Assembly: GCA_016186045.1 (NCBI GenBank)
Contig: JACPMJ010000023.1
Coordinates: 1-45,441, forward strand
Source of the DNA: Candidatus Uhrbacteria bacterium
Lineage (GTDB): Bacteria > Patescibacteriota > Patescibacteriia > JACQRZ01
DNA: 45,441 bases
Direction: 5' to 3'
Position 1 is the stretch's first letter. Every line of letters starts with the position of its first letter. The position numbers and the translations under genes are program-made. Below are positions 1-45,441 of the stretch, piece after piece. The notes below the pieces were generated by a model. It was given only the letters and a program-made list of their open reading frames with translations. It made no database searches and was not told where the DNA came from.

Positions 1-384
1 GATAATGAGGTCAAACTCACTCTGAAAGAATCCATCTTTCCAGTCACGCATGGTCTGGAGGGAGGCGAAGAGGATGGTAACCTCTTTGAACTCCTTTTCA
101 GTTCCATGGAAAAGTCCATAGGTGATGTCAGGGTCTAAGACGCGGGCAAACTCGTCTCTGCACTGTTCCAAGATGTCATTGTTATGACAGAGAAACAGCA
201 CGCGAAGACGTGAGTTTTCCTTGAGTTTCTCTTTGAGGTAGAAGGCGAGGGTGAGGGTCTTTCCAAGACCGGATGCCATGACGAGTAACGAGCGGTCAGA
301 GACCGTCTCGTTCTCCAAAAGACAGTTTACCGCCTCTTGTTGGTAGGGATAGGGGGTGAGGAGAAGTTCATCGTTTGAAACCAC
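1..384 (-). CDS. Superfamily II DEAD/DEAH-type helicase, N-terminal part (cut by window edge)
   Basis: Only the first 128 residues are in the window; the gene runs off the left edge. The translation has the front half of a superfamily II helicase or restriction-type ATPase core: a PYPYQQEAV segment (residues 11-19) as in Q-tip regions, Walker A SGLGKT (38-43), a motif Ia-like VLFLCHNN (about 63-70), and FDLII at the edge, where motif II (DExx) should begin. It should couple ATP hydrolysis to nucleic-acid translocation. The closest architectures known to me are SSL2/Rad25-like helicases and the R subunits of type I/III restriction enzymes, but the deciding C-terminal part is missing. I chose GTG at 384 because AAGGAGG lies seven bases upstream and no ATG is close. 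A promoter-like pair sits at 458-486. Confidence 0.8.
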   Translation of the reverse strand, partial: MVSNDELLLTPYPYQQEAVNCLLENETVSDRSLLVMASGLGKTLTLAFYLKEKLKENSRLRVLFLCHNNDILEQCRDEFARVLDPDITYGLFHGTEKEFKEVTILFASLQTMRDWKDGFFQSEFDLII

Positions 385-457
385 CTGATTTCCTCCTTTT
401 TTTCATATTTCCTGATTGGCAGGTGTGCCAAAAGAGTATTGTCAAGGGACTGTTTGT

Positions 458-486
458 AGGGTACCAGGGATGGGTACTGGTGTCAA
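458..486 (-). promoter_or_regulatory. Sigma-70-like promoter for the helicase gene
   Basis: Read on the minus strand: -35 TTGACA (481-486), 17-base spacer, -10 TACCCT (458-463). The -35 is perfect, the -10 weak. It lies about 75 bases before the GTG start at 384. Confidence 0.5.
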
Positions 487-505
487 GGGGAGAGGGTATA
501 GGAAA

Positions 506-535
506 TAAAAACCCCGGAAAACATCCGGGGGTTTT
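506..535. terminator. Hairpin terminator after rpsT
   Basis: A stem of AACCCC-GGA and its complement closes a short A-rich loop and is followed on the minus strand by a T run, 20 bases beyond the rpsT stop codon. A/T runs on both sides could let it act in both directions. Confidence 0.75.
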
Positions 536-555
536 GTTTCGTTTTTTTATATTGC

Positions 556-816
556 TCAAAGCGCCTGTATCTTTTTTGCGAGCCGGGATTTCTTTCGCGC
601 CGCGGTATTTTTCTTGATGATATTTTTTCCTGCGGCCTTATCTATGGCCTTGGTAAATGCCAAAGAAAACTCCAGCGCTTTCGCCCTGTCTTTTTTCTCA
701 ATCGCCTTGAGCGCTTGCTTTCGCACATAGACGATATTCTTTTTTACTAAGATATTGTGCTCTGTGCGTTTTTTTGTCTGCCGAATATGTTTGATTGCCG
801 CATGCGAATGTGCCAT
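556..816 (-). CDS. rpsT: 30S ribosomal protein S20
   Basis: An 86-residue, lysine-rich protein with the S20 signature: N-terminal HSHAAIKHIRQTKKRTEHN, an all-helical body and a basic C-terminus with KKNTAARKKSRLAKK. S20 binds 16S rRNA at the base of the 30S body. The length is normal. The ATG at 816 gives the expected N-terminus. It is followed by a strong terminator, so it seems to be transcribed alone or with the upstream tRNA-Asp. The Shine-Dalgarno is weak (GAGTGT). Confidence 0.95.
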   Translation of the reverse strand: MAHSHAAIKHIRQTKKRTEHNILVKKNIVYVRKQALKAIEKKDRAKALEFSLAFTKAIDKAAGKNIIKKNTAARKKSRLAKKIQAL

Positions 817-937
817 ACACTCTGGATAGTCAATAAAAAATTATTATCTAAATCGAAGCGAGGAGATGCTCTTTCCTTTTCTCTTCTGCTGTTTTCTTTT
901 TGCGATTCTTTTTTTCTTATACATATATGTTTTTATG

Positions 938-962
938 TTCACTACGGGCCGTACGGGATTTG
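938..962. repeat. Duplicate of the tRNA-Asp 3' end (25 bp)
   Basis: 25 bases identical to 1113-1137, which cover the T-arm, acceptor 3' strand and adjoining flank of the tRNA-Asp gene. The copy stops inside the T-arm. It resembles the att duplication left by a tRNA-targeting integrase, or a decayed tandem tRNA. No integrase is visible nearby. Confidence 0.75.
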
Positions 963-969
963 CCTACAT

Positions 970-1090
970 GTCTTGCCGCCTTCCGTCGGCAAGCTCGCAG
1001 GCCGCCCCTCGCCATCCGACTTCGCCAAAAAGCTCGTCGGATATGGCTGCGGTCTTCAAATCCCGACACGACACAAACTTTTGTGTCGCT
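970..1090. repeat. Cluster of three hairpins beside the tRNA
   Basis: Between the two copies of the tRNA end lie three inverted repeats: 972-993 (7-bp stem CTTGCCG/CGGCAAG), 1015-1041 (6-bp stem TCCGAC/GTCGGA) and 1069-1088 (8-bp stem CGACACAA/TTGTGTCG). I see no gene here. The rest of 817-937 is AT-rich and presumably holds the rpsT leader. Confidence 0.6.
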
Positions 1091-1119
1091 TACGTCCCTT
1101 TGTTCATTATCATTCACTA

Positions 1120-1194
1120 CGGGCCGTACGGGATTTGAACCCGTGACCTTCTCCGTGACAGGGAGACGTGCACTCCGGGCTGCACCAACGGCCC
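1120..1194 (-). tRNA. tRNA-Asp (anticodon GTC)
   Basis: The minus strand folds into a full cloverleaf: acceptor GGGCCGT/ACGGCCC with discriminator G, D-stem GTGC/GCAC, anticodon stem TCTCC/GGAGA with loop CTGTCAC (anticodon GTC), five-base variable loop, and T-stem ACGGG/CCCGT with loop TTCAAAT. The 3' CCA is not encoded, so a CCA-adding enzyme is needed. Confidence 0.95.
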
Positions 1195-1263
1195 ATCCAA
1201 TGAATAGAGTATATCAAACACTATTATTTTTTGCAAGAAGGGGGGATGAGAGTGAAGAGAGAT

Positions 1264-1305
1264 AAAAAAAGAAGGGTTGAAAATTATATATTCAAACCCT
1301 TTTTT
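1264..1305. terminator. Terminator after valS
   Basis: A stem AAGGGTT-GAA / TTC-AAACCCTT around an AT-rich loop, with T runs at both ends. It lies 11 bases past the valS stop and separates it from tRNA-Asp. Confidence 0.75.
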
Positions 1306-1315
1306 GATCAGGCAT

Positions 1316-3808
1316 TCAGATGCGTATGGTCAGCGTATCTGGTACGTCAATGCTATTCTCGTCTTGAAACGACAGTACCTCCGCCCGAATGACGAAAGTC
1401 AAATCATTCCAGAAAGGATGAAGCAAATTTCTCTGCTCAGTCTTTCCTTTGAGAATAACGGACGACAATCGCGCCCCCATAGTCATGTGCTGAATGCTTT
1501 TGTATTTCCTGATTTCCGCAATTGTGGCAAGCATCAATTCCACACCGCGAGCTTCGTTCTCCGTGAGAATATCCGCTTTAACAACAGGCCAAGATATGCA
1601 ATGAATGCTTTTTTGTCCCTCCCGTGTCGCGAAAAAACCAGAATCCGTCCTACTCACTATCACCCCGCCGTCTGAAAATTCCGCATGATACATTTCTTCC
1701 GTGATATGTGGAATGAACGGTGAGATCATAGTAAGAGCATTGAGATATGCGTGATACAAAGCATAGTGAGCCGATGCGCGCTGAGCGTTTGAGAGAGACT
1801 CATCACTCCAAAGTCTGCCCTTAACTATTTCAAGATAGTTATCGCAGAAGTCTCTCCAAAAGAAGTCTTCAAAAGCCAAACGCGCTCGACTGTATTCATA
1901 GTGCTCGAATGCTCGTGCCATTTCTGTAGCAGTAGCACGGGAACGAGCAATAATCCAACGATCGATCGCCTCCAGCTCTGATTCGCTCCTGATGCTGTCC
2001 GTTTCGAAATCCTGTAAGTTGCTGAGTATGAGCTTGCCCGCATTGTAGAGCTTCACGATGAGCTTCTTTCCCTTTTTGACCTCCTGCTCTTCGTAAAACG
2101 CATCTCGCCCAAGAGATGCTCCATACATGGCATATCGAATCGCATCGGCTGAATGCGTCCGAATAAGCTCCTCCGGCTTCACCGCGCCTCCGCCGGTTTT
2201 TTTACTGATCTTCTCTCCCTTCTGAAGAAGAATGTGTCCCGATATCATGAGCTCATGCCACGGTATATCCTGATGCCTGTAGAGCCCCATGACAATCGAG
2301 TACACAACCCACGTTCGAATAATGTCATGGCCTTGCGGACGCATTGACATGGGATAGAGTTTCCCCGCAAGTTTCCCATTCATGGGTGAGGTGTTATTGA
2401 TGTCGGGTGTAAGCGACGAAGTAAACCATGTGTCAAGAACGCTCTTCTCAGGGATGAGTCCGCCCTTGCCACACTTTGGACATGCGGATATCTCTGCTTC
2501 GAGCTTGGGATCAATAGGAAATACCGTCTCATCCGGTATGTATACGTATTCACATGAATCGCACACAAAAACCGGAATAGGCACCCCAAAGAATCTCTCT
2601 CTGGAAATGCACCAATCCCACTTAAGCCCTGACACCCACTCCTCATATCGCTTCCGCATATACGAAGGATACCATTGGATGCGTTCTCCCGCCCTGATGA
2701 GATCATCCTTCTTCTCAAGGATCTTCACGAACCACTGCTTTGTGGGAAGAAATTCAATGGGTGTGTCGCAACGTTCGTGAACACCAACAGCATGGCATAT
2801 CTGTTGCTCCTTTTTGATTGCGCCTCTCTCCCGCAGTAGAGCGACGATAATATTCCGAGCTTCTCGTATGGATTTTGACGAAATCTCGGGGATCTCCTCA
2901 AGGTGTATGAATTTCCCATTCAAGGTGAGGATGATTCTCTCGGGAAGATTATGCTTGCGGACCCAGTAGACATCGGTTTCATCGCCGTAGGTACAGCACA
3001 TCACCGCCCCGGTTCCCTTTTCCATAGAAACCTTATCGTCTACAAGGATCGGAACAGTTCTTTGGAGGGGAGTCGTAACGGTTTTCCCAACCATCATGGC
3101 ATAGCGTTCGTCGTCGGGATGAACAAACACCGCTTCACATGCCGGTAAAAGCTCCGGTCGAGTGGTGGATATGATCAATTCATCGCCGTCAACTCCCGTG
3201 AAGGCGATGTCGTAAAACACCGACGTCTCTTCATTGTCTTCTACTTCAGCTTGCGCTACCGAAGTACTGCAGGTGGGGCAGTACAAAGCAATGGCTTCCT
3301 TCTGATAGATTGCTCCCTTTTCAAAGAGCTCCTTGAAAACGGTTTGCGCCAATCTTTGTGCTTCTCTGGAGATAGAAGAATACTCCAATCTCCAGTCAAT
3401 GCTCAATCCAAGCGACTTCCAAAGATTCTTATACTGCTCCTTGTAGAGGTCGGTCACCTCAAGACAGACCCGAACGAACTCAGCAAGCGGCAAGGCGCGC
3501 CCCTTGATTTTCTTCTCCTTTTCCACGAGACGTTCGGTGGGCAATCCATTGTTATCAAATCCCATTGGATAACGGACATTGAACCCTGCCAAACGGCGGT
3601 AACGGGCAATAACTTCGGCTTGCGTGTACGAAAATACATGCCCAAGATGAAGGGCGCCTGAGATTGTCGGAGGTGGGGTGTCTATAGTAAAAAGCTGTCG
3701 GGACGATTCAGGATCAAATTCATTGATTCCCTCACGCTCCCAAAACTTTTGCCAATAACCCTCCCTCTCCTGTGCATTGTAGATCTCCTTAGTTTTTTCT
3801 CTTTCCAT
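1316..3808 (-). CDS. valS: Valyl-tRNA synthetase
   Basis: An 830-residue class I aminoacyl-tRNA synthetase charging tRNA-Val. The HIGH motif appears as HLGH (54-57) after the ValS-type PPPTISGALHLGH. The KMSKS loop reads KISKK (about 540). Two zinc-knuckle-like CxxC pairs are visible (YCPTCS near 177, CPKCGKG near 455), with an editing (CP1) domain between them that carries TTRPELLPACEAVFVHP. An anticodon-binding helical domain follows. It is shorter than E. coli ValS (about 950) and ends without an obvious C-terminal coiled coil. The start ATG has AAAGGAG nine bases upstream. The promoter is at 3953-3981. Confidence 0.95.
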   Translation of the reverse strand: MEREKTKEIYNAQEREGYWQKFWEREGINEFDPESSRQLFTIDTPPPTISGALHLGHVFSYTQAEVIARYRRLAGFNVRYPMGFDNNGLPTERLVEKEKKIKGRALPLAEFVRVCLEVTDLYKEQYKNLWKSLGLSIDWRLEYSSISREAQRLAQTVFKELFEKGAIYQKEAIALYCPTCSTSVAQAEVEDNEETSVFYDIAFTGVDGDELIISTTRPELLPACEAVFVHPDDERYAMMVGKTVTTPLQRTVPILVDDKVSMEKGTGAVMCCTYGDETDVYWVRKHNLPERIILTLNGKFIHLEEIPEISSKSIREARNIIVALLRERGAIKKEQQICHAVGVHERCDTPIEFLPTKQWFVKILEKKDDLIRAGERIQWYPSYMRKRYEEWVSGLKWDWCISRERFFGVPIPVFVCDSCEYVYIPDETVFPIDPKLEAEISACPKCGKGGLIPEKSVLDTWFTSSLTPDINNTSPMNGKLAGKLYPMSMRPQGHDIIRTWVVYSIVMGLYRHQDIPWHELMISGHILLQKGEKISKKTGGGAVKPEELIRTHSADAIRYAMYGASLGRDAFYEEQEVKKGKKLIVKLYNAGKLILSNLQDFETDSIRSESELEAIDRWIIARSRATATEMARAFEHYEYSRARLAFEDFFWRDFCDNYLEIVKGRLWSDESLSNAQRASAHYALYHAYLNALTMISPFIPHITEEMYHAEFSDGGVIVSRTDSGFFATREGQKSIHCISWPVVKADILTENEARGVELMLATIAEIRKYKSIQHMTMGARLSSVILKGKTEQRNLLHPFWNDLTFVIRAEVLSFQDENSIDVPDTLTIRI

Positions 3809-3952
3809 GGATATTCTCCTTTTTTCTACTCAAATTGTGGGTTCCGATACAGAAACCATAGCAAGATATGTTCAAAAGAGCAACCGGCTATCTCAAAGAG
3901 TGCCTTCGCTGATTACATTCATTTTCAAAGAACATATGAACGAATCAGATAG

Positions 3953-3981
3953 ACCTTACAAAAAATCTCTTTTCTTGTCAA
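3953..3981 (-). promoter_or_regulatory. Sigma-70-like promoter for valS
   Basis: -35 TTGACA (3976-3981), 17-base spacer, -10 TAAGGT (3953-3958), read on the minus strand. This gives a leader of about 140 bases before valS. Confidence 0.6.
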
Positions 3982-4042
3982 TACCTTGCGGATATTTAAA
4001 AAGACCTCTTCCGATGCATGAGAAGAAGTCCTGGATATGGAG

Positions 4043-5443
4043 CTACGGATTGCTGACAAACGCGATATTCTCTCTTTGCAGTAGCGGGAGAATATCTTGA
4101 ACGAATAGCTGATAACGTTCACACGCGATCGCATCCCGAGATTTTACGGTTTCGGCAGTAAGACGACATCCGCCACCACAGAACTCAAGTAGCGTGCATC
4201 CTCTGCATTCCGCGATCTCTTCGATCCTCATTGATTTCAGTTGTTGAAGTTCTTCACCTCTCCAAACTTCTCTAATCCCTTCTGTGAAGACGTTGCCAAA
4301 CACGCGAGATCCCCAACTGGTACAGAACTGTACGTTGCCATTCGGCTCAATACTGCATGCATTCTGTTTATAGTCACAGATTACAGTGTCTTCTCTGAAG
4401 GTAAGCGCGCGCTTCTCCACAAGCATATTCGTACGGAAGAAACTTTCTATATTCAAGGTCATATCGGTCGCAGACGCACTTACGTCTGCCACATGGCTCT
4501 GAATAAGCTGCACATACTCGCGAAAAAGAGATTCCACCGGTGGGACAAGATGATTGTTCTCCGCCAAGCGACCGACGATTCTTCCTGAGGTGAGACGCCA
4601 TTTGTCAATACCCATCTTTTTCATCTCATCATACCATGTGATAAGCGAGTGAAAATTATGCGTATTGATTTGACTGTTCACTACCACAGAGAAGACTGCT
4701 CCTGTTTCCCTTTTTCTTGCAACAAGATACTCTACGAAATCGCGAGTCCTACGGTATGAGCCTTCGCCTCTGTTTGCGTCATGACTTGCGTCATCGAATC
4801 CATCGAGACTAATATAGAAAGAGGTATGTAGGCCATGCCGAATGATGAAGTCAAGTGTCTGCTCCATCTCTCTTGTCCGTAGTGTACCATTGGTAAAAAT
4901 GGCGCTGCAGAAAAGGCCGTTTTCAAAAATCTCTTTCAGGATAACCGGAATATCTCTCCGCATGAATAACTCGCCGCCGCTTAACGCAACGGTAGCAGCA
5001 CCCATGTGTGCTATATCCCGAATCACAGAGAGCCATTCTTCTGTCGGGTGATCCGCACCTTGATTGAGCATGCTCCCGCGAAAGCAATGGCGACAAAATG
5101 TCGCCAAGTTGCATTTATCGGTGACATCGATATGTACTTCCCGCAACCATGGCCCTGAGGGGCCAAGTCGAGAAAGAACACGATGCTCAACTGGCGTATC
5201 ATTGAAATCAACCACGCCAACATTCTGCAACTCGGAAAGAAAGCTCATGAGAGCTTCTTTTGAGACACTAGCGGAATAAGCAATTTCTTCGAGCGACCTA
5301 TCGCCCGCGCACTGAGAAAGAATACGGGCGAGATCAGGAGACCCCAAGGGTACGATAGTCATCTTTCTTCCACTTGAAGCACATGGCGTATCCTCGGACC
5401 CTGCTATTGAGAAATCCAGTGAAATGAACGGATAGACATTCAT
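4043..5443 (-). CDS. RRE-like/radical SAM/SPASM peptide maturase (RiPP unit 1)
   Basis: A 466-residue enzyme. Residues about 28-85 look like a PqqD-type winged-helix recognition element (SPDLARILSQCAGDRSLEEI). A radical SAM barrel follows, with ALSGGELFMR as the GGE SAM-binding motif and conserved LDG and TNGT segments. A C-terminal SPASM region carries CSIEPNGNVQFC and CRGCTLLEFCGGGC. The iron-sulfur motif is odd: C111, C117 and C120 give CX5CX2C instead of CX3CX2C. The family modifies ribosomal peptides (thioether or C-C crosslinks, epimerisation). The start at 5443 is set by TAGGAGG six bases upstream; a longer reading frame to 5572 is an artefact that runs through the upstream hairpin. 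It is co-transcribed with the tiny ORF at 5515-5613. No transporter or protease is adjacent. Confidence 0.85.
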   Translation of the reverse strand: MNVYPFISLDFSIAGSEDTPCASSGRKMTIVPLGSPDLARILSQCAGDRSLEEIAYSASVSKEALMSFLSELQNVGVVDFNDTPVEHRVLSRLGPSGPWLREVHIDVTDKCNLATFCRHCFRGSMLNQGADHPTEEWLSVIRDIAHMGAATVALSGGELFMRRDIPVILKEIFENGLFCSAIFTNGTLRTREMEQTLDFIIRHGLHTSFYISLDGFDDASHDANRGEGSYRRTRDFVEYLVARKRETGAVFSVVVNSQINTHNFHSLITWYDEMKKMGIDKWRLTSGRIVGRLAENNHLVPPVESLFREYVQLIQSHVADVSASATDMTLNIESFFRTNMLVEKRALTFREDTVICDYKQNACSIEPNGNVQFCTSWGSRVFGNVFTEGIREVWRGEELQQLKSMRIEEIAECRGCTLLEFCGGGCRLTAETVKSRDAIACERYQLFVQDILPLLQRENIAFVSNP

Positions 5444-5465
5444 TATAAGCCTCCTATGAAAGAGT

Positions 5466-5492
5466 GGGGGCGAGAGCACGGCTCTGGCCCCC
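5466..5492. promoter_or_regulatory. Intercistronic hairpin between precursor and maturase
   Basis: A GC-rich stem: GGGGGC/GCCCCC, one mismatch, then AGAGC/GCTCT around a three-base loop. It lies in the 71-base gap between the precursor ORF and the radical SAM gene, without a T run. Such hairpins often act as partial terminators or 3' protectors that keep precursor mRNA above maturase mRNA; that role is inferred. Confidence 0.7.
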
Positions 5493-5514
5493 GGTTTGTG
5501 TCCCGTGGGTGGCG

Positions 5515-5613
5515 CTAGTCGTAGTCCATGTCTACGGACGCGTTCGTCCGCTTGGATGGCTTTGCGACACACGCCTTGAATCCCAGCATCTGGGTCTCAA
5601 GGCTCTTTTCCAT
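5515..5613 (-). CDS. Candidate RiPP precursor peptide, 32 residues
   Basis: A tiny ORF with an almost perfect ribosome binding site (AAAGGAGGTGAGATC-ATG), directly after a sigma-70-like promoter and directly before the radical SAM/SPASM gene. The peptide begins MEKSLETQML and ends with TNASVDMDYD; it has one Cys (residue 15), four Lys and an acidic, Tyr-containing tail. I recognise no known family: it has no GG leader cleavage site and no repeated core motif. Position, size and translation signal make it the natural substrate of the neighbouring maturase. The modified residues cannot be predicted, but the tail SVDMDYD is the likely core. Confidence 0.75.
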   Translation of the reverse strand: MEKSLETQMLGFKACVAKPSKRTNASVDMDYD

Positions 5614-5676
5614 GATCTCACCTCCTTTCGTAGGGATGAGCATCCGCAAAGGACGCGGGAAATGAACGACACTATC

Positions 5677-5705
5677 AATTTATATCAAATATCATTACTT
5701 GTCAA
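5677..5705 (-). promoter_or_regulatory. Sigma-70-like promoter of RiPP unit 1
   Basis: -35 TTGACA (5700-5705), 17 bases, -10 TAAATT (5677-5682), in a TATAAATT context, read on the minus strand. It lies about 65 bases before the precursor start. Confidence 0.65.
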
Positions 5706-5774
5706 TAATACCGCAACAAGAATGACAAATGGAGATTCTACAATGGATTCGCAGAAAGTGAGTACACCTAAATC

Positions 5775-6950
5775 TCAACCTGATATTGCTAACCTTGTTA
5801 CTTTTTCCAGTATATATTTTAAAGAGCGCTGAAAAAAATATTCATTATACACCAATGCACAATTTTCTTTTCTATTAGGCCTATCTGAAACCAACAAAGC
5901 AACTCCAAATAATACATTTCTATTAATATGCAAAATATTTTTTACGATATCGTATAATTCCACATCTACTGTTGAAAAAATTTTACGATTTTTAATAATA
6001 AAATCATTCGTTTCAATAAGCGGCGTAGGGACGGACAAATGATTTTTAAAAGAATAATTATTTTTTTGATTCAATATATTATCAATGATTATTACTTTAG
6101 ATCGCGCAAAATAAGATAAATTATTAGGAAAAATGATTCTGCCAATTTTAAAATCACTCAATGCTCCGCAATTCCCAATATAAAATACTCGATCAATTTT
6201 TGTCAATTGCACAATCAATGATACTATATTTCCCATCATCCAGCCAAACGCATGACCGGTAATAATTAGTTTCTCACTTTTATAATAAGATAATGAAAAA
6301 TAATCATCTTCAATATCAATATCAGGGGTTTGTTTATAAAATTTCTTAATGATTCTTTTTGTATTATCTTTATAACCAATAATAATTTTTTTTGCGCTAA
6401 AACAAGATTGAATTATTTTTTTTATTTTTTTAAAATAGCGACTCTGATAAACTGTTTTATATAATTTTTTACTTATTTCTTTGCCATAAATAGCTATTAG
6501 CAATAATTCATAATGTCGCATACGCTGTATGCTTGCTATATTATATATGCCACAATACAATGTATCGCTTTGTTTGTTGTAACCGATTAAAAATTTTTCA
6601 AATCGTTTTTTTGCCTGTTTATTTTTTATAACAATAGCACTGCCGCACCCATTTTTTTTAAAAAAACTAAAGGCTTCTTTCTCCTCTCCTCGAATTAAAT
6701 AAAAAAAATCACACGCGGGAAGAAATCTATGAAAATCCGCAGGAATAATCAAAGATAAATAACTTTTTAGATTCAAGGCATGTTTGCCGCTTAATATTTC
6801 TGACTTTCTCCTAGCAATTTTCGATACAAAATATTTCTGTTTAATCTTTTTCTTTGTCAAACGAATGCATTTCAAAGAGTAACAACTATTTTTTGACAAA
6901 TGATACGTTTCAAAAAATTTAATTATTTTATTTTTTCCTCCTGTTTCCAT
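5775..6950 (-). CDS. Nucleoside-phosphorylase-like protein with an unknown N-terminal half
   Basis: A 391-residue, Lys/Ile-rich protein from very AT-rich DNA. The C-terminal half (about 225-385) resembles the PNP/UDP/MTA-nucleosidase fold: ITGHAFGWMMGN, then IGNCGALSDFKIGRIIFPN (compare the GNAGSL...GDIV phosphate/sugar loop), VPTPLIETNDFI, and STVDVELYDI where the family has a DMES-type purine/ribose site. The N-terminal 220 residues match nothing I know. The nominal ATG overlaps the end of the upstream radical SAM gene by 28 bases. Its own ribosome binding signal is poor, while an AGGAGG lies just inside the ORF, so the true start is uncertain. Substrate unknown; it could remove or exchange a base on a nucleoside-like product of the radical SAM enzyme. 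Confidence 0.6.
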   Translation of the reverse strand: METGGKNKIIKFFETYHLSKNSCYSLKCIRLTKKKIKQKYFVSKIARRKSEILSGKHALNLKSYLSLIIPADFHRFLPACDFFYLIRGEEKEAFSFFKKNGCGSAIVIKNKQAKKRFEKFLIGYNKQSDTLYCGIYNIASIQRMRHYELLLIAIYGKEISKKLYKTVYQSRYFKKIKKIIQSCFSAKKIIIGYKDNTKRIIKKFYKQTPDIDIEDDYFSLSYYKSEKLIITGHAFGWMMGNIVSLIVQLTKIDRVFYIGNCGALSDFKIGRIIFPNNLSYFARSKVIIIDNILNQKNNYSFKNHLSVPTPLIETNDFIIKNRKIFSTVDVELYDIVKNILHINRNVLFGVALLVSDRPNRKENCALVYNEYFFQRSLKYILEKVTRLAISG

Positions 6951-8179
6951 AATCTCAAAATTGCGTCAGCAATCATCTCTTTTGCTAAATTGCATCTATA
7001 ACTCAAATTTATTTTAGGATCTAAAATATGGCGATATGTCCTAATTGTGCATCCTCCGCTACAAATATATTTAGCAAAACAATCCTTACAATAATTCCTA
7101 TTCTTATCCATAATACGCAAGAGTTTGACAACTTTTTTGCGATCGATAGCTAATTTATTTTTTATGTCTCCTACAATAAAACAATTTTCTTCTTCTTTTC
7201 CTTTTTCCTGCACTTCATAGCAACGAGTTATAAGTCCATCAGGGGTTAGAACAATTTTTTGTCCAGTAGCAGCGGAACAATAATCTTTATTCGGAAAAAA
7301 TAAATTATCATACACACCATTGACTATCTCCATATTTTTTTCTGCAGCAAAATCAATACATTTTTTATATTCCCTTAAATACGTATGTAAATTAGGTAAT
7401 TTCAAATTTCTACCGATATCTGATGCACGTCCGCAAAAATTAAGAGGTTCAAAATGAACCACTTTAACACCTAAATCATACAGTCTTTTTAAAAATGGCA
7501 ACATCTCATCAATGGAATCGTTAACTATAGTCGCCCTCACTTTAAAAGTAATTCCTTTTTCAACAAACTCTCGAATAGTATTTTCTACAATGTCATAACT
7601 TTTCCCACCGCCCGCTAAAGGACGAAGATAATTTTGAATATTAGACAATCCGTCAAATGATAAATTTATAACAAAATTATGTAATTTCAGAAAATCAATT
7701 GTCCTTCTACTTAACACGCCATTGGTAGACAATGAATAATCAGCTAATATTTTCTTATTTCTTATATAATTTATTATATTTTCCATTAATACAATCGACA
7801 ACGTCGGTTCTCCTCCAAAAAAAATAATATGTAACTTTTTTATTTTTTTATCAGGATAACAAATTTTATCGATTAACAATTTGGCATTTTCGAAAGATAG
7901 ATCTTTTGAAGATTCGCCAGCTCTTACCGAACAATAAATACACCTCATACTACATCTTTTAGTAGTAATAAAGGTAATAATCGGCTCCTGAGCGATAAAA
8001 TTCTTAGATCCTATTTTAATTTTTGGTAATCTTACTTTATCATTATCATTAGAATCTTCTGGTAACTCAACAAATGTGCCATAACAAAAAACTATCCTTC
8101 TATTATTATAAGAAAATGCTGGATACTTATTTTTGAATAACCAAAAATTTTTAGAAGATAAATCTAAATATTTTTTCAT
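6923..8179 (-). CDS. Radical SAM/SPASM protein of the AT-rich island
   Basis: A 418-residue enzyme with a canonical CX3CX2C motif (C76, C80, C83), FFGGEPTLS as the GGE motif, STNG and LSFDGL segments, and a SPASM domain with CSAATG...CYE and CKDCFAKYICSGGC followed by a late Cys. SPASM enzymes carry extra 4Fe-4S clusters and mostly modify peptides or proteins (anaerobic sulfatase maturase, PqqE, sactisynthase type). The N-terminal 65 residues show no clear RRE. The base composition is far more AT-rich than the flanks, which suggests transfer. A 24-codon basic ORF lies 40 bases upstream, and a nucleoside-phosphorylase-like gene overlaps its end. The substrate may be that peptide, the partner protein or something else. 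Confidence 0.8.
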   Translation of the reverse strand: MKKYLDLSSKNFWLFKNKYPAFSYNNRRIVFCYGTFVELPEDSNDNDKVRLPKIKIGSKNFIAQEPIITFITTKRCSMRCIYCSVRAGESSKDLSFENAKLLIDKICYPDKKIKKLHIIFFGGEPTLSIVLMENIINYIRNKKILADYSLSTNGVLSRRTIDFLKLHNFVINLSFDGLSNIQNYLRPLAGGGKSYDIVENTIREFVEKGITFKVRATIVNDSIDEMLPFLKRLYDLGVKVVHFEPLNFCGRASDIGRNLKLPNLHTYLREYKKCIDFAAEKNMEIVNGVYDNLFFPNKDYCSAATGQKIVLTPDGLITRCYEVQEKGKEEENCFIVGDIKNKLAIDRKKVVKLLRIMDKNRNYCKDCFAKYICSGGCTIRTYRHILDPKINLSYRCNLAKEMIADAILRLWKQEEKIK

Positions 8180-8219
8180 TTCGTTCTATTAATTTCTATG
8201 ACACAATTAAATGAGAAAA

Positions 8220-8294
8220 CTAACAAATAATGGTATTTTGCTTTACTCTAATACCAATACCCTTAATTTTCTTTTTTGCGATACGTTTTTTCAT
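8220..8294 (-). CDS. Possible short basic peptide upstream of the radical SAM gene
   Basis: A 24-codon ORF beginning MKKRIAKKKIKGIGIRV and ending in a single Cys. It lies 40 bases before the SPASM gene at 8179, on the same strand. It has ten basic residues, no acidic ones and a short GIGI segment. The ribosome binding signal is weak (CGGAT eight bases upstream) and the region is AT-rich, so a chance ORF is quite possible. Two copies of TATAATAAATC (8304-8314 and 8347-8357) lie upstream and could supply -10 elements, without a good -35. Confidence 0.3.
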   Translation of the reverse strand: MKKRIAKKKIKGIGIRVKQNTIIC

Positions 8295-8418
8295 AAAATA
8301 TCCGATTTATTATAATGAATACTCAGAATACTTATCATCGACCTTTGATTTATTATACTATTTAAAAAGGTATGATCTTAAAAGATAATACCACAAAAAA
8401 ATAAAAATGGCAAAACAA

Positions 8419-8464
8419 TAAAAAAGGGCTTAAAATCGAGGTCAAAAACCTACAATCAAGCCCT
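8419..8464 (-). terminator. Terminator of the orphan gene at 8465-9160
   Basis: Outer stem AGGGCTT/AAGCCCT encloses a small inner stem AGGT/ACCT and is followed on the minus strand by a T run. It begins right at the stop codon. Confidence 0.7.
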
Positions 8465-9160
8465 CTAAGACACGCTACGTGAAAATTCAGAAGGGATCAG
8501 ACAGGAGGTGGGGATAAAGCCATTGAAAACATCATATGCCCAATGACAGTCAAGATGAAGTCCATCTCCGTCTGAATGGAAATACGGCACGTCAGAGAAA
8601 TCACTCATGCCATGCAGATTCCATTCTTCCCCGGAACACTCCAGATGGATTTGATTATCGCCTACGGTAGGATTGGAATGAGAAGATAAAATACATCCCG
8701 CCAAGAATGTACATATCCCAAATTCATTTTGCCCATACTGCATGCGAACGTGTCTCGCTTCGAGATTCTTCTCCCAGAAGAAACCGGATTTGAGGGGAAT
8801 GACAAGGAAATCTCCCGGCATTTTCCTACAAAGTAGTTCAAGAAATTGCTTCGTCGTTTCCGTCAGACGACTATATTCAGGAGATGCTCTTCCATCAATT
8901 CGATTATGGAAGCTCCCATAGACTTTTTTGAGAAGATCAAATATCTTGCTTCGAGCGACGCGCCAGTCATTTTCAAAAGAGATTGACCCCCCATCGCAAG
9001 TTTCTTGGAAATCGTTTATTGCAGTTGGCTTAGGACAAACAATCATCCCGTCGCCCATACCTTGAAATGTTTTCACGAGTCGACTGACATGGCTAGTATC
9101 CAAACCTCCATACTGTTTCTTCCAAAACGCAGTCTGCTGACGAGGAGGTCGTATTACCAT
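8465..9160 (-). CDS. Hypothetical protein, 231 residues
   Basis: No family recognised. The protein begins MVIRPPRQQTAFWKKQYGG and appears soluble, with no signal peptide or membrane segment. Five cysteines are scattered through it without a CxxC pair. The C-terminal third is rich in Asp, His and Gly (FHSDGDGLHLDCHW), which could bind metal. It has its own terminator and is preceded by a 210-base leader that holds an 18-bp inverted repeat (9223-9348). A weak ribosome binding site (AAGGGATGG) precedes the ATG. GC content is higher than in the AT-rich island downstream. Confidence 0.65.
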   Translation of the reverse strand: MVIRPPRQQTAFWKKQYGGLDTSHVSRLVKTFQGMGDGMIVCPKPTAINDFQETCDGGSISFENDWRVARSKIFDLLKKVYGSFHNRIDGRASPEYSRLTETTKQFLELLCRKMPGDFLVIPLKSGFFWEKNLEARHVRMQYGQNEFGICTFLAGCILSSHSNPTVGDNQIHLECSGEEWNLHGMSDFSDVPYFHSDGDGLHLDCHWAYDVFNGFIPTSCLIPSEFSRSVS

Positions 9161-9222
9161 ATTTTACCATCCCTTCATGTACTGACTATCCGAATCTGTC
9201 GGAACGCAGGCATCGTTTCCTT

Positions 9223-9348
9223 ATGAGACGAGCTATGAGTATTCAATTCCTATGATTTTAAATAAAGCTCCCCTATATCTTGATCCTATAAAAGGATTAT
9301 TCAGCTTCTCTAAATATGAGGGTCTAAAAGACTCATAGCTCGTCTCAT
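9223..9348. repeat. 18-bp perfect inverted repeat, 126 bp overall
   Basis: ATGAGACGAGCTATGAGT at 9223-9240 is the exact reverse complement of 9331-9348. The 90 bases between contain a smaller hairpin (ATCCT/AGGAT). No flanking target duplication is visible. If the promoter at 9380-9407 is real, the repeat lies in the leader RNA of the 231-residue orphan gene. Confidence 0.85.
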
Positions 9349-9379
9349 GCGTAGCGTTTGATATTAAAGAACTATTCTA

Positions 9380-9407
9380 AAAATAACGAAATACATCATT
9401 TTGTCAA
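9380..9407 (-). promoter_or_regulatory. Possible promoter for the gene at 8465-9160
   Basis: -35 TTGACA (9402-9407), 16 bases, -10 TATTTT (9380-9385), read on the minus strand. The -10 matches only four of six positions. Its leader would contain the inverted repeat at 9223-9348. Confidence 0.4.
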
Positions 9408-9448
9408 TAGTACTATCATTTTTATGCTTAATTATACGGATTCTTTTT

Positions 9449-10312
9449 CTAAAATGTATTTTTATTGTATATATCTTTATATACCATATACGCCATACTG
9501 AATACTGTAATACATATAATATCAATACTCACCCATTGCGGCGCACGAAGTCCCCAGAGTACCGGCACGGTATCTATTCGAAAAAATTCGATACCAAAAC
9601 GGATCACAGAGTACACGATAAGATACGTGAAAAACACCATTCCTATTTTTTGGATACCCATATCGCCACTCATCTTCTTTGTTCGTATTTTTTTTATTAT
9701 CAAAAGAACCCAACAAAAAAGCGCACTAAACAATACCACATCTCCTATTGATTCATACAAGAATGCCGGATGAAATGTCTCATATCGTTCATATCCCGTC
9801 AACCGATGTGCGAGATCAATGGGGATCGCCCACCACGCCTGCAGGGGCGGTCCATACGCCTCCTGATTGAAATAATTTCCCCATCGCCCGATCGCCTGCC
9901 CAAGTATAACTCCCGGTGAGAGTAAACCCGCCAGCATCAAAAAAGATATTCTTCGCACGACACAATATATTCCCAAAGCAATCAATCCAAAAAACAATGC
10001 CCCATGCCACACCCAGCCGCCGTGCCAGACTGCGATTATTTCAGACGGATGCTCCAGAAAAAAATTCCAGTGATATGCCACAAAAAAAACTCTGCCTCCC
10101 ACTACGCCCGCACCGCACACCCATAAAAACAACGCATCAATGTGACGAACAATATGCGTTCCTATAACTTTCTCAAGCCGTGATGCCAAAAAAAGCGATA
10201 CAAGAAATCCCACTGCAATCGCAAATGCGATAATCACTCCGTAATAGTACACGGTAAGAGGCCCCGCCTGCCATAAAATATCCGGAGGCGGAGTTGAGAT
10301 GCCGAAGAGCAT
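9449..10312 (-). CDS. lgt: Prolipoprotein diacylglyceryl transferase
   Basis: A 287-residue membrane enzyme that moves diacylglycerol from phosphatidylglycerol to the lipobox Cys of prolipoproteins. Family motifs are clear: GGRVFFV, HGGWVWHGALFFG, the Lgt signature GQAIGRWGNYFNQEAYG, HPAFLYES and RFGIEFFR. About seven membrane segments are visible. lspA, the next enzyme in the pathway, is elsewhere in the window (33752-34171). The start ATG lacks a clear Shine-Dalgarno and lies 13 bases after the stop of the restriction endonuclease gene. Confidence 0.95.
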   Translation of the reverse strand: MLFGISTPPPDILWQAGPLTVYYYGVIIAFAIAVGFLVSLFLASRLEKVIGTHIVRHIDALFLWVCGAGVVGGRVFFVAYHWNFFLEHPSEIIAVWHGGWVWHGALFFGLIALGIYCVVRRISFLMLAGLLSPGVILGQAIGRWGNYFNQEAYGPPLQAWWAIPIDLAHRLTGYERYETFHPAFLYESIGDVVLFSALFCWVLLIIKKIRTKKMSGDMGIQKIGMVFFTYLIVYSVIRFGIEFFRIDTVPVLWGLRAPQWVSIDIICITVFSMAYMVYKDIYNKNTF

Positions 10313-10325
10313 AGTTGGAAAGCCT

Positions 10326-11024
10326 TTATTCCTTTAATCTCCTTATTTCCGTCTCGATATCTTTAATAATCTCTGCATTTCCAATTTCACCATCCAAACT
10401 AAAAATAATAAATACCTTGCCCTGATATTTTTTTTCAAAATCAAGAAAATTATTTTTCATTCTTTCCGAGACGGAATAATTGCCGAAATTTGCCTGTGCA
10501 GTAACGGGTTTAATCTGTACGCCAAATGCCTTATCGCCGACAAATCCTAAATAATCTATGTCGCCGGCATGGTCAAGATCATTGTCACTCTCAATAAATC
10601 TTACTTCTGGAAAATGTTTTGCCAATCCGCCATTGACCACTGATTTTTCACGGATAAAACCATCAAAAGTTCTATTGATAGTTAGATTCTTAATATAATT
10701 CTTGCAGTCTTGCAATGATAATTCACTAAAAGCGGCTTGCCATTCAGGGATAATGACTTCTATTATTTTTTCATACAATCGTTCGCCTAATTCCACGAGA
10801 ATTTGCGGTGTCATTTTAACCGGCTTTTTGCTCTCTGTAAATGCTTTTTCAAAATACCATTGTTCCCATTCCTCGATCGTTTTTGGCTGACACTCGCGTA
10901 TAAGAGCCATAACGACTCCGACTTTATTCGGTCGCGATAACTGATATGTTTGGCAGGCATAATTGAGAACTTTTTCTTTTTTGCCAAAATCTTTAGAGTA
11001 TTTTTTATTTTTTTCAGTTCGCAT
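10326..11024 (-). CDS. MjaI-family type II restriction endonuclease
   Basis: A 232-residue protein matching what I know of the MjaI endonuclease family: WEQWYFEKAF near residue 75, LTINRTFDGFIREKSVV, and a long conserved stretch DHAGDIDYLG-VGDKAFGVQIKPVTAQANFGNYS. The D..D...QIK spacing fits a PD-(D/E)XK catalytic site. MjaI cuts CTAG; specificity here is inferred from the family. I start it at ATG 11024, which overlaps the 3' end of the methyltransferase gene by 11 bases. An upstream extension to 11090 would read through the methyltransferase. The modest GC and the position between pyk and lgt suggest acquisition as a cassette. Confidence 0.8.
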   Translation of the reverse strand: MRTEKNKKYSKDFGKKEKVLNYACQTYQLSRPNKVGVVMALIRECQPKTIEEWEQWYFEKAFTESKKPVKMTPQILVELGERLYEKIIEVIIPEWQAAFSELSLQDCKNYIKNLTINRTFDGFIREKSVVNGGLAKHFPEVRFIESDNDLDHAGDIDYLGFVGDKAFGVQIKPVTAQANFGNYSVSERMKNNFLDFEKKYQGKVFIIFSLDGEIGNAEIIKDIETEIRRLKE

Positions 11025-12324
11025 AATTTTGAAATAGACTAATAAATTTCTCTTTATACCTGTAATCCATTTCCCTATCGGCAAACACATAGCCGCCTTT
11101 GATCAAGTGAGCATTAATAAAAGTTTTATTTTGCAAGTATACATAACATAATAAATTATTTTTGTTGTCATATTTCAGATGATCAAATCTTAGAAATATT
11201 CTCTGCTTATTTGTTTTATTTTTAAGATAATCCACGGCATCATTTAATTTTTGCGGATTATTTTTTACACCCAACAATTTAATCACTACATCAGTGTTTA
11301 ATCTTAATGTTTCGGAATCAATTATTTCTTTCACGGTAAAGAACTCATCTCTTTGCTCTCTATTCTCATCTATCCTTGAACCAAATTGCATTTTTTTCGG
11401 ATCTATTTTCTTATCGAGTTTAATAGTGTCCGTAAAAATATACGGGAGTTTAGAAATTTGATCGTTAAAGTCTATATTCAGTTTTTCTTGGTTAATCAAA
11501 TCTACATTTGAATTATTAAACATTCTGCCCGTATCAACATCCAATTTCTGTTTTATACTATCAATAAACTTGGTATTTATTTCATAGCCAACAGAACTGC
11601 GTCCTAATTTTTTTGCGGCCAATGAGGTCGTGCCACTGCCAACGAACGGATCGAGTACGGTGTCTCCGGCGAATGAAAACATTTTTATTAATCTTTTTGG
11701 TAACTCCTCGGGGAACATGGCAATATGTCCGTCTTGCCGCACTCCGTTAAAATTCCAGTGCCCCTGAAAATAAGTATTCCACTCCTCTTTTGTCATTTTA
11801 GAAAGCTCTTTCATGTTTTTATCTATTTTCTCCGGAATTCCGTTTTTCTTAAACAGCAAAATAAATTCATAATCAAGTTTGATTATGCCATTTCTTGGAA
11901 AAGGAAACGACCCCATGATTGTAGCCCCTCCGGATGTGTTCATTGTGGTCGATTTTTGCCATATAATCGCTCCCATATAATCAAACCCGATGGTTTCGCA
12001 AAATTTGATTATTTCCGTTCTGATCGGAATGATTTTATATCTGCCATAATACACAGACCTCGCGAATTGATCTCCGATGTTAATGCATAAACGACAACCA
12101 TTGTGTAATACTCTATAACATTCCTGCCAAACTATATTCAAATTATTTATATACTTTTCATAACTGTCATTATACCCGATTTGCTCATCGGTTCCATAAT
12201 CTTTCAATTGCCAATAGGGAGGCGAAGTTATCACCAAGTGTACAGAACTATCAGACAGTTCTTTCATGTACCTTGAATCGCCTCGTATAATTCTATGATT
12301 TGTTTTTATATCATGTATTGTCAT
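11014..12324 (-). CDS. Type II DNA methyltransferase (N4-C/N6-A) with a thermonuclease-like C-terminal domain
   Basis: A 436-residue modification partner of the endonuclease. Motif IV TSPPYW (about 34-39) precedes motif I DPFVGSGTT (about 225-233), the beta-class order. TSPPYW is typical of N4-cytosine enzymes, which fits CTAG modification. Residues about 340-436 look like a staphylococcal-nuclease-type OB fold (VVIKLLGV, KTNKQRIFLRFDHLKYD, LLCYVYLQN, INAHLIKGGYVFADRE). The catalytic Arg/Glu set is not evident, so that part may only bind DNA. The start lies six bases after pyk, without a Shine-Dalgarno, so it may depend on the pyk transcript. Confidence 0.85.
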   Translation of the reverse strand: MTIHDIKTNHRIIRGDSRYMKELSDSSVHLVITSPPYWQLKDYGTDEQIGYNDSYEKYINNLNIVWQECYRVLHNGCRLCINIGDQFARSVYYGRYKIIPIRTEIIKFCETIGFDYMGAIIWQKSTTMNTSGGATIMGSFPFPRNGIIKLDYEFILLFKKNGIPEKIDKNMKELSKMTKEEWNTYFQGHWNFNGVRQDGHIAMFPEELPKRLIKMFSFAGDTVLDPFVGSGTTSLAAKKLGRSSVGYEINTKFIDSIKQKLDVDTGRMFNNSNVDLINQEKLNIDFNDQISKLPYIFTDTIKLDKKIDPKKMQFGSRIDENREQRDEFFTVKEIIDSETLRLNTDVVIKLLGVKNNPQKLNDAVDYLKNKTNKQRIFLRFDHLKYDNKNNLLCYVYLQNKTFINAHLIKGGYVFADREMDYRYKEKFISLFQNYAN

Positions 12325-12329
12325 ACTGA

Positions 12330-13712
12330 CTATTTTATCACCTCCACCTCAACCTCATTTTCCTCAACCATCGCGATCCAGTCGCCGGATTTCACGAGTT
12401 TCGTTTTTTTCAAAAATGCTATGCTGTTTTTTTGCAGAGGAAACATACTCACGCCGCGTACCAGATTCATCTGCTGTCGCACCGTCGCATCATGGGAAAA
12501 TCCGATGATCCGCGCCTCGGGCCTGTGCGCGGAAAGAAATTTTATCAGCTCCGCGTCTCCGTCTTCCACTACAAGAAGTTTTATTTTTTTTGTAAGTACC
12601 AGATCAGCGGCGGCATGCGCGATCATCTCCTTCACGGTTTTTTCTTTAGTAATTGATGCACACATATAGTCGTCGTACCGAGACCGCTCCGTCTCATGAA
12701 TGGTACTTGTCATGAGCTTCACCACCTCCAGCGGATACAGCCCCGAAGCGCTCTCTCCCGAAAGCATCACCGCGTCCGTATGGTCTATGACGGCATTCGC
12801 AACGTCGGATACCTCCGCGCGCGTTGGCCGAGGATTTGAGATCATAGACTCCATCATCTGTGTCGCCACAATCACCGGCTTCTTCGCCTCAATGCACGAT
12901 CGAACAAGATTTTTTTGAATCACTGGAACTTTTTGCGCAGGAACCTCGATACCTAAGTCACCGCGCGCCACCATAATACCATCCACTACGGCGAGTATCT
13001 TGTCAAAATCCTCCACCGCCTCCGGCCGTTCTATCTTTGCGATAATCCCAATGCGCGCTGCGTGCGGATGCGTCTTCGAAAGCCGCTTCAACATCGTACG
13101 CAGTCCTAAGATATCTTTTGCGTTCCGCACAAATGAAAGCGCCACATAATCCACGCCGTGCATCACACCAAACAATGCATCCTCCTTGTCTTTTTTTGTA
13201 ATCGGAGGGATAGTAAGCGACGTACCGGGGAAGTTCATGCCTTTATGCGATTTCACCGTCCCGCCCACCACTACAGAACAATGTATCTCCGGGCCAGACA
13301 CGCGCACCACCCGCAAATCCATCGTCCCGTCCGCAATCAAGATATGCCTTCCCGCTTTTACATCGTTTGCAAGTTGTGGCAGATGATTTGGAAGCATTTT
13401 TTGTTTTGATTTTTCGTCATACATTTCTTGCGGCACCAATATCACGGACTCGCCTTTTTCCAATTTCACACCCGCATCGGATACCTCGCCGATACGGATA
13501 CGCGGACCCTGCAAATCCTGTAAAATCGCTATGGGCTGTCCGAGCGATTTGGCCGTCGCGCGAAGATTTTTTATCAATCCCGCGTGACTTTTGTACGACC
13601 CATGAGAAAAATTCAGGCGTGCCACATTCATACCCGCCTGCATGAGTTTTTTCATCATCGCGGATGTATCAGACGCGGGCCCAATGGTACAGACGATTTT
13701 TGTAAATTTCAT
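12330..13712 (-). CDS. pyk: Pyruvate kinase
   Basis: A 460-residue glycolytic enzyme making pyruvate and ATP from phosphoenolpyruvate and ADP. Visible motifs: TKIVCTIGPASDT, NVARLNFSHGS with substrate-binding Arg/Asn, LQDLQGPRIRIG, the signature GIIAKIERPEAVEDFD with catalytic Lys and Glu, MVARGDLGIEVP, VIVATQMMESM, RAEVSDVANAVIDHTDAVMLSGESASG. A shortened C-terminal domain follows. The promoter is near-consensus (13732-13760). With malic enzyme at 42031-43173 it gives two routes to pyruvate. Confidence 0.96.
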   Translation of the reverse strand: MKFTKIVCTIGPASDTSAMMKKLMQAGMNVARLNFSHGSYKSHAGLIKNLRATAKSLGQPIAILQDLQGPRIRIGEVSDAGVKLEKGESVILVPQEMYDEKSKQKMLPNHLPQLANDVKAGRHILIADGTMDLRVVRVSGPEIHCSVVVGGTVKSHKGMNFPGTSLTIPPITKKDKEDALFGVMHGVDYVALSFVRNAKDILGLRTMLKRLSKTHPHAARIGIIAKIERPEAVEDFDKILAVVDGIMVARGDLGIEVPAQKVPVIQKNLVRSCIEAKKPVIVATQMMESMISNPRPTRAEVSDVANAVIDHTDAVMLSGESASGLYPLEVVKLMTSTIHETERSRYDDYMCASITKEKTVKEMIAHAAADLVLTKKIKLLVVEDGDAELIKFLSAHRPEARIIGFSHDATVRQQMNLVRGVSMFPLQKNSIAFLKKTKLVKSGDWIAMVEENEVEVEVIK

Positions 13713-13731
13713 ATTCGCTTATATCATACAA

Positions 13732-13760
13732 ATTATATGTACAGTGTAGCACAGCGTCAA
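13732..13760 (-). promoter_or_regulatory. Sigma-70 promoter of pyk
   Basis: -35 TTGACG (13755-13760), 17 bases, -10 TATAAT (13732-13737) on the minus strand. The -35 box is only four bases from the -35 of the divergent promoter at 13765-13793. Confidence 0.75.
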
Positions 13761-13764
13761 CCTC

Positions 13765-13793
13765 TTGACTATCATAAAGGTATCTGATAGTGT
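13765..13793 (+). promoter_or_regulatory. Divergent promoter of the zinc-ribbon gene
   Basis: -35 TTGACT (13765-13770), 17 bases, -10 TAGTGT (13788-13793), about 60 bases before the zinc-ribbon ATG. It is back to back with the pyk promoter. Confidence 0.55.
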
Positions 13794-13853
13794 TGGACAA
13801 AAGAACAGAGAGTCTCATAACCGGTGGTACAAAAATAAAGGAGGGGTGTATCA

Positions 13854-14054
13854 ATGGGGAGATTGCCTGAAGAGTCAGGCGAGAGAAACACTGGAGACAA
13901 CCCGCGAGCATCGCATCTTTTTCTGGAAGGAGACCACTGGGGAAAGTCACATTCCGGGCACCTTTGCCCAAAGTGTAAACGGCCGCTTCTGCAGTCAAAA
14001 ACGGATGTCAAACAATTCGGCTGTAAGAATTGCCAACTGGTCATGTCGCTGTAA
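13854..14054 (+). CDS. Small zinc-ribbon protein, 66 residues
   Basis: A short orphan protein with one C-terminal zinc ribbon: CPKC (38-41) and CKNC (57-60), separated by a basic QSKTDVKQFG stretch. The N-terminal 35 residues are polar and Gly/Glu-rich. Start: ATG with AAAGGAGGGG eight bases upstream. It has its own promoter and terminator. The ribbon could bind nucleic acid or a protein partner. I know no named family. Confidence 0.75.
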   Translation: MGRLPEESGERNTGDNPRASHLFLEGDHWGKSHSGHLCPKCKRPLLQSKTDVKQFGCKNCQLVMSL

Positions 14055-14140
14055 TAGCGACTTTCAGTGCGACGATCTTCTCTCGCCTTCATCCTGTATC
14101 AGCGCATACAGGATATTTTTATACAAAGGGTGTTAAACCA

Positions 14141-14176
14141 AAACTCCGCTCGCAACATGCGAACGGAGTTTTTTGA
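14141..14176. terminator. Terminator between the zinc-ribbon gene and groEL (convergent)
   Basis: Stem AACTCCG..TCGCA / TGCGA..CGGAGTT with a three-base loop and T runs on both strands. It serves the zinc-ribbon gene and probably groEL. A short run of GAACTG-like repeats (14180-14212) lies between it and groEL. Confidence 0.75.
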
Positions 14177-14217
14177 CCTGCGAACTGACAACTGCGAACT
14201 GTGAACTGTGTACTGAT

Positions 14218-16175
<1,958 letters not shown>

Positions 16176-16228
16176 AGCTCGTTCTCGCTTAAGAATTAAT
16201 ATCAGAACTAATTAAAATAAGTATCTAC

Positions 16229-16257
16229 ATGATATCGTAATCCATAAAACCTGTCAA
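16229..16257 (-). promoter_or_regulatory. Sigma-70 promoter of groS-groL
   Basis: -35 TTGACA (16252-16257), 17 bases, -10 TATCAT (16229-16234) on the minus strand. There is no TTAGCACTC-N9-GAGTGCTAA repeat nearby, so control is not of the HrcA/CIRCE type. Confidence 0.75.
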
Positions 16258-16259
16258 GA

Positions 16260-16428
16260 CCCTATTTAGAGAGCGTTGCAAAACTCTCTTTTTGTCATTC
16301 TCGGGCTTGACCCGAGAATCCATTTTATCGTATTTAAAACAAATACTGGATCCCAGATCGGGCCTGTCCTCGACTACGATCGGGGATCTGGGATGGCAGA
16401 ATAAGAGTTTTGCAACGCTCCCTATTTA
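16260..16428. mobile_element. MITE-like element with 17-bp terminal inverted repeats and 8-9 bp target duplication
   Basis: GAGCGTTGCAAAACTCT (16271-16287) is the exact reverse complement of 16404-16420. The pair is flanked by the direct repeat CCTATTTA (16261-16268 and 16421-16428; nine bases if a shared C is counted). The interior has no ORF but holds two palindromes: CATTCTCGGG..CCCGAGAAT (about 16296-16319) and a 51-base REP-like unit (16347-16397) repeated at 28617-28667. Size, ends and duplication fit a non-autonomous transposon mobilised in trans. Confidence 0.75.
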
Positions 16429-16516
16429 AATGTTCGTGGATTTGAATATATGCATCCGGTAAAATAAAAAAGTGTCTATAAAAAAGAATATGTACAAGTT
16501 TTGTTATACAATATAT

Positions 16517-16545
16517 AAAAAATCGCCTCTTTTATGAAGAAGCGA
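16517..16545 (-). terminator. Terminator of the orphan gene at 16555-16914
   Basis: Stem TCGCTTCTT/AAGAGGCGA (one G-U pair) with a four-base loop and a T run on the minus strand, ten bases past the stop codon. Confidence 0.75.
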
Positions 16546-16554
16546 CACACCAAT

Positions 16555-16914
16555 TTATCTCAATTGGAGATCAGCTCTGCGCTCCCACGGAGTCGCATTG
16601 TAGAAAATCACAGCTATTTTTTTTCCTTTTTCGTCCACTAAATCTGACCACATAAGATCAGTCCTTATCTTCTTCCACCCTAATGGAAGCTTTACGAATT
16701 GAAAAAGGGAATCTCCGGGCACATGCTCAAGAAATTCTACACCGAAATTCTCAAGTACCTTGTGCGCATCGCCATACATCTTTAAAGGAAGTGTGTCATT
16801 TCCTGTAAGCTCTCGTTGCCCGCGCTCTTCCGTAGTGTATGGATCTGATGAAACATAAATTTCACTGATCCGTGTGATAGTATCCATCTGTTCCAACATT
16901 CTAAAGAGATTCAT
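16555..16914 (-). CDS. Hypothetical protein, 119 residues
   Basis: Small soluble protein, no family recognised. It begins MNLFRMLEQMDTITRISEI. The C-terminal half, FVKLPLGWKKIRTDLMWSDLVDEKGKKIAVIFYN, looks like a beta-hairpin domain carrying Trp and charged residues. The start has AAAGGAAAC seven bases upstream. Promoter (16958-16985) and terminator are its own, so it is a single-gene unit. Confidence 0.7.
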   Translation of the reverse strand: MNLFRMLEQMDTITRISEIYVSSDPYTTEERGQRELTGNDTLPLKMYGDAHKVLENFGVEFLEHVPGDSLFQFVKLPLGWKKIRTDLMWSDLVDEKGKKIAVIFYNATPWERRADLQLR

Positions 16915-16957
16915 ACTGTTTCCTTTCTCTAAAAGAACGGTAAACTCAACATAAAGC

Positions 16958-16985
16958 AGTTTACTAAATCACCATTTCTTGTCAA
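16958..16985 (-). promoter_or_regulatory. Sigma-70-like promoter for the gene at 16555-16914
   Basis: -35 TTGACA (16980-16985), 16 bases, -10 TAAACT (16958-16963) on the minus strand. The stretch from here to 17286 is AT-rich; I see no gene or clear structure in it. Confidence 0.65.
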
Positions 16986-17286
16986 GCGAATATCCGTAAA
17001 TTTGTTCTTTGAAGGCATTTGAGATAAATTTTCGTAAAAATAGAAACAATCGATCTATGTTCTAAGAATTTCTATTTATAGAATGATTTTTTGATTTCTT
17101 GAAAATGATATTTTCTCTATGATCTGATTTTTTATAAATAACAAGACCTGCGCACACTGAGAAATCATTTTTATCGCAGTGAAATTGTGAAATTGAACCG
17201 TTTCCGTTTCAAACTGAATGTTTATTTCGCGCAGTATCTGCTACATTTCTGATCGATCCGTTCTCGTCCGATGGAAATGTGAGTGA

Positions 17287-17982
17287 TCATACAGAAGGAG
17301 ATATGATTCGATCGGGCATTCGTTTAGCCGCTTCATGTACGAATTGAGAAAAGCTTTTCCGTTGCCCCCAAAGCTCAAGAAGGAACTTTCTAAATTCCTT
17401 ATGCAAAGGATATCCTTTGTCATCTATTGGAAAAATAGATGCAAATTCTTTATTGAGAATAACAGTCATTGATTCTCGCAAAAATGAAAAATGTTCTTCA
17501 TCGATAATTTGGAGCAGTTCATCTTTATAATAATATTCAAATTGCATATGCAAGAGTTCATGAATGAACGATCCAATCTGCCATTGATCATCTTTATCAT
17601 GGATCATCCAAATATAACCCGATTCAGTATTATAGGGGCCGCGAGGAAATGTTGTAATGAATCCCGTAAAATCATTGCGGTATAGAGATTTCTCCGTAAT
17701 CCGTTCCATGATAGAAAAAATTTTATTACTCACCCCACTTAATATCTGCTCAAGATGTTTTGCATATTTTAATAAGGCTTTATCTTCAACGGCATACTTT
17801 TCTTTTAGAAATGATTCAATTATCTCAGCAATCTCCTCGTTATTCTTATTGATCATTTTTTCTTTCAAAAAAATTGGAATACAACATTCCCATAAAATAC
17901 CATGAGATTGTTTCTTTGTTATTGCTTGCATCCAATTGTCTAAATCATTTCTAAAATTTATTCTAACGACGATATATGACAT
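17287..17982 (-). CDS. Putative zinc metallopeptidase (HELLH), 231 residues
   Basis: The protein has HELLH at residues 141-145 within SFIHELLHMQFEYYY, the zinc-binding and catalytic motif of zincin peptidases. An Glu in SFLRES (about 170) lies at a distance that fits a third, gluzincin-type ligand. The first 135 residues are helical and unassigned. No signal peptide or membrane segment is seen, so it should act in the cytoplasm. It follows the terminator of the radical SAM/Cys-rich peptide unit, with a TATAAT (17991-17996) so close to the ATG that a leaderless transcript is possible. A role as leader peptidase for that peptide is an inference from position only. Confidence 0.65.
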   Translation of the reverse strand: MSYIVVRINFRNDLDNWMQAITKKQSHGILWECCIPIFLKEKMINKNNEEIAEIIESFLKEKYAVEDKALLKYAKHLEQILSGVSNKIFSIMERITEKSLYRNDFTGFITTFPRGPYNTESGYIWMIHDKDDQWQIGSFIHELLHMQFEYYYKDELLQIIDEEHFSFLRESMTVILNKEFASIFPIDDKGYPLHKEFRKFLLELWGQRKSFSQFVHEAAKRMPDRIISPSV

Positions 17983-18032
17983 ATAAACTCATTATAGGAC
18001 AAAATAGAAAATAGAAAAAGTACATGTTATAT

Positions 18033-18062
18033 AAAAAACCATCTCTTTCATTTCAGAGATGG
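18033..18062 (-). terminator. Terminator of RiPP unit 2
   Basis: Perfect 8-bp stem CCATCTCT/AGAGATGG with an eight-base loop, then TTTTTT on the minus strand. It lies 17 bases past the precursor stop codon. Confidence 0.85.
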
Positions 18063-18079
18063 GTATTGACCGATTGCGC

Positions 18080-18211
18080 TTAGCCGATGCAAGCGATGCA
18101 GTCGGTATTGCAGTCAGTACCGACGCACTCAGAATCATTTCGGGATTGGAGTGTCGTTTCATCAGCCGTTATGATGCCCAGTTGAGCCATGTCGGCCTTC
18201 ATTTCAGACAT
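18080..18211 (-). CDS. Candidate Cys-rich RiPP precursor, 43 residues
   Basis: A tiny ORF with an ideal ribosome binding site (GAAAGGAGGTAAGGTAC-ATG). It overlaps the last eight bases of the radical SAM gene and is followed by a strong terminator. The leader-like part (1-27) begins MSEMKADMAQLG. The end, ECVGTDCNTDCIACIG, carries all four cysteines (29, 34, 38, 41; C-x4-C-x3-C-x2-C) among Thr, Asp and Asn. This is the layout of sactipeptide or ranthipeptide precursors, in which a SPASM radical SAM enzyme links Cys sulfur to a carbon of a nearby residue. No homologue is known to me. An ORF this small is normally missed by gene callers. Confidence 0.85.
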   Translation of the reverse strand: MSEMKADMAQLGIITADETTLQSRNDSECVGTDCNTDCIACIG

Positions 18212-19616
18212 GTACCTTACCTCCTTTCTCTGTGTATTCACACAGTAATTTTATGCCTTGTAGACGTACGATTCTCGGAATAAGCGATCGGAATGTCTGA
18301 CAGTACGGGGATGGTACATTAAGTCTGCCGAATTGTTTTATAGTAAACACCGGGCAACCGCCAGCGCATACGTTTTTCCAAATGCATTTGCCGCAGTCAG
18401 TAGAATCGTCAATGCCTCTTCCTCTCAATTCAGGCATTATTTCCTGAGATCGAACTGACTCAACTAATCCGTCACTATCGACGTTTCCAATCGGAGTATC
18501 AAAGATCATTTGACAAAGTGCAATCTCGCCATTGTGAGCAATAGCCGCAGATGCATTGCCAGTGCCGCATGCCCTTGAAATTGATCTGCCAATATCAATA
18601 TCGCAAAGCTTTACGTTGAAATCCCAATTTTTTTTGAACATCCATGCATCAATGCGATCAAAACACTGATGAAGAACCTCTCTGTACCTTTCTGATGATT
18701 GAGCAAGATTTTGCACGGACATCTGCTCACAATCACGGACAAGACTATAACGAAAGCTTAATCCTTGACTGAGAAGATAGTCCGTAAGTTCCTGCAAACC
18801 ATCAATATTATTGTCAGTAATAGTTACCAATATGAATGGCTTCCCGCCTGCCGCCTCTAATATGTGAAAACCTCGCACTACGTCAGCAAACGATCCCCTT
18901 CCATTGATATACGCTCGTTGTTTATCGTTTACTTCGCTAATGCCGTCTAAAGAAATGGCGCATGAAATGCGATTTTCAACGAGATATTTTGCGATATCTT
19001 TAGTGATCAGGGTGCCGTTAGTCACGATGTTGAACGAGGGAGTAATCTCTACGGAATCACATACCTTCTGTGTGAAGTTGACAACATGTACTATATTTTG
19101 CCACACCATCAGCGGCTCCCCGCCGGCAAACTTGATTGCCAGCTTCGTTATCCCGTATTTTGCGCATTGTGCTACGACGTTTGTTATGGTTCTTTCAGCA
19201 ACTGACAGCGCCATATTACCTCTATCTTTATCTATATAGCAATATGAGCATCGAAGATTGCACGCGTTGGTCACGTGTAGCCAAATGCCAAACGATTTTT
19301 CTTTTTGAATTTCATGATATGAACGCTCGCGCTCCACATTATAAACATTCAAGACCTGCTCTTTTTCAAGAGCCAAGATACTAAAAAATATCTCTTTCTC
19401 TTCATAATCCTGCGCCACCAATAGCGCACAAACTTCCGAAATTGTTCTTTGCCCATTACAGGCGAAAAAAATTGCTTGCGCCCTTTGATCTAAGAGGAGA
19501 GATTTATGATCACCTCTCGCTTTATAAATGAGAAGATAATCTCGTATCTTATCCTTATGGAGATACGGCATCTCAACGGGAATTTCATTTCCGATAGGTA
19601 TCCTAAGAGTATCCAT
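18204..19616 (-). CDS. PqqD-like/radical SAM/SPASM peptide maturase (RiPP unit 2)
   Basis: A 470-residue maturase. Residues about 22-95 resemble a PqqD-type recognition element (LLDQRAQAIFFACNGQRTISEV). The radical SAM core has CNLRCSYC (C119, C123, C126), FAGGEPLMVW, VTNGTL and SLDG. The SPASM domain shows CGTGNASAAIAHNGEIALC, CGKCIWKNVCAGGC and a final Cys in SPYC. This is the composition of thioether-forming sactionine/ranthionine synthases. I set the start at ATG 19616, with TTGGAGG seven bases upstream. A TTG-initiated frame to 19676 would begin inside the promoter. Unusually, its precursor gene follows it, overlapping by eight bases, so translation is likely coupled. Confidence 0.9.
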   Translation of the reverse strand: MDTLRIPIGNEIPVEMPYLHKDKIRDYLLIYKARGDHKSLLLDQRAQAIFFACNGQRTISEVCALLVAQDYEEKEIFFSILALEKEQVLNVYNVERERSYHEIQKEKSFGIWLHVTNACNLRCSYCYIDKDRGNMALSVAERTITNVVAQCAKYGITKLAIKFAGGEPLMVWQNIVHVVNFTQKVCDSVEITPSFNIVTNGTLITKDIAKYLVENRISCAISLDGISEVNDKQRAYINGRGSFADVVRGFHILEAAGGKPFILVTITDNNIDGLQELTDYLLSQGLSFRYSLVRDCEQMSVQNLAQSSERYREVLHQCFDRIDAWMFKKNWDFNVKLCDIDIGRSISRACGTGNASAAIAHNGEIALCQMIFDTPIGNVDSDGLVESVRSQEIMPELRGRGIDDSTDCGKCIWKNVCAGGCPVFTIKQFGRLNVPSPYCQTFRSLIPRIVRLQGIKLLCEYTEKGGKVHV

Positions 19617-19666
19617 GAGCACGCCTCCAATTCTGATTGTCAAGGTACCTTCAAACTCTTGACTAT

Positions 19667-19696
19667 ACTGTACCAAAATAGCATAAACTGTGTCAA
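19667..19696 (-). promoter_or_regulatory. Sigma-70-like promoter of RiPP unit 2
   Basis: -35 TTGACA (19691-19696), 18 bases, -10 TACAGT (19667-19672) on the minus strand, about 45 bases before the maturase start. Confidence 0.6.
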
Positions 19697-19723
19697 GGAT
19701 CTTTTTTAAGCTTTATTTTATAA

Positions 19724-19753
19724 TAAAAAAAGGCGTCCTTTTTAGGATGCCTT
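19724..19753 (-). terminator. Terminator after the 67-residue gene
   Basis: Stem AAGGC-TCC/GGA-GCCTT with one A-C mismatch and a TAAAAA loop, then seven Ts on the minus strand. Confidence 0.75.
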
Positions 19754-19768
19754 GGGTTGTCGTTGAGA

Positions 19769-19972
19769 TTACTTGGATTGTATGGGTTCGAGACCATACA
19801 CTCGCTTGAGGGTATGTTGTCTAGTGCCCTTGCCCTCGCAGTCTACCATGTAGATCTCCGTAAGGATCTCCGGACAAAGTTTGAGTGGATCGACAGGTAC
19901 CAGAGTATACGGCTGATCGTATCCCTCTGGCGTCGGAACCTTGATGTAGCAGATCGGACGACCTTTCGCCAT
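19769..19972 (-). CDS. Small protein consisting of a stand-alone MAKGR domain, 67 residues
   Basis: A 67-residue protein, second gene after the coiled-coil protein (12-base gap, AAAGGAGG before the ATG). It aligns along its whole length with the first 65 residues of the 582-residue protein at 26250-27998. Shared positions include MAKGR at the start, LVP-VDPLKL near residue 24, an ILT-IY-VD block, and T...K-V-G-E near the end. The domain is not one I can name. Its use as both a separate small protein and an N-terminal fusion suggests a targeting or assembly tag common to the genes of this block. Confidence 0.8.
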   Translation of the reverse strand: MAKGRPICYIKVPTPEGYDQPYTLVPVDPLKLCPEILTEIYMVDCEGKGTRQHTLKRVYGLEPIQSK

Positions 19973-19984
19973 CTCTCTCCTCCT

Positions 19985-21343
19985 TTAGGATGCCTGCGGT
20001 TGCGCCGCTTGTTCGCGGGATTGGATGAACTGTTCTACCGCATCGGGGATGACATCGCCGCCCCCTTTCCACTCTCCATCCCAGATGGGGAATGAGGCGA
20101 TGCGGTTCCGTACCGCGGAGATGCACCGAAGAAGTCCGTAGTCGGAACTTCCCGGAAGAGTGGCCGCTTTCTGACTGAATGACCTATCAATCATGGCCTG
20201 CAGAAAATCCGCCTTTGTTTTGAAAGCGGGATCCTGACTCGCCGCGCTCATTACTCCGGAATGGCCGAACTTTTGACCGTACCAATCACCATCGTTGAGT
20301 TGATTGATCCGTCCTCTCTGATCTTCGGATAAGACGAACTGAGAGGATGATGGTGCCTGATCCGCTGAAGGGGATGGCGAAGAACTTACCGAGCCGGAAA
20401 AAGCGAGAAGAACTCGCCTGTTCCCTTTACGACGAGAATTTCCATCGCCTTTCTTGGATTTCGCCGTCGACTTTGCCGGCTTTACCTTGAGTGCCGTCTT
20501 AGTCTGGAGCATTATTCCAAGAATCTCCGCCGCCTTGATGAGAGTTTCGATATCTTGCGAAAGAACTTTTTGCTTTCCAGCACCGTTCTTTTGCTCTTCC
20601 ATTGTCTTTCTCAACACGGCGACATCACGCTCAAAGCTCTCCACCATTTCGCAAACTTCATCGCGCTTTTCGATGAGCGCCTTATACTCACTCATCTTAT
20701 TCTGCGCACGTTCTACGTCAGAAAGATCAGTTGAGCTCAAGTTTCCCTTGATCTCATTGAACATCTTCTTGATATTCTCTTCAAGTTTGGCACGCTCTTG
20801 CCTTGCCACCTTGAGGTCTACCTGCGTACCTGAAAGCTTCTCCGCAAGGTTGCCGGCAGAATTTACAAGCGTGCCCAAACGATCCCGCTCTTCCTCTAGC
20901 TCATTCAGCTTGTATGTGAACGACCCAAAAAGAACGTTATGGACGGAAACTTGGGGTGACAAGACAGGAGAAGGGCTCGCCGACTGTTGATCAATCTTTC
21001 CCGCCGCCTGCATGACAAGCGAAAACTTGCGATTTGCGACTTGCAGTTCGGTAAGAGAGCGTTTGTCCATTTCTAGATATTTGCACCCCGTCTGAATAAG
21101 CGCATCCTTCAACGCGCTCTCCATGGAATCCGACGTCTTGTTCTTGAACTTTGGCTCTCCCAAAAGAGCGGTTAGCCACTCTCCCAGAGAAGCATCCGGC
21201 CATGCTTGAGACCATCCGAAAAAGTGCGAGAGTAGCTCCCTGTTACGCCTCACCGGCACAAAGTGCTGTAGACGGAATTGAAATTCTGGCTTGTTCCAGT
21301 TTTCTGAAAGCCACATACGAACATGAGAGACGAACGCGTTCAT
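19985..21343 (-). CDS. Coiled-coil protein of the GHKL block, 452 residues
   Basis: No family recognised. Residues about 1-115 form a compact N-terminal domain rich in Trp/Phe (FFGWSQAWPDASLGEW). Residues about 140-270 are a long coiled coil with heptad-like Leu and many Lys/Glu. Then come a Lys-rich low-complexity linker (about 285-310), a Ser/Pro linker, and a C-terminal domain of about 105 residues with DWYGQKFG and DYGLLRCISAVRNRI. No signal peptide or membrane segment is seen. The start has AAAGGAGAAAG upstream and a perfect consensus promoter at 21417-21445. The architecture suggests an elongated scaffold or tether acting with the small MAKGR-domain protein that follows it. Confidence 0.75.
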   Translation of the reverse strand: MNAFVSHVRMWLSENWNKPEFQFRLQHFVPVRRNRELLSHFFGWSQAWPDASLGEWLTALLGEPKFKNKTSDSMESALKDALIQTGCKYLEMDKRSLTELQVANRKFSLVMQAAGKIDQQSASPSPVLSPQVSVHNVLFGSFTYKLNELEEERDRLGTLVNSAGNLAEKLSGTQVDLKVARQERAKLEENIKKMFNEIKGNLSSTDLSDVERAQNKMSEYKALIEKRDEVCEMVESFERDVAVLRKTMEEQKNGAGKQKVLSQDIETLIKAAEILGIMLQTKTALKVKPAKSTAKSKKGDGNSRRKGNRRVLLAFSGSVSSSPSPSADQAPSSSQFVLSEDQRGRINQLNDGDWYGQKFGHSGVMSAASQDPAFKTKADFLQAMIDRSFSQKAATLPGSSDYGLLRCISAVRNRIASFPIWDGEWKGGGDVIPDAVEQFIQSREQAAQPQAS

Positions 21344-21416
21344 GGTATCTTTCTCCTTTCAATATCCTTGATTGTAAAAGAAACGCCCGCATATGGTCTA
21401 TGCATACGCTCTCCCC

Positions 21417-21445
21417 ATTATACACCATATGTAAAATCCTGTCAA
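21417..21445 (-). promoter_or_regulatory. Perfect consensus sigma-70 promoter
   Basis: TTGACA (21440-21445), exactly 17 bases, TATAAT (21417-21422) on the minus strand, driving the coiled-coil/MAKGR operon. It is the only full-consensus promoter I saw, which suggests high expression. Confidence 0.85.
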
Positions 21446-21459
21446 GGGGTTCGTCTTCA

Positions 21460-21488
21460 TAAAAAAACCGCTGTTAAAAACAGCGGTT
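21460..21488 (-). terminator. Terminator of the Rossmann-like gene
   Basis: Ten-bp stem AACCGCTGTT/AACAGCGGTT with a three-base loop and seven Ts on the minus strand. It begins at the stop codon of the gene at 21487-22581. Confidence 0.85.
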
Positions 21489-22581
21489 ATGTGCCGAGAC
21501 TGATCTCTCGGGGCTTGAATTTTGTATATAGAGATTTCCGATACCAAATGATACTCCGACCATACATGATATCCTCATGCTGGTCGTAATCCTTTCGGTA
21601 TCCCTTTTGGTCAATGAACGTAAGCGGCGTTTCAACAAAACGCCTCAGCGTCTCAACGACCCACAAACGCAATTCCATTGGATTCGTTGAGATATTCTCA
21701 AACTTTGCGAAATAGCATTTCTGGGACCAAACATGATCTCCACGATAAATGAGATGTCTAAGATCGCTGATATGAATTCCACAGTACGGAAACTGCGTCA
21801 TAACAGCGCGTTTTTCAGGATTCGAGTAAGTACTCAACTGTCCAATGGCTTTTTGAAGGGCATCGAATCTCATCGGCGTTTTTTTGAAAGACAGCATGTA
21901 TGCCCAAATAAACGCCTCACATGAGAGCAGCTTATTCAAATGCTCATGTGGCGCCATTCCGTGCCGACACGTCGCCGCGCACGCATGCTCCATATGGCTT
22001 CGAATCCAAAAAAGATCGCGAAGCACGAGCGAGAATGCGTTTTCATATCCTGCTTCCGCATATCTCTTCTCCAGTGTCGCGATGCACTCCTCGGTCTCAT
22101 CCGGAGCAAGCCACAGCAGAATTGCCAGTGAATATATGCCCTCAAAAAGCATATACTCGTCATGTCCCACCGTGGTGTATGTTGCCACCGCTGTTTCTGG
22201 AAACCAGAGACAGTAAAGAAGCACTTCGGTAAGAGAAGGGTCCAGGTTGTGGCGAAACGTTCCCTCGATATCCAGATTCAGAAAGGCAAAACGGTTTTCT
22301 TTGCGCAGGTGAGACATAAGAAATTTTTTCATATCCTGATAGCGCAAATGTATGCCCAAATCCAAATCCCGCTGTATGTTGTATACGCGCAGGTCATTTT
22401 CAATGGAATAAATCCTGTTGTGTTGCACGCCAAACGCGTCAAGATATGGTATCTCCCGCGGCTCTTCTCCCAGAAGGAGAAGGATCGCCGCTGACCTGAT
22501 CTGGATAGGGGTGAGCGCGTTGGTCAGATACTCGCGATACAGTATGTCTCGAGCTGTGTTTTTGCCCGGTGTCTGTAACAT
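21487..22581 (-). CDS. Rossmann-like, possibly methyltransferase, protein of the GHKL block, 364 residues
   Basis: No named family. Near the N-terminus the order of elements fits a class I methyltransferase-type Rossmann fold: an amphipathic helix, HNRIYSIE ending a beta strand with an acidic residue, then FAFLNLDIEG as a strand with Asp followed by Gly. Glycine-rich motif I is not obvious, so catalysis is uncertain. The C-terminal 200 residues are helical, with several Cys/His (HACAATCRHGM). The ATG at 22581 is chosen for AAAGGAGGCGAAGG; a longer frame to 22635 lacks a start signal. It is divergent from the HTH/GHKL operon across a 200-base region with back-to-back promoters, suggesting shared control. 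Confidence 0.7.
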   Translation of the reverse strand: MLQTPGKNTARDILYREYLTNALTPIQIRSAAILLLLGEEPREIPYLDAFGVQHNRIYSIENDLRVYNIQRDLDLGIHLRYQDMKKFLMSHLRKENRFAFLNLDIEGTFRHNLDPSLTEVLLYCLWFPETAVATYTTVGHDEYMLFEGIYSLAILLWLAPDETEECIATLEKRYAEAGYENAFSLVLRDLFWIRSHMEHACAATCRHGMAPHEHLNKLLSCEAFIWAYMLSFKKTPMRFDALQKAIGQLSTYSNPEKRAVMTQFPYCGIHISDLRHLIYRGDHVWSQKCYFAKFENISTNPMELRLWVVETLRRFVETPLTFIDQKGYRKDYDQHEDIMYGRSIIWYRKSLYTKFKPREISLGT

Positions 22582-22625
22582 CCTTCGCCTCCTTTCATTG
22601 AATTTTAAAGGTACAAAACAAAGTA

Positions 22626-22654
22626 AATAAAGCACAAAATGAATAAAATGTCAA
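22626..22654 (-). promoter_or_regulatory. Promoter of the Rossmann-like gene
   Basis: -35 TTGACA (22649-22654), 17 bases, -10 TTTATT (22626-22631) on the minus strand. It is 18 bases from the divergent -35 at 22672. Confidence 0.55.
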
Positions 22655-22671
22655 GCGCCGGTCCAAAGGTC

Positions 22672-22700
22672 TTGACATTATCCCCAAAATAGGATACACT
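22672..22700 (+). promoter_or_regulatory. Promoter of the HTH/GHKL operon
   Basis: -35 TTGACA (22672-22677), 17 bases, -10 TACACT (22695-22700), followed by a leader of about 75 bases and a strong Shine-Dalgarno (AAGGAGGACACA) before the ATG at 22780. Confidence 0.75.
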
Positions 22701-22779
22701 CACCCACGAACTCAATACAAACCGTATTGGCACGTTCTTTACAATTTAGGAACTACACAACAACGATAAGGAGGACACA

Positions 22780-23997
22780 ATGGGCACGCACGCCCCGGCC
22801 CTCTCCAAACTCGACGCTGTTGAGGAAAAAATCCTGCGACTCATCCCTCTTCAGGATGAACTTCGCGAATTGGCAGCGGCATATGTAAAGCGCCAGAAGA
22901 TAACGGTGGGAGAATTTGGAGTCCGTTGCGGTGGAACATGGAAGGATGCAAAAGGTTTCCTTGATGGAAAGCGAGCTCTAAGCAGGGGCCGTTTTCTCAT
23001 GGGCCTTACTATCCTTCTCTCGCGGGAAGATCTCTATGACAAGATAGAGAAAGAAGCGGCAGACCTTCAGGATCGACAGATTTCTGTTGCTCTGTTTCCG
23101 GATCCTGTAGTGCGTACGATCTTCAAGGTTTTGAAAGCGCACACTCGCAGGTCGGAAACAGTAACGCGTGCGATCTTTTCCCAAGCATTCAGTCCGCATC
23201 ATGAAACAGTGCTGGAATTGTTTGTTTTGTCGCATGAAGCGCTTGAAAAACTTCGCGACGATAAAACACGCGCGGCAATTGATCTCATCGTACAGAACGA
23301 TGGCGTTCTTGACACAGAGATCGAAGCTCAACTACAAAGGTATCAACATCGAGTAACTGATCTTACTCGAGTTATTGAGCGCCTATCTCGAACGCTCCTG
23401 CCGTACTATCAGGGACAGTACAAACTACTCGGAGAGGCGCTCAACATTCCTGAAACTTCATTCCAAGGAGCTCGCCAAGGCAAATCAAGCGAAGCATATC
23501 TGACTGAGCTGATCGAGAAGATGCGTGTACTTGCACAGCTTCATGGCGTCGGCGAACATATCCTCAAAGACATACCTGCGAAAAAAGAAACGCCGGCAGA
23601 TGCAACGCAGGAAAAACCAAAGAAGGAAATTGCCCCAATCAAGGAGATATCTCCACCACCGGCTCCGGCAAATGAAACGAAACTCACCGAAGCAGGAGGC
23701 GTGATAGCGCTTGATGGAACGCAATACTGCATTACTGCGGCTGACCTTGACTCTTTGTCCCTTCAAAATTCCGAGGGCTATATCGCATGGACAACACAAG
23801 CGCTCGAAATCGCCCGTTGGGCGCTCAACATCGGAACAAAACTCAAGGATCCGGTCATGCGAGGAAAAATCCGAAAGGCGCTTTCCAAAGAAACGCGTGA
23901 ACTATACTTTTCCATTCAAGCTTTTGAAATGGAATATCCTGGAGTCATTGCGCCGTTACTTGATGCCCAGCGCACAACATTCCTTGGCAAGGGATAG
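22780..23997 (+). CDS. HTH-like protein preceding the GHKL ATPase, 405 residues
   Basis: First gene of a two-gene operon. Residues about 38-78 (ITVGEFGVRCGG...KGFLDGKRALSRGRFLMGLTILL) resemble a Cro/C1-type helix-turn-helix. A second, weaker copy of the pattern may lie around 225-260 (LGEALNIPETSFQGARQGKS). The middle is helical. Residues about 268-300 are a Lys/Pro/Glu linker, and a C-terminal domain of about 100 residues follows. It is cytoplasmic by appearance. The GHKL ATPase starts 16 bases downstream. It may be the DNA-binding or regulatory partner of the ATPase, but DNA binding is inferred from pattern only. Confidence 0.7.
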   Translation: MGTHAPALSKLDAVEEKILRLIPLQDELRELAAAYVKRQKITVGEFGVRCGGTWKDAKGFLDGKRALSRGRFLMGLTILLSREDLYDKIEKEAADLQDRQISVALFPDPVVRTIFKVLKAHTRRSETVTRAIFSQAFSPHHETVLELFVLSHEALEKLRDDKTRAAIDLIVQNDGVLDTEIEAQLQRYQHRVTDLTRVIERLSRTLLPYYQGQYKLLGEALNIPETSFQGARQGKSSEAYLTELIEKMRVLAQLHGVGEHILKDIPAKKETPADATQEKPKKEIAPIKEISPPPAPANETKLTEAGGVIALDGTQYCITAADLDSLSLQNSEGYIAWTTQALEIARWALNIGTKLKDPVMRGKIRKALSKETRELYFSIQAFEMEYPGVIAPLLDAQRTTFLGKG

Positions 23998-24013
23998 GGA
24001 GGAGAAGACGCCC

Positions 24014-26161
24014 ATGGGACATACAACCAAGACGGCCTACGAGGTACAAAACAGTGTAGGCCAGGACTTCGTGGAACAACATCTGAAGGGACGACCCGTT
24101 CCTCACGGAATCATCGAGGGAGTGATCAACAGCATCTTTGCGGATGCAACAAGCGTGGAAATCACAACAAACGGAAAAGAACTCACCATTCTGGATAACG
24201 GCCACGGCCTTATCGGCACTGGCCAGTATTCCAACAAGAACGGTATCCTGCGACCCGGAGACTCTCCGGGCAAATACAGTGACAACAAAAAGAGTGGAAA
24301 AGGGAATAAAGGTACCGGCATCAAGACACTCTATGTAAACTGCCAGGAAATCGATCTGCTCTCGTCAGTAGCAGATGAACAGCCACGCGGAGCCGTATAC
24401 TCGATCTCTTTCTCGCATGCCGAGTATTTCGCATCACTCAAAACCGGTGCGAAACCGCTCGTCTACGAGGTAGAGCCGCTCACGACACAGTCATGGCCGT
24501 ACATCAATAAATTCCGAACCGGCCTGTGTCTGCGAGTATTGCTGAAAAACAAACTCCCATACACTCCGACACGCCTTGCAAAGGGACTCATGGCCCGCCT
24601 TCTCTCCAAATATCGGGATCTCGGAATTGTCCTGGTAAACGGAGAGCGGCTTCCGGAACGCGTACTCATTGGGGATTACGCACAGTTTGATGATCCGCAT
24701 GAGACGCTCGGACATATCACGGCAGAGTTCTATAACGCTCATCCGGATGACAAGGTGAGCGAAGATGAGCTTCGTGTCGGTGGCAGGGTAGTTGCAGAAG
24801 GGCCATTCAAGGCATTCTTCCGGATACTTGACGACAATCTCAAAAAACTCATCCCACTGCTCTTTCGCAATACAGATGAGATCTGCGGCTCTATCATCAT
24901 TCCGTTCTTCGAAGACTATTCCAATACGGACAGAGAAACATTCTCTTCGGTGCGAGAGCTTCCAGACGGAAAGATTATGCGCCTCTCAGATGATCCTAGA
25001 GCATTGACATTTATCGAATGGCTCCAGGATATAGAGCCGGAAGTTCGCGAAACACTCAAGATCACCCTCTCCAAGAAGGGTGATTCCGAAACCAGTGAAA
25101 AGGTGGTTTCGGAACTTCGCGACATGATCAATAGTGCAACAGGCGGTCCCGTGGTCATGAAAAGAAAGGGACCAAAGAAAGATCTCGAAGATCTCCCGGT
25201 TCCAAAACCGCCCAAACCACCCCAAAAAGTTGTAGCTCTTAGCCTCACACCAGATCGGGGAGAGGACGGAGAATACGAGATGGGAGAACAAGTCATCATT
25301 CGGGCTCGTATTCGGCGAGACCTTCAGGACACGTACTCGCGGAAGGATATCAAGTTTCATACCTACCAAACGAACTGTGGAAATATTGTCGAAACAGATG
25401 ACGGACTTTCCATGGTCGCGAATAAATACGGACAGGCAAAACTTGACGCGGAGCTTGTTGGCTCTTCTCATCGTCCGGGATTCACTCGCTACTCCGTGGT
25501 TCGGATACGAGAGTTCAAGATTGCAAAACCCGCGAAAACGATCAAGGTGGGCGAAACATTCAGGCTCACGTGCATGAACACCGACAAGGCAAAGGAACCA
25601 TTTACCTGGGCCCCAAGCCATGCGGATGTTGGCACGCTCGAACCGGATGGATGCGAAGCCCTCTTCACCGGAACAGCCAAAGGGGAGGTGATCATCAGGG
25701 TTGTTGACTCTTCCCGTCCTTCTCAACTATCGGAATGCACGATAACAGTTGTAGAAGAGGAAGAAAAAAACCCCATTCAGAACATGATCAAACTCGAGGA
25801 TGAAAACGGAGAGATCAGACACTTTATCTACTGGTTCCGCGGGATCCCTCGGGAACTGTCTGGGGATAAAGTGAAATCAACCCAGCCAATCCAAATGCTT
25901 GCCGGAGGAGACGGCAGTCTCGAGGAACCATACAACTTCTCCATCCATCAACATGCATATGGTTTTGAAGAGGCGGAGAAAAGAGGAAAACTTCTGGACT
26001 TCCTCTTCATGGCAATATGCGAGGAGTTCCCATACTTCATGCATTTTGAGAGCGCTCAACGTGACATGGAGTACGAAAGAATTCCGACAAACGCATGGCC
26101 TAGCCTTCGTGAAGCGCTTGCAAACGAAGGCAAAAAGCTCTACGCCCGCATCCTGTCGTAG
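24014..26161 (+). CDS. GHKL ATPase fused to two Ig-like domains, 715 residues
   Basis: The N-terminus is a complete Bergerat fold as in MutL, Hsp90, MORC and topoisomerase VI-B: N-box E35-x3-N39 within EGVINSIFADA, G1 box DNGHG (61-65), and G2 box GKGNKGTG (95-102), where GxGxKGxG forms the ATP lid. A transducer-like region follows to about 390. After a Pro/Lys linker (KPPKPPQK, about 405) come two beta-rich, Ig/BIG-type modules: VVALSLTPDR...EMGEQVIIRARI (about 410-500) and AKPAKTIKVGETFRLTC...GEVIIRVVDSSRPS (about 505-585). The last 120 residues are a separate alpha/beta domain. No export signal is seen, so the Ig-like modules are cytoplasmic. The start follows GGGAGGAG after the upstream stop; an in-frame extension to 23711 overlaps the HTH gene and is rejected. 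Confidence 0.85.
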   Translation: MGHTTKTAYEVQNSVGQDFVEQHLKGRPVPHGIIEGVINSIFADATSVEITTNGKELTILDNGHGLIGTGQYSNKNGILRPGDSPGKYSDNKKSGKGNKGTGIKTLYVNCQEIDLLSSVADEQPRGAVYSISFSHAEYFASLKTGAKPLVYEVEPLTTQSWPYINKFRTGLCLRVLLKNKLPYTPTRLAKGLMARLLSKYRDLGIVLVNGERLPERVLIGDYAQFDDPHETLGHITAEFYNAHPDDKVSEDELRVGGRVVAEGPFKAFFRILDDNLKKLIPLLFRNTDEICGSIIIPFFEDYSNTDRETFSSVRELPDGKIMRLSDDPRALTFIEWLQDIEPEVRETLKITLSKKGDSETSEKVVSELRDMINSATGGPVVMKRKGPKKDLEDLPVPKPPKPPQKVVALSLTPDRGEDGEYEMGEQVIIRARIRRDLQDTYSRKDIKFHTYQTNCGNIVETDDGLSMVANKYGQAKLDAELVGSSHRPGFTRYSVVRIREFKIAKPAKTIKVGETFRLTCMNTDKAKEPFTWAPSHADVGTLEPDGCEALFTGTAKGEVIIRVVDSSRPSQLSECTITVVEEEEKNPIQNMIKLEDENGEIRHFIYWFRGIPRELSGDKVKSTQPIQMLAGGDGSLEEPYNFSIHQHAYGFEEAEKRGKLLDFLFMAICEEFPYFMHFESAQRDMEYERIPTNAWPSLREALANEGKKLYARILS

Positions 26162-26179
26162 TAGTTCCAAAAATCCAAA

Positions 26180-26208
26180 TGCTCCGCAATAATAAACGCG
26201 GAGCTTTT
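26180..26208 (+). terminator. Terminator of the HTH/GHKL operon
   Basis: Perfect stem GCTCCGC/GCGGAGC with a ten-base A-rich loop, then TTTTT, 19 bases past the stop. Confidence 0.85.
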
Positions 26209-26211
26209 TAA

Positions 26212-26242
26212 TAAAAAACCCGTTCATTCCGTTGAACAGGTT
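26212..26242 (-). terminator. Terminator of the 582-residue gene
   Basis: Stem AAACC-GTTCA/TGAAC-GGTTT with one mismatch, then a T run on the minus strand. It sits back to back with the GHKL terminator between convergent genes. Confidence 0.75.
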
Positions 26243-26249
26243 TACGATG

Positions 26250-27998
26250 TCAATCTTCGAACTCTAGAGAGTCTTCCGACCCTTTTGACCTTGGATCTTT
26301 AGAGTAGCAGTCACATCTGGCTTCTTCTCTGCAGATCTTTTTTGCCTGCAGAACTTCGTCCGTCTCAATGCCATGTTTTTCCATGAGACGGATCGTATCA
26401 GGAGCCGCACGCTTTGCGAACTTGAGTGGCCACCACCCCCTCTTGTTCTCATCCTTTTTCTTCTCAAACGTCACCCAGCGAACACCTTGAGCTGTTTCCC
26501 ATGCCGCGATAAGATCCTCCTTCTTTTGCATGACAAACTTATGACATTCTCCCTGCGCACGTGCGCGCTTTGAGATTGATGTTCGCAAAGACGGGATGTC
26601 TTTTTCCGTGATAAGCCCTCCGCATACGGAAAGCTTAGAGGCGACATGAAGCATGGAATGTATGCCTCGGCATGTATTACTTTTGTGATTGCATGTCAGG
26701 ACATATCCCACACAGCAGATGATCTCATAGATGTAGTCAATGAGCTCATCGTCAAAATCATTGCCGCCATTTGAGGATGAAGCATGGGAATGTCCGATTG
26801 AACCACCGACTTCCGGAAGTTTGTCTTTGACTTTTTCTATCTGAACCTTGGCGAATTCAAGCGCCTGCTTTACTTTTTCCGGAAGCTGCGGAGGATCTGT
26901 CTTCAGGAGACGCAATATCTCTTGAGTTTTTGCTCCGACAGTCTGAAAGCACGTTACCCCTGTCCATGGAGTTTTTTCTGCTTCCTCAAACTGCTCTTGC
27001 GTGCAGATATCGTCGCCTTTGAGCTGATATGGCTTGAGAGTGGTAGAAACAAGTTTTTCTGCATACTCGCAAAAATCCCCAAGACCATGGTCAAGCTCGC
27101 TCCTCAAGCGAGTGATAGTCTGATTCACTCCCGAAATTTTGGATAATGTTTCTTCCTTGAGGACATGCCACTCATCATGAACTTTTCTTTCAGAGACCTG
27201 AAGCTCATGGACAACGTTTTCAGCTCTTTCAAGCAGACAAGAAGCATCTTCGCTTGAATATGATGAAGAGTCAGCAACGTATGCGCTCGCGAACTTGCGA
27301 AACTCTCCGTCCCGTCCAATACATGCAAGGGCGCGGCTGAATTGTTCGTCTTCCGCGTTCTCCATGTGCTCCCAGGTGCCGCATGCGAGACTGACATCCG
27401 CAAGGACACCGTCAAGAAGTTGATAGAGCTCCTTGATCTCTCCAAGTGCGCGAACAATCATGAGAACCGCCTGTGACCAGTTCTTAAGAAATTGTTCACG
27501 CGTCTCATCCACTGCTTCCGCGTTTGAAACCACGATATCCGCGACTGAAAGCTGTGAGGTGATGCGCAGTGCGACGTTTCGCACCTTTCCAGTAAGCGCG
27601 TTCGCGACCTTTTCCGCTTCATCCATCGCGCCCTGACCGATCATGTCAAAGAGCTGAGGAAGTTCTTGCTCAAAGACTCCAAGAAGTTCAATGATATGTT
27701 CGCCGACATCTCCATGGTCTCCGACGAGCTCAAGAGCAAGTTTCTGCATTTCAACCCGAAGAATGGATACGATTTCTGTCGTATCCACGTACTTACGAAT
27801 GACATGTTCAATCCCGAGTACTTGCTTAAAGACTCTTGATCCGGTTTTCTTGGTATCCTTGTGGTCTACCTCGAATATGTTCGTTAAGACCCCTAAGTGA
27901 AGTTTCAAGGGATCCACATTCGGAACAAGATGAATTCCGTCAGGCTTGATCGGAATCTTCAGAAAATACATGGGGTCATCAGAGCGGCCTTTTGCCAT
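26250..27998 (-). CDS. MAKGR domain fused to a long helical protein, 582 residues
   Basis: Residues 1-65 are a second copy of the small protein at 19769-19972. They share MAKGR, LVP..VDPLKL, VLT-IFEVD and K-V-GIE. The rest (about 70-400) is almost entirely helical, with long charged segments. The C-terminal part is Cys/His-rich: YEIICCVGYVLTCNHKSNTC near 435-455 and CREEARCDC near 560, which could bind zinc. No membrane segment or signal peptide is seen. The start has AAGGAGGGG before ATG, and the promoter at 28070-28098 overlaps the end of the neighbouring ligase gene. I know no family. It converges on the GHKL ATPase operon and probably works with it. Confidence 0.75.
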   Translation of the reverse strand: MAKGRSDDPMYFLKIPIKPDGIHLVPNVDPLKLHLGVLTNIFEVDHKDTKKTGSRVFKQVLGIEHVIRKYVDTTEIVSILRVEMQKLALELVGDHGDVGEHIIELLGVFEQELPQLFDMIGQGAMDEAEKVANALTGKVRNVALRITSQLSVADIVVSNAEAVDETREQFLKNWSQAVLMIVRALGEIKELYQLLDGVLADVSLACGTWEHMENAEDEQFSRALACIGRDGEFRKFASAYVADSSSYSSEDASCLLERAENVVHELQVSERKVHDEWHVLKEETLSKISGVNQTITRLRSELDHGLGDFCEYAEKLVSTTLKPYQLKGDDICTQEQFEEAEKTPWTGVTCFQTVGAKTQEILRLLKTDPPQLPEKVKQALEFAKVQIEKVKDKLPEVGGSIGHSHASSSNGGNDFDDELIDYIYEIICCVGYVLTCNHKSNTCRGIHSMLHVASKLSVCGGLITEKDIPSLRTSISKRARAQGECHKFVMQKKEDLIAAWETAQGVRWVTFEKKKDENKRGWWPLKFAKRAAPDTIRLMEKHGIETDEVLQAKKICREEARCDCYSKDPRSKGSEDSLEFED

Positions 27999-28069
27999 CT
28001 TCCCCTCCTTATTGTAATGAACGTTTTACCAACTTATCTCCCTAACCATAAGGGAAATAAACCTCTTAT

Positions 28070-28098
28070 ACTCTACACGATATCTTTTTTCTTGTCAA
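28070..28098 (-). promoter_or_regulatory. Sigma-70-like promoter of the MAKGR-fusion gene
   Basis: -35 TTGACA (28093-28098), 17 bases, -10 TAGAGT (28070-28075) on the minus strand. It is embedded in the last codons of the O-antigen-ligase-like gene. Confidence 0.65.
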
Positions 28099-29554
28099 GC
28101 CCCGCGATACACACCCACCAAAGCAGTATCCCGCTATGGATCGTCCAGAAAAAATGGTCAAAAAAGCTTATTATTATAAAGGAGGATAAAAGTCCAAATC
28201 CTATCAGCGTGTCATTCCGAGCGGAATGACACACTCGCCACACCAAGAAAAAAAGAAAGCTGATGAAAGCCGATATACCCGCGATTCCAAGCTCGGCGAA
28301 TACCAAAAGAAAAACAGTATGCACCGGCTGATATGCGTATGATGGACGAACCGCATTATTTTTTACATCTCTTTGGTGGAGCGTATTCGTGTACTGCCCA
28401 ATACCCACGCCGCGCACCAATATAGGACCAAGTGATACAAATTCTTTTACAGAGCCGAGACGCTCTTGTATTGATTTTATTTCAAGCCGCTTCCATCCAT
28501 CAACACCAAGACGCACGGAGAGCGGTTCTGAAAAAAGCATACCGGAAAAAAGAATGGTTATGAGACTCACAAGAAAGAAAAAAATAAGCGGCGAGATGCG
28601 TATAGTTTTTATCATTGTCATCCCAGATCCCCGATCGCAGTCGAGGACAGGCCCGATCTGGGATCCAGTTTTTTGAAGAATACTTCGTTCCCCTGGATTC
28701 CCATTTTCATGGGAATGACGCACTCTATTCTTATACGCACTCACCACCCCCATCATCGCTAATCCTATGCCAAGCCCTATCCACGCCTCACGTGAAAAAG
28801 TAAGCATCAATCCGAAAAGGATAGAGACTCCCGCAAGCGTCGCAAGCCACGTCCAGATTTTTTTTTCACTTCGCATAATCACTGCGATACAAAAAAAATA
28901 TCCGGCTACCAAATACGCGGCTAATATATTCGGATGCGGGAAGCTTCCATACGCGCGTAACCACCGCCGCTCTGTACTCTCTACCACCGCATCCCCCGGT
29001 ATCCATGACGCATGATGCGCGATGCCAAGCCATGAGACGGCCGGAATTTCTTGCATGAAAAATTGAATAGCACCAAACACGCTCTGTATCACAGCGCTCA
29101 GAATAAAGATCCATACACACATCTTTTGTTTTACCGAACTGATGTGAGAAATGAGTAAAAAAATCACACCACCCTCAAAAAGTCGAAATACCGCCTGCAC
29201 AGCGAGAATTTTGTCCGGCGACCACAATACAGAAACGAGTGCAATAAAGAAAAGACAGATCAAAAAAATAACCACCGGCCTTTGTAACCAGCTCAAAACT
29301 TCTGCGGAAGATAAATGACGCCTCTCCTGAGTGCGTATGGATACAAAAAATCGCACACATACAAAAATGAATATCAAAAGAAAAAGAATATCGGTCGCAT
29401 AGAACGCGAGCGTTCCAAATTGCCAAATCCCTTCTCTCCCTGCGCCTTCGTGCCCGATAGGACCTTGCCTGAATATATACACCGTCTGCAGGGGAATAAG
29501 AAAAACAAACAGTGAAAGAAGAAAAAAATAAATTTTAGAAATAATGTTTTTCAT
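28073..29554 (-). CDS. O-antigen ligase/polymerase-like membrane protein with palindromic-repeat insertions
   Basis: A 493-residue protein with about ten to twelve membrane segments, matching the Wzy_C/WaaL-like family: GSFPHPNILAAYLVAGYFF, LTFSREAWIGLGIGLAM and VHTVFLLVFAELGIAGI near the end. The family joins or polymerises surface glycans at the outer face of the membrane. The soluble stretch after about residue 270 contains HSHENGNPGE and a Gln/Gly/Asp-rich segment. These are translations of palindromic repeats (28617-28720) inserted in frame between two membrane helices. A third palindrome (28209-28232) encodes CHSARNDT near the end. The gene remains open, so the insertions are tolerated. 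Confidence 0.8.
   Translation of the reverse strand: MKNIISKIYFFLLSLFVFLIPLQTVYIFRQGPIGHEGAGREGIWQFGTLAFYATDILFLLIFIFVCVRFFVSIRTQERRHLSSAEVLSWLQRPVVIFLICLFFIALVSVLWSPDKILAVQAVFRLFEGGVIFLLISHISSVKQKMCVWIFILSAVIQSVFGAIQFFMQEIPAVSWLGIAHHASWIPGDAVVESTERRWLRAYGSFPHPNILAAYLVAGYFFCIAVIMRSEKKIWTWLATLAGVSILFGLMLTFSREAWIGLGIGLAMMGVVSAYKNRVRHSHENGNPGERSILQKTGSQIGPVLDCDRGSGMTMIKTIRISPLIFFFLVSLITILFSGMLFSEPLSVRLGVDGWKRLEIKSIQERLGSVKEFVSLGPILVRGVGIGQYTNTLHQRDVKNNAVRPSYAYQPVHTVFLLVFAELGIAGISAFISFLFFLVWRVCHSARNDTLIGFGLLSSFIIISFFDHFFWTIHSGILLWWVCIAGLDKKKDIV
28209..28232. repeat. Palindromic REP-like unit inside the ligase gene
   Basis: GTGTCATTCCG-AG-CGGAATGACAC, a perfect 11-bp stem with a two-base loop, read through in frame by the ligase ORF. 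Confidence 0.8.
28617..28667. repeat. 51-bp REP-like unit, second copy of 16347-16397
   Basis: A 51-base palindromic unit whose ends form ATCCCAGATC/GATCTGGGAT. It matches the reverse complement of 16347-16397 at all but two positions by my alignment. This copy lies within the coding sequence of the ligase. Confidence 0.9.
28690..28720. repeat. Second palindrome inside the ligase gene
   Basis: ATTCCCAT-TTTC-ATGGGAAT hairpin with GTCATTCCCxxG-type flanks, encoding the HSHENGNPG peptide. Adjacent to the 51-bp unit. Confidence 0.75.
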
Positions 29555-29662
29555 AGCAATAAAATTTTACTTAGACGAGAGGTAGGCGGTATTTCTTTTT
29601 ATGAGTTTGTGAAATATCACAAAACAATCGAAGGTCGGGAGGATATGTATTTTTATGGGTTT

Positions 29663-29746
29663 AACCGACCTTGCGGGCACCCGTTTTTTGCGAAGCAAAA
29701 AGAGCAAGGTTGGTTACCTGCAAAAAATTTCGCTGGAATTTTTTGC
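29663..29746. repeat. Hairpin cluster in the gap between the ligase and the nucleotidyltransferase
   Basis: AACCGACCTTGC (29663-29674) pairs with GCAAGGTTGGTT (29704-29715), enclosing TTTTTGC-GAA-GCAAAAA (29685-29701). A perfect 10-bp stem GCAAAAAATT/AATTTTTTGC (29720-29746) follows. This fills most of the 247-base gap at 29555-29801. I see no convincing gene in it. Confidence 0.7.
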
Positions 29747-29801
29747 AAAAGTAAAAATAGATATCATCCCGACCAATCACATATCATACATACCATAGAA
29801 T

Positions 29802-30776
29802 TCAATCCGAAACTTCTACCCCAAACTCCTCCAATCTTCTCATAAATCTCTCCCTGATCTCCTCTCGCCTGTCTTCTTGATGAAATTTCAAAACGCTATC
29901 ATTCATCACCACGCATGTATCTGTATTCAGTATCGCGCGCAGATCCTGCGGAAGCACGCGCAACTGGATCCATCGCGCCATGCGATTCGGCACATCTCCC
30001 AAAAACCCAATACACCGTTCAAAAAATTTCTTGATCGCCCTGCGCGAATAAGAAATCTGTATACGTCGATAGTCATTCGTATCATATGGAGAAGCGCAGG
30101 GAAGGACAGACAACACACGCATCTCGTTTGCTTTCCAAAATGTCTCATACATACCGTCGCTCTCATAGAGAGGCACGCAATAGAGCAACCAATAAAAAAA
30201 ATATATGTCAGGCATACCGCGCGATTCGCTCAAAAACAAGCGCGAAACATCCAATCCATCATCAGCTATAAAAAAACTCAAGCATATCGCATCTTTCATG
30301 CGCTGTTTCGTGGGTCGCAATCCAAAAATTTGCATCAAACCGGTACACAGCATGCGCACCAACCAGAGATGTCCATGCTCGGCAATGATAAAAAAATCAA
30401 TGTCGCTCTCGTCGCGCGCGTTACTCCAGCCAAGCGTGTTACATGCGCATATCAAGCGCACAAACGGTACGCCCGCAAGTACGCGGGCAATTTTTTTTGC
30501 TCTCCTGTATTTTCGCTGGGCAATAGCATAGCGATCGAGCCGAATGCTTATGATATCTCTTCTTCCTTTGAAAAAATACAGGCCGCCATATGACTCCACG
30601 CGCGCGCGAACATCAGAATTATTTTCCAACATATCAAGCACGTCGTATGTTGAAACATCGCGCTGTTTTGAAAAAAAAAGATTTCGCCGTATTTCTTCCG
30701 GCGTCAGGGGAAGATCAAACAAATCGCCAAATGCAAGCGCGGAAAGAATTGAATGTTTTAAAGAAAGTGAATCCAT
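29802..30776 (-). CDS. Nucleotidyltransferase-fold protein, 324 residues
   Basis: A soluble protein. Residues about 10-75 look like a winged-helix domain (ALAFGDLFDLPLTPEEI). A pol-beta-type nucleotidyltransferase motif follows: GWSNARDESDIDFFII (117-131), with the two metal-binding Asp (D125, D127) after the Gly-Ser. Such proteins transfer a nucleotide to an unknown acceptor and recur in Patescibacteria genomes beside envelope genes. I chose ATG 30776; the longer frame begins with TTG at 30839, inside a promoter-like element. It is divergent from the LysM/M23 peptidase. Confidence 0.7.
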   Translation of the reverse strand: MDSLSLKHSILSALAFGDLFDLPLTPEEIRRNLFFSKQRDVSTYDVLDMLENNSDVRARVESYGGLYFFKGRRDIISIRLDRYAIAQRKYRRAKKIARVLAGVPFVRLICACNTLGWSNARDESDIDFFIIAEHGHLWLVRMLCTGLMQIFGLRPTKQRMKDAICLSFFIADDGLDVSRLFLSESRGMPDIYFFYWLLYCVPLYESDGMYETFWKANEMRVLSVLPCASPYDTNDYRRIQISYSRRAIKKFFERCIGFLGDVPNRMARWIQLRVLPQDLRAILNTDTCVVMNDSVLKFHQEDRREEIRERFMRRLEEFGVEVSD

Positions 30777-30810
30777 AGAGACATGATTGACTGGCAAGAC
30801 CCTTCTCTGT

Positions 30811-30839
30811 ATACTAAATGGTATATCCAAAGATAGCAA
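30811..30839 (-). promoter_or_regulatory. Promoter-like element before the nucleotidyltransferase gene
   Basis: -35 TTGCTA (30834-30839), 17 bases, -10 TAGTAT (30811-30816) on the minus strand, 35 bases before ATG 30776. It supports the shorter start. Confidence 0.45.
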
Positions 30840-30925
30840 GAAATTAGCCTCTCATACGTATCGCAAATCTTTTTAAAAAAATCTCCCTTGACCTGCTGAT
30901 CGGATGTTTTCAGTGCATCCGCGCC

Positions 30926-32203
30926 GTGAAGCGCTTGATTTTTTTCTTATGCAAAACTTTCTGGCACGTATTTTGGAGTATCGCAAAAAAAATTCTCCAC
31001 CTCCCGCTTATCGCGCTGTATGGCATTCACTTTCGACTTAGGTCCCATTTCGCCAAACTGGGCCTTGCCATACAAGCCCCGTTTCTTTATGTTCCTTTTT
31101 CAGGACAGACGCTGGGGTATGTTTTTATTACCGGACTCGGCATAACGCTCATAGGAGTGAATTTCTTTTTCAAAACCACGGACAGCGATCCTCTTAACCC
31201 GAAAAATATCATGGCAAAATATATTCAAATGGCTGACGACGTTCTGACCGAAGAAGAGGATGTTGTGTTCACGTCCGGAATACGCTACGCGCCATTTGAG
31301 GGCGTACAGCCACCTCTTCCTCCGGAAGAATTTCAGGAAGATATCACTCCGGGCGATATCGCGCATCTCTCTGACGCGCTCATCAAACCAATTCTTCCCA
31401 CATCAGATAACCGTGTTGCCGAGCCAAACACGATACATACGTATGCCGTCCAGGAGGGAGACACTGTCAGCAGTATCGCGCAAAAATTCGGCATTCGCGC
31501 GCAAACAATCCTTTGGGCAAATCAACTTATGGAATACTCGCTCCTCCAAATCGGTCAAAAGCTTGTCATCTTGCCGTCAAATGGCATTCTCTATAAAATT
31601 CGCCAGGGGGACACGCTTGGAAAAATTGCTCAACGTTATTCTGTTTCTTTTGACGAAATCATCTCCGCAAACAAGCTTGCTGGCAGTGATGCCACGCTTG
31701 CCGTGGGACAAATTATTCTTCTTCCAAACGCCATTCAGCCGCGCATAGCCGAGCCACAGCCACAAAGACAGCAAACATTGCTTGCACGGATCAAAAACAT
31801 ACTTGTTCCGCAAAAACAAAAATCAACAGGAAGAAGGGCCGGTGGAGCATCTCTTCTTTGGCCAACATCAGCGTCACGCATCACTCAGTACTTTAGCTGG
31901 CGGCATCCGGGCGTTGATATCGCAGGCCCATCATCAAACGACATTTACGCGGCCGCGGGAGGAGTGGTTATTTTTTCCGGATGGCAAAGAGGATATGGAA
32001 ACACCATTATCGTAGACCATGGCGATGGCAAAAAAACCCGCTATGCCCACGCAAGTAAACTTTTTGTATATGTCGGGGAATCAGTATCACGCGGAGAGGT
32101 GATTGCAAAAGTAGGAAGTACCGGCCGCTCTACCGGTCCGCATCTTCACTTTGAAGTATATGCGGGAAAGAGCAGGATAAATCCATTTAGCCTCATCAAA
32201 TAA
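30926..32203 (+). CDS. LysM-containing M23 family murein endopeptidase, 425 residues
   Basis: A cell-wall hydrolase cutting peptide crosslinks in murein. The N-terminus is basic with a membrane segment near residues 60-85 (LGYVFITGLGITLIGVNFFF) that anchors it. Two LysM peptidoglycan-binding repeats follow: YAVQEGDTVSSIAQKFGI (about 172-217) and YKIRQGDTLGKIAQRYSV (about 222-268). The C-terminal lasso-type M23 domain has its zinc ligands in HPGVDIAG and HLHFEV, plus YAHASK. The start codon is GTG at 30926 (GTGAAGCGC). It ends convergently, overlapping comM by eight bases. Confidence 0.92.
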   Translation: MKRLIFFLCKTFWHVFWSIAKKILHLPLIALYGIHFRLRSHFAKLGLAIQAPFLYVPFSGQTLGYVFITGLGITLIGVNFFFKTTDSDPLNPKNIMAKYIQMADDVLTEEEDVVFTSGIRYAPFEGVQPPLPPEEFQEDITPGDIAHLSDALIKPILPTSDNRVAEPNTIHTYAVQEGDTVSSIAQKFGIRAQTILWANQLMEYSLLQIGQKLVILPSNGILYKIRQGDTLGKIAQRYSVSFDEIISANKLAGSDATLAVGQIILLPNAIQPRIAEPQPQRQQTLLARIKNILVPQKQKSTGRRAGGASLLWPTSASRITQYFSWRHPGVDIAGPSSNDIYAAAGGVVIFSGWQRGYGNTIIVDHGDGKKTRYAHASKLFVYVGESVSRGEVIAKVGSTGRSTGPHLHFEVYAGKSRINPFSLIK

Positions 32204-33755
32204 TATCCATAGTTTGCTTGGGGCGATACTGCAAGCTCTCCGCAAGATGCGCGCGCGTCATATCCTTGCTTCCGGAAAGATCCGCAATCGTGCGTGCGAC
32301 TTTTATCACGCGATAATACGAACGCGCAGACAGTCGGAATTGTTCTGCGGCAGTACGCATACACATAATACACTGCGCATCCAAAGCGCAGTGCGTTTCG
32401 CTTTGCGCACCGGACATATCCGCATTGCATATGAGCGCCGTACCGGAAAACCGATCGGATTGCATGGCGCGTGCCTGTTCCACGCGCGCGCGAATAGCCG
32501 CGGATGTTTCGGAAGCATTCGTATCTTGAAACGACGCTCCACCCACGCGAGGCACTTCGCAATGCATGTCAATGCGATCAAGCAAGGGCCCTGAAATTCT
32601 TTTTTGATACTTCAAAATCTGCGGAATTGAACAGGTGCACTGGCGCGCACCGTCCCCATAATTCCCGCAGGGACAGGGATTCTGCGTGGCCACAAACATA
32701 AATTTTGCCGGAAACCGCACCGTACCCGCGGACCTGCTCACCACCACATACCCGTCTTCCAACGGCTGACGCAAGGATTCCAACACTGACCGCGGAAACT
32801 CCGGAAGCTCGTCCAGAAAAAGAACGCCGCGATGCGCCAAACTCACCTCTCCGGGACGGGGAATGCTTCCACCGCCAATGAGCGCCACTACGGACGACGT
32901 ATGGTGCGGACTCCTGAATGAGCGCATGCGCACCAGCGGCTGGTCATGAGATACAAGTCCGGCAATGCTGTGGATCTGAGTCACCTCCAATGACTCCTCC
33001 TCGGTCAGCGGTGGCAAGATGGAGGGAAGCGCACGGGAGAGCAATGTTTTTCCTGATCCTGGCGGACCCCAAAAAAGAATATTATGCCCGCCTGCCGCTG
33101 CGATTTCAAGCGCACGTTTTGCATGCGCCTGCCCCTTGATCTGGTTCATATCAACATCAAACTGTTGGACGGCTTCTCTTTGTAAAAACATGCCTTCTGA
33201 CATGCTGGCGGAAATAGGTTCCTCTCCCTGCACATGCCGAACAACCTGTACAAGCGCCTCCACGGGATACAGCGCCATACCCGCGATCAATGATGCCTCT
33301 TTAAAATTTTCCTTGGGGATAAACACATGCTCAAATCCCTTTTGGCGTGCCATGCGGACGAGTGAAAGAATTCCGGGTACAGACCGCACAGTCCCGTCTA
33401 AAGACAATTCGCCGATAAAAATGCTTCTGGAGATATCGCATGCGAAGTGCCGAGTGGCGGCTCCATCAGAAGATCTGTCTTCCGCGAGCAATACACTCAA
33501 AGCAATGGGAAGATCATACACCGGCCCTTCTTTTCTGATGTCTGCCGGCGCAAGATTTACCGTGACACGGCCGCGCGGAAACATATATCCACTATTTTTT
33601 ATTGCCGCACGCACGCGCTCCCGCGACTCCTGCACTGCCGCGTCCGGTAATCCAACAATGACAAATGAAAACATACCGGTGCCTGCATCGCACTCCACTT
33701 CAATAGGCTCGCACTCCAAACCAACGATTGCTCCGGAAAAAACTTTTGATGTCAT
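32196..33755 (-). CDS. comM: ComM/YifB-family Mg-chelatase-like AAA+ ATPase
   Basis: A 519-residue hexameric helicase-type ATPase; ComM promotes branch migration during natural transformation. Domains in order: an N-terminal Lon-protease-like fold (GLPDAAVQESRERVRAAIKNSG), an AAA+ core with Walker A GPPGSGKTLL (about 227-236), Walker B LFLDELPEF, sensor ATQNPCPCGNYGD with the ComM Cys cluster CPCGN...CTCS, and a C-terminal Mg-chelatase domain (RSYYRVIKVARTIADL). The start overlaps the lspA stop (ATGA type), giving the operon dksA-lspA-comM. Patescibacteria often keep competence genes while lacking nucleotide synthesis. Confidence 0.95.
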   Translation of the reverse strand: MTSKVFSGAIVGLECEPIEVECDAGTGMFSFVIVGLPDAAVQESRERVRAAIKNSGYMFPRGRVTVNLAPADIRKEGPVYDLPIALSVLLAEDRSSDGAATRHFACDISRSIFIGELSLDGTVRSVPGILSLVRMARQKGFEHVFIPKENFKEASLIAGMALYPVEALVQVVRHVQGEEPISASMSEGMFLQREAVQQFDVDMNQIKGQAHAKRALEIAAAGGHNILFWGPPGSGKTLLSRALPSILPPLTEEESLEVTQIHSIAGLVSHDQPLVRMRSFRSPHHTSSVVALIGGGSIPRPGEVSLAHRGVLFLDELPEFPRSVLESLRQPLEDGYVVVSRSAGTVRFPAKFMFVATQNPCPCGNYGDGARQCTCSIPQILKYQKRISGPLLDRIDMHCEVPRVGGASFQDTNASETSAAIRARVEQARAMQSDRFSGTALICNADMSGAQSETHCALDAQCIMCMRTAAEQFRLSARSYYRVIKVARTIADLSGSKDMTRAHLAESLQYRPKQTMDII

Positions 33756-34171
33756 ACGGAATGTTTCTTGAAAAAATCAAAAAAAAGAAATGCGACCCCT
33801 CCGATGATGCTTATGTCTGCAAGATTCAACACGCTTACGCCGGGAATATGTATCCAGTCGACGATTCCGCCATACATCACGCGGTCCGTGAGATTACTGC
33901 CAATGCCAAGAAGGATAAAAAGAAGCGCGAGTGAAACCATACTTCTTTTTTTTGGCATTATGAGCCATATGAGGCATGCCAAAAAAAGAATGCCTGCTAA
34001 TGCAAGTGCCATCACAGATGGAATGCGGATAAAAGAAAAAACAGCGTCATTCAAAAAAACTCCATTCTGCCCGACAAAACGAAATGCGATTATTTTCGTT
34101 ATCCGATCTAAAAGAGCAACAAAAAAAAGCAAGGCGATGAAAAAACCGTGCTTCCCCTCATCATACGGCAT
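33752..34171 (-). CDS. lspA: Signal peptidase II (lipoprotein)
   Basis: A 139-residue membrane aspartic protease with four membrane helices, removing signal peptides from lipoproteins after Lgt. Catalytic motifs: GSNLTDRVMYGGIVDWI (first Asp, with NxxDR) and VLNLADISI (second Asp, NxAD). It is shorter than the E. coli enzyme (164), mainly in the loop after helix 1. The Shine-Dalgarno is AGGAG, eight bases before ATG. It lies nine bases after dksA. Confidence 0.92.
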   Translation of the reverse strand: MPYDEGKHGFFIALLFFVALLDRITKIIAFRFVGQNGVFLNDAVFSFIRIPSVMALALAGILFLACLIWLIMPKKRSMVSLALLFILLGIGSNLTDRVMYGGIVDWIHIPGVSVLNLADISIIGGVAFLFFDFFKKHSV

Positions 34172-34180
34172 ATGTTACTC

Positions 34181-34543
34181 CTATCCTGCTTCTGCGCAGT
34201 CCATGCAAAAACGCGACATGGGCCGAATACGCAGACGTTTCTCGTCTATTGGATTGCTACATCGTCCGCAAATTCCGTATGCGTTCTCCTCTATGCGCTG
34301 GAGTGCGATCTTCACCTCCTGCAAATCTGTTTCAAATGTCTGGCTCAAGCCTAATGACGCGCCATATTCTTCCACCTCGGACGCATTATCTTCTTCCTTG
34401 TCTCCATATTCCTGCCAGGCGGCCGCATATTTGCCATCTCCACCGGTTGCTCTTTTGCCAATGCGTGCAAGCTTTTCTTCAAGTTGCTGTTTTTCTGTAA
34501 GGAGCTTCTCTTTCATTTCAGAAAGAAATTGCTCACTGAACAT
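34181..34543 (-). CDS. DksA/TraR-family zinc-finger protein
   Basis: A 120-residue protein with an N-terminal coiled coil (about 1-45, MKEKLLTEKQQLEEKLARIG) and the C4 zinc finger CGRCSNPI...CMDC at about 92-116. It has the family segment RIEENAYGICGRCSNPIDEKRL. Family members enter the RNA polymerase secondary channel. The usual DxxDxA tip is not clear here: the region reads EEDNASEVEEYG, so the response to ppGpp is uncertain. ATG 34543 is chosen from homology; no Shine-Dalgarno is seen. The nearest good promoter is about 380 bases upstream. Confidence 0.88.
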   Translation of the reverse strand: MFSEQFLSEMKEKLLTEKQQLEEKLARIGKRATGGDGKYAAAWQEYGDKEEDNASEVEEYGASLGLSQTFETDLQEVKIALQRIEENAYGICGRCSNPIDEKRLRIRPMSRFCMDCAEAG

Positions 34544-34921
34544 AGATATGTTTTTTATGGATAAAAGTTGCGAATATACGAAAAGAGGGCGCATACCAGC
34601 GCCACTCCTCTCCCCATGAAGAGGAAATTTTTGTTTTTTTCGCTGTATGCGCCCATGTGCCGGTGGGTACTTATACATCCATATTGGAATAACGGATGCA
34701 AAAAATGATTCCCATCAGCGTAAGCGCTTTTACTGACTAAAAGCTCGTCCTCCCTACTACTCAGTGGCAGTAATGTATATCCAATAAAGGGTATATGTCT
34801 GCCAATATATATTTTTTTGAGACGGTCAGATCGCCTCCTTATAAAGGAGAAGTAAGGAAGAAGAAAGTGGTCCCATGCTTTGTCGCAAGGCTCACTTTTC
34901 TGTGTTAAAAGAACATTCTCA
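34544..34921 (-). other. Long untranslated leader of the dksA-lspA-comM operon
   Basis: From the consensus promoter at 34928-34956 to the dksA ATG there are about 380 bases with no convincing gene. A frame of 133 codons crosses it, but it lacks a start signal and its sequence looks random. Small hairpins are possible (for example AAAAGCGC around 34728). I recognise no riboswitch class. Confidence 0.5.
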
Positions 34922-34927
34922 TAATTA

Positions 34928-34956
34928 ATTATAGCATTTTTTTGACACCCGGTCAA
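34928..34956 (-). promoter_or_regulatory. Near-consensus sigma-70 promoter upstream of dksA
   Basis: -35 TTGACC (34951-34956), 17 bases, -10 TATAAT (34928-34933) on the minus strand. Confidence 0.75.
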
Positions 34957-35191
34957 AGAAGGAGGGGTTGAACACTATTTTTGTTCAATTTATCAAATAA
35001 AACAACGAAAAAAATGACGCTTTCCAAGCATTATTTAAAATAAAAACTGCTATTTATCCACAGGATGCCTCTTTGTCAAGTCACATTTATCTGAAAATAT
35101 CCCCAGTTTAAAATTCAAAAAATCTGCTTCCTTTTTTTGTTCAGACATGTTAAAGTAATATATGCTTTACAATCAATAAAACATTATAATT
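34957..35191. other. Intergenic region before htpX
   Basis: 235 AT-rich bases between divergent units. It contains one perfect DnaA box (TTATCCACA, 35054-35062) and, near htpX, a possible promoter TTGTTC-N16-TATATG at about 35137-35164. I see no gene here. Confidence 0.5.
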
Positions 35192-36022
35192 ATGAGAACA
35201 ATAATCTATCTTGGTCTTCTCACCGGTCTCTGTATCTTTATTGGATACACAATAGGTGGAAAAAATGGCGCATTTATTGCCTTTTTTATCTCAATTCTTC
35301 TTAATTTCTTCAGCTATTGGTTCTCTGCGCCCATTGTACTGAAAATGTATGGCGCCAAAGAACTTGCGCAAGACACATTTCCTGATATATATAGAATAGT
35401 TGGGGGATTATGTCTGAAAAATTCCATGCCTATGCCACGGATATTTCTTATAGACATGCCCGCACCAAACGCCTTTGCCACTGGCAGAGACGAAAACCAT
35501 GCGGTTGTAGGCATTTCGCCGAGCATTATGCAGCTACTAAATGAAGAAGAGCTTACCGGAGTACTTGCACATGAACTTTCACACATCAAAAACAAAGACA
35601 TGCTTATCAGCAGTATGGCGGCAACACTTGCCGGCGCTATCTCTCTTGTAAGCCGCATGATGTACTTTGGTGGCGGGCGAGATGAAGAGGGCGGATCAAA
35701 TATGGCAAGTTTTATCATATTTCTTATTCTCACGCCTCTTATCGCGCTTCTCATCCAGCTCGCCATCTCTCGGACACGTGAATTTGAAGCAGACAAAAGC
35801 GGCTCGCAACTTGTGGGTCATGGCCACGGTCTCGCCTCTGCATTGCAAAAATTAGAATCATGTGCAAAAGGACATCCCGCGAACGGCACCTCCGCACAAC
35901 AAGCATCATCGCATCTCTTTATTGTAAATCCATTTCAACCATCTTTTATTGCAAATCTTTTCTCCACGCATCCGCCCATGGAACAGCGAATACAGCGGCT
36001 CATACGTGGAATGTCTGTTTAA
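35192..36022 (+). CDS. htpX: M48-family zinc metalloprotease HtpX
   Basis: A 276-residue membrane protease for quality control of damaged membrane proteins. Two N-terminal membrane helices (about 4-50) are followed by the conserved PNAFATGRD segment, the zinc motif HELSHIKNKD (HExxH, about 131-140), two further hydrophobic segments, and the third ligand Glu in FEADKSG. The C-terminal FSTHPPMEQRI is typical of HtpX. Start: ATG at 35192, without a clear Shine-Dalgarno. The next gene starts four bases after the stop. Confidence 0.95.
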   Translation: MRTIIYLGLLTGLCIFIGYTIGGKNGAFIAFFISILLNFFSYWFSAPIVLKMYGAKELAQDTFPDIYRIVGGLCLKNSMPMPRIFLIDMPAPNAFATGRDENHAVVGISPSIMQLLNEEELTGVLAHELSHIKNKDMLISSMAATLAGAISLVSRMMYFGGGRDEEGGSNMASFIIFLILTPLIALLIQLAISRTREFEADKSGSQLVGHGHGLASALQKLESCAKGHPANGTSAQQASSHLFIVNPFQPSFIANLFSTHPPMEQRIQRLIRGMSV

Positions 36023-36025
36023 TCT

Positions 36026-37630
36026 ATGCGATGGGAAACAGAACAAAGAAAACCTATTCCTGAATCAGAAGAAATTTCTTATCTTAAACATGTCAGAAAA
36101 AAAGAAATTGAAAATCTCAAAAAAGAAGTAGATGCTCGTTTCTTTTCTTCTCTTGATCAGTACGGCGCCGCATTGGATGCCGAAGATAAGGAATTTCTCA
36201 AAAAAAGACTCACGCAAGAAGAAGATGAACAAAAAGACAAAAAACATGAATTCGGATCTGAACTGGGTAAATGCATCATAAAACGGATGATTATCATTGG
36301 AAGAGGTCAGCGCGAAAAGCCTCTTTTACAAAGAGAGTTGGCAGACATCAAAGCGAATTTGCTCACCGGATTTAAAAAAAGAGGAGAACAATTTTTTAAA
36401 AAACATAATCTCCCATTAGCGGAAAAGAATGCTTTGATCCAACAGCGAGGACCGCTTCCCAACGAAGTTGAAAAAATATTGTCCGGATTTATAGGAGAAC
36501 TCGTAACAATAAACGCATTAAGCGACCTTGCGGAATCAGATGCCATTCACCAGCAGATGCTTTTTTTTCCGAACAAAAAAGATGAGCCTGCAGGCGTAGA
36601 CATATGGCTGAAAACAAACCATCCGGACAAAGAACGGCTCTTCGCAATACAGGTAAAAACAATGGACGTGCCAAATCCGATCATTATGTTCATGCGAGAT
36701 GAAAAAGATGAAGAAACACTCTGTATCCAGCTCGGAATTACCGGAAATTTCCCCGTGCATCTTAGTACAATTGCTGACAAAAATATACGAAATATCGTGG
36801 AAGCATGCAGAAAATTACGCAACCTCAAAACAATCGCGTATGCGGATGATAACAGGGTCGTACCAATGATGATTATTCTTCCCAATCTTCCCGCCACTCG
36901 CAATCAAATGCTTCGCGACAAATGGTATGATGAATCAACGGGACTCCCATATCAGCAGGGAAGAAACCTGTCGCAAAAAATCCAAGACATCATAGAACAA
37001 GAAATGCAGCCGCCAGTTCAACGCACATCCTTAAGGCCCACTGAGCTCTTTCACGAAGAAGCCCACATCCAAAAAATCCGCGAATCGTTTGATGTCATGA
37101 ACGAAAAAGAGCTTCTCCTGCGAGCAGAGCATTCATACTATTTTTTGCAATCAGTCATACACTTCCTTTCTGAACTGGATGACAAACATACTGCAACAAA
37201 GATTGCAAAACTCAATTCTGAAATGAACACGCTTTCCAATGACATTCAAGCTGTGCGTTCTGCAAAAAACCAAGGAGCGTCATCGTTTGATCATATATTT
37301 AAAAGAATTACATCCATACAAGATATTGCGCAAAGAGATTTTAACAAACAGCTCAAAAATAATTTTGGATCAGACGCGCACTGGATGGAATCGTACGAAT
37401 TAACATGGAATGTTATCGATCACATGTTGGAAAAAAACAAAAAAAACAAGGAAAGTTTGGACTATGCTTTTTTCAGTGATCCCAACTTGAAAGATCCTAT
37501 GGTAAAAAAGCAGGAGCTTATGCATGAGATAGGAAAACAGTGCCTCCGGCATATAATACACAAAGAACCGTATATTCTTCAGGATGTCATAGATCAGGCA
37601 ATATTTTCAATGATAGAGACTCTGTCATAG
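36026..37630 (+). CDS. PD-(D/E)XK-like protein following htpX, 534 residues
   Basis: A large soluble protein, mostly helical and charged. Residues about 155-215 contain an order of elements that fits a PD-(D/E)XK nuclease fold: GFIGELVTINALSDL (helix with Glu), PAGVDIWLKT (Asp), and FAIQVKTMD (QxK). The motif appears intact, so nuclease activity is possible, but this fold is also found in inactive proteins. The N-terminal 110 residues and the C-terminal 200 residues are unassigned helices. It is very likely co-transcribed with htpX. Confidence 0.7.
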   Translation: MRWETEQRKPIPESEEISYLKHVRKKEIENLKKEVDARFFSSLDQYGAALDAEDKEFLKKRLTQEEDEQKDKKHEFGSELGKCIIKRMIIIGRGQREKPLLQRELADIKANLLTGFKKRGEQFFKKHNLPLAEKNALIQQRGPLPNEVEKILSGFIGELVTINALSDLAESDAIHQQMLFFPNKKDEPAGVDIWLKTNHPDKERLFAIQVKTMDVPNPIIMFMRDEKDEETLCIQLGITGNFPVHLSTIADKNIRNIVEACRKLRNLKTIAYADDNRVVPMMIILPNLPATRNQMLRDKWYDESTGLPYQQGRNLSQKIQDIIEQEMQPPVQRTSLRPTELFHEEAHIQKIRESFDVMNEKELLLRAEHSYYFLQSVIHFLSELDDKHTATKIAKLNSEMNTLSNDIQAVRSAKNQGASSFDHIFKRITSIQDIAQRDFNKQLKNNFGSDAHWMESYELTWNVIDHMLEKNKKNKESLDYAFFSDPNLKDPMVKKQELMHEIGKQCLRHIIHKEPYILQDVIDQAIFSMIETLS

Positions 37631-37641
37631 GCGAAAGGGGC

Positions 37642-37670
37642 TTGACAATATCCAGCACTCATGGTACAAC
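37642..37670 (+). promoter_or_regulatory. Sigma-70-like promoter of the 78-residue gene
   Basis: -35 TTGACA (37642-37647), 17 bases, -10 TACAAC (37665-37670), then AAAGGAGGG before the ATG at 37694. Confidence 0.65.
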
Positions 37671-37693
37671 AACCAACATACAAAGGAGGGTAT

Positions 37694-37930
37694 ATGAAAA
37701 AGGTATTTTCAGGAAAAGACCGAGTCGTGTGGGGAAACGGGGAAGGATCCATATTTCCTGCCATCCCATGCGAGAAAGCGCAAGAGCTGGCATCGCGCGT
37801 AGAATCCGATAACGCAAGTCTTGGCGATACGGTCATGCTCTGCTTCCACCTCAAAGATGTCGACACAACGCATGCGCCTGCATGTCCCGTTACCGACACC
37901 TCTTTGCGTGAAAAACTGAACATCTCATAA
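37694..37930 (+). CDS. Hypothetical protein, 78 residues
   Basis: Small orphan with its own promoter, strong Shine-Dalgarno (AAAGGAGGGTAT-ATG) and terminator. It begins MKKVFSGKDRVVWGNGEG and ends TSLREKLNIS. Two cysteines (LCFHL and ACPV) lie in the C-terminal half. A longer frame from 37661 starts inside the promoter and is rejected. No family recognised. Confidence 0.7.
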   Translation: MKKVFSGKDRVVWGNGEGSIFPAIPCEKAQELASRVESDNASLGDTVMLCFHLKDVDTTHAPACPVTDTSLREKLNIS

Positions 37931-37953
37931 ATCCTTTTCTGTACCATACCAAT

Positions 37954-37987
37954 AATCCGGAAGTAAAAATCTGCTCCCGGATTTTTT
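37954..37987 (+). terminator. Terminator of the 78-residue gene
   Basis: Stem AATCCGG/CCGGATT with a 16-base loop, then seven Ts. Confidence 0.75.
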
Positions 37988-37993
37988 TATATC

Positions 37994-38027
37994 AAAAAAA
38001 CCGCCCCTGAAAAAAGAGCGGTTTTTT
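37994..38027 (-). terminator. Terminator of pnp
   Basis: Stem AAACCGC/GCGGTTT on the minus strand with a T-rich loop and T run, just past the pnp stop and facing the previous terminator. Confidence 0.75.
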
Positions 38028-38035
38028 ATGTATCC

Positions 38036-40177
38036 TTATTTCCCATCGCTTCCGCCAGCCCGTTTCATGGAAAGATTGATACGATTCTGATCATCAATAC
38101 CGATCACCTTCACGGTGACGGTCTGTCCTATTTTTACCACGTCAGAAACCTTATCTACACGATGTGGCGCGAGTTCTGAAATATGTACCAAGCCCTCTTG
38201 ACGCGGTCCTACCTCCACAAACGCGCCAAAATCCAACACACGTGTTACTTTTCCTTCAAATACCTCGCCCGCCTTTACCTCGCGAGTCACACGCTTGATC
38301 ATCTCAAGCGCCTTTGCAAAACCATCTTCGTTTGCGGATGTGACAAACACCGTCCCGTCTTGCTCTATGTCTATATCCACACCGGTTGCGTCAATAATCT
38401 CATTGATCATCTTACCGCCAGGACCGATCAGGTCGCGGATCTTATCCGGATTGATGTGGAGCGTCACAATGCGCGGCGCGTACTTGGAAAGTTCCGCGCG
38501 AGGTGCCGCAATGGCGGCGGCCATCACATCAAGAATCTTCATGCGTGCGGATTTTGCCTGCACAAGCGTCTCTTCCACTATCTGCATGGTGAGACCGTCT
38601 GTTTTCGTATCAAGCTGAATTGCGGTAATGCCATTTCGCGTTCCCGCAATTTTGAAATCCATACCTCCATCTCCATCCTCAAGATCCTGCAGATCAGTGA
38701 GTACCTTATAACGACCACTTCCATCTGATGCAAGTCCCATGGCGATACCGGCAACAGGCTCCTTGATGGGAACACCGGCATCCATGAGAGCAAGCGTTGA
38801 TCCGCAGGTTGATCCCATGGAGCTTGAGCCATTTGATCCAAGCACTTCGGATACCACACGAATGGTGTAGGGAAATTCCTCTTTTGAAGGAAGTACCGGC
38901 AAAAGCGCTTTTTCCGCCAATGCGCCATGGCCAATTTCTCTGCGGCCCGGGCCACGCAATGGCTTGACTTCGCCCACTGAATAGGGAGGAAAATTATAAT
39001 GGTGCATGTATCGCTTTTTGCCGACTTCTTCCATGCCGTCCAAAATTTGCTCATCGCCCGGCGCACCTAGTGTCACAATGGAAAGCACTTGGGTTTCGCC
39101 GCGCTGGAATAATCCGGATCCGTGCGTGCGCGGCAATAAGCCAACGCCTGCGCTCAACGTGCGAATCTCATCCATGGCGCGGCCATCAACACGCTTTCCT
39201 TTATCCAACAAGGCGCGTGTGACTTCTCCTTCCGCAACTTCCTGCACAATGGCAAGCGCTTTTTTTCTTTTTTCTTTTCCGACTTGTTCCGTTTTAAGAT
39301 ATTCTTCCAATTCTCCGACGAGCTTCCCGACAGCTTCTTTTCTGCTTGATTTCGTCACATGTGCGCCGGTCACCAAATACTGCGGAATTTTTTCTTTGAG
39401 CCATGCGTGCGTCTTGTCTATGATATCCTGGCTCAATTTTTCTTCTTCTGTTTCTTCTTCCTTTTTCGCCATGATCTGCGCAACAGTCTTTTTTGGCAAA
39501 CCAATCTCTTTTTGAATGTCTGAAAAAAATACACAAAGCTTCCCAAGATGCTTCAGTGCAAACTGCACAGAATCCCGCACCACGTCTTCCGCCACCTGCT
39601 GAGCTCCCGCCTCAATCATGAGGATTTTTTCTCCGGTTCCAGCAATAAAAATATCAATGTCGCTTTTTGATCGCGCCTCATAAGATGGGTTAATGACCCA
39701 CTCTCCATTGATCTGTCCGATACGAATACTCGCGAGCGGACCATCCCATGGAATAGATGATGTCATAAGCGCAACCGCGGCTGCCGCAAATGCCGGAATA
39801 TCAGGATCATTTTCTTGGTCAACGGAAAGAATGGTTGTGATGACCTGTACGTCATTCCGAATAGTATCGTCAAATAACGGTCTGATGGACCTGTCGATGA
39901 GTCTGCCGGTGAGAACCGCCTCGTCAGTCGCCCGTCCCTCGCGTTTGATGAAACGTGAGCTCTTGATTTTTCCTGCCGCATACAGACGCTCTTCATAATC
40001 AACCATCAAAGGAAAATAATCTCCGCCTTCTCGCGGCTGTTTTCCCATGACAACAGTGCCGAGCACCACGGTCTCACCATACTGGCAAAGAACCGCGCTA
40101 TCTGCCTGCTGTGCCATGCGCCCTGTTTCAATAGTAAGTTTCTTTCCTCCTATCTCTGTCTCAAATTTTTTGATCAT
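38036..40177 (-). CDS. pnp: Polyribonucleotide nucleotidyltransferase (PNPase)
   Basis: A 713-residue 3'-5' phosphorolytic exoribonuclease. Two RNase PH cores are visible: the first with GDYFPLMVDYEERLYAAGK and GRLIDRSIRPLF, the second (catalytic) with RTHGSGLFQRGETQ, HHYNFPPYSVGE and GRREIGHGALAEKAL. C-terminal KH (DLIGPGGKMINEII) and S1 (KVTRVLDFGAFVEV, GLVHISE) RNA-binding domains follow. I chose ATG 40177 (MIKKFETEIGG) with AAAGGA upstream. The frame stays open to 40417, but that part lies in the leader hairpin and is not homologous. Confidence 0.96.
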   Translation of the reverse strand: MIKKFETEIGGKKLTIETGRMAQQADSAVLCQYGETVVLGTVVMGKQPREGGDYFPLMVDYEERLYAAGKIKSSRFIKREGRATDEAVLTGRLIDRSIRPLFDDTIRNDVQVITTILSVDQENDPDIPAFAAAAVALMTSSIPWDGPLASIRIGQINGEWVINPSYEARSKSDIDIFIAGTGEKILMIEAGAQQVAEDVVRDSVQFALKHLGKLCVFFSDIQKEIGLPKKTVAQIMAKKEEETEEEKLSQDIIDKTHAWLKEKIPQYLVTGAHVTKSSRKEAVGKLVGELEEYLKTEQVGKEKRKKALAIVQEVAEGEVTRALLDKGKRVDGRAMDEIRTLSAGVGLLPRTHGSGLFQRGETQVLSIVTLGAPGDEQILDGMEEVGKKRYMHHYNFPPYSVGEVKPLRGPGRREIGHGALAEKALLPVLPSKEEFPYTIRVVSEVLGSNGSSSMGSTCGSTLALMDAGVPIKEPVAGIAMGLASDGSGRYKVLTDLQDLEDGDGGMDFKIAGTRNGITAIQLDTKTDGLTMQIVEETLVQAKSARMKILDVMAAAIAAPRAELSKYAPRIVTLHINPDKIRDLIGPGGKMINEIIDATGVDIDIEQDGTVFVTSANEDGFAKALEMIKRVTREVKAGEVFEGKVTRVLDFGAFVEVGPRQEGLVHISELAPHRVDKVSDVVKIGQTVTVKVIGIDDQNRINLSMKRAGGSDGK

Positions 40178-40211
40178 ACTGATCAATCCTTTCAGTGACT
40201 GATCCTCATAT

Positions 40212-40375
40212 AAGACCTTTTGCGTAATAATTTTCCGTAGCGAAATTGCAGATTTTCGAGCGAAAACAACGAAGCGTGAGGAGGTGAATAGAAACCTATT
40301 CATTGACGAGCGATGAGTTGTTTGCAGTCGAAAATCTGTGATTGCAGTAGGAAAAATTATTATGGAAGAGGTCTT
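40212..40375 (-). promoter_or_regulatory. Long imperfect hairpin in the pnp leader
   Basis: Two arms of about 80 bases (40212-40291 and 40296-40375) fold back on each other around a four-base loop, from AAGACCT/AGGTCTT through TAATAATTTT/AAAATTATTA and AGATTTTCGA/TCGAAAATCT to CTATTC/GAATAG. It ends 35 bases before the pnp ATG. In E. coli, a long stem in the pnp leader is cut by RNase III and then degraded by PNPase for autoregulation; this could be an analogue. Confidence 0.8.
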
Positions 40376-40446
40376 TAGATCCCTATCAAAATAAGAATCT
40401 ATACATCTGAAGACCAATCTTATGAATAAACAATTATTATCTCATA

Positions 40447-41046
40447 TTATGGATGTACCGCTCCTTTGAGCGGCATGCCATCAATATTCCTGCGTTGCGG
40501 ACGAAATCCTCGATTTCGTGAAGAGGAAATATTCTTCGGCCTTCTGCTTCTCAAAAGATATGTCTCGATTTCTTTTTCCAGATCCACAAAATCGTCCGCC
40601 TGTTCAACAAGCTTCGAGGATGATGTTTTTCCAAAGGCGATTACTTCCACCTGGCATCCCTTATTCTCTTTCAAGTACAGCATCAGCGGAATAAAATCAC
40701 CATCACCGGTTACCAAAATAATCACGTCAAGTTTATCCGCGGATTTCACGGCATCAATTGCCAAACCCACGTCCCAATCACCTTTTTTTGCTCCTGTGGC
40801 AAATATCTGCAACTCTTTCATCTTCACCTCAAATCCTTGGCTTGAAAGCGCCTCAAAAAATCCCTGCTCTTCAGAGCTGTTTGATTTCACTACATACGCA
40901 ACCGCGCGTATAAGCTTTCGTCCGGCAACTGCGGTTTTGAGCACTTCTTTAAAATTTACATTCGCGTCATAGAGGTTCTTTGCCGAGTGGTACATATTCC
41001 CTACATCAACAAAAACGCCCACGCGTTGTTCTTTATGCTTTATCAT
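40447..41046 (-). CDS. NYN domain (LabA/DUF88-like) protein, 199 residues
   Basis: A PIN-like ribonuclease fold protein. Conserved acidic residues: GVFVDVGNMYHS (first Asp), KKGDWDVGLAIDAV (two Asp), and LVTGDGDFIPL (two Asp). A basic, Arg-rich tail (RSRRPKNISSSRNRGFRPQRRN) probably binds RNA. It lies between rpsO and pnp on one strand, so a role in RNA processing is plausible. ATG 41046 is chosen because the frame upstream overlaps rpsO. Confidence 0.85.
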   Translation of the reverse strand: MIKHKEQRVGVFVDVGNMYHSAKNLYDANVNFKEVLKTAVAGRKLIRAVAYVVKSNSSEEQGFFEALSSQGFEVKMKELQIFATGAKKGDWDVGLAIDAVKSADKLDVIILVTGDGDFIPLMLYLKENKGCQVEVIAFGKTSSSKLVEQADDFVDLEKEIETYLLRSRRPKNISSSRNRGFRPQRRNIDGMPLKGAVHP

Positions 41047-41065
41047 ACAATAATAATTACAAGCA

Positions 41066-41410
41066 TTATTCGGATACTTTTTCTTCTGCTGGCGGAACAA
41101 GGAGATCAAATTCAATGTCTTCTTCTTTTTTGTCCGCAAAACTTCGCTTTTTTATTTTGAGTTTTTTGGTAAGATCCTCATATGCCGCGGCATCCTCAGA
41201 GGCAACATAACGCAATAGGCGCCTGCGCTCTCCAATTTTTTTCAGAAGTCCCCGACGGGAAGAATGATCTTTTCGATGAGTCAAAAGATGCTCGGCAAGA
41301 CGGTTGATTTCTTCGGTCAAAATAGCGATCTGCACCGGCGTTGAACCGGTATCTCCGGCATGCGTTGCAAATTTCTTAATGATTTTCTGTTTTACTGATT
41401 TATCCAACAT
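41066..41410 (-). CDS. rpsO: 30S ribosomal protein S15
   Basis: A 114-residue protein. The core (1-88) matches S15: [43 protein letters not shown] and RRRLLRYV, which bind the 16S rRNA central domain. An extra acidic tail of about 25 residues ([17 protein letters not shown]) goes beyond the usual 89. ATG has TGGAG upstream. The rpsO-NYN-pnp order matches the classic rpsO-pnp linkage with one gene inserted. Confidence 0.96.
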
Positions 41411-41496
41411 AGGATAACTCCATCACGGCAAGCCCAGCAATTCCTTCTTATATACGAGGAAATCCGAGACAAGCGTGCTTAATAATGAATAAACCT

Positions 41497-41525
41497 ATCA
41501 TAGCATATTTTACGATTTTTGGCAA
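41497..41525 (-). promoter_or_regulatory. Sigma-70 promoter of rpsO
   Basis: -35 TTGCCA (41520-41525), 17 bases, -10 TATGAT (41497-41502) on the minus strand, about 85 bases before rpsO. Confidence 0.65.
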
Positions 41526-41613
41526 GGCCCATCATGAATTTTGTGACTCTGAAAGTCTAAGATATATTTCTCGGGCTTTTTATTTTGATACAATATACAC
41601 TGTAAAATATATC

Positions 41614-42009
41614 TTATCCTTGCCATTCTTTTATATCCGGATGAAAGTCTACCTGATATTCCGGAATACCAAGTGATAGTCCATATTTTTTTGCCTCATC
41701 ATATTCATTCTTGCTCTGTCTGTCGACAAAAAATATTTTATCTCTAAAAATAATATAATGATGCGTATCATTTTTAAAATCAGCATACCAATCATGCTGA
41801 GAGTCCAACGAAACGCTTAATTCTTTCGCAATAATTTGAGCTTCATATTCTGGAATTTCAACAGTATGCAATGTCCATTGCGATATCCATGGTGTCTGAT
41901 AATTTTTTGTGACTTTTTTTATTATAGTCTCCGTAATTTTTATTTTCTTTAAAATATCTTTTTTTTCAAGACTCTCCTCAATAATAGTCCCTATAAAATC
42001 TTTTGACAT
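41614..42009 (-). CDS. Conserved-looking hypothetical protein, 131 residues
   Basis: Small soluble protein with an alpha/beta pattern: a helical N-terminus (FIGTIIEESLEKKDILKKI), then HTVEIPEYEAQIIAKEL, DWYADFKNDTHHYIIFRDKIFFVD and a C-terminal GLSLGIPEYQVDF. I have a general impression of similar proteins in Parcubacteria and some archaea but cannot name the family. It lies 21 bases after malic enzyme and is probably co-transcribed. Confidence 0.7.
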   Translation of the reverse strand: MSKDFIGTIIEESLEKKDILKKIKITETIIKKVTKNYQTPWISQWTLHTVEIPEYEAQIIAKELSVSLDSQHDWYADFKNDTHHYIIFRDKIFFVDRQSKNEYDEAKKYGLSLGIPEYQVDFHPDIKEWQG

Positions 42010-42030
42010 ACACTACGGAAATATTAGACA

Positions 42031-43173
42031 CTATTTAGCCGTTTTGATCGCCTCACAAATCTTTTGAACGACGTTTGTATCAAACACATCAGGAATAAAT
42101 CGTTCCGGCGAAGGGTTTGGAACACAAGAAGCGATCGCATATGCCGCGGCAAGCTTCAACTCGTCGGTAATTTCACGCACCTTCGCGTCCAATACTCCAC
42201 GGAATATCCCGGGGAACGCAAGAGCGTTGTTCACTTGATTCTGTGCATCGCTTCTGCCGGTAGCTATGAGCCGCGCACCTGCCAGTCGCGCTTCTTCCGG
42301 AGATATTTCCGGCACCGGGTTTGCGAGCGCAAAAATGATCGGATCCGCCGCCATAGCACGAATCATGTCTTTCGTCAAGACCCCCGGCTTGCTCACGCCA
42401 ATACATACATCACCTCCCTTGACCGCATCCATAAGCGTTCCGCGGTTGTTTTTTTGATTTGTCTTTTGCGCGAGTAACTGTTTCGCACCATTAAGATCGG
42501 TACGATCGCGGGAGAGTATTCCTTTTGAGTCGAGGACGACGATATCCTCTACACCGGCGCGCAGAAGCAAGTACGCTACCGCCGTCCCCGCCGCGCCCGC
42601 GCCATTGATGACGATCCGCATATCAGAAAGATTTTTTTTCGCAACACGCGCCGCGTTCAAAAGGCCCGCAAGTACCACCACCGCCGTACCATGCTGGTCA
42701 TCATGCATCACGGGAATAGGAAGTATTTTTTTGAGCCGCTCCTCTACCTCAAAACATCGCGGCGCGCTGATATCTTCCAAAGTTATTCCGGCAAACGACG
42801 GAGCAATAGCAGTCACTGTCGCGACAATCTCATCAACATTTTGCGTATTCAGACAAAGCGGAAACGCATCAATGCCGGCAAATTCCTTGAAAAGCACCGC
42901 CTTGCCCTCCATGACCGGAAGCGCCGCCTCGGGCCCAATATTTCCCAGTCCCAATACGGCAGACCCGTCAGATACGACCGCGATCCAGTTCCCCCGTGAG
43001 GTGTAGTCCCACACCGCATTCCCGTTTTTCGCAATCGCCATACTGACCGCGGCGACACCGGGCGTATAGGCAAGAGAAAGTTCCTCGCGTGTTGATACGG
43101 AAACTTTCGGTAAGAGCGCGATCTTGCCTTTATTTTTTTCATGCAGTTGAAGGGATTTTTCAGATATGTCCAT
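42031..43173 (-). CDS. NAD(P)-dependent malic enzyme
   Basis: A 380-residue short bacterial malic enzyme giving pyruvate, CO2 and NAD(P)H from malate. N-terminal domain: LAYTPGVAAVSMAI (catalytic Tyr), GSAVLGLGNIGPEAALPVMEGKA, and FAGITLEDISAPRCFEVE with metal ligands, then PVMHDDQHGTAVVVLAGL. NAD-binding domain: VINGAGAAGTAVAYLLL and IFALANPVPEISPEEA. It lacks the C-terminal phosphotransacetylase-like part found in longer enzymes. It follows the ferredoxin-like gene by 20 bases. Confidence 0.95.
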   Translation of the reverse strand: MDISEKSLQLHEKNKGKIALLPKVSVSTREELSLAYTPGVAAVSMAIAKNGNAVWDYTSRGNWIAVVSDGSAVLGLGNIGPEAALPVMEGKAVLFKEFAGIDAFPLCLNTQNVDEIVATVTAIAPSFAGITLEDISAPRCFEVEERLKKILPIPVMHDDQHGTAVVVLAGLLNAARVAKKNLSDMRIVINGAGAAGTAVAYLLLRAGVEDIVVLDSKGILSRDRTDLNGAKQLLAQKTNQKNNRGTLMDAVKGGDVCIGVSKPGVLTKDMIRAMAADPIIFALANPVPEISPEEARLAGARLIATGRSDAQNQVNNALAFPGIFRGVLDAKVREITDELKLAAAYAIASCVPNPSPERFIPDVFDTNVVQKICEAIKTAK

Positions 43174-43193
43174 AGACTATCGGATACCATGAT

Positions 43194-43529
43194 TTAAAGT
43201 AACAAATCATCAAATACCATACTGTCTAATTTTTTTTCACTTTCACTTTGTTCTTCTTCTGCTTTTCCTATCGCAGTCTCTGGATCCGCGATAAATTTTT
43301 CTCTGATATTTTTTGATGAAAGATCGCTTATAATCGTCATATCATCAATACTGATAGAATTATTACGCTCACACCGTCCGCAACATGTTCGCTCGACCAC
43401 CTCAACTCCATCCTTACCGTATTCTTCCTTGAGAATACGGAGTATGTTGTGCGCGCCGGCAGGACCGCACACCTTTCCATGGCATACGCCTATTTTTTTG
43501 AATATCATACTGCGGATCTTAGGACTCAT
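43194..43529 (-). CDS. Thioredoxin-like [2Fe-2S] ferredoxin domain protein
   Basis: A 111-residue protein with the four cluster cysteines of thioredoxin-like ferredoxins: CHGKVC (CX4C) near the N-terminus and CCGRC about 30 residues later, as in NuoE-type domains and stand-alone (2Fe-2S) ferredoxins. The acidic, Glu/Lys-rich tail of about 40 residues is unassigned. It may carry electrons for the adjacent malic enzyme or another oxidoreductase. The start is uncertain: ATG 43529 lies inside an inverted repeat (43526-43542) that could pair with 43658-43674. Confidence 0.8.
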   Translation of the reverse strand: MSPKIRSMIFKKIGVCHGKVCGPAGAHNILRILKEEYGKDGVEVVERTCCGRCERNNSISIDDMTIISDLSSKNIREKFIADPETAIGKAEEEQSESEKKLDSMVFDDLLL

Positions 43530-43674
43530 CCATAAATAACATCCACAATTCCATCTCATCTTCACGCCATCTTTGACCATAAAAAATCTTCAAAATATCT
43601 TGATATTCTTCAGATTTTATTCTGGCAAATCTGACGCAAATATGAGCGAACTTGAGTATGTTATTTATGGATGA
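43526..43674. repeat. 17-bp inverted repeat spanning the trmH-ferredoxin junction
   Basis: TCATCCATAAATAACAT (43526-43542) is the exact reverse complement of 43658-43674. The right arm overlaps the last codons of the methyltransferase gene; the left arm overlaps the ATG of the ferredoxin gene. In RNA the stem would cover the ferredoxin start. No target duplication is visible. Confidence 0.8.
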
Positions 43675-44339
43675 ACCCTTAAAGCATAAAGCGCGATCGC
43701 CAGAGCATGTCCCACATTGAGTGATTCAAGCGCTTGATGATGATGTATGGTAAGTGATACTCCCTTGATATTTTTTCGTATGCCTCTACCTTCAGAGCCG
43801 GCAACAAGAGCAATCGGAAGGTGTATGCGTGTTTTTGAGATATCTTGTGCTTCTTTCTTTTTTTCCAATCGAAAGACCGGACGGGATATTTTTTTTAAAA
43901 TGCCGGAAATATCTTTTTGTTTAATAGAGATCCACGGAACTTGAAATAACGCACCGACAGATGATCGTATGACCTTTGGACTGAGAGGATCCGCAGACTC
44001 AATGAGCAAGAGACCGGCTCGAAATCCCAGACAAAGTCGCAATATCGTACCGACATTCCCCGGATCTTGCACGCTATCGAGTAAAACAATAATATCATTC
44101 TTCATAATATCTTTGATATCCCATACAGGAATCCGTGCGACCGCCGCATGGGATTGCGGCGTTTCCGTGGTCACAAGCTGATGAAATCGCATCGAGTCTT
44201 TGGGACCGAAAGAATACTCTACAAAATCACCGGCTAACTCGATGACTTTTTGCCCTTCAACTAAACAAAGCCCATACTCCTCACGGCCCTTTTTTGTTGA
44301 TAATGACTTAATGACCTTCTCTTGATATTTTGTCAGCAT
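43665..44339 (-). CDS. TrmH/SpoU-family RNA 2'-O-methyltransferase
   Basis: A 224-residue SPOUT enzyme. It has a short N-terminal substrate-binding part (LVEGQKVIEL) and the three knotted-fold motifs: motif 1 LLDSVQDPGNVGTILRLC, motif 2 LVAGSEGRGI and motif 3 LTIHHHQALESLNVGHALAIALY. It should methylate a ribose in rRNA or tRNA; the closest type is the RlmB/TsnR-like group, but the target is not readable from sequence. It is the first gene of a run continuing with ferredoxin, malic enzyme and a hypothetical gene. Confidence 0.92.
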   Translation of the reverse strand: MLTKYQEKVIKSLSTKKGREEYGLCLVEGQKVIELAGDFVEYSFGPKDSMRFHQLVTTETPQSHAAVARIPVWDIKDIMKNDIIVLLDSVQDPGNVGTILRLCLGFRAGLLLIESADPLSPKVIRSSVGALFQVPWISIKQKDISGILKKISRPVFRLEKKKEAQDISKTRIHLPIALVAGSEGRGIRKNIKGVSLTIHHHQALESLNVGHALAIALYALRVHP

Positions 44340-44415
44340 ACTGCAGATACCATATCAAAAATATTTCACTACTACAAGATATCTATATCCATTTGTCATG
44401 CATATCTGTATAATC

Positions 44416-44444
44416 TTGACGCTGACTGAAAAATAGTGTATATA
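44416..44444 (+). promoter_or_regulatory. Sigma-70-like promoter of the 167-residue gene
   Basis: -35 TTGACG (44416-44421), 17 bases, -10 TATATA (44439-44444), followed by AAGGGAGGAG upstream of the ATG at 44487. Confidence 0.65.
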
Positions 44445-44486
44445 TAAAAAAGCTTTTGGGGAAAGTGAAGGGAGGAGACATTTTTC

Positions 44487-44990
44487 ATGGAAAGCAACGA
44501 AGAAATTACTTCTTACATGCAGGAAGCACGGCTCATTGCCGAATCGCTCATTCCTGAAATCGTAAGTGATTTCAGAAATCGCAAGGGATCATCCATAGAA
44601 TACGGCATCAGGGACTACTGGTCTTTATACAACGATTCTATTCAGCAGATTGTTGCCAAAAAGATCATCCGTCTCATCCTCTATATTCCACTTAAGGATC
44701 GTGGCGCATTCTTGGGTCAGATCGCATTCTGTAGAAAAAGCGGAGATCGATGCCTGTTTGGATATCAAGACGAGGATCCGTTCCCAGACGGAAAGGCGCC
44801 AATCAGCGAAAAAATGCGCTGGCACGGCATGTCACGGTCAACGCTCAAAATAACCGAAGGATCAAACAAAGAATGGGATGGCCCGTCAAAGCTTCTTTTC
44901 GAGGCGATGAAGGCGGTCATGGAGGAGCTCCTACCGCTGACCCAACATGAGATAGATCAATTGCACGCGCGCGAAACAAGTCGCGCATAA
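44487..44990 (+). CDS. Hypothetical protein, 167 residues
   Basis: Soluble orphan, no family recognised. The first 80 residues are helical (MQEARLIAESLIPEIVSDF, QQIVAKKIIRLILYIPL). The rest carries FCRKSGDRCLFGYQDEDPFPDGK, with two Cys, and a helical end. It has its own promoter, strong ribosome binding site and terminator, in the same style as the other orphan single-gene units of this window. Confidence 0.7.
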   Translation: MESNEEITSYMQEARLIAESLIPEIVSDFRNRKGSSIEYGIRDYWSLYNDSIQQIVAKKIIRLILYIPLKDRGAFLGQIAFCRKSGDRCLFGYQDEDPFPDGKAPISEKMRWHGMSRSTLKITEGSNKEWDGPSKLLFEAMKAVMEELLPLTQHEIDQLHARETSRA

Positions 44991-44991
44991 C

Positions 44992-45022
44992 CCTCACATC
45001 CCCTTCAATGTGAGGATTTTTT
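44992..45022 (+). terminator. Terminator of the 167-residue gene
   Basis: Perfect 8-bp stem CCTCACAT/ATGTGAGG with an eight-base loop, then ATTTTTT. Confidence 0.85.
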
Positions 45023-45054
45023 ATATATCATAAGACTGGTGAGATACAAAGAGA

Positions 45055-45089
45055 AAGCCCACACTTTCCATTATGGTTGGTGTGGGCTT
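45055..45089 (-). terminator. Probable terminator for a transcript entering from the right
   Basis: Perfect 10-bp stem AAGCCCACAC/GTGTGGGCTT with a 15-base loop, followed on the minus strand by TCTCTTTG (a weak U tract). It would end transcription that comes from beyond the right edge. Confidence 0.55.
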
Positions 45090-45348
45090 CTAAAGGTTTC
45101 GGATTTACTTTGCTCTTCGTGGGAGCAAGGTGGACTTTGGTATGCATCCGGAAGGGAAACCTGTGGGAAGCTTATGGCTTCTTTGGGTCGGAAGATCTTG
45201 TTATCTCGTTGCCTTGTGAGCATTGAAATCTCATAGATCACTCCATTGCGTCCCTTTTCTTTCTGTAAAACCAGCTATCCTCTTTTTGCTGGTTCCATAC
45301 AGCATCCTATTCCCAGAATCGCTTATGGGATCTTTTCAGATACACCAA
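45090..45348. other. Unassigned stretch near the right edge
   Basis: About 260 bases with no ORF longer than about 65 codons and no recognised RNA gene. Several short hairpins are possible, for example TTGCTC/GAGCAA (45111-45128) and AACCAGC/GCTGGTT (45281-45296). It may be a 3' untranslated region, an unknown structured RNA or a decayed gene. Confidence 0.5.
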
Positions 45349-45441
45349 TTACGACTCTGTTGGCAGTTCCTTGAATGTCTCGCTTGAGGCACATTTCTGC
45401 ACATGCGCATCCGAGGAAGATCTGGACTCATACCCTTTCAA
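45349..45441 (-). CDS. Possible C-terminal end of a gene beyond the right edge
   Basis: The only minus-strand frame open at the window edge gives 30 residues (LKGYESRSSSDAHVQKCASS to ELPTES) before a TAA at 45349. It is too short to assign. A terminator-like hairpin lies about 260 bases downstream. Confidence 0.25.
   Translation of the reverse strand: MKGYESRSSSDAHVQKCASSETFKELPTES

Follow-up and report, generated by a model that had tools for sequence, protein, structure and literature searches.

MORC and paraMORC ATPases occur in prokaryotic restriction-modification loci (Iyer et al. 2008, PMC2292703). The cassette described here resembles them in having a MutL/MORC-type GHKL ATPase with extra C-terminal domains, a sporadic distribution, and signs of lateral transfer (PMC2292703), but it lacks the S5 motif and instead has Ig-like modules and a helical partner that is new. 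The usual operon partners of MORC/paraMORC restriction systems are also missing, as no superfamily II helicase, restriction-fold nuclease, or DNA methylase was found in the core or its immediate neighbors. Among Shedu proteins, VcSduA likewise has a GHKL ATPase inside a defense protein, gives protection against phage, and carries a C-terminal PD-(D/E)xK nuclease (PMC12137116); no such nuclease was recognized in the cassette, and the Shedu DUF4263 nuclease domain was not found in its proteins. CapK is a kinase of HTH-STAS-GHKL architecture and CapS a repressor of STAS-wHTH architecture; both are located upstream of immune operons (PMC13373217). They share with the cassette the pairing of a GHKL protein with an HTH protein and an accessory distribution, but the STAS domain that both contain was not found in the cassette. 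Ig-like sensor domains have been proposed for BREX PglZ and DndH (PMC12839542), and the likeness extends to a cytosolic Ig-like beta-sandwich in a defense setting and, in PglZ, to tandem HTH-like units. However, these proteins are a phosphatase and helicase-like, respectively, and homology to the cassette was not seen.

Comparisons with other defense systems yielded GHKL-level similarity. MzaB of MZA (1.9e-5) and TmtA of Tiamat (1.6e-3) were matched weakly, in only one or two of eight members, and the match to the defense ATPase BbrUII was also weak. The partner families of MZA and Tiamat were matched by none of the six window proteins, and an MzaB match above cut-off together with other MZA proteins was not found. 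Core proteins had no convincing match to PADLOC system models, only weak GHKL or coiled-coil matches, and domains of nucleases, toxins, or other known effectors were recognized in none of them. The combination of an HTH protein, a MutL/MORC-like ATPase, and a helical partner is a previously undescribed gene set.

A Conserved Core of Three Genes

The window is the whole 45,441-nt stretch of DNA analyzed, from a genome that shares a family with Candidatus Uhrbacteria nzgw337. An earlier, sequence-only reading had proposed a system of six contiguous genes around a GHKL ATPase. The six open frames lie where it had placed them and have the good Shine-Dalgarno sequences it had noted, but the conserved core consists of three genes: an HTH gene (22780-23997, + strand), a gene for a GHKL ATPase with Ig-like modules (24014-26161, +; start refined to the ATG at 24014), and, convergent to both, a gene for a helical protein (26250-27998, −).

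Screening 381 genomes of the class with a GHKL-only profile uncovered four further loci (in genomes G646, G593, G648, and G568), and homologs of the ATPase are present in G004, G646, G593, G648, G568, and G055. All four further loci have a convergent third gene, for which homology is statistically supported in three. The locus of G568 has the same layout, but its helical protein is too divergent for homology, and we do not claim it (E=0.036) or the helical gene of G055 (E=0.018) as family members. Leave-one-out profile comparisons of the third protein gave E=7e-18 to 5e-45 across five loci. Across the 381 genomes, the third-protein profile matched solely in genomes with the ATPase, the same six as were matched by the ATPase profile, and at the further loci an HTH gene precedes the GHKL gene wherever the contig permits. 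The three genes recur jointly in other genera and families, with their convergent order preserved. The proposal of a multi-gene system around the ATPase is upheld in this reduced form; homologs that are scattered and never together, the outcome named as fatal to it, are not what was observed.

The other three genes are on the − strand. The coiled-coil gene (19985-21343) has its own promoter and had no homolog in 57 relatives except in the window's own genome. Located downstream is a gene for a stand-alone, 67-aa MAKGR-domain protein (19769-19972), and both genes are local additions. The divergent Rossmann/methyltransferase-like gene (21487-22581; start refined to the ATG at 22581) has weak candidate counterparts at the loci of G646 and G055. 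In pairs, the comparison was suggestive for the window and G055 (p about 0.03) and stronger for G055 and G646 (p about 0.002), and was not significant for the window and G646; the gene is possibly an optional partner of the core. We therefore reject the six-gene unit.

Proteins Encoded by the Core

The first core gene encodes a 405-aa protein. It has Cro/C1-like HTH segments at its N-terminus and center, a linker, and, at the C-terminus, a helical domain that is conserved. The gene immediately preceding the GHKL gene encodes a homolog in G593 (1e-31), G646 (4e-26), and G004 (1e-4; all phmmer), and a counterpart in G568 was matched by profile (E=4e-4). Assignment as HTH reflects the repeated, homologous HTH-like segments and a weak match to Pfam HTH_26 in one homolog.

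In the 715-aa GHKL ATPase, the ATP-binding domain (24071-24418, +; aa about 20-135) is accompanied by a transducer-like region, a pair of Ig-like modules, and a domain at the C-terminus. The N-box (E35-N39), DNGHG (61-65), and GKGNKGTG (95-102) are all intact, as the sequence-only reading had it, and satisfy the N-box, DxGxG, and glycine-rich lid that define the GHKL superfamily; Pfam HATPase_c_3 was also matched above cut-off (E=1e-5). ATP turnover may not be universal across the family because the glycine-rich lid is degenerate in the ATPase of G004. Among solved structures the nearest are MORC2, MORC3, and MutL/PMS2, with the match covering the ATP-binding domain alone. MORC/MutL scores exceed those of HtpG, and a sacsin-type match was found at the N-terminus (E=2.4e-7). 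Residues 136-315, where an S5-fold domain would be expected, are conserved; AlphaFold models built on two-row alignments were too poor to use (pLDDT 33 and 38). A strict pattern search for the MORC-defining S5 motif GhXhhpXXRhl had no hit in any member reaching the region, and we therefore reject membership in the MORC family. Pfam also identified only the HATPase domain and no MutL C-terminal endonuclease/dimerization domain, and NCBIfam mutl matches were weak. The nearest structures make the suggested MORC-type clamp chemistry plausible, but the MORC motif is absent.

The two Ig-like modules (25220-25753, +; aa about 403-580) are conserved about as much as the ATPase core. Ig/PKD-type matches at residues ~400-580 are weak yet repeated in several members, in agreement with the modules first proposed. 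Hoc-like and tail-type Ig matches were each found in single members.

The third core protein is a 582-aa helical, cytosolic protein, and none of the cassette proteins has membrane segments. Its N-terminal MAKGR domain (27804-27998, −) matches the 67-aa protein (42% identity, E=6e-10; profile E=1.3e-7). P0005 was considered as a peptide precursor for the neighboring radical SAM enzyme; its sequence match to the N-terminal domain of the third core protein led us to reject this. In the Cys-rich end once ascribed to the helical protein, most cysteines are not conserved.

Promoters and Terminators

A consensus promoter (21417-21445, −; 12/12 consensus) precedes the coiled-coil/MAKGR operon, and promoter-like sites precede the HTH-GHKL operon (22672-22700, +) and the third core gene (28070-28098, −). 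The region has eight promoter-like sites, no excess over the 8.6 in shuffled sequences, and 15 terminator-like sites versus 8.5 +/- 3.1 in shuffles. Paired terminators had been predicted and are seen back-to-back between the convergent core genes (26181-26243, with sites at 26181-26204 and 26216-26243). An inverted repeat, AATGTCAAG-15-CTTGACATT (22647-22679), is made up of the -35 boxes of the divergent genes, two boxes that face outward. A palindrome, CAATACAAACCGTATTG (22713-22729), lies shortly downstream of the -10 and is a possible operator or leader hairpin. At several cassette promoters, candidate palindromes occupy this position (p=0.016 when combined, versus p=0.88 for 24 control promoters), but their sequences are unlike each other and most are individually insignificant.

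Distribution and Site Turnover

The cassette is patchy, present in 2 of 11 genomes in the family and in 6 of 381 in the class (~2% of those sampled). Flanks are different at every locus (radical SAM/O-antigen ligase, aspS/DUF192, uvrA/uvrC, hppA, RNA methyltransferase-like, and tig). Downstream of hppA, which is 89% identical between the congeners G648 and G055, the former has the cassette and the latter a Rossmann and helical pair, a comparison bounded by contig ends in G055. Because flanks vary and congeners differ at this site, the gene set is an accessory cassette. It was not found in the phage, plasmid, or viral-contig collections searched, and no integrase, capsid, or replication genes were recognized adjoining any copy. 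An MjaI-type restriction-modification pair is located ~7 kb from the core in the window only, and no defense island surrounds the other loci examined.

Possible Function

Patescibacteria are ultra-small bacteria whose defense is poorly known. We suggest, with a probability of roughly 0.45, that the gene set is an accessory cassette that some Patescibacteria exchange horizontally and that acts against invading DNA; defense is inferred from its patchiness, site turnover, and the precedent of GHKL proteins. The multi-HTH protein would bind DNA and its conserved helical C-terminus would recruit the ATPase. Upon binding ATP, the ATPase would dimerize and close around DNA, by analogy to MutL and MORC. 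The Ig-like modules may hold or recognize a protein, either the helical subunit or one of the invader, and the helical subunit would bridge or block the trapped DNA, leaving it silenced or immobilized. The Rossmann and coiled-coil genes and the stand-alone MAKGR gene would be add-ons that can replace one another. Partner contacts, the target, and the defense outcome are all predictions. The lack of a recognized effector domain and, around the other loci examined, of a defense island, absence from the phage, plasmid, and viral sets searched, and the degenerate lid in G004 count against this reading. A new form of immunity in prokaryotes, with an HTH-guided GHKL complex that bears Ig modules and, together with its helical subunit, clamps and silences foreign DNA without cutting it, in parallel to MORC silencing, is speculative and in our estimate doubtful. 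If the cassette does clamp or silence DNA, it would link restriction-associated MORC relatives of prokaryotes with MORC silencing in eukaryotes and would be a simple system for study. The cassette is a compact, conserved, and testable module that joins an ATPase of the MutL/MORC type to Ig-like domains in the cytosol and to a helical subunit with no recognized relatives.

The constant adjacency of HTH and GHKL genes could instead reflect a stress-responsive regulator, in which the GHKL protein, on sensing a ligand or damage to DNA, would control an HTH repressor of its own and neighboring genes. The candidate palindromes downstream of the -10 and the precedent of CapK/CapS (PMC13373217) are consistent with such control, but the palindromes differ in sequence and are mostly insignificant singly, the cassette has no STAS domain, and its MutL/MORC-like ATPase with Ig modules is unlike a SpoIIAB-like kinase. 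A large third subunit is also retained that would be superfluous to pure regulation, and we consider a regulator unlikely. The same structural neighbors, MORC2/MORC3 and MutL/PMS2, and the absence of membrane segments from all proteins would suit a chromosome-organizing or DNA-repair module, be it a bacterial equivalent of the compaction performed by MORC/SMCHD1-type proteins or another kind of MutL. Presence in so few genomes, at differing sites that turn over, and absence of both the MutL nuclease and the MORC motif make this less likely still.

Varied flanks and site turnover, as well as the Hoc-like and tail-type Ig matches of single members, could also be explained if the cassette were cargo of an integrated mobile element or provirus, or what is left of one, and served the element itself. 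But Ig matches report fold only, and with no element genes recognized beside any copy and no occurrence in the phage, plasmid, and viral collections searched, we regard this as very improbable. The GHKL fold includes Hsp90, and the sacsin-type match would fit a chaperone of the Hsp90 kind, or a similar factor that assembles a protein complex, in which the Ig modules act as arms for clients. That, too, is highly unlikely given that scores favor MORC/MutL over HtpG and that the constant partnership with an HTH protein points toward DNA.

More Distant Matches

Matches in G056 and G041 were discarded as unrelated proteins. A 7-row profile matched 54 genomes of the phylum, and most cases inspected resemble MutL or GyrB. 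In G100, a more distant HTH-GHKL pair is accompanied by a coiled-coil/winged-helix gene; an Ig region was not recognized there. Matches of the 7-row profile in G267 and G297 adjoin DNA methylases.

Conserved Three-Gene Core

The six contiguous reading frames that the sequence-only reading had claimed as a system around a GHKL ATPase with Ig-like domains proved real. They encode a 67-aa MAKGR protein (19769-19972, minus strand), a coiled-coil protein (19985-21343, minus), a Rossmann-like protein (21487-22581, minus), an HTH protein (22780-23997, plus), the ATPase (24014-26161, plus), and a helical protein with an N-terminal MAKGR domain (26250-27998, minus). Three transcription units each have a promoter-like site in front, one matching consensus at 12 of 12 positions, and terminators lie back-to-back between convergent genes. 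Membrane segments and signal-like starts are absent from all six proteins, and the GHKL domain was the only part that searches of Pfam, PADLOC, PHROGs, and NCBIfam recognized confidently.

On sequence comparison, the HTH, ATPase, and helical protein genes form a conserved core. Candidatus Uhrbacteria nzgw337 (G004; contig JAHFHK010000023.1), of the same family but another genus, encodes an ATPase with 26-28% identity to that of the window over almost its full length; an HTH gene lies before the ATPase gene, and after it comes a convergent gene for a helical protein that begins in a MAKGR-like way. A profile built from these two ATPases only, applied to 381 genomes from the class, found four more loci (G646, G593, G648, and G568), each with a convergent third gene and, wherever the contig extends that far, the HTH gene directly upstream; four of six loci were discovered without any use of the third gene. 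In leave-one-out profile comparisons the third proteins are homologous in all but G568 (E = 7e-18 to 5e-45), whose protein (E = 0.036) agrees only in position, size, and helical nature. A third-protein profile marked exactly these six of the 381 genomes; as it was built from these members, its informative part is the silence in the other 375.

The HTH proteins have homologous N-terminal and central segments across loci, and in that of G593 there is a third copy, related to the central segment of G646 (p = 6.5e-5), a pattern consistent with several Cro/C1-like HTH units in tandem. Several cassette promoters have a palindrome 8-12 bases past the -10 (combined p = 0.016 over 12 leaders versus 0.88 in 24 control promoters), which is suggestive, no more, of autoregulation or leader hairpins.

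In profile searches against solved structures, the ATPase matches MORC2 (4e-11), MORC3, Mlh1, PMS2, and MutL, always within the ATP-binding domain. No member has the MORC-specific S5 motif described by Iyer et al. (PMC2292703), and matches to defense-related GHKL families (MzaB, TmtA, and BbrUII-type restriction enzymes) are weak. Ig/PKD-type matches to the Ig-like region (about aa 403-580) are weak but repeated. The region is about as conserved (17-33% identity) as the ATPase core (20-28%), which marks it as functional and not decorative. The two structure predictions were too poor to be used (pLDDT 33 and 38). The G004 ATPase (8168-10258 of its locus) retains the N-box and DNGVG and has lost the canonical glycine-rich lid, with AIFCTGSK in place of GRxGxGxK.

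Distribution and Proposed Role

The cassette is accessory and mobile. Within the family, two of 11 genomes have it, and within the class, six of 381, with different flanking genes at every locus (names outside the window were read from sequences): radical SAM and O-antigen ligase in the window, aspS and DUF192 in G004, uvrA/uvrC in G646, hppA in G648, and an RNA methyltransferase-like gene in G568. G055 belongs to the genus of G648, and its hppA is 89% identical. What follows this gene, in place of the cassette, is a Rossmann gene plus a helical gene reaching the end of the contig; a divergent HTH-GHKL-Ig pair lies on a separate contig, beside tig. Rossmann genes from the window, G646, and G055 possibly belong to a single family: they have in common h-E-x-D ... 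LDxxG, a pattern typical of Rossmann folds (read from sequences), and comparisons gave p of about 0.03 (window-G055) and 0.002 (G055-G646), that between window and G646 being nonsignificant. Nothing was found in phage, plasmid, and viral-contig collections, where viral scans depend on exact short peptides. The distribution given here is that within the phylum; genome_contigs was scanned once, with two peptides. A more distant HTH-GHKL pair in G100 (contig C54, 1922-5190 of the locus), with no recognized Ig region and followed by a coiled-coil/winged-helix gene, may represent a sister system in another part of the phylum.

Gene order, co-occurrence, patchiness, and intact ATP-binding motifs were directly observed. 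MutL/MORC-type GHKL ATPases dimerize upon ATP binding and can trap DNA. The HTH subunit would target DNA, the Ig modules would contact a protein, and the helical subunit would bridge or block. We prefer a role against foreign DNA (probability about 0.45), since the patchy distribution, the turnover, and GHKL precedents all favor it (PMC2292703, PMC12137116), as does the proposal that cytosolic Ig-like modules in BREX PglZ and DndH sense invaders (PMC12839542). The figure reflects that no effector domain was recognized in the cassette proteins and that protection is a prediction. A CapK/CapS-like regulatory module is an unlikely reading and chromosome organization or repair somewhat more so; improbable, to an equal degree, are that the cassette is cargo of an element or acts as a chaperone. 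Our literature search, confined to open-access papers, turned up no earlier description of the system.

Neighboring Genes

In the window, a radical SAM/SPASM peptide maturase (18080-19676, minus; best NCBIfam match a PapB-type ranthipeptide maturase, 1.2e-49, under the family cut-off) has immediately after it a small frame, Cys-rich at its end (SECVGTDCNTDCIACIG), that resembles a RiPP precursor; next comes a HELLH-motif protein (17287-17982). A type II restriction-modification pair (10326-12324, minus) comprises an endonuclease of the MjaI family (6e-27) and an N6/N4 DNA methylase; the methylase frame runs on into a staphylococcal-nuclease-like domain (3.8e-5). Adjoining the G646 cassette is a divergent operon (1738-7004 of that locus) for a Rossmann protein, a small protein, and an 862-aa mTERF-like repeat protein; the small protein repeats the C-terminal domain of the Rossmann protein (6.7e-11), a stand-alone domain that parallels the MAKGR pair of the window. 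Several kilobases from the G568 cassette, two small overlapping genes (12775-13436 of the locus) look like an MNT nucleotidyltransferase and its HEPN partner.
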